Of a DNA stretch of 35,724 nucleotides, positions 1-35,724 are shown in pieces (the stretch's first letter is position 1; each line of letters opens with the position of its first letter). The notes under the pieces are model-generated. The model made no database searches. It was given only the letters and a program-made list of their open reading frames with translations, and was not told the origin of the DNA. Both the position numbers and the translations under genes were made by a program. The stretch is from positions 1-35,724 of the IMG/VR virus record IMGVR_UViG_3300035698_013399; one strand, written 5' to 3'. Source of the DNA: a virus.

Positions 1-239
1 AAGCGCCACAAGCGCCACAAGCGCCACAAGCGCCACAAGCGCCACAAGCGCCTATGCAAGCACCACAAGCGCCACAAGCGCCACAAGCGCCACAAGCGCC
101 ACAAGCGCCTATGCAAGCACCACAAGCGCCACAAGCGCCACAAGCGCCTATGCAAGCACCACAAGCACCACAAGCACCACAAGCGCCACAAGCGCCACAA
201 GCGAATGGAGACGATTTCGATAATATTTTCAACACATAA
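1..239 (+). CDS. C-terminal part of a protein with a (Gln-Ala-Pro)n linker and acidic tip; possible SSB/gp32-like protein (partial)
   Basis: The reading frame is open from the left edge, so the true start lies outside the window. What remains is almost entirely Gln-Ala-Pro triplets, interrupted at intervals by Met, and then a short tail ending [10 protein letters not shown]. No folded domain is visible. The layout of a Pro/Gln-rich disordered linker followed by an acidic tip with Phe residues is that of bacterial SSB and of T4 gp32, whose acidic C-termini recruit replication proteins. The uvsX gene follows 62 bp downstream on the same strand, which fits a recombination/replication cluster. 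The functional assignment is inference from layout and context only, because the DNA-binding part is not in the window. A structural or adaptor protein with a low-complexity tail is the alternative. Confidence 0.45.
3..203 (+). repeat. 9-bp tandem repeat encoding Gln-Ala-Pro
   Basis: The unit is CAAGCGCCA, repeated near-perfectly, with some copies carrying GCA for GCG and a few CCTATG interruptions that encode Pro-Met. It is in frame with the gene that contains it. The codon choice is almost uniform and GC-rich against an AT-rich genome, which suggests recent expansion by slippage. The array runs to the left edge, so its full length is unknown. Confidence 0.95.
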
Positions 240-245
240 TCGTTA

Positions 246-282
246 GATGAGTAGAGAGTATAATTAAAACTCTCTACTCATC
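246..282 (+). terminator. 14-bp perfect hairpin between the (QAP)n gene and uvsX
   Basis: GATGAGTAGAGAGT at 246-259 pairs perfectly with ACTCTCTACTCATC at 269-282 around a 9-nt AT loop. It is followed by ACTATTTAAGG, a weak U-tract that runs into the ribosome binding site of uvsX. It may be a leaky intrinsic terminator or an RNA-processing or stability element that sets uvsX expression relative to the gene upstream. Confidence 0.65.
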
Positions 283-301
283 ACTATTTAAGGAAAAATA
301 T

Positions 302-1387
302 ATGAGTATATTAAGTTCTATGAGTGAAAATAAAAGATTTAAGGAAGATATTGAACCTATATCTAAAGAGATCCCACCTGGGCATCTGTCAACTATGTCG
401 TATGCATTAAACGGTATTCTATCTGGTGATGTTCATTATGGTATTCAAGATAATACTATTACTGCACTTGTCGGTGCTTCTAATACAGGTAAGTCTCTAG
501 TTCTAGCACATATGGTTAAAGATGCTATTGAAAAAGGTTTTGAAATAATCATATTTGATAGTGAGAGAGCAGTAAGAAAAGGATACTATGAAAAGATTGG
601 ATGTGATACTGAAAAGATTTTCAGAGTTGCGGTTGGATCTACATTAGAATTTAGAAATAAAGCATTTGAATATATAGAAGAGTTTTATAAAAATGCTACT
701 AAAGGACAAAAACTTTTTGTGGGATTAGATTCATTAGGTAATCTTGCATCTGATAAAGAACTTGCTGATGTAGAAAAGGGTAAGACTGCTTCAGATCAAG
801 GTAACAACGCTAAACATCAGAACTCTGCATTCCGTGTCATATCAAGTCTTGCAAGTAAGTATAATTTTCCATGTGTCTTTACTAACCATGTCTATGCTCC
901 TATTGGTGACATGTTTGCTCAGAGAGGAACAATTTCGGGTGGAGCAAAAGCAATTTATAATTCACACACCATTATATACTTTGATCGTTTAGTTAACAAA
1001 GAAGAAATCGAAGATGCCTTTGGTAAGAAGAAAAAGGTTCAAGTTGGTATTAAAATTAAATGTACTACAATAAAGAATAGAGAATATCCTGAAGAAAAAT
1101 GTGTAGTTTTAAATTTAAGATATGATTCTGGTATTAATCCATATTCAGGACTCTTACCATTTGCTATCAGAGCAGGAGTAATTGAAAATAAAACAAAGGG
1201 TTATCTTGTTACTTCAACTGGTAAAACTGTATATGAAAAGAATATGTACACTAGAGAAGTTTTCAATGAAGAAGTACTTGGAAAAATAAACGAATTCCTT
1301 CAAAAGAATTCTTATTCTACTTTGACTGATATCTTCTCTACCGATATAACCGAAGCACTAGGAGAAACTGATGACAGTGAAGAATAG
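302..1387 (+). CDS. uvsX: UvsX/RecA-like recombinase
   Basis: A 361-residue RecA-fold strand-exchange ATPase that would form filaments on single-stranded DNA during recombination-dependent replication and repair. Walker A is GASNTGKS at residues 58-65. The segment IIFDSERA (near residue 85) holds the likely catalytic Glu88, and Walker B is LFVGLD at 138-143. The stretch FTNHVYAPIGDMFAQRG with a following GGAKAI (193-217) matches the L2 DNA-binding loop region of UvsX proteins. Length is close to T4 UvsX (391). The start is supported by AAGGAAAA about 8 nt before ATG. The next gene starts inside its 3' end (17-bp overlap), so the two are probably translationally coupled. Confidence 0.93.
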   Translation: MSILSSMSENKRFKEDIEPISKEIPPGHLSTMSYALNGILSGDVHYGIQDNTITALVGASNTGKSLVLAHMVKDAIEKGFEIIIFDSERAVRKGYYEKIGCDTEKIFRVAVGSTLEFRNKAFEYIEEFYKNATKGQKLFVGLDSLGNLASDKELADVEKGKTASDQGNNAKHQNSAFRVISSLASKYNFPCVFTNHVYAPIGDMFAQRGTISGGAKAIYNSHTIIYFDRLVNKEEIEDAFGKKKKVQVGIKIKCTTIKNREYPEEKCVVLNLRYDSGINPYSGLLPFAIRAGVIENKTKGYLVTSTGKTVYEKNMYTREVFNEEVLGKINEFLQKNSYSTLTDIFSTDITEALGETDDSEE

Positions 1388-1886
1388 TAAAGTGAAGGAA
1401 GAAAAACAAGTAATTGTTGAAGAAGAAGTAAAGAATGAAAAACCAGTAAAAAAGAAAGCAAAAAAAGTAAAGAAGGAAAAAGTAAAGATCAAGAAGAAAC
1501 CAAGAGCGAAGAAAAGTAAAGCACACTACCTTGATAATGAAGAGTTTACAAAAGAGATCCAGAACTCACAAAATCTTGGTATGGTTACCGATGAACTTGC
1601 CAATATGTTTATTAAATTAGTAAATGGTGTTTCTCTTATGTTCAATAACCTTAAATATTATGGTATAGCAGAAGATGTTAAACAGGACTGTCTTTTGCTT
1701 CTATTGCAAAAATATAGTAAATATGATTGTAGTAGAGAATCTTCTTGTTTTGCTTACTTTACAACTGTTGTAACTAGACAGATGATGTATCAACTCAGTA
1801 AGAACCGGACATATAGAGACAGAGTATCCTCAATATCAAAAGAAGCAATGAAAATAATTGAGAAAAAGGAGAAGAATTTTAAATGA
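1371..1886 (+). CDS. gp55-like late-transcription sigma factor
   Basis: A 171-residue protein. Residues 75-150 match the pattern of T4 gp55, the small sigma70-family factor that recognises late promoters: a helical segment, then GIAEDVKQDCLLLLLQKYSKYD, then FAYFTTVVTRQMMYQLSK, resembling sigma region 2. In T4, gp55 binds host core RNA polymerase and works with gp33 and the sliding clamp. Unusual here is a Lys-rich N-terminal extension (about residues 5-50) with mixed K/E then almost pure Lys/Arg, absent from T4 gp55. An AGGAGA motif lies before the ATG, and the gene overlaps uvsX by 17 bp and the next gene by ATGA. Candidate late boxes of the TATAAATA type in this window agree with the assignment. 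Confidence 0.8.
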   Translation: MTVKNSKVKEEKQVIVEEEVKNEKPVKKKAKKVKKEKVKIKKKPRAKKSKAHYLDNEEFTKEIQNSQNLGMVTDELANMFIKLVNGVSLMFNNLKYYGIAEDVKQDCLLLLLQKYSKYDCSRESSCFAYFTTVVTRQMMYQLSKNRTYRDRVSSISKEAMKIIEKKEKNFK

Positions 1887-2956
1887 TAAAGATACTTGGA
1901 GACTTACATTTTGGACTTAGGCGAAGTAGTTTAATGTTCCATAAAATTTTAGTAGATAAAACCAATTGGTTTTTAGATGAAGTAACAAAAGAAGATACTG
2001 TAATAGTTCTTGGTGATGTTTTTGATAGTAGATCTTCAATAGACTTCCGAATACTTAACGACGCAATTACATTTTTCAATAAGTTATCTAAAGTATGTAA
2101 GAAAGTTCATATTCTTGTTGGTAATCACGATCTATATTATAAAGAAAATAAAATAGAAGATGTAAACTTTAGGTTCCTGGAACTTACAAAGGGAATCAAT
2201 TCTATTCAGAAGTTATCAGAGATTAGTATTGAAGATCATAAATGTTTATTCATACCATGGATAGATAATAAGAAAGCAAGAGATAAAGCAATTAAGAAAA
2301 TGAATAAATCTTACGATCTTGTCTTTGGTCATTTTGATATTGGAGGACTTTATGGTGGAGGCGTAGAAGAAACAGATACTTCATTCTCTCCTGAAGACTT
2401 TAAAAATCAAAGTAATGTTATATCCGGTCATTATCATAAGAGAATTCAAAAAGATTGTGTGAATTATGTAGGTGCCTTTATCAATCAGACTTTTAATGAT
2501 GTTGGAGATGTTAAAGGATATCATACAATAGATAATGAATCTGTCGTAACTTTTATAGAAAATGGATGTCCTAAGTTTGAATATCTTCCGATAAATAATT
2601 CCTCAGAATTTATTGAAGAGTTTAAATCTAAAAGAGATGAACATAAAAAATTATATTCAAATAATATAGTTAAGATTATATTGAATGAATATAGTAATGA
2701 TAACTCTACAATAATAGAACTAATTAAAGGATTAAATCCATTAGAGGTTACTGTTGCATTTAATAAAATAAAAATGAATATAGATGCATCTGAGGTCGAT
2801 TTCGAAGGGTTTGATCGTATGACCAATATAGTTAATGTTATATATGATTATATTGATGACGTAAAAAAAGATATTAATAGTGATGTGTCAGTAGATACAA
2901 TTAAATCTATAATCAGTAAAAAACATTCAGTATATAATAGTATAGCATCAGTTTAA
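1883..2956 (+). CDS. gp47-like recombination endonuclease subunit (SbcD/Mre11 family)
   Basis: A 357-residue calcineurin-type metallophosphoesterase. The metal-binding motifs are all present: DLH (Asp7, His9), GDVFD (Asp45), GNHD (Asn81, His82), GH at 149-150 and SGHYHKR (His183, His185). In T4, gp47 forms with gp46 (SbcC/Rad50-like) the nuclease that resects ends for UvsX-dependent recombination and degrades host DNA. The start overlaps the stop of the sigma gene (ATGA). No gp46 partner follows: the gene ends at a terminator facing convergent late genes, so gp46 must lie elsewhere. Confidence 0.92.
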   Translation: MIKILGDLHFGLRRSSLMFHKILVDKTNWFLDEVTKEDTVIVLGDVFDSRSSIDFRILNDAITFFNKLSKVCKKVHILVGNHDLYYKENKIEDVNFRFLELTKGINSIQKLSEISIEDHKCLFIPWIDNKKARDKAIKKMNKSYDLVFGHFDIGGLYGGGVEETDTSFSPEDFKNQSNVISGHYHKRIQKDCVNYVGAFINQTFNDVGDVKGYHTIDNESVVTFIENGCPKFEYLPINNSSEFIEEFKSKRDEHKKLYSNNIVKIILNEYSNDNSTIIELIKGLNPLEVTVAFNKIKMNIDASEVDFEGFDRMTNIVNVIYDYIDDVKKDINSDVSVDTIKSIISKKHSVYNSIASV

Positions 2957-2957
2957 G

Positions 2958-2989
2958 AATATATGGGGATTATACAATCCTCATATATT
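2958..2989. terminator. Bidirectional terminator between convergent + and - strand gene blocks
   Basis: AATATATGGGGATT at 2958-2971 pairs with AATCCTCATATATT at 2976-2989, a 14-bp stem with one G-U pair and a 4-nt loop. It is bounded by T/A-rich flanks on both sides and sits exactly between the stop codons of the gp47-like gene (+) and the fibre gene (-), so it can stop transcription from either direction. Confidence 0.85.
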
Positions 2990-5692
2990 TTATATATGTC
3001 TTCCATCTCTCCAACTTAACATACCAATTGTAAATACCATTCCATATACATTACCACTTGTATTTGATGATTTTATATTTAACCACAATGTTTCTGGTGT
3101 GACATCTAATCCACTACGCCCTTTATCAGAAATAACAAGAGGAAATACATATACTATCTGCTCACCTGACGTAACTGATTGACTAACAACTGAAGATGTT
3201 TCTCCTGTTGTTATTGATGGATCTGTAGTATATACAGTGTCCCCTTCCTTACTAGAGTTAAGGTATGCTGTCATTTCTAATGTACCTGTAAATGCAGGTA
3301 CAAGTACAAGATTCAATAGTAATGGTCCAGAAGTATCAACCCATGGTGGAATAATAAAAACTGTACCTACTGAATCTGTATTAGAGTTAAAAGAATTATT
3401 GGCGAACCCTGCATTACAATTAGATGAAATATATAGATCTTTATTATCCAATCTACTATTCGCATCTTGAAAAGTACTCCAAGGAACACTGATACCAACA
3501 TATGGTCTAGATTTACCCATCATTTCTCTATATCCATCTTCATTTAATTCTGTTCTATTAGAATGAAGTTTCCATTGTTCAAATATTGGTGCTGTTGTAA
3601 GTGTTGAAGTAATTCTATAACGAACCCAATACCGATCACCATATGATGGGTCATTATTTTTTACCCAATCATCATCAATATTTGGGTTATATCTTACATG
3701 ATAAGATCCTGGATCTACTGTAAATAACATATTTGATTTTCTATAATACTTTCCTGAAGATTCACATGTCATTGTAGTAAATTCACTCCAAGATGATCCA
3801 TCCCAATATTCTGCAACAATAGAACCCCCAACTTGTGAAGTTTTTATAATTGGTTTAATACCAAAAGATTTATGATAATCTGAAGTGCTATTCGAAATTA
3901 AGTCAGATGATATATAAATTGCAGAGTTAACATTTAGATTTGGAAAAGTAAATGTAGATCCAGTAAAAGACTTAACATTTGTTGATATATCTGTATATGT
4001 TGAACCATCATATGAATAAGCAATTAATCCTCTCGTATAAGAGTCTCCCTCTCCAAAGACAGATTCAGCGGGTCTTTCTGGAGAACCAACATGAAGTTCT
4101 CCTTTAATAGCAAGTCCTTCATCTCCTTCATTTGAAGAAATATGAGACATTGATACATCAGCACCATTAAGATATAATTTATTTTCATTAATTGCGAGTC
4201 CTGCTCCTCTAAATGTTATATTTGTACTATTTAAATATAAATCCCAAGAAATAGAATTTGATACTGAACTTCCATTTATTTTTATTATTGGACTTCCTGT
4301 AGAGTGCGAATAAATACCTTGATCACAAGAGTCTATTATGACACTTACCGCATTACAAAGAGCAGAGTCATCTATATATAATCCATAATCTGCATGTTGA
4401 ATATAAGCACTAAGTACATCAATGTGAGATCCTACCCCAGTAACTCTTATTGCTGTTCCTAGTCTATCTCCTAAATCTCCTGTAATCCTAGAAGTATTGA
4501 CAGTTACATCAGCACCATTTTCAACACGAATGGCAGTCGTAATATTATTACTATTAGATATGAAACTATTAACATTTAATAGTGTACTAGATCCTGTCGC
4601 ATAAATAATATCTGTTGCTGTTAGGTTTCCAGAAACAAGGAGTCTATCAACATTGCATGTACCAGACTCAACTAGAACTGCACTTGCAAGAGTTTCTGTA
4701 GAAGAGATTATAGTTATACCATTAATACTAACACCTACTGATGCATTTACATGTATACCATTATTGCAATCTCGCAAAGAAACATCTTGCATTAATACCT
4801 GTCCTGCCACAGTAATATTAAAAGCATATCCAGATATCGTAGGACCACTCATTGCTACATTATGTAAAGAAACTAATCCAGATGAATTCTGGAAGAGATC
4901 ACTTGATTCATTAATAGCGTCTATTAATACTGATCCAGTACTGCCTTCTCCCCAAATATCTACATAATTTTTAATTATAATAGGATTATCTTCTTGAAAA
5001 ATACCTGGACCTACTCTAATTACATATCTATTATCAGAACTATTATCAGTAATTGAAGACATTGCCATCTTAATAGAGAGATATGGACTTTCTAAACTTC
5101 CGTTACCTGTAGTATCATTTCCATCTTTAGAAACATGAAGAATATGATACTCTTTTGTAGATTCACAATTAAGTAATTTATTATAACATTCTTCATTTAA
5201 ATGATAAAATTCTGGAATAGTTCCAGTATCATCACCACCTTGTAATTCTAATAATTCATTATGAATAACTTCATGTGGGTTATTAGATTCGTTTACATGA
5301 TAATATAGAAGATCTTGATTATCAGAAATATCTACAGAGTTTACAGCGACATCATCTATAATATCTTCAATTAAAATAACATCGTCAACTTGATCTGAAG
5401 TTAAATGAAAAAGATCTCCAGACGCACCACCTTGAATGTTTAATGTATCTTCATGATTTATAGTAAATAAAGACATATAAAATGGATCTATTAATCCTGC
5501 AGGATTTAAAGGAACTATACCATCGGGTTCTCCAATAATAGATTCTAAATAACTAAGTGTTACTGCTCCAAGTTGCAAAGCAGTAACCATATGAGGGTTA
5601 GTAAGATCATCTGTATGTAAACTTAATTCCTCATCTGTTGTAATGTCTGGATTAAATTTTTCTCCAGTAATACTGTTTAATTCTATTGACAT
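2990..5692 (-). CDS. Tail fibre/appendage protein with right-handed beta-helix
   Basis: A 900-residue virion appendage protein. The N-terminal 150 residues carry phage-fibre motifs: NPHMVTALQLGA (32-43), PLNPAGLIDPFYM (61-73) and a second NNPHEV repeat. From about residue 185 (HVSKDGNDTTGNGSLESPYLSIKMA) to about 530 there is the entry motif and rung-like repeats of a pectate-lyase-type beta-helix, typical of receptor-binding or glycan-cleaving fibres. The C-terminal third is a beta-rich domain without a recognised family. No catalytic residues can be assigned. AAAGGATAAATT before the ATG is the same Shine-Dalgarno context as several other late genes here. It is the last gene of the late block and ends at the convergent terminator. 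Confidence 0.8.
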   Translation of the reverse strand: MSIELNSITGEKFNPDITTDEELSLHTDDLTNPHMVTALQLGAVTLSYLESIIGEPDGIVPLNPAGLIDPFYMSLFTINHEDTLNIQGGASGDLFHLTSDQVDDVILIEDIIDDVAVNSVDISDNQDLLYYHVNESNNPHEVIHNELLELQGGDDTGTIPEFYHLNEECYNKLLNCESTKEYHILHVSKDGNDTTGNGSLESPYLSIKMAMSSITDNSSDNRYVIRVGPGIFQEDNPIIIKNYVDIWGEGSTGSVLIDAINESSDLFQNSSGLVSLHNVAMSGPTISGYAFNITVAGQVLMQDVSLRDCNNGIHVNASVGVSINGITIISSTETLASAVLVESGTCNVDRLLVSGNLTATDIIYATGSSTLLNVNSFISNSNNITTAIRVENGADVTVNTSRITGDLGDRLGTAIRVTGVGSHIDVLSAYIQHADYGLYIDDSALCNAVSVIIDSCDQGIYSHSTGSPIIKINGSSVSNSISWDLYLNSTNITFRGAGLAINENKLYLNGADVSMSHISSNEGDEGLAIKGELHVGSPERPAESVFGEGDSYTRGLIAYSYDGSTYTDISTNVKSFTGSTFTFPNLNVNSAIYISSDLISNSTSDYHKSFGIKPIIKTSQVGGSIVAEYWDGSSWSEFTTMTCESSGKYYRKSNMLFTVDPGSYHVRYNPNIDDDWVKNNDPSYGDRYWVRYRITSTLTTAPIFEQWKLHSNRTELNEDGYREMMGKSRPYVGISVPWSTFQDANSRLDNKDLYISSNCNAGFANNSFNSNTDSVGTVFIIPPWVDTSGPLLLNLVLVPAFTGTLEMTAYLNSSKEGDTVYTTDPSITTGETSSVVSQSVTSGEQIVYVFPLVISDKGRSGLDVTPETLWLNIKSSNTSGNVYGMVFTIGMLSWRDGRHI

Positions 5693-5702
5693 AATTTATC
5701 CT

Positions 5703-6944
5703 TTAAATATATATCTTTTCACCATTCACTACAACAAATTCCCCAACGGAAGTGACATAGTTACTGCCAGTAGGTAGATCTTGATCAACTGAAGTTGGTT
5801 GAGATATATTTACATATACTTCCTGATTAATCATTGTTTCTACGTCTGTATCACAATCATCTTCAATTCCATATTTCATAGCGCAAGCATTACCAGTTTC
5901 ACAATTAGTATATTTAGCAAGTACAGATGTATCTTCAGTAGCATCTGAAAGAGAAGTTCCAAATAAATAACACTCTGATATTTTACCATTATATTTCATC
6001 TTTTGATTTTTAGTATAAATTTTAACCATAACGTCGGAACCTCTTGAAACAGAAACGCCATTTATACCATCAAAGACTCCAATATTTATATTTCGAATAC
6101 CACTAACTGAATTTATAGTAACAGGTTTTTCAGTTCCTATATTATTAAATACACTTATACCATTAACTAAAATATCTACATAAAAACAATTCTCTTGTTT
6201 ATAATAAGGATCATCTTCCATTAAATTATCATCAAACATTGTCAAGTTAACACTCTGTATTAAGAGATCAACTGGACTTTTTATAGTATCCATTATATAA
6301 TTATTTTTTATAACATCACTACCAGATCTATTCTGAAGTCTTAAGCATGTTTTAAAGTATGAAGAATTTGCATACCAACTCCACAACCCATCATAATAAT
6401 TACTTTCATCTCTATCTCTATCAGGATCTAATTTCTCTTCAAAAACAGTCCCGGCATATTCTTCATAGTATACAGTACCACCTATACAAACTGAAATGTT
6501 ATGATCATTCCAAACAAAATTTTCATAATCTCCAGGAAACACAACTTCTACTTCTACCTTTGTATCTTCCCAAATAGTTAAATCACATTCTGCTGAATAA
6601 GTCTTAATGTTTTCATTACGCCCTTCTGGGATTGGCATTATCTCTAATTGCCCACCATCTAGTTTTATTATAACACGTATTTCTTCACCCAAAGGTATTC
6701 TTTTACTTGATCTCAATGTTATTGTTCTCAATTTAAAATCTACTGGAGAATATGCACTATCATATTTAACATTAAAGTTTTTAGTTCCAGAAATCTCTCT
6801 TATAGCACTTGCTATACTATCCTGATTACAATCTAAGATATTATCTAAGGTAGTTAATTCAGCAGTGGGTTCAGGGATATTTCTATAATGACCTCTTAAT
6901 GTCATTGCAAAATAATTTCCTTGTTGCCATGGTTCTATAATCAT
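5703..6944 (-). CDS. Uncharacterised virion-associated protein in the fibre cluster
   Basis: A 413-residue beta-rich protein with no signal peptide or membrane segment and no family I recognise. It contains several segments of alternating hydrophobic residues and a Cys-containing C-terminal part. Only 10 bp separate it from the beta-helix fibre gene downstream and 20 bp from the Ser-rich gene upstream, so it is probably co-transcribed with them and structural. T4 has small wedge and fibre-attachment proteins (gp8-gp11) at this map position, but no motif ties this protein to any of them. AAGGAAC lies before the ATG. Confidence 0.6.
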   Translation of the reverse strand: MIIEPWQQGNYFAMTLRGHYRNIPEPTAELTTLDNILDCNQDSIASAIREISGTKNFNVKYDSAYSPVDFKLRTITLRSSKRIPLGEEIRVIIKLDGGQLEIMPIPEGRNENIKTYSAECDLTIWEDTKVEVEVVFPGDYENFVWNDHNISVCIGGTVYYEEYAGTVFEEKLDPDRDRDESNYYDGLWSWYANSSYFKTCLRLQNRSGSDVIKNNYIMDTIKSPVDLLIQSVNLTMFDDNLMEDDPYYKQENCFYVDILVNGISVFNNIGTEKPVTINSVSGIRNINIGVFDGINGVSVSRGSDVMVKIYTKNQKMKYNGKISECYLFGTSLSDATEDTSVLAKYTNCETGNACAMKYGIEDDCDTDVETMINQEVYVNISQPTSVDQDLPTGSNYVTSVGEFVVVNGEKIYI

Positions 6945-6958
6945 TTTTGTTCCTTAAA

Positions 6959-6966
6959 TAATATTT
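6959..6966 (-). promoter_or_regulatory. Possible late promoter box CATAAATA
   Basis: CATAAATA on the - strand, overlapping the stop of the preceding gene, 15 bp before the next start. It matches the T4 late -10 box at seven of eight positions. Because it is so close to the start and the DNA is AT-rich, it could be chance. Confidence 0.3.
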
Positions 6967-8143
6967 ATGTTATTTCCATATTATAACTATCTGTATATTC
7001 TGAACCATGTTCTTTTTCTGATGTTATAATATTACTTATAGTAACTGTATAACATCCTGGAGTAGGATATGTAAACCATTTTATAACTCTATTTTCATAA
7101 GGATCACCTTGTAGTACAACTTCAGACTCAGAAGAAGGACCAGTAATAGTTATTAAAGCAGAATCAACAGTCACTTGACTAGGTTTATTTGTAATTATTG
7201 TCCATTGGTGATTAGTAAGACTTGTATCATGAGAATATCCTGCATCTCCATTACAAGTTATATCTTCTAACCCAGAAGGAGTATATCTAGTAAGTATTAC
7301 ATCATACTCAAGTGGTCCACCTCCAGAAGAATCCGAAGACTCAGATGACGATGAAGAACTTGATGACGATGAAGAACTTGAAGAACTTGAAGAACTTGAA
7401 GAACTTGAAGAACTTGAAGAAGAACTTGATGAAGAACTTGATGAAGAAGACCAATCATTATAATCTGGATCATCTTCAACTGGTAACAACCCTATACCAC
7501 CTTCACTTTGATATGCCCATCCAACAATATAAACTTTAATACCATACCCATTACCTTCTGCATGTTGAATACCAAATGATAGAAGAGAGTTGGCACTTAT
7601 GGTATAACTAAATGGAGATAAATGTGGGTTTTGACCTGTTGCATCCATATATGTATCTGATACATCAATAGCATTAGATACTACATCCAGTGAAGAAAAT
7701 AAAGTCAATGGTATATTCTCGTTAGAATCTTCACCATTATAAATACCTAAAAGATTAGTTGGTATTTGTGGAGACTCATAACTAGAACCGAAATCAAATA
7801 AGTTTAATTTAACACACCCATAAGTAGAAGGAGAATGTACACAAATTTTTATTTTCTCGACAACTATATCAAAATCAGGTGTTACTATCTTACTAAAAAC
7901 AATATCGTTTGGATATTCTTCACTAGATGTATTAGGTTTATTATAAGCAGGAAATTGATATGGATAACTTTCATTCTTATATTCAATAGGTACAACCTTA
8001 GAACATAAAGATTTCTGCTCTATAGAAAAATTAATTCTTGTATCATTAGGAGTAGATGATTCAATAACTACCTTCCGAAATTCATCAGTGATGTTCGGTG
8101 GGAGGACAGTAGGATATATGACATCAATATTTGGGTTACTCAT
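6965..8143 (-). CDS. Appendage protein with 36-residue polyserine linker and PKD/Ig-like C-terminal domain
   Basis: A 392-residue protein in three parts. Residues 1-230 form a beta-rich N-terminal domain of unknown family. Residues 232-267 are 36 consecutive serines, followed by a short Ser/Glu/Asp/Gly stretch. Residues 278-392 look like a PKD/Ig-like beta-sandwich, with YPTPGCYTVTI corresponding to the family's conserved (W/Y)xxPGxYxVT strand. Such domains decorate phage tails and bind surfaces. The polyserine is a flexible spacer and uses both TCN and AGT codons. It sits in the fibre cluster, with an AGGT-type ribosome binding site and ATAAATA-like boxes upstream. Confidence 0.7.
   Translation of the reverse strand: MSNPNIDVIYPTVLPPNITDEFRKVVIESSTPNDTRINFSIEQKSLCSKVVPIEYKNESYPYQFPAYNKPNTSSEEYPNDIVFSKIVTPDFDIVVEKIKICVHSPSTYGCVKLNLFDFGSSYESPQIPTNLLGIYNGEDSNENIPLTLFSSLDVVSNAIDVSDTYMDATGQNPHLSPFSYTISANSLLSFGIQHAEGNGYGIKVYIVGWAYQSEGGIGLLPVEDDPDYNDWSSSSSSSSSSSSSSSSSSSSSSSSSSSSSSSSSSSSESSDSSGGGPLEYDVILTRYTPSGLEDITCNGDAGYSHDTSLTNHQWTIITNKPSQVTVDSALITITGPSSESEVVLQGDPYENRVIKWFTYPTPGCYTVTISNIITSEKEHGSEYTDSYNMEIT
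7343..7450 (-). repeat. Polyserine-encoding low-complexity tract with internal 9-bp repeat
   Basis: 108 bp encode 36 Ser in a row. Within it a 9-bp unit (TCT-TCA-AGT) is tandemly repeated, with longer variants at both ends. The mix of AGT and TCN codons cannot arise by single silent changes, so the array grew by repeat duplication with Ser identity maintained. Confidence 0.9.
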
Positions 8144-8162
8144 TTAAAATACCTTTTATTAT

Positions 8163-8179
8163 TATTTATCTTATTTATT
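8163..8179 (-). promoter_or_regulatory. Two ATAAATA boxes, possible late promoter
   Basis: AATAAATA (8172-8179) and GATAAATA (8163-8170) lie on the - strand in the 72-bp gap before the Ser-rich gene, 20 to 36 bp before its ATG. They resemble the T4-type late -10 box. Support is positional only, in very AT-rich DNA. Confidence 0.3.
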
Positions 8180-8215
8180 GTGTAATTTATATATAAAATA
8201 TATTAAACTCTATTA

Positions 8216-10408
8216 TTATTCAGACTTCATCCAAAAATCTCCATCTCTATCATTCCATAGAACATTCAGAGACTCTTCTGTTATGTCCTCATGCATGATC
8301 CCTGTCTCTCCAATGAAACCATTAAATGTTGTATCATCATCATATTCATCATAAGAAGTGATATTATCTTGTTGTCCACCAAGAAAGAAAGATGTATCGT
8401 TAGGAATATTTACTATATCACTATATAATTGAAGGTTTCCAACTTCTTCATTGTTAACATAAAGTATAATTTGCTTTTTGTCTGTATTCATAGTTGCAGT
8501 CATAAGACTCCACTTATCTAATATATCAGATTCAAGCATGTTAGTATCACCAGAAACAGTAAATATTTCTCCATTGTTATTGTAATCCATCTTCAAAACA
8601 TATCTACTTCTGTTTTCATAATATCCAAATATAACATTAAATGATACAAAAACACCTTCTCCATTAGCAATTATTGAATAAACAGGATCAACAACATCAC
8701 TATTGGGACCGCTATCATGTCCCCAATAACACCCTCTACAATCAATTACTTTACTATCTCCGACTTCATTACCATTCCAAACTCCAATAAGATTAAATGA
8801 TAAATCATTATTTTGAAAATCATTGTTCAACATAGTCTCACTTATACCACCTATACCAAGCGGATCTTCACTCCATACACAAATACCTGCACCATTTTCT
8901 AAACCTGCAAATACATTATCATTAACAATAATAATATCTGTATCTACTGAAGGATAGGATACTGTAGCAGGGGTATACTTCAAACAAGAATTAAAAGGAT
9001 AATCTGTACCAGAATAAACAGTCAATCCTGCAACTTTACCAGTTAGACTTGGAAGAACATTATTAGATGTAACTGTATTATCTGTTATTGTAACATCTCT
9101 ACAAGAAATAATCTCTATTCCATAACAACTTGCACTTATATTATCTAAGAGAGTGTTAAGACCTCTACCAACATACCCTGACACTTCAGAACTAAAGAAA
9201 TTAATATCATTATTTGATATGATAAAATTACTACTAACATTTTTAAGAGAGATACATCCCTTAAAGAATTCTAGAATTGAAACATCAGTGGTTATACTAT
9301 TGTTCTCAATCAATACATCAACGATAGGAGTTGCTGTATCTTCAAATATCTCTATACCATGATTAGTATTAATCATAGTGTTTCCTTCAATAATGAAGTC
9401 TTCACACCCATTAGATATATAAATACCATACAAAGAGTTTTCTATTGTATTATTTTGTATTATATTATCCTGAATGCCAGAGTTGGTTTTGTTTATATAA
9501 ATACAAGAACATACATCAGTAAAATCATTATTTGAGATATTCATATCTTTATTGTAAAATGTTGATCCATCACCGTATACATTAATACATTTTGTATCTT
9601 CATCAAAATCATTGAAAGAATTATTAGTTATAGACAATACACTAGAGTTTCCAGTGAGATCTTTTACTACTATACCTCCCTGTTCTTCATTAAGATTATC
9701 GTTTGATTTAATATATTCAAAAGTATTACTATCTATATAAATACTATCATACAATTCTGTTATTTCTATACCACTATAAATTCCAGATCCTTCTCTTAAT
9801 TCATCATCAGTGAATAGATTATTATTTATATCTATCTCTCCTGAATTATAAATGTTTATTGCTGTTCTTGCATCTGCTTCGATAGACCCAGTATAATCAT
9901 AAGAACTCAATATATTAGAGAATAGATTGTATTTTACTATACCATTATCTGTACTATGAAAATAAACTGGTTGAGCGGTCACGTTATGAAATAAAATACC
10001 ATTCACTTCACAGTTAGAACCTTCAATTTTTATTATTGGTATCTCTATTAACTCTACATCTGGAATGGTAGATGTATAATCTGAAAATAAATCTCCCACT
10101 ATACTATGTTCTTCTGGATCATAAATTGATAAATTGAATGAATCTAATGAATTTTTAGTAATTAGATTTGGATCAGAGTCTTTGTTAGTCCCATATATCT
10201 TTACATTGTCTCTTGTTATTGTACATTCTATATCATTAACATCATAATCACCTACAATAAGAGTAATACTAGCATCTTCTACTATAGTATCACCTACAGT
10301 ATCTATTATAATTTGATCGTGTGCCTTTTGTAGTGTTAAAAAAGGTAATAATATAGTTCCATCACCTGTTGAATCATCACCTAAAGGACTAATATAATAT
10401 TCGTACAT
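8216..10408 (-). CDS. Beta-helix (NosD-like) fibre protein with C-terminal LamG-like segment
   Basis: A 730-residue protein. The first residues (YYISPLGDDSTGDGTILLPF, then TLQKA) are the classic entry motif of pectate-lyase/NosD beta-helices, and residues 30-570 contain many rungs of the form ..IxNNxI.... . From about residue 600, RYVLKMDYNNNG, then DKWSLMTATMNTDKKQIILYVNNEEVG, matches the second half of a LamG/concanavalin-like domain (strand, W-x-h-h-A, YVNG-like turn). The first half is not recognisable here, but a matching first half is present in the gene just upstream. The likely role is receptor binding at the tail tip. It starts 15 bp after the upstream gene, with GGAG before the ATG. 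Confidence 0.75.
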   Translation of the reverse strand: MYEYYISPLGDDSTGDGTILLPFLTLQKAHDQIIIDTVGDTIVEDASITLIVGDYDVNDIECTITRDNVKIYGTNKDSDPNLITKNSLDSFNLSIYDPEEHSIVGDLFSDYTSTIPDVELIEIPIIKIEGSNCEVNGILFHNVTAQPVYFHSTDNGIVKYNLFSNILSSYDYTGSIEADARTAINIYNSGEIDINNNLFTDDELREGSGIYSGIEITELYDSIYIDSNTFEYIKSNDNLNEEQGGIVVKDLTGNSSVLSITNNSFNDFDEDTKCINVYGDGSTFYNKDMNISNNDFTDVCSCIYINKTNSGIQDNIIQNNTIENSLYGIYISNGCEDFIIEGNTMINTNHGIEIFEDTATPIVDVLIENNSITTDVSILEFFKGCISLKNVSSNFIISNNDINFFSSEVSGYVGRGLNTLLDNISASCYGIEIISCRDVTITDNTVTSNNVLPSLTGKVAGLTVYSGTDYPFNSCLKYTPATVSYPSVDTDIIIVNDNVFAGLENGAGICVWSEDPLGIGGISETMLNNDFQNNDLSFNLIGVWNGNEVGDSKVIDCRGCYWGHDSGPNSDVVDPVYSIIANGEGVFVSFNVIFGYYENRSRYVLKMDYNNNGEIFTVSGDTNMLESDILDKWSLMTATMNTDKKQIILYVNNEEVGNLQLYSDIVNIPNDTSFFLGGQQDNITSYDEYDDDTTFNGFIGETGIMHEDITEESLNVLWNDRDGDFWMKSE

Positions 10409-10423
10409 TTAAACTCCAATTAA

Positions 10424-11725
10424 TTATGCAATAGAAGTTACTCTAATTACTATTCCTGGTATAATAGAATAACTATTATCTGGTATTTCAAGAGTAATCT
10501 CATCTCCAACACTATATCCTGATCCTTGACTCGTTATTGAACTAGAATATGCTTTATAATTATTCCATGTAGAACTAAGTGTTACATCCATTTCAAAACC
10601 AACACCGCTCCCAGTAGTAGAATATTGAATTGCTGATGTTCCTCCAGTAGTTTCTACAGTATGACCACTAGAAACACCTACAATACCTGTAACTCCACCA
10701 GTTGCCTCTTCACTGTCACTTGAAGAATCAGAAGAACTTGAAGAGTCGTTATATTCTGATCCTTCTCGTTCTAAATATATTCTATAAGAACAATTTTCGT
10801 TATTCAGATCTTTTATCCACTTTGAACACATGACCCATTCGTTGTCTATTGGTAGACTTTCATATGAGTCTACATAAGAATCTATGTTATTCATATCCTT
10901 GATCTTAAACCACTGCCAGATAGTGAACTGATTCTTCAATTCTAGACCCATCTGATCCCCGTCATGGATTTTTAATAAGTTTTTAGTACTTTCCTCCACA
11001 TATGGAATATAAATAGAATCTCCGTTAATTAGATCGCTTGAATCTATACTACTCAAACCCAAATCATTTGTGTTATCTTCTACATATTCTATTATATCAC
11101 TAGTTAAAACAGGACTATCCAATGTACTACTTAAGTTATTTATACTTTTCTTATCTTTTATAAGATCTTCTTCCACTTCGTTTACATTCCATACACTTTC
11201 TAACGTGTATTGGTTTAAAAGTAGGTTACTAAACTCACCATAGTAATCAGTTAATATTATTGTCCAATCACCCATGATATTCATATTTGTATCAAATATA
11301 AAGTCTGTATCCAGAATTACTCTAGAGAAAAGAATATTATTGAAGTATAGACCAAATTCTTGCACGTTCTTATCAATAAGATCTGGAATAGTAGTTGAAT
11401 TCATCTCAAACGTAAATCTTATTGATTTAGTAGCAGGATGACAATAATTAGTTACATTTAATGTAGATACTGTATTATTCTGTTTAGTCTTATCATCTGC
11501 ATCTAACGCATCTATATTATTCATAGTGTAATTAGAATCACTAGGATATTCTTCATAAATATCTCCCCAGGATGCTACTTTTATAGTCTTACTATCTATG
11601 ATCCCTTTTAAACCAAGAATTACAACATGCATAGCATTTTTTACTACTAAGTTGCATTTAGATAATTCTCTTCCTGAGTTCTTATCGTATAGTTTTAGGA
11701 ATCCTCTTGCAATATTATTTTCCAC
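10424..11725 (-). CDS. Appendage protein: shared N-terminal attachment-type domain, partial LamG, Ser/Asp linker, GSGY domain
   Basis: A 433-residue protein. Residues 1-160 are clearly related to the N-terminus of the protein encoded at 31408-32682 (KVASWGDI, KNVQEFGLY, LDTDFIF in the same order and spacing), suggesting a common attachment domain. Residues 235-322 resemble the first half of a LamG domain (FTIWQWFKIKD, then WVMCSKW, then SYRIYLE) and stop at a Ser/Asp linker (328-341). The C-terminal 90 residues carry GSGYSVGDEITLEIP, a motif common in phage structural proteins. The start is GTG, chosen because AAGGAT lies 7 nt before it. It directly follows the gp7-like gene, as fibre genes follow wedge genes in T4-like phages. 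Confidence 0.7.
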   Translation of the reverse strand: MENNIARGFLKLYDKNSGRELSKCNLVVKNAMHVVILGLKGIIDSKTIKVASWGDIYEEYPSDSNYTMNNIDALDADDKTKQNNTVSTLNVTNYCHPATKSIRFTFEMNSTTIPDLIDKNVQEFGLYFNNILFSRVILDTDFIFDTNMNIMGDWTIILTDYYGEFSNLLLNQYTLESVWNVNEVEEDLIKDKKSINNLSSTLDSPVLTSDIIEYVEDNTNDLGLSSIDSSDLINGDSIYIPYVEESTKNLLKIHDGDQMGLELKNQFTIWQWFKIKDMNNIDSYVDSYESLPIDNEWVMCSKWIKDLNNENCSYRIYLEREGSEYNDSSSSSDSSSDSEEATGGVTGIVGVSSGHTVETTGGTSAIQYSTTGSGVGFEMDVTLSSTWNNYKAYSSSITSQGSGYSVGDEITLEIPDNSYSIIPGIVIRVTSIA

Positions 11726-11747
11726 TAATTTTTATCCTTATATAGAT

Positions 11748-11776
11748 TCTATATTATTTAGTAAGTAAATTGTCAA
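11748..11776 (-). promoter_or_regulatory. Candidate sigma70-type promoter before fibre genes
   Basis: On the - strand TTGACA (11771-11776) is separated by 17 bp from TATAGA (11748-11753). The -35 is perfect and the -10 matches four of six positions. It lies in the 61-bp gap between the gp7-like gene and the first fibre gene and could allow fibre transcription independent of late boxes. Confidence 0.4.
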
Positions 11777-11786
11777 ATAATATATA

Positions 11787-14396
11787 TTATATACTAGTAA
11801 TAACAATATTTAAAATATCTTTAGGATATATGGATAAAGTTTCGTTGAAAGTATATGTATCAACGTTATTTTTATGATTTATCTCATACTCTCTATTTGG
11901 ATTTTCACTATATATTTGATCGACTGCTCCAAGATTTAACTGGGCAACTAAGTTTGTACTATTTACTTTTACTGGACTATACCTTTTTAGTGTGTTCTTA
12001 AATGCTTCTACTTCTTCCCCCTCAATATATATAGGTGCCCCGGTGCTATCATAGTAGTCAACTTCTTTAAAATAAGTCTGTCTCTCTACAGTATCATTTC
12101 TAAAGTTAGCAATGTATGATATATTAGCATTACTTGTTTTTATACCCAAGTTTAAATTATAAACACTATTTTCTAATGAAATAACAATAGAACCTATTTC
12201 ACTATACTTACTATCTGTACAGTAGATTAATAAACTACTGTCAGAAACTTCAACAGAGTATGGTACAATCTTAGATGCTTTCCTGGGAAAGTTCCTGAGA
12301 AGTCTTGTAATATTGATAATATTATTTTCCAATTCAAACATATCAGTTTTGATAGAATGTACAACAGTATTATCATTATCATTTTTATAAATATATGTTA
12401 CGATAGGATAATCACCATAAGAATTAAATGGGTTTGTATCAACAGAGATAATATCAGATACACTACTTATAGGTAGAGTGAATGCAGACATAGAGAGAAA
12501 ATACATCCCACACTTCATCTCATAATCTGTATCAAGAGTATCAAAAGAATTATCAAAAGAGTCTAATGAATCTAATGAGTCCGAAGAGTTACCATCTTTA
12601 AATTTGTCAAGACCCATAACAATCATATCGTGATTTAACATATAAGATGAAGTTGAATCACCACCACCAATGTTTTCATTTTTCTCCCATAGGTTTATAA
12701 TATTATTCCATGATACATTCTCACCCTTAGTCCAGATCTTATTACCACTAAGTTCTATATTTCCTGAGTTAGAAATTATCCAATAATCTTTATGTTCGGG
12801 AGTTAATGAGGGTGGTTGTCTAAGAGAATTATTTGCATCCCAATATCCAACATTATTATACCCACTACTTATAGTGTTTTTAGTATAAGAATAACTAGGA
12901 ATAAATATATCAAATACTGAACCTATTAACAAATCTTCAAAACCATCAGAGTCTTCAATTGTCTTCTGAAGTTTATTAGTTACATATCTTTCTTGCATAA
13001 CAAACAAATCTGTATATTCTTCATCTATAACTTGGTAATCGACAAGAGAAGTATTATCTTCGTTGTAAAAACTTCCATCTCTTGAAAGAAATATAGTTCT
13101 CTTCACTTCTGGAGTAAGTATACTTTCTGGAATAAAAGTTCCAGAAGAATCAAGTATCAATTCTTTGACATCAATTATATATGAAATAACATATTCTACA
13201 TCAGATATACCTTCATTGTAGTCATACAAAACATCTGTATCATCATATAGATTCAACCACAACCAATTTACACTTATCACTTCTTTAAATTTCTTTCCAT
13301 TATCATAATCTGATAATCTTGTATCATTAGATATTGCCATACCTTCTTTAATCATATCATTTGACATTGATTCTCTCAATGTATTATATCTTATTCTTTT
13401 AAGATTATACTTATCTACACCTCCATCATCTTCTACAGTAATATAGTATAGATTATTAGTGTGATATTGTTTAAGTCTATCACTTGTATTAATAACTTTG
13501 GGTATAAACATCACATCTTCAATAGTATCAAAATAAGTTGGAATCACAAAATCAAAATTATCATCATATATTGATTCGTTGTCTTCATATAGATATAGTA
13601 TATTTTCATTAAGAATGGCATAATAATCATCATTTATTTTTAATATATCTGACGCTTCTGAAATATACCACCAATCTTCTCTGGTACTGTCTGATATAAA
13701 CGCTTTGCCATTACATAAAGATAGTTTATGACTATCAGTATTTAAAAATTTATTAATAGTTAAGGGTAGTTCAGATTCATAGTTAGTGTTTATTATAGTC
13801 TCATCTGTGATAACTCTGGGAGATGTGAATAACTTAAATCTCTTTCCTGAAACATCTTCATCTTCTGATTCAATAATCTCATCGAATGAACGATTTTCTG
13901 AATCATTATAATTGGTATTACCATAGAAGTTGAAAAGATTTTCTAAAAGAGTTTTAGTTCCCTTTGCTTTATGTAAATCTCCAGAATTAAGAGTAAAGAA
14001 TTTAAAATATGGTATGATATTTTCTTTAACAAATATTTCTATATCGGGTATACCACCAATTTCTCGTTCTTGCCATTTCTTTATCATTAATGAAACAGTA
14101 TCTTTGAAATGTTCTGTATCAAAATATTCTGATATCTTATTAAGAAGAATATCAGAATATATAGTTTCTTCACCATCAGAAATCTTTAAGTTATTGTCAA
14201 TGTTTTTTTGGAATAGATTATCAGCATCTTCTTTTAAAACACTGTTAATCTTTATCTCATTAAATCTTTCATAGATTTTAGAAAATTCATTAGCAATTGA
14301 TTGTAAAATAGTATCATATTTATCATTATCATGAAGTTGAACTAACTCTTCATTAGATATTTCTTTTAGAAAATTATAGAAGTTAAAATCTGACAT
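11787..14396 (-). CDS. Probable baseplate wedge protein (gp7-like)
   Basis: An 869-residue protein without signal or membrane segments. The first 150 residues are helical and contain a segment ending HKAKGTKTLLENLFNFYG (about 142-159), a pattern typical of wedge/tail proteins of T4-like phages and of P2 gpI-type proteins. The rest is beta-rich with a Ser/Asp run near residue 600. It follows directly after the gp6-like gene (10 bp), which is where gene 7 lies in T4 (gp7 is 1032 residues). It would link gp6, gp25 and the spike complex in the wedge. The assignment rests on position, size and the N-terminal motif. A P2 gpI-like tail protein is the alternative. Confidence 0.55.
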   Translation of the reverse strand: MSDFNFYNFLKEISNEELVQLHDNDKYDTILQSIANEFSKIYERFNEIKINSVLKEDADNLFQKNIDNNLKISDGEETIYSDILLNKISEYFDTEHFKDTVSLMIKKWQEREIGGIPDIEIFVKENIIPYFKFFTLNSGDLHKAKGTKTLLENLFNFYGNTNYNDSENRSFDEIIESEDEDVSGKRFKLFTSPRVITDETIINTNYESELPLTINKFLNTDSHKLSLCNGKAFISDSTREDWWYISEASDILKINDDYYAILNENILYLYEDNESIYDDNFDFVIPTYFDTIEDVMFIPKVINTSDRLKQYHTNNLYYITVEDDGGVDKYNLKRIRYNTLRESMSNDMIKEGMAISNDTRLSDYDNGKKFKEVISVNWLWLNLYDDTDVLYDYNEGISDVEYVISYIIDVKELILDSSGTFIPESILTPEVKRTIFLSRDGSFYNEDNTSLVDYQVIDEEYTDLFVMQERYVTNKLQKTIEDSDGFEDLLIGSVFDIFIPSYSYTKNTISSGYNNVGYWDANNSLRQPPSLTPEHKDYWIISNSGNIELSGNKIWTKGENVSWNNIINLWEKNENIGGGDSTSSYMLNHDMIVMGLDKFKDGNSSDSLDSLDSFDNSFDTLDTDYEMKCGMYFLSMSAFTLPISSVSDIISVDTNPFNSYGDYPIVTYIYKNDNDNTVVHSIKTDMFELENNIINITRLLRNFPRKASKIVPYSVEVSDSSLLIYCTDSKYSEIGSIVISLENSVYNLNLGIKTSNANISYIANFRNDTVERQTYFKEVDYYDSTGAPIYIEGEEVEAFKNTLKRYSPVKVNSTNLVAQLNLGAVDQIYSENPNREYEINHKNNVDTYTFNETLSIYPKDILNIVITSI

Positions 14397-14406
14397 ATTA
14401 TTATTC

Positions 14407-16614
14407 CTATTGGGTTATGATGCTTCCAAGGACAGGGAATTCTGATTCAAGTAACTCATAATCACCAAGTTCATTTACTCTTTCTTCCATCTCAGAAGAT
14501 CTTGGTATTAATGTTATTCTTACTCTTGCTACACCTGGGATATCACTAATAGTATCTGCTATATCATTAGTATTTAGTCTATCACCGAGAGATCTATTTA
14601 TAGGTAAAAAAGTATTATTAATTTCGGATCTAATTGAGTTCGTAACGTCATCCAGTGTTAGTATACTGGTTTCATCTTTTTTAAATATAACTTTAACATC
14701 AAACGTTTGATATATAGGTGCAATTATGTGGTTTCTAACTGTTATCATATCAATTTTATCAATTGCATCTAGAATAGTATCTTTTGTTTCAATACTAAGA
14801 TATCCACCGTTCTCTGGTACCGGGACTATAAACACATCATTAGAATCTCTTGAGTTGTCTATATAAACATTACATTCACCTATTAATAAGTTTCTGTTCT
14901 CTTTAACAAGTATAGTACAAAGTATAGATGCGATTTCTGTCTCTGCATCAATAGTTGTATTATCAAGAATATAAATACCCTTAATTACATACCAACCATC
15001 AACATCACCTTCTCTATTACAGCAACATGATTCAGAGTTATAACCATTTGAATTATAAACAAATTTATCGAATCTTACATTACAAGACTCACCATTTATA
15101 TATAGAGCAATATCATTTCCATCTACAGAAGGGTATGAACCTGAAGCGTCATCTTTATTTGGATTAAACACCTCGACTTCAAAGTGAACTATATTGCAAC
15201 ATTCATCAGAAGATGCTTCTACATCAACTCTTTGTTGTATTAAAGCACTCTGATCATCGTCACAAGTCCTTGTAGTATCTACATATAATGCTGACGATGT
15301 ACCGAAATTAAGAACATCTGAAACATTCAGTGATTCAGGAACCAGGATTGTATCACCTGATTCTACAGTGTAATATTCATAAAAACCATCGTTTGACCAA
15401 TCTGTTGGAACCTTAACATCATCACTTGAACCAACAACAGAAATTTCATTGTAACTATCAAATCTAGAGTTTGTAAATTCATTGTAACATGGATTATTAA
15501 CAAGTTCTGCATCTATAGCACCATCATGATTAAATACATTCACATCTGTTATGTATGGGTATTCTCCAAGAATAAATGTACTGTAGTCTTCTTCTGTAAC
15601 AAGTCTGTTCTGAATACCGTAGTACAAAGGAGCAAACTTTTTAATCCTGTCAAGAGTTTCTATGTTACTTCCATCAGTACTCTCACTTGCTTGAACTACT
15701 GTAAACTTACCTTCAATAGTATCTAGTTGATTATTTGGGTTTACAAAGTAAATAGAATCAGTAACGTTAGAGATAGTACCTGCTGATATCTTACCATCAG
15801 ACCCACTGGTAGCGACGTACTCAATTCTTATTTTCTTACCTGAAGGAGGTACAAGACCAAAACTACCTTCCGCAAATAAGATCTCTAGTAGACCCTTTTC
15901 ATTTATAAATGGAACAAATATTTTATCATTAGGTCCATTGTGGAACCAAGTAACTGCATTTTCCCAACGTTCTTCTTCGTTACCATCATTCATCACATAT
16001 ACTTTAACTTCTTTCCAATCAATATACGGATTAGGAATTTCAAAACTCTGAAGATCTTCTCCATCACTTACGTACTCAATAGATAAAGGTACACCTTGGA
16101 TTAGTTCAAGTGATACTTTATTTACATTTTCATCTGAGGAAGATGCAGGATCTTTTATATTAATCAGTGCATCTGAAGTATTTGTGAATACAAGAGATTT
16201 ATTTCTTTCATTTGATGTGTTTGATGCAAACTGGACATTCTCGGAAATAATTGCTGTCCATCCTTCATAACTTGATATGTTATCTTCTATACCCATAGAA
16301 TCAAAATCAGGTTCAATAACAACTGAAGTTTTTGATGCAACAAACCCATGAGGTTTATAACCAACCAACCTCGCAAGCATATTACCTGTTTCGTAAAGAT
16401 TACAGTTTGAAATGTATTGTTCGTTAGCACTACTATTTGCATAATTACCCATTATAGCACCAGTATAAGCAAACATATTAACTAAGTGTGAAAGAAACGA
16501 TCCCTCAAAGTTTGCATCTTTGAATTCATCAGAAGATTGAAGAAACTCAGTTAGACTTTCCTTAATACCTTTATAATCTATATCTTTGAAATTTATCTGT
16601 TGATTACTTGCCAT
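14407..16614 (-). CDS. Baseplate wedge protein gp6 (baseplate J family)
   Basis: A 735-residue protein. The N-terminus closely follows T4 gp6: NQQINFKDIDYKGIKESLTE, then FLQSSDEFKDANFEGS, an Asn/Ser-rich NEQYISNC segment and LVGYKPHG. Central residues around 300-350 (LDRIKKFAPLYYGIQNRLVTEEDY) are the conserved baseplate-J signature, and the C-terminus carries RSLGDRLNTNDIADTISDIPGVARVRI, the hallmark end of the family. gp6 dimers make the ring that joins baseplate wedges around the hub. T4 gp6 is 660 residues; the extra length here is in the middle, including a Cys-rich segment (about 530-545). It lies 10 bp after gp25. TAAAGGATAAATC before the ATG is a strong ribosome binding site. Confidence 0.9.
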   Translation of the reverse strand: MASNQQINFKDIDYKGIKESLTEFLQSSDEFKDANFEGSFLSHLVNMFAYTGAIMGNYANSSANEQYISNCNLYETGNMLARLVGYKPHGFVASKTSVVIEPDFDSMGIEDNISSYEGWTAIISENVQFASNTSNERNKSLVFTNTSDALINIKDPASSSDENVNKVSLELIQGVPLSIEYVSDGEDLQSFEIPNPYIDWKEVKVYVMNDGNEEERWENAVTWFHNGPNDKIFVPFINEKGLLEILFAEGSFGLVPPSGKKIRIEYVATSGSDGKISAGTISNVTDSIYFVNPNNQLDTIEGKFTVVQASESTDGSNIETLDRIKKFAPLYYGIQNRLVTEEDYSTFILGEYPYITDVNVFNHDGAIDAELVNNPCYNEFTNSRFDSYNEISVVGSSDDVKVPTDWSNDGFYEYYTVESGDTILVPESLNVSDVLNFGTSSALYVDTTRTCDDDQSALIQQRVDVEASSDECCNIVHFEVEVFNPNKDDASGSYPSVDGNDIALYINGESCNVRFDKFVYNSNGYNSESCCCNREGDVDGWYVIKGIYILDNTTIDAETEIASILCTILVKENRNLLIGECNVYIDNSRDSNDVFIVPVPENGGYLSIETKDTILDAIDKIDMITVRNHIIAPIYQTFDVKVIFKKDETSILTLDDVTNSIRSEINNTFLPINRSLGDRLNTNDIADTISDIPGVARVRITLIPRSSEMEERVNELGDYELLESEFPVLGSIITQ

Positions 16615-16624
16615 GATTTATCCT

Positions 16625-17032
16625 TTAAGTAAGTTTTTCTAATGATAGGGTTTCGTCAAAAGTACCAGAAGTAATACCATCTTTAACTAGATATGAAATG
16701 ATAACTCTAACTTCTCCATTGCTTATATTATCTGTATTAATATCTATCTCTGAAATATCAATTGAAGGTTCATAAATTTTCAAAGATGTTTCTATTTTAT
16801 TGATAATTTCAAACTTAATGAATTCTCCAGGTGCATTATTTTCAAATAAGATATCACTCATATTGGTCCCGAATTCTTCTTCAAGATTCTTTCCACTATT
16901 ATTAGACACGAGTATACTATAGATAGATTGGTTTATAGCATCAACATCTTCTAACATCTTTAGATCTCCAGTTTCATCTATTTCTAATGAAAATGGTATA
17001 TCTCTTCTATATGCGAATGGTGTATTAGACAT
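16625..17032 (-). CDS. Baseplate wedge protein gp25 (gp25/W/TssE family)
   Basis: A 135-residue protein matching gp25 in length (T4: 132) and pattern: N-terminal PFAYRRDIPFSLEID, then INQSIYSILVSNNSGKNLEEEFGTNMSDILFE and a C-terminal VRVIISYLVKDG strand. gp25 ties the inner baseplate to the first sheath ring and nucleates sheath assembly. The normally invariant Glu-Pro-Arg motif reads EPS here (YEPSIDISEI), so the Arg is missing. It sits between spike and gp6, the usual neighbourhood, with AAGGAAAA before the ATG. Confidence 0.9.
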   Translation of the reverse strand: MSNTPFAYRRDIPFSLEIDETGDLKMLEDVDAINQSIYSILVSNNSGKNLEEEFGTNMSDILFENNAPGEFIKFEIINKIETSLKIYEPSIDISEIDINTDNISNGEVRVIISYLVKDGITSGTFDETLSLEKLT

Positions 17033-17061
17033 AATTTTCCTTATTTTATATTATAGAAACT

Positions 17062-18912
17062 TTAATCACAGGGACAGTCACCTTCGACTAGAACTTCTTT
17101 ACCATCGACTGTTGTATCTCCAGAAATCTTAGCGCCACCAATGATAACAACACCACCTCGGACATCAACACTTCTCTTTGCTGTGACTGTATTAATAAGA
17201 TTTGAACGTCCTGTAACTTCAAGATCTTGTTTCAGATCAACATCACCGAATGCTTCAAGTTTCTTTCTTAGTTTAGAAGTACCAAGAACATCTAGTTTAC
17301 TTTTAAGAACAGTATCATTATCAACTCTAAGATTTTCTCTAAGGTGTACATTTCCATCTACCTCTTCATCCTTGTACATATGTACATCACCTCTAACATC
17401 TAACGATTTTGTTATCTCTACATCACCATCTAATATTATTTTAGGTGATTTTATAGTCCATTTGATTCCTGATTTTTGTGTGACCTCATCTTTAATATCT
17501 ATATCATATTTCCCATTTTCTAATTTTAAATTATAATCACCTTTCTTCAGAAATACATTCATGTCACCTTCGAAAATATCAGTTATTTTATCACCCTTAA
17601 CTATTAATTCGTTAGAGTCACCTTCGTCTAACTCGTATTTTCTATCACCTTTTGTTATTGTTGTTGTTATATTCCCATCAGTTAACTCTCTATAAATATC
17701 TCCATCTGATAGTAAAGTATTAAAATTTCCATCAACTAACTCTGTATTCTTATTACCTGAGATAATTTGAAGGTTATTGTCACCTTCTACTATCTCTGTA
17801 TTTTTATTTCCTTCTTCTATTCTAGTATTAACATCTTTAACATAAGTTTCATTAACCTTCTCAGCATAGTATCTATAAACATATCCTTCAACTATCTTTC
17901 TTTCAGTCCCAGGATTATGAGTTCTTTCTTCAAAGTGTTTTTCTTTTGCACTCTCACCTCTTTGGTCTTCATATAGTTGTTTAAGTTTCTTCTCTTCCTT
18001 ATAAGTATCTTCACTTTGATCTGAGTCCAATCTAACAACTTCATGATAAAATTTAGATGGGTGAATATAAGTTCTTCTCTCCTGAAGTGCCTCAGTCTCA
18101 GTAATTTCACCTTGAGGGTTTCTTTCTGAACTTAGAAGTGGGTATATAGGTGTCCAATCTTTACCACCTTTATATACATCATCATTATGACCCCATTTTT
18201 GCTCATCCCATTCATCAAATTTATATCCTCTAACTGTATTTGATTTAAGACCTTCTTTTATTTTAAGTACACCACTATAACTTCCGGAGTCTTTATTTGC
18301 TTTTCCACCAAACGCAGTTTCTATCTTTTCTTTAAAATAATCACTTGGAAATATTCCCTGACTATCATTTTTATCACTCATAGGTATAGATGTATCACTT
18401 TCATGACCTTCACCTGTAGTGTTGATGTTCTTTCTAGTTCCAGAAATCCAATCTTGAACTGGATGCTCACCATCTTTATTTTCTTTATATGATTCATACT
18501 TAGTAGTGTTAGACTCAGGTGATGAAAAACCATTATCATCATCTGACTTACTGTAGTTATATTCTCCAAATTGAGGATCTGATTGGAATTCAAATTTACC
18601 ACCCATAGCATGATATTCTTTAACATCTTCAATAGCAGGGAGAGATGCAAAATAAACAGGAGAATTATGATCCCCCGCTTCAAGATAAATGGCAACATGA
18701 CTACCTATAGTGGGTACACCAAAAGATCCTATGTTTCTAATACCACCACCAACAATACCAATAGAAGTAGCAGGGATCGCCCAGGGTAAATCCTTAGTGG
18801 TTATATAGTTTTTATTATCACTATGTATTCCGAAAATACGAATTTTAACACGCCCGGATTTCTCCGGATCATTCACATTCTCAACAACACCTCTATAAAT
18901 ATTATTAAACAT
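17062..18912 (-). CDS. Tail spike/puncturing protein (gp5-like) without visible lysozyme domain
   Basis: A 616-residue protein. Residues 5-95 form an OB-fold like the N-terminus of T4 gp5 and VgrG (YRGVVENVNDPEKSGRVKIRIFG, then GSHVAIYLEAGDHNSPVYFAS). Residues 100-360 are charged and unassigned; the Glu/Asp/Thr lysozyme signature of T4 gp5 is not seen. Residues 368-467 have Gly exactly every nine residues, usually Gly-Asp or Gly-Asn, followed by a second repeat region (about 490-605, GDV..LxVxG type) and a C-terminal CPCD. The repeats predict a trimeric beta-prism needle that pierces the outer membrane on contraction. It lies between gp27-like and gp25 genes as expected. The ribosome binding site is weak (AAGAAGATT). 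Confidence 0.85.
   Translation of the reverse strand: MFNNIYRGVVENVNDPEKSGRVKIRIFGIHSDNKNYITTKDLPWAIPATSIGIVGGGIRNIGSFGVPTIGSHVAIYLEAGDHNSPVYFASLPAIEDVKEYHAMGGKFEFQSDPQFGEYNYSKSDDDNGFSSPESNTTKYESYKENKDGEHPVQDWISGTRKNINTTGEGHESDTSIPMSDKNDSQGIFPSDYFKEKIETAFGGKANKDSGSYSGVLKIKEGLKSNTVRGYKFDEWDEQKWGHNDDVYKGGKDWTPIYPLLSSERNPQGEITETEALQERRTYIHPSKFYHEVVRLDSDQSEDTYKEEKKLKQLYEDQRGESAKEKHFEERTHNPGTERKIVEGYVYRYYAEKVNETYVKDVNTRIEEGNKNTEIVEGDNNLQIISGNKNTELVDGNFNTLLSDGDIYRELTDGNITTTITKGDRKYELDEGDSNELIVKGDKITDIFEGDMNVFLKKGDYNLKLENGKYDIDIKDEVTQKSGIKWTIKSPKIILDGDVEITKSLDVRGDVHMYKDEEVDGNVHLRENLRVDNDTVLKSKLDVLGTSKLRKKLEAFGDVDLKQDLEVTGRSNLINTVTAKRSVDVRGGVVIIGGAKISGDTTVDGKEVLVEGDCPCD
17487..17814 (-). repeat. 27-bp periodic array encoding twelve 9-residue spike repeats
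   Basis: Twelve glycines (residues 368, 377, 386 and so on to 467 of the spike protein) fall at exact 9-residue spacing. The consensus is xG(D/N)xxxxhx, where h is hydrophobic. At DNA level, short runs such as TCACCTT on the + strand recur at multiples of 27 bp, while the intervening sequence has diverged. Confidence 0.9.
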
Positions 18913-18924
18913 TTAATCTTCTTT

Positions 18925-20229
18925 TTATTTTATCCATAGTTTATCTAGTCTTATAATAGATACTCTTTGTTTATAATACTCAGATGTAGATCTATTAAAT
19001 TCGTGATCAACATCTACAACCAACCACTTACCTGCTATCTCTCTAATATTCTCTGAATACTCCTCAGAACTTTTATATACTATATTTATTGTTTTCCCAG
19101 GTTTTATTCTATTTAGTTTTCCAGAAGTACCATTTATAAGTATCTTTGTATCAACCTGTTTGAATATATTTTCAGATAAAAGAGAAGATGCTTTACTTTT
19201 TATCATTTCGTTATCTTCTCTACCTCTTGATCCTGTTAAAGTATACATACCATAAATATTATTAATGGTAGATGGATCTGAGTAGATTTCATTTATCTTA
19301 GTTTCTGGTCTATTTAAATATCCTGTCTTGAAAATGAAATTTTTCTTTTTAAACCAATTGTATCTTTCGAATGTATTTCCACTCAAACCATTATTTAAAA
19401 GTTTCTTGTTTGAAATATTTGGTAAGTAATTCTGAACAAACAACGATTTATCAGGAATAGCATCATTAAGATTTGTATTAAGAACATCTATAACATCAAT
19501 CTCAATTGCTTCACCTGCATTATCTATTATGTTTTTTATTGATTTAAAATGTATTTCATTTTCAAAAGTAGAATAACATAGATAATTTGTATTTGTAGAA
19601 GATCTACTATAACTTTTTAAATTCTCAATAGTATCCATTATATTCCAATTGGGAACACAATAACTATCTATTTTATATAATGATTGTTCACCTTCAAATT
19701 TATACTTACCTTTATTCTTATTTAGAAAAGTACCAACAAGTTCTTTAACTATATCAGAAGAACTCTTACCTGAAAATCCCTTTGATATCTTCCAATATAA
19801 TAAGTTTCTATATAGAGGAAACTGTGCCACCGTTAACGTTACTCTATCATGTTCAGTTCCTATTATGTGACCTTCTGTATTAGATGCTATATTTATTATT
19901 TCAAATACACAGGAGTTTTCACCACCCTCGCTTCTATTAGATTTTAGATTTATTTTTAAAAATTCACATCCATTTTTATATAAATATTTTCGCTTAATAC
20001 CAAATACATCATCAAACTCAATTGTACCAAATACCATATAACTGTTTAATGATTCTCTTAAAGATAATTTTCTAGGAAGATCTATTCTAATTGGTTTGTT
20101 CTTTTCTGTGATAGGATTATAATTCATATCAAGTAAAGTGATTACAGGTAATTCATCATAGTAAGTACCTACAGCGGTATTTTCAGTTATATTAGATTTT
20201 GAATTAGAAGTTGGTTTATTCTTTGCCAT
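18925..20229 (-). CDS. Baseplate hub protein (gp27-like)
   Basis: A 434-residue protein between the gp26/51-like region and the gp5-like spike, the position of the T4 hub protein gp27 (391 residues) on which the spike trimer sits. After a disordered Ser/Asn N-terminus, residues 25-160 form a beta-rich domain (RKLSLRESLNSYMVFGTIEFDD, then VFEIINIASNTEG) and residues 175-260 a segment ending SYCVPNWNIMDTIENLKSYSRS, similar to the tube-like second domain of gp27/VgrG/gpD hubs. The C-terminal RIKPGKTINIVY, then WLVVDVDHEFN, is also hub-like. The ATG overlaps the stop of the small upstream frame (TAATG), implying translational coupling. Confidence 0.78.
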   Translation of the reverse strand: MAKNKPTSNSKSNITENTAVGTYYDELPVITLLDMNYNPITEKNKPIRIDLPRKLSLRESLNSYMVFGTIEFDDVFGIKRKYLYKNGCEFLKINLKSNRSEGGENSCVFEIINIASNTEGHIIGTEHDRVTLTVAQFPLYRNLLYWKISKGFSGKSSSDIVKELVGTFLNKNKGKYKFEGEQSLYKIDSYCVPNWNIMDTIENLKSYSRSSTNTNYLCYSTFENEIHFKSIKNIIDNAGEAIEIDVIDVLNTNLNDAIPDKSLFVQNYLPNISNKKLLNNGLSGNTFERYNWFKKKNFIFKTGYLNRPETKINEIYSDPSTINNIYGMYTLTGSRGREDNEMIKSKASSLLSENIFKQVDTKILINGTSGKLNRIKPGKTINIVYKSSEEYSENIREIAGKWLVVDVDHEFNRSTSEYYKQRVSIIRLDKLWIK

Positions 20230-20441
20230 TAATATGTCCCATTTTTCTTTTTCTGTTCTTCTAATTTTTTAAGATGTTCATTATAGAAAGTTAATATTAT
20301 ATCAAACTCTGCAATACTAATATTTCCTGAATCAATAAATGACATTTTCTCTTCGATAAACATTCTAAACTGAGCATTGAGAATATCTATATATTTTTCT
20401 GCACTTAGATATCGAAGAAGAATAAGATAAAATCCGACATA
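20229..20441 (-). CDS. Small open frame overlapping the gp26-like gene; probable -1 frameshift extension (gp51-like chaperone)
   Basis: A frame open from 20441 to its stop at 20229-20231, in the -1 frame relative to the gp26-like gene, whose 3' end it overlaps. It encodes about 66 residues downstream of a likely slip site, ending FDIILTFYNEHLKKLEEQKK. The only in-frame ATG (20361-20363) has no Shine-Dalgarno sequence and would give just 45 residues, unlike every neighbour. The most economical reading is expression as a C-terminal extension by ribosomal frameshifting, the usual device for tail assembly chaperones (lambda G/GT). In T4, genes 26, 51 and 27 lie in this order. The stop overlaps the start of the hub gene. 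Confidence 0.6.
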   Translation of the reverse strand, partial: YVGFYLILLRYLSAEKYIDILNAQFRMFIEEKMSFIDSGNISIAEFDIILTFYNEHLKKLEEQKKKNGTY

Positions 20442-21346
20442 TCAACTACCGTTTCTTTTTCACAATGTTCACATTTAAACTCACCGAAACTCTTATAGAA
20501 ATCTCTATCTGTATCTCTGTAAATACTTCTCACTGTATTAAGATTTTCGGATGTTAATGTATTAAAAATAGTTTCTCTTTGTTCTTGATTAAGAACAGTT
20601 ACAACATCACCAATCTTATATGCTTTTAATGACATTGCATAGCTAAGCATCTTAACACTTACATATTCTTCAGTTGATCTATTTTGAACATATATCATAT
20701 CTTTACGGGTAGGAGGAACAATAAGGAATGATAAATTATCATTAATCTTCAATGTTCCTGATGGTATTTTATTAAAATCCTTGCTATTATTTTCTATATT
20801 TTCTATAATATTTCCTGTATTTACTTTAATAAACTTTCCGCATTCTTTATTACTACACTTAATTGAAAAAGTACTATCAGTTCCTCTTGATAAACACTTT
20901 AGATATATTAATAGATATAACCAATCATAAACAGTTAAATCCTCACTCTTAATACCGTTTGTTATACATCTAGTTAAAATAGCATCTAACGCTAAAGTAA
21001 GTTCATTTTCTGCTATCGATGTTTTTATTTTATCTTCATCTTCCCCATCGACTTTCTTTACACTATTTTCAAACACTTCAAGTGATTTTGCAATATATTT
21101 ATATTCATTAACAGTCATAGATCTAAGATTAACTGTCTTGGAACTATCAAATAGAAGTTTTATTGAAGATTCATGTAACTCTGAATTAAGTATATTCAAA
21201 ACATCATTAAAATTAACGTTGGTGTTTGATAGTTCCTTTACTATAGGTTGTTCTATTGGGGTTTGTTCTTCTACAATAGGTATCTGTTGAATTCCGGTTG
21301 GCATTCCTGAATTTGGTACATTGTTAAGAAGTTCTTTGTTATCCAT
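20405..21346 (-). CDS. gp26-like baseplate hub assembly protein / tail assembly chaperone
   Basis: A 313-residue cytoplasmic protein. Residues 40-155 are helical, and a zinc-ribbon-like set of cysteines is visible: Cys164-x4-Cys169 and Cys292-x2-Cys295. The central helical region and metal site resemble the T4_baseplate (gp26) family of myoviruses. Its position between tail tube and hub agrees with T4 gene 26. The family is thought to act with gp51 in hub/tape-measure assembly. The gene ends over a run of Phe codons from which a -1 frame continues for about 66 codons. It has a strong ribosome binding site (AAGGGAGAGA) and late-type boxes upstream, after a terminator, so it begins a transcription unit. 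Confidence 0.7.
   Translation of the reverse strand: MDNKELLNNVPNSGMPTGIQQIPIVEEQTPIEQPIVKELSNTNVNFNDVLNILNSELHESSIKLLFDSSKTVNLRSMTVNEYKYIAKSLEVFENSVKKVDGEDEDKIKTSIAENELTLALDAILTRCITNGIKSEDLTVYDWLYLLIYLKCLSRGTDSTFSIKCSNKECGKFIKVNTGNIIENIENNSKDFNKIPSGTLKINDNLSFLIVPPTRKDMIYVQNRSTEEYVSVKMLSYAMSLKAYKIGDVVTVLNQEQRETIFNTLTSENLNTVRSIYRDTDRDFYKSFGEFKCEHCEKETVVDMSDFILFFFDI
20429..20432 (-). other. Candidate -1 slippery site (T TTT A)
   Basis: On the - strand the Phe306 codon TTT of the gp26-like gene is preceded by T and followed by ATC. A P-site Phe-tRNA could re-pair perfectly after slipping back one base, entering the 70-codon open frame. It is not a canonical X-XXY-YYZ heptamer. The overlap window runs from 20441 to 20405, and a shift at the following TTC-TTC-TTC run is possible but would re-pair less well. 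Confidence 0.4.
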
Positions 21347-21380
21347 GTTCTCTCTCCCTTGTTTAAAATGTTATCAATAC

Positions 21381-21388
21381 TATTTATG
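21381..21388 (-). promoter_or_regulatory. Candidate late promoter box CATAAATA for gp26-like/hub/baseplate unit
   Basis: CATAAATA on the - strand, 35 bp before the ATG of the gp26-like gene and just after the terminator that follows the tail tube gene. The same spelling stands 37 bp before the start of the gene at 25588. A second box, TATAAATA, is at 21414-21421. Confidence 0.5.
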
Positions 21389-21413
21389 ATGGAAAATGTC
21401 TTTTTGATGTATA

Positions 21414-21421
21414 TATTTATA
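21414..21421 (-). promoter_or_regulatory. T4-type late promoter box TATAAATA
   Basis: A perfect match to the T4 late -10 consensus on the - strand, directly after the U-tract of the tail tube terminator and 68 bp before the gp26-like ATG. With the box at 21381-21388 it could form tandem late promoters. Confidence 0.55.
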
Positions 21422-21454
21422 AAAAAACCCACACAATATTAATGTATGGGTTTT
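21421..21454 (-). terminator. Intrinsic terminator after tail tube gene
   Basis: On the - strand AAAACCCA (21447-21454) pairs with TGGGTTTT (21424-21431); an inner ACA/TGT pairing extends the stem beyond one mismatch, and a run of seven T follows. It would end transcripts of the sheath/tube unit, reducing read-through to baseplate genes. Confidence 0.85.
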
Positions 21455-21508
21455 GATATTTGTAATATTACGAATGTATTACAAAGTAGTACCGCTTGAG
21501 ACAGGTCC

Positions 21509-22051
21509 CTAAGATTTACCACCGGAAGTATAATAACTATATTGGATGGTAGCATCAAATACAAGTGGTGTATCCTTAGTTTCATGTCCATAAGTTACAA
21601 CACTTATTCCAGATAACCATGCAAGATGTAGTTCATATTCACTAGCATGTCCACCACCTGATACGTTAGTTGGTGCAAAACTTTGTAGTTTAACACTACC
21701 CATATAATCAGCAGGAGCATGAAATACTGGACCTTCTGTATAATTAAACACATTAGAAATAGTCTTATACCATTCTTTAAGAACTTTATATTCTCCATCA
21801 ATGATAAATTGACAGGACAGTGGTTCATAAGTTGGTGTACCTGCCATATGATAGTTCATACCAAAATACGATACTGTAACAGGGTTAATAGTCAAACCTG
21901 GAATAGCAGATGTTCTTACAGAAGCATTAACTAAATTTTCAGTTAAATTTTCAGAAAATCCTTGACCTGTAAAGTTAACCCTAAAATGATAGGGTCTAGC
22001 AATATCAGTAATTTCTTTTTTGAAATTCTCTATTGAATGAAAATTCGCCAT
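21509..22051 (-). CDS. Tail tube protein (gp19)
   Basis: A 180-residue major tail tube subunit; T4 gp19 is 163 residues. The pattern is typical of the family: ARPYHFRVNF at 19-28, SAIPGLTINPVTVSYFGMNYHMAGTPTYEPLSCQFIIDGEY (about 48-88), an NVFNY motif and a C-terminal ELHLAWLSGISVVTYGHETKDTPLVFDATIQYSYYT strand pair. Stacked hexameric rings of this protein form the DNA conduit inside the sheath. It lies 16 bp after the sheath gene, with AAAGGATAA before the ATG, and is followed by a strong terminator, consistent with a high-copy sheath/tube transcript. Confidence 0.93.
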   Translation of the reverse strand: MANFHSIENFKKEITDIARPYHFRVNFTGQGFSENLTENLVNASVRTSAIPGLTINPVTVSYFGMNYHMAGTPTYEPLSCQFIIDGEYKVLKEWYKTISNVFNYTEGPVFHAPADYMGSVKLQSFAPTNVSGGGHASEYELHLAWLSGISVVTYGHETKDTPLVFDATIQYSYYTSGGKS

Positions 22052-22067
22052 TATTTATTATCCTTTA

Positions 22068-24398
22068 TTAAATATTTCTAGTAATAAGTTCTTGAAGATT
22101 TACACCTGATCGAGTAATGAAGAATCTCAACCATACAAATTCAGCAACAGGAGTTGGTTTAATGTAAATATCAATATAAAGTTCATTGTTATCTATAACG
22201 CTATCAGTGTTATTGGTATCATCACAAACAACAATATAATCTTCAAGACCTCTTCTAGTAGAAACAAACTGGAGAATACTATTCATTCTAGAAGTAACTT
22301 CTTCTCTTGTAAATGCGTCATTAAACTCAAAGATAAAGTCTTCTGCAGACTTACGACAGTTACGTTTAAGAAAGTTAACCAAACGTCTAACATTAACTCT
22401 ATTCAGATAACTATTCTTAACTTGAGTAGTCTTTTGACCATAGATAGTAATTTCATTATTGATAATGGCAATTGGATTAATATTGTTTGAGTAAAGTACA
22501 TCTCTTGAACTAAGACTAAATTTCTCACGAAGATCAAGAACTTCTGGAAGGGCACCTCTTCTAGTTCCAGCAGGTGCATACCATGGAAAGTATTCATTGT
22601 CTACTTGAGAATATTTACCTGCTACAGTACCAGAAGGAGCAACCCAACGATATATACCATTATACTTATCATAAATCTTCAAGCGGTTATGATAAACAGA
22701 GGCATAACTTGATTCACCAAGAAGAAGAGTTTCATTAATCCAATTGGCATATGTTTCTGGAGTCTTAATACCTTCAGGAGTATCAATTATGGCAAACGCT
22801 TCACCATTAAGATCTTCTGCAAGTTGAGCATATTCCTTCTTAGCGGCAAGTGGACTATCCCCATCAATGATAAGATCAATTTCGACATCCTCTTCCCTGT
22901 AAATATCACAAGCATTAAGAATTTCACCAACTAATGTAACTTCTCCAATCTCACTTCTGTCAACAGTATCAGTAAAGTTTGTTAGATCTCCATTAGTACC
23001 ACCATTTAGTGCTACTGGAAGCATTGTTGTTACTTCGCTCAGTTGTGCTGAAGTTGCTAACTTAGCGCGGATCACACTAGAGTTTTCATTAATAACATCT
23101 TCAACAAAGATTTTGATTCCATTTGCATCAAACGTTTCAGTATTTGTTGAACACTTAAAGTATTCAACCTTATCCCAAGAAGATCCATCAGTAGTAAGAA
23201 CAAAAAGTCCAAACTCTTCAGCATTATCAGGAAGATCAGCAGGGAGATCATTCAGGAAATCAAATTTAGCAAGAAGATCTTTATAAGTTACCTTAGAAAG
23301 TCCACGGATAGTACCACTATTCCATGTACTCATATCTTCTGGAACATAAGAGTCTGATTTAACTGTTTCTCTCTGCATAGTAACACTATAAGGATACTTC
23401 TTAATGTTTTGAGCATCTTCATAACCTAGCAAGAAGATGTAAGTGTCGTTGTAAGAACTACCAGGACCCACAGCAGAAATTACAAGATCTTCACTCTTAT
23501 CTTCTGAATTTATTGTAACATTGTATTCTAAAGTACTTGTATCTTCAGGATCAAAGTAAACAGGAGTAACAGTAGTTCCTTGCTTGAAGCGAATACCACC
23601 AGTATGACTATCTTCTACCCATGTTACTCTCTTCCAAGTTACGCCACCATCTATAGTTAACTCATCTACAGTAGTATCCCAAGACAGAATAGTTCCACTT
23701 TCTACATCACCATCCAAGATTGCTTTATCTAACTCTGCTTGAATATTGAAAGATGCACTAGTAAGACCTGCTGTAGTAGCAATGTACACTTGACCGTTGG
23801 ATTCTACACCATTGAAATATTCAGTAGTATCATCTTCCCAACCATCATGTACAAGATCACCAATATTATACTCTACATTTCTATCTCGCGGATATGCCCT
23901 ATTCAGAGTATTACGAGTATAGAATGCTTGAACACTCTTAGCACTAGTATTGTAATAATCATCTACCTCAGTTTGGTCAGGGATAGTAGATTCACCAGAA
24001 GTTTCGATGTAATCTGTAAGATCATTATTATAGATTTCAGGATCAAGATTAGCGACATCTGGAAGACTTCCATCCACGGTACCTTCGCTATTAATATCGA
24101 ATCCAACAGCACTAACAATAGCACTGGGACGATCTACAACTCTTGTAAATACAAGGTTTCCACCTCTTGAAAAATAAGTACTTGCGGCAAAGAAGGTATT
24201 AGCAGTATCTTCACATGGAGTACCAAATAAACTTACAAATTCTTTTTCTGTGGGTACAACATTAATTTTAAATGCAGGTCCCTTTGATGCATTACCAATA
24301 AGTAATGCAGAAGTTGAAACTTGATTACTTACATAATCTGAAATATCAATCTCTTTAGTTCTAACAGCAGGAGATAATCCGCTTTTAATTGTTGCCAT
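22068..24398 (-). CDS. Tail sheath protein (gp18)
   Basis: A 776-residue contractile sheath subunit (T4 gp18: 659). The N-terminus (LSPAVRTKEIDISDYVSNQ) and first domain (SALLIGNASKGP) are diagnostic. The C-terminal conserved core holds GIYRWVAPSGTVAGKYS, RRGALPEVLDLREKF, INPIAIINNEITIYGQKTTQ, then RVNVRRLVNFLKRNCRKSAEDFIFEFND and the final strand VAEFVWLRFFITRSG. The extra length sits in the protruding middle domains (about 90-420). It has AAGGAAAAGGAATAA before the ATG and a perfect TATAAATA late box 29 bp upstream of the start. Tube follows directly. Confidence 0.95.
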   Translation of the reverse strand: MATIKSGLSPAVRTKEIDISDYVSNQVSTSALLIGNASKGPAFKINVVPTEKEFVSLFGTPCEDTANTFFAASTYFSRGGNLVFTRVVDRPSAIVSAVGFDINSEGTVDGSLPDVANLDPEIYNNDLTDYIETSGESTIPDQTEVDDYYNTSAKSVQAFYTRNTLNRAYPRDRNVEYNIGDLVHDGWEDDTTEYFNGVESNGQVYIATTAGLTSASFNIQAELDKAILDGDVESGTILSWDTTVDELTIDGGVTWKRVTWVEDSHTGGIRFKQGTTVTPVYFDPEDTSTLEYNVTINSEDKSEDLVISAVGPGSSYNDTYIFLLGYEDAQNIKKYPYSVTMQRETVKSDSYVPEDMSTWNSGTIRGLSKVTYKDLLAKFDFLNDLPADLPDNAEEFGLFVLTTDGSSWDKVEYFKCSTNTETFDANGIKIFVEDVINENSSVIRAKLATSAQLSEVTTMLPVALNGGTNGDLTNFTDTVDRSEIGEVTLVGEILNACDIYREEDVEIDLIIDGDSPLAAKKEYAQLAEDLNGEAFAIIDTPEGIKTPETYANWINETLLLGESSYASVYHNRLKIYDKYNGIYRWVAPSGTVAGKYSQVDNEYFPWYAPAGTRRGALPEVLDLREKFSLSSRDVLYSNNINPIAIINNEITIYGQKTTQVKNSYLNRVNVRRLVNFLKRNCRKSAEDFIFEFNDAFTREEVTSRMNSILQFVSTRRGLEDYIVVCDDTNNTDSVIDNNELYIDIYIKPTPVAEFVWLRFFITRSGVNLQELITRNI

Positions 24399-24426
24399 GT
24401 ATTTATTCCTTTTCCTTAAGAATTAA

Positions 24427-24434
24427 TATTTATA
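24427..24434 (-). promoter_or_regulatory. T4-type late promoter TATAAATA for sheath and tube
   Basis: TATAAATA on the - strand in the 81-bp gap before the sheath gene, 29 bp upstream of its ATG, which gives a short leader holding the ribosome binding site. It is a perfect match to the consensus recognised by gp55-family sigma factors, one of which is encoded at 1371-1886. Confidence 0.7.
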
Positions 24435-24479
24435 TCTAACTATATTTAGGGTTTATATAATACAAAAATCAAATATTTT

Positions 24480-25235
24480 TTATATTCCGTTCCAATTTGG
24501 ACCAATTACTTCAGTATTATCAATTATAACAGCATCATCTAGGTCATCTGATATATTAAAGAAATTAATAGGTATATGAAGAATAGGTCCACCTGAATTT
24601 TCAACAACCGGTTTATATATCCACCCCTTTATTGTGAAGTCTAAAGAACCTCTTACAATTCTCTTTTCTGTGTCTAACCAATCTAAACTAATATCTCTAT
24701 TAACATCTCCAGAAAAATCTATCCTTAACTCTCTTGGTACGTCTTGTAAGTAGTCAACGTTCTCCTTTACTTTAACAATGACATATGGTGATAAAAAAGG
24801 TACTATATTTTCTGTAATTTGATGTATATGTCCCTCATATTTTGCAAGTATATCAAGATTCATACCAATATTATAAGGAATTGGCATTTTATCTTCAAAT
24901 TGTCTTAAGTCTCTTTTTATTCTTCTTTTTCTATAAGTATTAAGAACTCTTTCTTGATCAAACCCTATACTAGTTATAGAGCATGAAAATCTTGGAACTT
25001 TTGTATCATATCTTGAAGATGGACTCTGGTTATCATATATTTGTTCTAAGTACTTTCTCTCCTTAGATGCATATACGATATCAATATCAGTCTCAACTCC
25101 GCCAGGGAGAGTAGAGATACTATCGTCACTATCTTCAATATCAACAACTTTCATACCTTTAAATAAAGACATGAATACTAAAACTTGATTACGTATACTA
25201 TTATAATAATAAAATTCCTGATTAGGTTTTCTCAT
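24480..25235 (-). CDS. Tail sheath stabilisation and completion protein (gp15-like)
   Basis: A 251-residue protein with the pattern of T4 gp15 (272 residues): FYYYNSIRNQVLVFMSLFKGMKV at the N-terminus, a VYASKERKYLEQI motif, PRFSCSITSIGFD, MNLDILAKYEGHIHQITENIVPFLSPY and near the C-terminus GSLDFTIKGWIYKPV. Each has a clear counterpart in gp15 (for example VNGWMYPPV). A gp15 hexamer caps the finished tail and joins it to the neck. The gene lies just before sheath and tube, matching T4 gene order 15-16-17-18-19 except that the terminase genes are placed further upstream. AAGGAATATA precedes the ATG. Confidence 0.85.
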   Translation of the reverse strand: MRKPNQEFYYYNSIRNQVLVFMSLFKGMKVVDIEDSDDSISTLPGGVETDIDIVYASKERKYLEQIYDNQSPSSRYDTKVPRFSCSITSIGFDQERVLNTYRKRRIKRDLRQFEDKMPIPYNIGMNLDILAKYEGHIHQITENIVPFLSPYVIVKVKENVDYLQDVPRELRIDFSGDVNRDISLDWLDTEKRIVRGSLDFTIKGWIYKPVVENSGGPILHIPINFFNISDDLDDAVIIDNTEVIGPNWNGI

Positions 25236-25243
25236 TATATTCC

Positions 25244-25588
25244 TTAGATAATTGCCTTAACTATTTCTTCAATACTATCCATATTTTCAAAGAGGATATG
25301 AGTAAAATGCCCGATTAGTTCAAGATGATGTGCTGTATGCTCTCCATCTTCAATAAACTCTACAAGAGTCTCATTGTTAACAGCATTAGCAATCATAGTT
25401 CCAACTAATGTATAAAACCTAATAGGTATTGCTGATCCAATTCCTTCTTCCATTGAAGATTCTTTTAGGTTTTTAAAGTTGTTTTTATTTTTATTTATAA
25501 TACTAGAAAGTTCAACTCTCTCTTTATCTTCAAGACCTAATTCATCGATAATACTTTCAATATCTTTAATATTGTATTTCTTTTCCAT
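25244..25588 (-). CDS. Small conserved-looking protein of unknown function, first gene of the gp15 unit
   Basis: A 114-residue acidic, helical protein with a His-containing central segment (DGEHTAHHLELIGHFTHILFEN, about 82-103) and a hydrophobic stretch IRFYTLVGTMIANAV that is too short and polar to be a clear membrane anchor. I do not recognise the family. It lies 8 bp before the gp15-like gene and behind a terminator and a CATAAATA box, so it is likely a late protein acting with tail completion. AAGGAGTTCATA before the ATG is a strong ribosome binding site. Confidence 0.65.
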   Translation of the reverse strand: MEKKYNIKDIESIIDELGLEDKERVELSSIINKNKNNFKNLKESSMEEGIGSAIPIRFYTLVGTMIANAVNNETLVEFIEDGEHTAHHLELIGHFTHILFENMDSIEEIVKAII

Positions 25589-25624
25589 TATGAACTCCTT
25601 ATTTAATAAAATTATTTCTACATA

Positions 25625-25632
25625 TATTTATG
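25625..25632 (-). promoter_or_regulatory. Candidate late promoter box CATAAATA
   Basis: CATAAATA on the - strand, 37 bp before the start of the small gene ahead of gp15 and immediately downstream of an intrinsic terminator. This terminator-then-box arrangement is also seen at 21381-21454. Confidence 0.5.
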
Positions 25633-25660
25633 CAACATATTATATTATATAGACTTAAAA

Positions 25661-25701
25661 TATAAAAAAATAGAATGAAATTATATATCTCATCCTATTT
25701 T
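25661..25701 (-). terminator. Intrinsic terminator closing the dCMP deaminase cassette
   Basis: On the - strand AAAATAGGATGA (25690-25701) pairs with TCATTCTATTTT (25667-25678), a 12-bp stem with one G-U pair and an 11-nt loop, followed by TTTTTTATA. It separates the three-gene cassette from the gp15/sheath/tube unit. Confidence 0.85.
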
Positions 25702-25727
25702 AAATTATAAAGTGTAGTTTTTAGTTA

Positions 25728-25997
25728 TTATTCTGTATCTTTTTCGAAATCTTCTGCTAATTTAATTAGATTAAGTGTATCAATTGGTTCATTATCATTC
25801 ATAAATCTAAGTCTTGCATCCCTTGTTACAGCAGAAAGAGCATTAAAATCTTTAAGTACTTCAATCTCTGCCGCAACTAATTCACCAATTGCTAACCACT
25901 TATGTTCTGGATAACCTAACCTTGATTCATTCTCAAATACATTAGCAGTAGCTATATGCTTTCTATAACAATCCAGACATGAATCTTGCATAATCAC
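25728..25997 (-). CDS. Small Cys-x2-Cys protein of unknown function
   Basis: An 89-residue protein with CLDCYRKH at residues 7-14 and a conserved-looking LGYPEHKWLAIGELVAAEIE segment (28-47). The combination of CxxCxxKH, GYPEH, W and aiGxLxxAE is a pattern I associate with small phage proteins of unknown function. The two Cys plus two His (14 and 32) could hold a metal ion. It is the last gene of the deaminase cassette, 11 bp after the preceding gene, and is preceded by the strongest ribosome binding site here (AGGAGGTG). A terminator follows. Confidence 0.7.
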   Translation of the reverse strand: MIMQDSCLDCYRKHIATANVFENESRLGYPEHKWLAIGELVAAEIEVLKDFNALSAVTRDARLRFMNDNEPIDTLNLIKLAEDFEKDTE

Positions 25998-26008
25998 CTC
26001 CTAATTTT

Positions 26009-27304
26009 TTACTTAAAACTTTCTTCACTTAAAGTCTCACACTCTCTCATTAGGTTCTTAAAGCAAGTATCAGCGCCTTTCATTCCCATAATATTACAAG
26101 AGTATCCTAATTCTTTATTAATACTTTCTTCAAAAACAAATGGTCTTCCTTGTACCTTTGTCATAAACTCACCATCTTTACCTAGAACTCTTTTGCTGTA
26201 CTTATTTGTTTTATCAAGTCCTGGGAATGCTTCTGGATTCTTAACATTAGTGCCCCACAGCATAGCACCTTCACCACCTTTAGGTACAAACATAATAGAA
26301 TCTTGATCCCATTTCTTACCAGTATCTCTTAAGAATTTTTCTAAATCACCCTTATCTCTAATATCTACAACAAAGAATGTATGCTCTCCAACTTCCTTCG
26401 CCTCATCAGTACCATAGTTCTCAATGTAAGAACCCTTAACACTTGTAATACCATATCCCTTACTTTGGATATATGTCTTAAGTGCTTTATTTCTCTTTTG
26501 GTTTTCTTCTTTTGATATTCTTTCATCACCAATTAGATCTCGATATGCTGTTACTGTACCAGTATCATGATCTTTCATATGCCTATGAACTCTACTTAGA
26601 CTACTCTCATTAAACATATTATTCAAATCTTTGTGCATTTTTTCCGTATGTGTTATATCTAATGATAATTCAATATTTTTTTCTCTTCTTATTTCTTCTA
26701 ATGCTTCCATAAATCCTAACCTTGAACTTCTTGCACCATCATTTAGTTCTTTAAGGATCTTATCTGAAGATGTATTTAAAATATTAATATCTTCTCCTTC
26801 CTTACCAATAAATTCTGCTTCTGCACCTTTTACACCTATATTTGATACTTTATATTTATAGAATTTCTTAAAAATATTACTATTAGACTTAAGAAAATCT
26901 AAAAGATATTCTACTGCACTAGACTTATTACCATCACCAAGAACAGGTTTCTTATAACCACCTTCTTTCATGATCTTTGATGCTAATTTAAATGTATAAT
27001 CTGGAACATCAGTAAGAAAATTATTAGAAGCATAAAATTGATTAGAAACTGTTGCATCCATATTAACTCTAACTCTAATAAGTCCTAACATCATTCCAAT
27101 AATTCGCATAATGTCTTCATTAGTATATCTATTTTTACCTTCTTTATTATCATCATACTCAGTTGCTTTCTCAAGAACTGCTGTTGCTTTCTCATCTAAC
27201 CCTAATTCTTTAATATGCTTATGTCCTGTTCTTAATGAAATTTGATGCATCTTAACTGGAACAGATTTTCCATTAATCCCATTAACCCAAAATGCTTCAT
27301 TCAT
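26009..27304 (-). CDS. Uncharacterised protein with DUF3293-like C-terminal region
   Basis: A 431-residue soluble protein. Residues 1-240 are mainly helical and unassigned. Residues 250-353 follow a pattern reminiscent of DUF3293-type proteins: TAYRDLI, then SKEENQKRNKALKTYIQSKGYG, then KGSYIENYG, then VGEHTFFVVDI and DQDSIMFV, with an invariant-looking RN, KGxYxE and (E/H)xxFxV series. The biochemical role of that family is not known to me. It lies 3 bp after the dCMP deaminase gene and belongs to the same promoter-terminator cassette, which points to an early metabolic or host-takeover role, not a virion one. AAGGAAACTAAAAT before the ATG supports the start. Confidence 0.6.
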   Translation of the reverse strand: MNEAFWVNGINGKSVPVKMHQISLRTGHKHIKELGLDEKATAVLEKATEYDDNKEGKNRYTNEDIMRIIGMMLGLIRVRVNMDATVSNQFYASNNFLTDVPDYTFKLASKIMKEGGYKKPVLGDGNKSSAVEYLLDFLKSNSNIFKKFYKYKVSNIGVKGAEAEFIGKEGEDINILNTSSDKILKELNDGARSSRLGFMEALEEIRREKNIELSLDITHTEKMHKDLNNMFNESSLSRVHRHMKDHDTGTVTAYRDLIGDERISKEENQKRNKALKTYIQSKGYGITSVKGSYIENYGTDEAKEVGEHTFFVVDIRDKGDLEKFLRDTGKKWDQDSIMFVPKGGEGAMLWGTNVKNPEAFPGLDKTNKYSKRVLGKDGEFMTKVQGRPFVFEESINKELGYSCNIMGMKGADTCFKNLMRECETLSEESFK

Positions 27305-27307
27305 ATT

Positions 27308-27802
27308 TTAGTTTCCTTTCCAAATAGTTATTTTAATTCCAGATTCTTTAATCATAATATTAGTAACTTCAATACTGTCTTTCCATCTCTCTCTCCAGTA
27401 TTTATCATTCTCTTCGTAGTTTCTACCGTCAATTATTATTTCTTTTATCCCTGTTTGAATAATCGCGCGGCAACATTCACAACAAGGATACCAAGTTATA
27501 TATATCTTACACTCATCTAATGGTATTCCTCTCTTTGCCGCAAAATATATGGCATTTCTTTCGGCGTGTTCGGTAAACATTAGTTTCTTATTTCTATCTT
27601 CATATCTTTCATTAGATATATTTCTTACATAACCACAAGTATCAATATTCTTATCAAGAACACCAATTGGGAATCCATTAAACCCTGTTGATACTATAGT
27701 ATTATCATTTGTTGTAATAACACACCCTACTTTAGTTGAAGGGTCTTTGGATTTAGTTTTAATTACATCAATAAGATTAAAAAAATATTCATTCCAGTTC
27801 AT
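27308..27802 (-). CDS. dCMP deaminase
   Basis: A 164-residue zinc-dependent deaminase that would convert dCMP to dUMP for dTTP synthesis during phage replication. The catalytic HAE (His79, Glu81) is in FTEHAERNAI, and the PCxxC zinc ligands are Cys107 and Cys110 in WYPCCECCRAII. The N-terminus SKDPSTKVGCVI, then GFNGFP, is typical of the family, and Cys27 and Cys56 may add a second metal site as in T4 gp cd. The length suits the family (T4: 193). AGGAGTGATATT precedes the ATG, and a near-consensus sigma70 promoter lies upstream. It is a nucleotide-metabolism gene sitting inside morphogenesis genes. Confidence 0.93.
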   Translation of the reverse strand: MNWNEYFFNLIDVIKTKSKDPSTKVGCVITTNDNTIVSTGFNGFPIGVLDKNIDTCGYVRNISNERYEDRNKKLMFTEHAERNAIYFAAKRGIPLDECKIYITWYPCCECCRAIIQTGIKEIIIDGRNYEENDKYWRERWKDSIEVTNIMIKESGIKITIWKGN

Positions 27803-27853
27803 AATATCACTCCTAATATTGTATAAATTTCACATATTATCTCTTATAAGTGT

Positions 27854-27882
27854 ATTATATATTATAAAAATTAGGTTGTCAA
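27854..27882 (-). promoter_or_regulatory. Consensus sigma70 promoter of the dCMP deaminase cassette
   Basis: On the - strand TTGACA (27877-27882), a 17-bp spacer, then TATAAT (27854-27859): both hexamers perfect and spacing optimal, about 52 bp before the ATG. This is a host-polymerase (early) promoter, unlike the late boxes of the neighbouring structural genes. Confidence 0.88.
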
Positions 27883-27892
27883 CTAAAAAATG

Positions 27893-27942
27893 ACATTTAT
27901 TGGTATGAAAAAATGTATAAAAATAACATTTATTGGTATGAA
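27893..27942 (-). repeat. Two 17-bp direct repeats upstream of the sigma70 promoter
   Basis: TTCATACCAATAAATGT occurs perfectly twice on the - strand, at 27926-27942 and 27893-27909, 33 bp apart start to start (about three helical turns). Both copies are followed by short T-rich runs. They end 10 bp before the -35 hexamer, the place for an activator site or UP-like element, or an operator pair. Not elsewhere in the window as far as I can see. Confidence 0.8.
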
Positions 27943-27969
27943 TTAAATACATGGGGTACAATGTATCAT

Positions 27970-29493
27970 CTAGAATAATAAGAAGTCTTGGTACCAAAGA
28001 CTATTGCTCAGATAGCACGCCCAACCAAGTCCTACAGCAAGGTCATCATTATTTCCATCTTCTGCAGTATACTTCCTATTTCCTGCAGTACTCTTCTTCT
28101 CAATGTATGTAAGGAGTTCAGATATAAGTTTATCATCTATAGGTTCGCATTTTTTATTTTCTATATATTCTTTTAACGCATTTATCATAACTGTTTTGGT
28201 GTGGACGTTTGAGTTGATACCAAACTGGGGTGAATCATCATGAACATAAGTATTCTCATAATAATATTTTTCAACCATCTGATCTACAAAACTTTGACCT
28301 ATACCATTATTTTCAAATATAAATGCGGGGTTTCCCCAATCTGGAAGTATTTTAAAAGTTAATGAACAAAAGTCAGGAATAGTAATAAGATTAGATCTAA
28401 ACGATAATGATTGGGAAAGTTTAGTTACTATAGCATCTGGTACATCTTCCTGGTCAACACCTTCATCCATAAACTTTTTAAAATCTTCTACGTTAGGTTC
28501 TCTCCATTCAACTCTGAATATTTGAGATGTACTATAGTCACTACCTGTACCCAAACCAATATCATTAGAAGCAATATATAAAGAACCAGGTCTGTATTCT
28601 TCAAACGTCCATAATTCTCCACCCTTCAGATCTTCTTGATATATTGGATCTGAAGGTACTAGATCTTTCAAAGCGTGAGCGTTAATAAGAGTTGAAGTAG
28701 AACCAATGAAAGAGTTACCATATTCACTTGCGTATCTTACAGGACCAATATCTTTAATCTTCTGTTCTTTCCATACTTCATCTCTTCCTGGAACTTGCCA
28801 GTAGTCTATTCGAATAGGATGGAATGAGTTTCTATTATTAACAGCATCAGTCCAAAGTTTATGATAGAGATTTCCTACACCGTTAGGAGTAGATACAACA
28901 ATAATCTTATCACCCTCTTCTACTGTAGGTAAGTTAGATGCCCAGAAGTCTTCTGCAAGAGTACAAGGTTCAATAAATGCCATTTCATCCATAAGTAGAA
29001 CCGAAACAGATTCACTACGGAGAGCATTCTTTGAAGTTGCCGCCGAAAAGATCTTCGATCCGTTCTCAAATGTTATTGAATGTTTATTGTATTCTCTAGT
29101 TCCAGGTTTTATCCACATAGGAAGTTCTTCGTACATACCCTTAACATCTGTAAGAATATTAGTTGCTGTTCTATCCATATTAGCGAGAATAGCACAACAT
29201 TTATCCTCTTTGAACATAGCGTACCATAAGAGAAAAATACAAGAACAAGTAGTTTTACCTGATTGTCTGGATGATAAGATTACAGTACTTTTATTTTCAA
29301 CTAAATCTTCAAGAAGACTAAATTGATAATCTCTAAGTTCTAATCTAATCTTACCTTTTTTGGGGTGAATTACATATATGTAGTGTTCAGCAAAGTATAA
29401 AATGTCATTCTTACACCGGATGATCTCTCTTATCATTTCTTCAGTATATTCGAACTTTTCACCTTCTTTAACTACAAGAACATTCCCTGCCAT
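27970..29493 (-). CDS. Terminase large subunit (gp17-like)
   Basis: A 507-residue packaging motor ATPase and headful nuclease. Walker A is SSRQSGKT (74-81), Walker B LLMDE (166-170), and the coupling motif STP is at 201-203. The nuclease domain shows Asp311 (ASNDIGLGTGSDY), Glu394 (FENNGIGQSF) and Asp483/484 (DGNNDDLAVG), corresponding to the T4 gp17 metal-binding triad. T4 gp17 is 610 residues. It follows terS by 2 bp, with AGAGGAT inside the terS end, so the two are coupled. The final hydrophobic C-terminus (WYQDFLLF) is unusual but complete. A promoter for the next cassette lies just downstream. Confidence 0.95.
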   Translation of the reverse strand: MAGNVLVVKEGEKFEYTEEMIREIIRCKNDILYFAEHYIYVIHPKKGKIRLELRDYQFSLLEDLVENKSTVILSSRQSGKTTCSCIFLLWYAMFKEDKCCAILANMDRTATNILTDVKGMYEELPMWIKPGTREYNKHSITFENGSKIFSAATSKNALRSESVSVLLMDEMAFIEPCTLAEDFWASNLPTVEEGDKIIVVSTPNGVGNLYHKLWTDAVNNRNSFHPIRIDYWQVPGRDEVWKEQKIKDIGPVRYASEYGNSFIGSTSTLINAHALKDLVPSDPIYQEDLKGGELWTFEEYRPGSLYIASNDIGLGTGSDYSTSQIFRVEWREPNVEDFKKFMDEGVDQEDVPDAIVTKLSQSLSFRSNLITIPDFCSLTFKILPDWGNPAFIFENNGIGQSFVDQMVEKYYYENTYVHDDSPQFGINSNVHTKTVMINALKEYIENKKCEPIDDKLISELLTYIEKKSTAGNRKYTAEDGNNDDLAVGLGWACYLSNSLWYQDFLLF

Positions 29494-29495
29494 TT

Positions 29496-30128
29496 CTAAT
29501 CCTCTACAATCTCAGCATCTTTAACTTCTTCATCACTCCCTGATATCAATTTCAATAGTTCTGCTTGAGAACCTACTGCAATTACATTAGTATTTCCTGA
29601 TGGTTTATCAGAACTCTTTTCCTTGATATCAATCTCTCTCTTCTTAAGATCCGCTTTATATTTCTGGATTTCAAGATGTACTTTTTCGTTTTCTAATTTT
29701 GCTTTTCTATATTGCATTTCTGAAATATCCCGGAGAGTATTTGTTACTCTATCCATAGTCTCATTAAGAGTACATATAACTTTACCATTATAACCTTCTT
29801 CAAGTTCTCTCTCAATATAATCAAGAAGATTTATACTTTTCTCACTCAAAAGACCAAACATTGCTTTAACTTTTGCTTCTTCATCATAAACTGGTTTCAG
29901 TATATCGTTATTATATTCATCCTTTACTACTGTCTTTTCTGCAAGTTTACTCTTTATTACTTCTAATGAATTGACTTGTTTGAAATGATTATTACTCTCT
30001 TCATCGTTAACAAGATCTAATATAGATTCAGCATCAAACCCATTCTCAGTACTGATCTGCATAAAAGAATCTGATAAAGAATCTTTCTTAATTTTTGTTT
30101 CTCTTTTATTGTCTTCTTTTTTACTCAA
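29496..30128 (-). CDS. Probable terminase small subunit (gp16-like)
   Basis: About 210 residues, highly charged and helical, with a long coiled-coil-like segment (about residues 125-175: LNETMDRVTNTLRDISEMQYRK and following Glu/Lys heptads), in keeping with the central coiled-coil of T4-type small terminases that recognise DNA and regulate the large subunit. T4 gp16 is 164 residues. I chose the TTG start at 30126-30128 because AGGAG lies 8 nt before it; a GTG at 30156-30158 has no ribosome binding site and falls inside a stable hairpin. The gene directly precedes terL. The identification rests on position and architecture, not on a sequence motif. Confidence 0.7.
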   Translation of the reverse strand: MSKKEDNKRETKIKKDSLSDSFMQISTENGFDAESILDLVNDEESNNHFKQVNSLEVIKSKLAEKTVVKDEYNNDILKPVYDEEAKVKAMFGLLSEKSINLLDYIERELEEGYNGKVICTLNETMDRVTNTLRDISEMQYRKAKLENEKVHLEIQKYKADLKKREIDIKEKSSDKPSGNTNVIAVGSQAELLKLISGSDEEVKDAEIVED

Positions 30129-30149
30129 GGTGTGAACTCCTAAAATAAT

Positions 30150-30200
30150 GCTTCCCACTGCGCCGTCGGGAGAGAGTGGAGGAAACGACGCAGGGGAAGC
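30150..30200 (-). promoter_or_regulatory. GC-rich hairpin immediately upstream of terS
   Basis: The - strand RNA can form a 7-bp stem (GCTTCCC/GGGAAGC), a one-base bulge and a further 10-bp stem with two G-U pairs, around a pyrimidine-rich loop. It begins 3 nt after the stop of the lipoprotein gene and is followed by ATTATTTTAGGAG, so the terS ribosome binding site comes straight after it. The loop contains CCUCC and ACUCU, which could contact the Shine-Dalgarno sequence. Possible roles are attenuator/terminator, RNA-level control of terS, or a DNA site for terminase. Confidence 0.7.
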
Positions 30201-30203
30201 GGA

Positions 30204-30941
30204 TTAATCTTTTATGATACCTCTTGCTTCTCTAGTGATTCTTCGGAACAGAGAAGAGTTATCATCTTTCTTTAGAGGAGTCTTAAAATATTCTTCAATT
30301 AAATCATTGGGAAGTGTATTGATTAATTCACAAAGTTTTTGAATTGTTTTAAAATTATCACTACTGTTAATTTCTACATTAGATTTTTTATATTGATTGT
30401 ATAAAAAATATCCCCCACCACATATACCCAAACCAATAACAATAAGAATAACCCAAGGATATGAATTAATAAGAATACCACATCCAATTAAAGAAACACC
30501 CATAACTCCACAAGTGATTCCTAAACGAAGCAATCCTATGAATCCTAAACCAACCCCTACTGCTACTAGAACAGCACCAAACACAAACAGTTGAACAGGC
30601 GCTGAATTTGCTTCCCATGATGTAAATAGTTTATTGATACTGTTTTCATCAATATCTTCAGAGACACCAACCTGTAGTTTAACTTTTGCATTTGATGGTA
30701 TTGTAAGAGACTTTTCACCAATCTTAATATAAAGAGGTGGTGCTGAATCCAATTCAGGATACTTCTCTGGATCTAGTTCAACAGTTCCAGTAATATTTGA
30801 ACTAGTTTCTTTTTTCTGTTTGATTTCCTGTGACACTGTTCCTTCTTTGCCTTTAATTACATTTTCTCCAAATAATCCAGACATAGAACATCCTGAAAAA
30901 AACATAAGAGAAACAAAAACAGTTAAAAGAATCTTATTCAT
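30204..30941 (-). CDS. Multi-pass membrane lipoprotein of unknown function
   Basis: A 245-residue protein with a lipoprotein signal peptide: positive MNK, hydrophobic core, lipobox FSGC with Cys18. Residues 25-110 form an extracytoplasmic-type region, followed by three hydrophobic segments (about 116-138, 140-158, 162-182) rich in Gly, then a charged C-terminus (190-245). The order of secreted region then helices would put residues 19-115 in the periplasm. Phage lipoproteins are known in superinfection exclusion and as spanin subunits, but three transmembrane helices and a large soluble part fit neither closely, and no lysis gene is adjacent. It precedes terS. GTAAGGATAAATT before the ATG resembles the other late genes. 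Confidence 0.7.
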   Translation of the reverse strand: MNKILLTVFVSLMFFSGCSMSGLFGENVIKGKEGTVSQEIKQKKETSSNITGTVELDPEKYPELDSAPPLYIKIGEKSLTIPSNAKVKLQVGVSEDIDENSINKLFTSWEANSAPVQLFVFGAVLVAVGVGLGFIGLLRLGITCGVMGVSLIGCGILINSYPWVILIVIGLGICGGGYFLYNQYKKSNVEINSSDNFKTIQKLCELINTLPNDLIEEYFKTPLKKDDNSSLFRRITREARGIIKD

Positions 30942-30950
30942 AATTTATCC

Positions 30951-31331
30951 TTACAATGCGATTAAAATATAACCATCTGTATCTTTACTAGGAGAAACAG
31001 AAGTATTACGAACAATCTTACCTTTATTTTGAAGTTCTACTAGAAAATCCTGAAGTTCTTTTAGATTTGGAAATTCTTTAACAATTGCTTCTTTAAGTGG
31101 TCCTGGGAAATAAACATTAACATCTTTACCCATAAGTTTAGACATGATACCATTAAATTTTTCAGAATCTTCTACAAACATTTTAAAAATCTTACCTCTA
31201 CAATTACAATTTGGTTTATTTTTGTAATCATCTAGATCTTCTGAAATTGATGAATATTCATATTTAAATATATCTATATTATCCATAACAACGTTTTGGA
31301 TATCCTGATTAAATACAACATCTTTTATCAT
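30951..31331 (-). CDS. Small protein of unknown function between appendage and lipoprotein genes
   Basis: A 126-residue soluble protein beginning MIKDVVFNQDIQNVV. It has a central NCNCRGK motif (two Cys, possibly metal-linked in a dimer) and a C-terminal helix-strand region (YFPGPLKEAIVKEFPNLKEL, then QDFLVELQNKGKIVRN) that could be a winged-helix-like fold. The family is not recognised. The frame is open further upstream, but the start at 31331 is chosen because AGGGAGAGAAATC precedes it; an earlier ATG at 31427 lacks one and overlaps the upstream gene. It lies 9 bp before the lipoprotein gene. Confidence 0.65.
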   Translation of the reverse strand: MIKDVVFNQDIQNVVMDNIDIFKYEYSSISEDLDDYKNKPNCNCRGKIFKMFVEDSEKFNGIMSKLMGKDVNVYFPGPLKEAIVKEFPNLKELQDFLVELQNKGKIVRNTSVSPSKDTDGYILIAL

Positions 31332-31407
31332 GATTTCTCTCCCTATAAAGTTTCTAATCTTACCACTCAGTATTATATATGATGTAAGTATTCTAAAATA
31401 GAAAAAA

Positions 31408-32682
31408 TTATAATTTAAATGTAACACATCTTGGATTATTAAATGATAAAGTATTTAATACTGTAGAAGTTTTACCATTAAGTTTTATGATTTCATTAAT
31501 ATTAGTTAGAGCACAAATAATATTTACTCCATCCCATCCAATACCGTTAAGATACCAACTACTTATATTTGTAGTTTGTGAAATTGTTGGAGAACTTCCT
31601 GAGTGAGTATAAATGCTATCGTAGATCTGGTCGGCATCCATAAGATTAACACCATCATTAGATAACGTACCAAAGAAACTATTATGAGTCGCTAAATAAC
31701 TACTTGATATGATATTTGTAACACCTATATGTATGTATATTCTCTTCTCTGGAGAAGATCCACAAGTTATAAGATTTCCACCTATTACTGTAAGTCCAGA
31801 TAAACTAGTGGCAGTTGGATGAGTAAAACTACTTAATAATACATTACTGATTCCGTCATATATTCTTATAATATTTGAATTATTAAATAATATGATAAGA
31901 TTACCAGTACTTATATCAATATCTGATATCTCACCAACAGTACTAAAATCAAGTGAATCTTTTAAGTCAGTAGAGAATCCATCGTATAAATTTAAAATAT
32001 TATATGCAGGTAAAAGCATATCACCAGATAAAGGAACTAATGTATTGACATCATCTACTAATGAATCAATACTACTTGAATTATCTGAACTTTCAGAAAT
32101 ATCAGAATCAATACTACTTGAATCTGTACTAGATAATGATGTTAAATCAGTTACAGTACCTTCTGGATTTTCATAAGGTTCTTCAATATTATTATAAACA
32201 ATTACTTCCCATTCTCCATCTATCTCCATCCAATCTTCAAATATAAAATCAGTATCTAAAGCAATTCTAGAAAATAATTTATCATTCATATACAAACCAA
32301 ATTCCTGAACATTCTTACTTAAAAGATCAGGAGCATTGTTTTTGTTGACAGTGAAATCAAAACTTATTGATGTTAATGAAGTTATGTTTTTAACACTAAC
32401 AGGTAAATCAACTACTGTACAATTTCCAGACTCAACAACAGGCTTAGAAAAACAAGTCATCTCAGACATACCATAATAAGATCCTCTAGGAGATTCTGGA
32501 AGAATATCACCCCAAGATGCTAATTTTATATTTGTAGAAATTACACTATTACTAAGTCCTAATGAAAGAATATGTGGTGCATATTTAAGTACTAAATTCT
32601 TCTTAACTATGACAGTATTAGTAACTCTCTCTGTTAGTTTAAGAATACCTACACCACTTATATTTATTATTTCTCTAGTCAT
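31408..32682 (-). CDS. Appendage protein: shared N-terminal domain plus beta-propeller-like C-terminal region
   Basis: A 424-residue protein. Residues 1-165 are homologous in pattern to the start of the protein at 10424-11725 (KLASWGDI 53-60, KNVQEFGLY 123-131, LDTDFIF 142-148, then a W-containing strand), suggesting two appendages fixed to the virion by the same kind of domain. Residues 178-210 form a Ser/Asp/Glu-rich linker. The remainder has repeated strands with Gly-Asn and Asp-Gly turns (GNLIILFNNSNIIRIYDGIS, then GGNLITCG, then WDGVNIICALTNINEIIKLNG), resembling propeller blades. AAGGAAATTTAAAA precedes the ATG. Functionally a fibre or receptor-contact protein by inference. Confidence 0.65.
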   Translation of the reverse strand: MTREIINISGVGILKLTERVTNTVIVKKNLVLKYAPHILSLGLSNSVISTNIKLASWGDILPESPRGSYYGMSEMTCFSKPVVESGNCTVVDLPVSVKNITSLTSISFDFTVNKNNAPDLLSKNVQEFGLYMNDKLFSRIALDTDFIFEDWMEIDGEWEVIVYNNIEEPYENPEGTVTDLTSLSSTDSSSIDSDISESSDNSSSIDSLVDDVNTLVPLSGDMLLPAYNILNLYDGFSTDLKDSLDFSTVGEISDIDISTGNLIILFNNSNIIRIYDGISNVLLSSFTHPTATSLSGLTVIGGNLITCGSSPEKRIYIHIGVTNIISSSYLATHNSFFGTLSNDGVNLMDADQIYDSIYTHSGSSPTISQTTNISSWYLNGIGWDGVNIICALTNINEIIKLNGKTSTVLNTLSFNNPRCVTFKL

Positions 32683-32718
32683 TTTTAAATTTCCTTGTAT
32701 TTATTTCTCTTAATCTTA

Positions 32719-34104
32719 TTAAGGGCAACTACCATAAGGCGGAGGAGATGGACAAGTTACTGAGGATGCCATATATTGAACAGAATGTGAATGTGTATAA
32801 TCATGGTACCCTGCGGAATTATTTGTACAAGATTCAGTTGTCCCTGAATTTCCAGGAAGTAAAAATGCAACCGATCCACCCTGGGAGTAGATGCTCCAAT
32901 AATTATTAACATTTCTATTAGTATCTACTTGCAAAAAACCACTAAACCAGGGACCGCCAACATTACCTGCAGATAATATATCTGAGACAGAAGGTGGAGA
33001 GGGTGGATTGGTTAGATGGTCTGAATGAAATTTTGAACTCCATCTAATTTTCAGAGTCAGCATACTATATGTATTATTTGTTATATACCACTTTTCATAT
33101 AAAGGAATGTTATGTGGTGCATCTGACCCATCAGGTACAATAGAAAGAGTGGAGGATGTATCCATTGTCATAATAGGCCAAGTACCAGTTCCTCCAGGAT
33201 TAACAATATCACCACCATCTATATATTCGATAGAATAAGTATATACATAATCTTCTGTTGTAGGGCAGTTATATCCAGTTATACCTGCTATTGGGGCAGT
33301 TACACCTGTGAGACTACATGGAGTAAGACCACCTATATTTATTTCTGCAATACCTTCAGAACCACCACAAACCCAACCATCAGCACCAAACTGTCCTGAA
33401 GTTTCTATACGACATGAATCCCAAGGAGTATATCCTGTTCCAGGAATAACATAATTAACAGTAAATCCTGCAAAGTTAGAATCTCCATTTTCACTCCAAA
33501 AATCATTGTCTCCATCAAATGCATGATAGTAAACATTTCCTGTAAGACTTGCAAGACAAGCACTCGCTTTTGTTGAGTACTTACCACCACTACCTGCACA
33601 TGGAGTAGCACCATTCATTTGCCAAGCGGCATCTGGAACTGTGGTAGAGACACCTTCACAACACGCTGAACTTGCTGAACTACCTGAACTACTTGGAGGT
33701 ACATAAGACCCTGAACTATCAGAAGGAGATGAAGATCCAGATGTACCAGAATCTCCAGATGTACCAGAATCTCCAGATGTACCAGAATCTCCAGAATCTC
33801 CGGAAGAATCTCCAGAAGAATCAGAACTTGATGAAGAATCATTTAATTCTGGAATATATATTACACTACCATCATCTTCATCTAAAGAAACATATACTTC
33901 ACCACCACCACCTCTAATACAACTCCCATCCTCACAACAAGGATAAACACTATCTATAATAGATATATTTTCTATATCAGACAAAGAAACACTATCAGCA
34001 GAAACTAATTCTTGTCTTTCCCAAAACACACCATTAATATCTCTAAAAACTTTAGCATTTAAAGTATTAGGAAGATACTTAACGTTTATTGTCTCATCAC
34101 TCAC
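32719..34104 (-). CDS. Cys-containing appendage protein with Gly-Asp-Ser-Gly-Thr-Ser linker
   Basis: A 461-residue protein. Residues 1-90 contain SVYPCCEDGSCIRGGGGEVYV, a CC-x3-C arrangement. Residues about 90-150 are a Ser/Asp/Gly/Thr linker with an 18-bp tandem repeat at DNA level. The rest is a beta-rich, Gly/Trp/Cys-rich region with paired cysteines (CCEG, CAG, CLAS, then CRIETSGQFGADGWVCGG and others), with no family I recognise. The start is GTG with AGGAGATTAGATA before it, inside the end of the upstream gene. Position between the neck-like gene and another appendage gene suggests a collar, whisker or fibre role. Multiple Cys are uncommon in cytoplasm-assembled fibres and may bind metal. 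Confidence 0.6.
   Translation of the reverse strand: MSDETINVKYLPNTLNAKVFRDINGVFWERQELVSADSVSLSDIENISIIDSVYPCCEDGSCIRGGGGEVYVSLDEDDGSVIYIPELNDSSSSSDSSGDSSGDSGDSGTSGDSGTSGDSGTSGSSSPSDSSGSYVPPSSSGSSASSACCEGVSTTVPDAAWQMNGATPCAGSGGKYSTKASACLASLTGNVYYHAFDGDNDFWSENGDSNFAGFTVNYVIPGTGYTPWDSCRIETSGQFGADGWVCGGSEGIAEINIGGLTPCSLTGVTAPIAGITGYNCPTTEDYVYTYSIEYIDGGDIVNPGGTGTWPIMTMDTSSTLSIVPDGSDAPHNIPLYEKWYITNNTYSMLTLKIRWSSKFHSDHLTNPPSPPSVSDILSAGNVGGPWFSGFLQVDTNRNVNNYWSIYSQGGSVAFLLPGNSGTTESCTNNSAGYHDYTHSHSVQYMASSVTCPSPPPYGSCP
33737..33790 (-). repeat. Three perfect 18-bp tandem repeats encoding GDSGTS
   Basis: The + strand unit CCAGATGTACCAGAATCT is repeated three times without a mismatch (33737-33754, 33755-33772, 33773-33790), followed by degenerate Ser/Asp codons. 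The identity at silent positions suggests recent duplication. Confidence 0.95.
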
Positions 34105-34115
34105 TATCTAATCTC

Positions 34116-35724
34116 CTAGAAAAGAATTTTATCTGATTCTGTATCTATTTCTAAATTATTTCTCTCTCTTATTTCTTCTTCCTCTGTTACTGGTTGAATA
34201 TATCCCAATCCTTCAGAAGAAACTAATCTTGGAACTGCATGGATCTCATAGAAATATTTATACAATAAGTGTTGGAAATCTGGTGCAGTCTTAATACCAA
34301 CTACTTCATAATGAATATTATTGAATCTTGTTTTAATAATATCACCTTCTTGTACTTCTATTCTATGTCTTTCTTCTTTAGTTCTATCAGCATCTATAGT
34401 ATATGTATCTTCGTCAACCAGATATCCTTCTTCAATAAGTTGATTTTTAATAGTATTTTTTACAGTTGATATATGAGCATAAAGAATTATTTCTTCTTCA
34501 TCTGAAATCTTACCATGAGCACCCATTCTTTGACTTTCTGAAGTTACCTCCCAAATACAATCAATTTGAACAGGTGGGAATTCATATTTTTTAAGAGGAT
34601 CTTCACCCCATACATTCTCAGGATCAAACTTAGTCATTATATATAGATCACATGCATGACCAAATTGTTTAATATAATCACCTGCTTGACAATCAATCAT
34701 CTGTCCCTCAGTAGGATTTGAATAAACATCATACTGACAATTACCACTTCCAGGATCACTGCTTATTTCACAAACATAACTACCAACAAGAGTAACACCG
34801 TCTACACCATACTCATGACCAACTACAACGTACTCTGGATCAGGATATTCAAATCTCCCTTGTTCACCCATCCATGATGCATCACTTATTATATCTTCTA
34901 AAGTTGGCGCAGTTACAATACCTTCAAATTCAGTACCGTCTGTTCCATAACCAACATTGTTTAGAACTTCACTAGGATCTGGTAGAAAAAGAGTTCCAGT
35001 TTCTTCAATTGTAGTATATGGTGAGAAAGTTCCAACTAAGTTACCCTCGTCATATTCTACTCCGAAGAATACATCTGCAACACCTGGAAAGTCCGGATCA
35101 AGAGGGACTGCTGTTACATCATCAAAACCAACCCATTCTGAATTATTTCCCGACGCATCTACATGTTGTATAGAGTATGAGACGCTTGATGCAGAAATAT
35201 TTTCTTCTTCCCATGAATTACTTTGACTATTAGCAGTTGAAAGTCCTCTTGAAAATACCCACCATTCAGTTGGAATTGATAATACCCATTCGGAAAGTCC
35301 AGATACTTTTGCTAAGTAATAAGAAACACCATCAACTATTCTCCGTAGTCTCGATGTAGTTGTTGGTCCTTCCGGAGATTGGTTCCACCACATTCCCCAC
35401 CTTTCTCCTGATCCTTGTTTCGCTCCGGTTGGGTGTGTAGGTGATATTATATCCGGATACTGGGAGGCAAGGCTAAAGAAGCTCAAGATCCCACCTGCCG
35501 CGCCTGTCAATGTCAATTGATACTTGGCTGTCTGTAGATCGGTATTCGTGAATGCAATCAACTGGGCGAGGCTCAACTCTGAACCGTTGAAAGTTACGGG
35601 CGGTTCGTCTGTTGTAAGCTGGTAGGTTGCTGTCGTGCTAGTTAGCCCAACCGCCGCCGTACTGTTATCAGCCGCGAGTCCGGCGGTCCAATCGTGGGGG
35701 AAGGTGACGGTTGCAGGAGCAACA
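34116..35724 (-). CDS. Possible neck protein: gp14-like C-terminal region fused to an unknown N-terminal part (partial at right edge)
   Basis: The frame is open through the right edge, so the start lies outside; at least 535 residues are present. The C-terminal 210 residues follow the pattern of T4 gp14, the neck/head-completion protein: GHACDLYIMTKFDPENVWGEDPLKKYEF, then EGDIIKTRFNNIHYEVVGIK and HLLYKYFYEIHAVPR (compare IFGED, EGDLIYFP..FEI and FYQLG in gp14). Between come two YGxDGxxxxGxx segments typical of phage decoration/fibre proteins. The N-terminal 130 residues are of unknown family and are encoded by markedly GC-richer DNA. A TTG at 35574-35576 is not a convincing start, since the frame continues. 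The neck assignment is tentative but agrees with its place upstream of terminase and gp15. Confidence 0.45.
   Translation of the reverse strand, partial: VAPATVTFPHDWTAGLAADNSTAAVGLTSTTATYQLTTDEPPVTFNGSELSLAQLIAFTNTDLQTAKYQLTLTGAAGGILSFFSLASQYPDIISPTHPTGAKQGSGERWGMWWNQSPEGPTTTSRLRRIVDGVSYYLAKVSGLSEWVLSIPTEWWVFSRGLSTANSQSNSWEEENISASSVSYSIQHVDASGNNSEWVGFDDVTAVPLDPDFPGVADVFFGVEYDEGNLVGTFSPYTTIEETGTLFLPDPSEVLNNVGYGTDGTEFEGIVTAPTLEDIISDASWMGEQGRFEYPDPEYVVVGHEYGVDGVTLVGSYVCEISSDPGSGNCQYDVYSNPTEGQMIDCQAGDYIKQFGHACDLYIMTKFDPENVWGEDPLKKYEFPPVQIDCIWEVTSESQRMGAHGKISDEEEIILYAHISTVKNTIKNQLIEEGYLVDEDTYTIDADRTKEERHRIEVQEGDIIKTRFNNIHYEVVGIKTAPDFQHLLYKYFYEIHAVPRLVSSEGLGYIQPVTEEEEIRERNNLEIDTESDKILF
35335..35724. 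other. GC-rich segment at right edge
   Basis: By hand count, 35281-35340 is 33% GC, 35341-35580 about 50%, and 35581-35724 about 58%, against about 28% in a sampled block of the same gene (34141-34200). The step occurs inside one open reading frame. It suggests recent acquisition of this domain, or an assembly join. Confidence 0.75.

Follow-up and report, generated by a model that had tools for sequence, protein, structure and literature searches.

Tail-assembly chaperones of long-tailed phages

Phage lambda makes its tail-assembly chaperone in a short form (gpG) and a long form (gpGT) from one gene, via a −1 frameshift near the 3' end at the slip site GGGAAAG, and this gene lies directly downstream of the tail tube gene. 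Such G–T frameshifting was described in a 2016 review as conserved in long-tailed phages 'except T4' (PMC5009743). T4 instead carries two separate genes on opposite strands, 26 and 51, which involve no frameshift and encode a short and a long paralogue of one family, gp26 (208 aa; PF12322, E 9e-64) and gp51 (249 aa; PF12322, E 4e-52), each a full member of that family. T4 gp51 is composed of the gp26 core plus a C-terminal extension of ~48 residues beyond the domain, comparable to the extension described below, while the frame that follows T4 gene 26 in the −1 phase is gene 25 and not an extension. A short gene and a long fusion gene for T4-like chaperones have been described by Vladimirov, Gautam and Davidson (2022), as reported in PMC10885494, and PMC12846349 credits the same work with poly-T frameshift sites in T4-like phages; by these citing accounts, a frameshifted chaperone in T4-like phages was largely anticipated by that study. 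In the Vandenendeviridae phage Adele, a chaperone −1 frameshift was inferred from conservation, with the extension open in all genomes and a poly-T motif GTTTTT (PMC12846349). The survey of Sullivan et al. (2010) gives, in the part considered here, a cyanophage gp51 only ~20% as long as T4 gp51, and names no mechanism there (PMC3037559).

Here, we analyse DNA of an uncultivated T4-like phage (IMG/VR record IMGVR_UViG_3300035698_013399; the whole stretch of 35,724 nt is referred to as the window). To judge from sequence and analogy, its gp26-like gene very probably undergoes programmed −1 ribosomal frameshifting at GAT-TTT, giving 313-aa and 372-aa forms of a lambda G/GT-like tail-assembly chaperone. 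With lambda it shares the two forms from one gene, the −1 shift near the 3' end and the place directly downstream of the tube gene, whereas the sequence family and slip site differ and no tape-measure gene is seen beside it; from phage Adele it differs in phage family, motif and position. What is new is an uncultivated clade whose non-canonical shift site departs from the X_XXY_YYZ heptamer and which has ~8 dual-coded codons; we found no earlier description of the clade or its site, Vladimirov et al. (2022) being represented here by the papers that cite it.

Gene order and the overlapping frame

The relevant features of the window are as follows.

24480–25235, minus strand: sheath stabiliser
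22068–24398, minus strand: tail sheath gene, 776 aa (phrog_23, E 3.7e-72; PF17482)
21509–22051, minus strand: tail tube gene, 180 aa, directly upstream of the gp26-like gene (phrog_45, E 9.8e-23)
20405–21346, minus strand: gp26-like gene, putative short form (TAC-N), 313 codons, 313 aa (PF12322; phrog_150, E 1.3e-10), with homologues in 10 other loci
20428–20437, minus strand: invariant TCGGATTTTA, zero-frame codons TCG GAT TTT A.., identical in all loci of the clade
20405–20428, minus strand: 8-codon dual-coded overlap, zero frame ILFFFDI-stop and −1 frame YLILLRYL, both conserved in 10 loci
20229–20441, minus strand: −1 open frame of 70 codons, putative C-terminal extension (TAC-C), predicted to code from 20429 to the stop at 20231–20229
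20227–20231, minus strand: TAATG, the extension stop (TAA) overlapping the ATG of the hub gene
18925–20229, minus strand: hub-like gene, 434 aa, in the position of T4 gene 27, named by its position before the gp5-like gene; a counterpart open frame occurs in the relative L002
17062–18912, minus strand: gp5-like hub/lysozyme
16625–17032, minus strand: gp25-like gene
14407–16614, minus strand: wedge protein

The gp26-like protein belongs to PF12322, the T4 gp26/gp51 family, with 38.4 bits over profile positions 7–218 of 219, above the Pfam gathering cut-off of 24.5 bits. Pfam and PHROGs gave no match for the 434-aa hub-like protein itself. They likewise identified no tape-measure gene downstream of the gp26-like gene or elsewhere in the window, where several proteins of 390–900 aa have no family match; it may be among the six large genes beyond the wedge gene (2990–14396, minus strand), which have at most a weak tail-protein match, or lie outside the window. 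On the plus strand (302–2956), a UvsX-like recombinase, a late sigma factor and an SbcD-like nuclease adjoin the tail genes, a T4-type set.

The −1 frame overlaps the end of the gp26-like gene and is open over its whole 70 codons, as far as the next gene, and its first 25 codons contain no ATG, GTG or TTG. Because a TGA in this frame (20444–20442) and the zero-frame TAA (20407–20405) bound the overlap, a shift is confined to 37 nt, which hold a single T_TTT (20432–20429), within TCGGATTTTA (20437–20428; local sequence TCG GAT TTT ATC). A shift at T_TT.T (20432–20429) would read ...SDF and then Y from TAT (20429–20427), and the predicted fusion is exactly 372 aa. The first-pass annotation had placed the end of the −1 frame at the hub start (TAATG) and a T-TTT-A slip site in the overlap, with products of 313 and about 372 residues, and the coordinates bear this out. 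The site, G_GAT_TTT, is nevertheless not the canonical X_XXY_YYZ heptamer, its P-site half not being a single-base run, and is better described as GGA-TTT-T with U_UU.U in the A site.

Conservation in uncultivated relatives

Relatives in IMG/VR (L002–L013) were reached via the sheath protein and the tube alignment. Ten loci include the gp26 end, nine of them distinct (L010 and L011 are identical at the junction), and all ten have the same −1 extension, with 52–58 codons beyond the stop, and TCGGATTTTA with its U_UU.U tetramer at the overlap; the motif is also present near the contig end of an eleventh locus (L015). Counted from the first base of the extension stop, the hub gene starts at −5 to +6 nt wherever its start is readable. 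Since gp26 identity between the relatives and the window is only about 31–34%, the invariant motif stands out. Amino acids are invariant in 37 gp26 columns, but codons in only 7 of these 37 (one of them Trp), and the slip triplet makes up three of the seven. TCG at the slip site is the only invariant six-fold codon in gp26, although only 2% of the window's serine codons, and 7–18% of those in the relatives, are TCG. From each locus's own codon usage, the spelling TCG-GAT-TTT has a probability of 1–6% per locus, and the product over the 10 loci is ~1e-15; this assumes independent loci, an assumption that is only partly valid because several come from one metagenome. All viral contigs were also scanned with a synonym-tolerant pattern of SDFIL(F/Y)(F/L)YDF*; with every synonym allowed, only the gp26 loci of this clade and L015 were returned, all with TCG-GAT-TTT.

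The extension is under protein-level selection. After the zero-frame stop, the −1 frame contains no stops in the 10 loci, compared with 42 and 52 in the other two frames, and column shuffles of the post-stop alignment were never free of stops. The protein similarity of the extension reaches z = 11 against these shuffles (0/1000 reach the observed value), differences are distributed over the codon positions as 37/18/45%, and the 20 pairs whose dS was usable give a median NG86 dN/dS of 0.34. Within the overlap, the −1 residues are variable before the slip site and conserved from it on (Y-(S/T)-I-L-L-R-F-L); in the zero frame, ILFFYDF is conserved. With both frames conserved, the overlap has ~8 dual-coded codons, and the proposed shift marks where the conserved −1 product starts. 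Conservation of the overlap and slip site in relatives, which the first-pass annotation had named as a check on its programmed frameshift and two-form lambda G/GT analogy, thus holds in 10/10 loci and supports both. Outside the clade, tblastn searches of isolated phages with the gp26 of the window, the L012 gp26 and the L012 extension gave no match, nor did a genome-contig scan with the extension; Pfam, PHROGs and PDB sequence searches with the extension returned chance-level matches only.

Probable function of the two forms

In the proposed mechanism, most ribosomes would end at the zero-frame TAA and yield the 313-aa short form, while slipped ribosomes would pass this stop, add a helical C-terminal domain and yield the 372-aa long form. 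If the pair acts as gpG/gpGT does in lambda, the tape-measure protein would be coated by the short form, and the extra domain of the long form would recruit the tail-tube protein; the chaperone function, like the slippage itself, its exact step and its rate, is what we infer from these comparisons. The modelled short form (pLDDT 73) has as its best PDB match the HK97 tail-assembly chaperone gp13 (2ob9) with Z 5.7, the next being 3.9. However, the alignment covers 93 residues of a 107-residue target at only 13% identity, and the match, though in keeping with a chaperone, could at Z 5.7 reflect a common arrangement and is below the level of proof. The extension modelled alone is poor (pLDDT 66) and consists of helices only. 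Foldseek searches against viral models returned proteins of T4-like phages, both of the baseplate hub and of the hub assembly chaperone kind.

The frameshift could also be real and its product a component of the hub or baseplate rather than a chaperone of the tape-measure protein. The names given to gp26 in PHROGs and databases are those of a baseplate hub subunit, and earlier T4 genetics put gp26 in the hub (PMC3004832). However, that review of T4 also classes gp26 and gp51 among the chaperones of hub assembly and states that the particle lacks gp51 (PMC3004832), a short/long pair beside the tube gene is typical of tail chaperones, and HK97 gp13 is the best structural match. We therefore regard a hub component as unlikely, although it is the strongest of the competing readings.

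Fusion or separate protein

The extension could alternatively be a separate small protein acting in trans, the 'short gp51' of cyanophage annotations, made by reinitiation after the gp26 stop or from a non-AUG start. It is annotated as a separate gene in databases for S-PM2, S-RIM8, P-SSM3 and Cygsa01; the Cygsa01 junction has a TAATG overlap, and the extension of S-SCSM1 sits in another frame. However, the relatives share no start codon for it. The first ATG lies +14 to +44 nt after the stop at non-homologous places, and 9/10 loci have no ribosome-binding site there (one locus has an RBS-like sequence), in agreement with the first-pass annotation, which saw no usable start for the second frame. 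Moreover, conservation in the window clade sets in at the slip site, ahead of every ATG, and a separate protein would leave the synonymous invariance of TCGGATTTT in the upstream gene unexplained; T4 gp51, for its part, carries the homologous domain joined to a gp26-like core. We consider a separate protein improbable, distinctly more so than the hub component.

A fused extension also agrees with the isolated T4-like phages tabulated, of which 15/15 have the same −1 layout, with 46–64 codons past the stop. The gp26 gene ends with T_TTT_TTC before the −1 extension in the cyanophages S-CAM8, S-RIM8, S-PM2, P-SSM3 and MED4-213, and also in Vibrio 1.081, AsFcp_2, Moby, X1, SRB7757 and Bakedbeans; the slip site is TTTTTTT in Melnitz and the tetramer T_TT.C in Bue1, Cygsa01 and K413, a canonical heptamer being common in chaperones of this type but not obligatory. 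The chaperones of these phages and the putative one of the window belong to the same family (PF12322) and lie in the same place before the hub genes; in both, the short form has a T-rich site at its end and is followed by a −1 extension. The clade differs in having GGA-TTT-TA instead of T_TTT_TTC, seven zero-frame codons after the site instead of 0–1, and no isolated member. The extensions of the 15 isolated phages match the C-terminus of T4 gp51 (hhalign 97%, E 4e-10). That of the clade is colinear with them but the match is weak (hhalign 49%), and compared directly with T4 gp51 by hhalign it gave no match.

The comparison with the separate T4 genes 26 and 51, also made in the first-pass annotation, holds at the level of gene number as well as of family. 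Whole records of S-PM2, S-RIM8, AsFcp_2 and Vibrio 1.081 have one PF12322 gene each and T4 has two; the window (a fragment) has one copy, and so does a 191,782-bp relative contig, in which the single gp26 homologue is found by the clade's own profile and missed by the Pfam model. This pattern, in which most T4-like groups have a single gene carrying a −1 extension and T4 has two paralogues, fits the citing papers' account of Vladimirov et al. (2022), is now extended to an uncultivated clade, and accounts for the short cyanophage gp51. It further points to the separate 'baseplate hub assembly catalyst' genes, and to the gp51 'missing' from records such as AsFcp_2, as annotation artefacts of frameshifting.

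Three records deserve separate mention. The extension is present and unannotated in S-CAM8 (L022, 3684–3865) and AsFcp_2 (L031, 1908–2075), the latter resembling the Aeromonas group (Aeh1), for which gp51 was reported missing. In S-SCSM1 (L023, 3687–3874), a sixteenth isolated phage, the gp51-like extension lies, in contrast to the other cyanophages examined, in frame +1 (= −2) with respect to gp26; a shift of −2, a start of its own or an error in the sequence could account for this.

The shift signal

The two frames might instead be joined by RNA-polymerase slippage on the T run at the junction. Efficient slippage of bacterial RNA polymerase needs more than TTTT, which is all that the run offers, and the flanking TCGGA is equally invariant; we hold this to be very improbable. 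A −1 frame open by chance, or a sequencing error in a single gene, which the low G+C of the window (31%) and a single contig at first view might have suggested, is refuted because the relatives conserve the extension, which recurs in 10 other loci (several metagenomes) and in isolated phages under protein-level selection.

For ribosomal slippage, the A-site half (U_UU.U) of G_GAT_TTT alone permits perfect re-pairing. At GAT-TTT, a fraction of ribosomes would move back by one base, with tRNA-Phe in the A site re-pairing from UUU to UUU. Among the serine codons only TCG ends in G, and this G would leave the P-site tRNA-Asp a first-position G–C pair on GGA after the slip. U_UU.U was the third best −1 tetramer in E. 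coli, where tetramers needed a stimulator (PMC4066793). No conserved RNA structure was found near the slip site, with no compensatory pairs in the loci of the clade, and the RNA of the window folds no better than shuffled sequences. We tentatively propose, with less than even confidence, an undescribed signal that is driven by U_UU.U in the A site and by near-cognate P-site re-pairing of GAU to GGA, which would demand the invariant TCG, and that works with neither a heptamer nor a conserved RNA structure before ~8 dual-coded codons. The unusual slip site offers a small, testable model of tetramer-driven frameshifting.

Two elements near the site vary among the loci. In 8/11 loci, compared with a background of 2–28%, a Shine–Dalgarno-like GAGG/GGAG precedes TCGGATTTT by ~11 nt, with hardly any variation in the spacing. 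It resembles dnaX-type stimulators and is absent in the window, L007 and L015. A strong downstream hairpin (TTCTTCTACG...CGTAGAAGA), a few nt past TTTTA in L005, L006, L008 and L012, was considered but not adopted as a stimulator, having no compensatory changes and not forming in the window; in those four loci it may be a lineage-specific stimulator.
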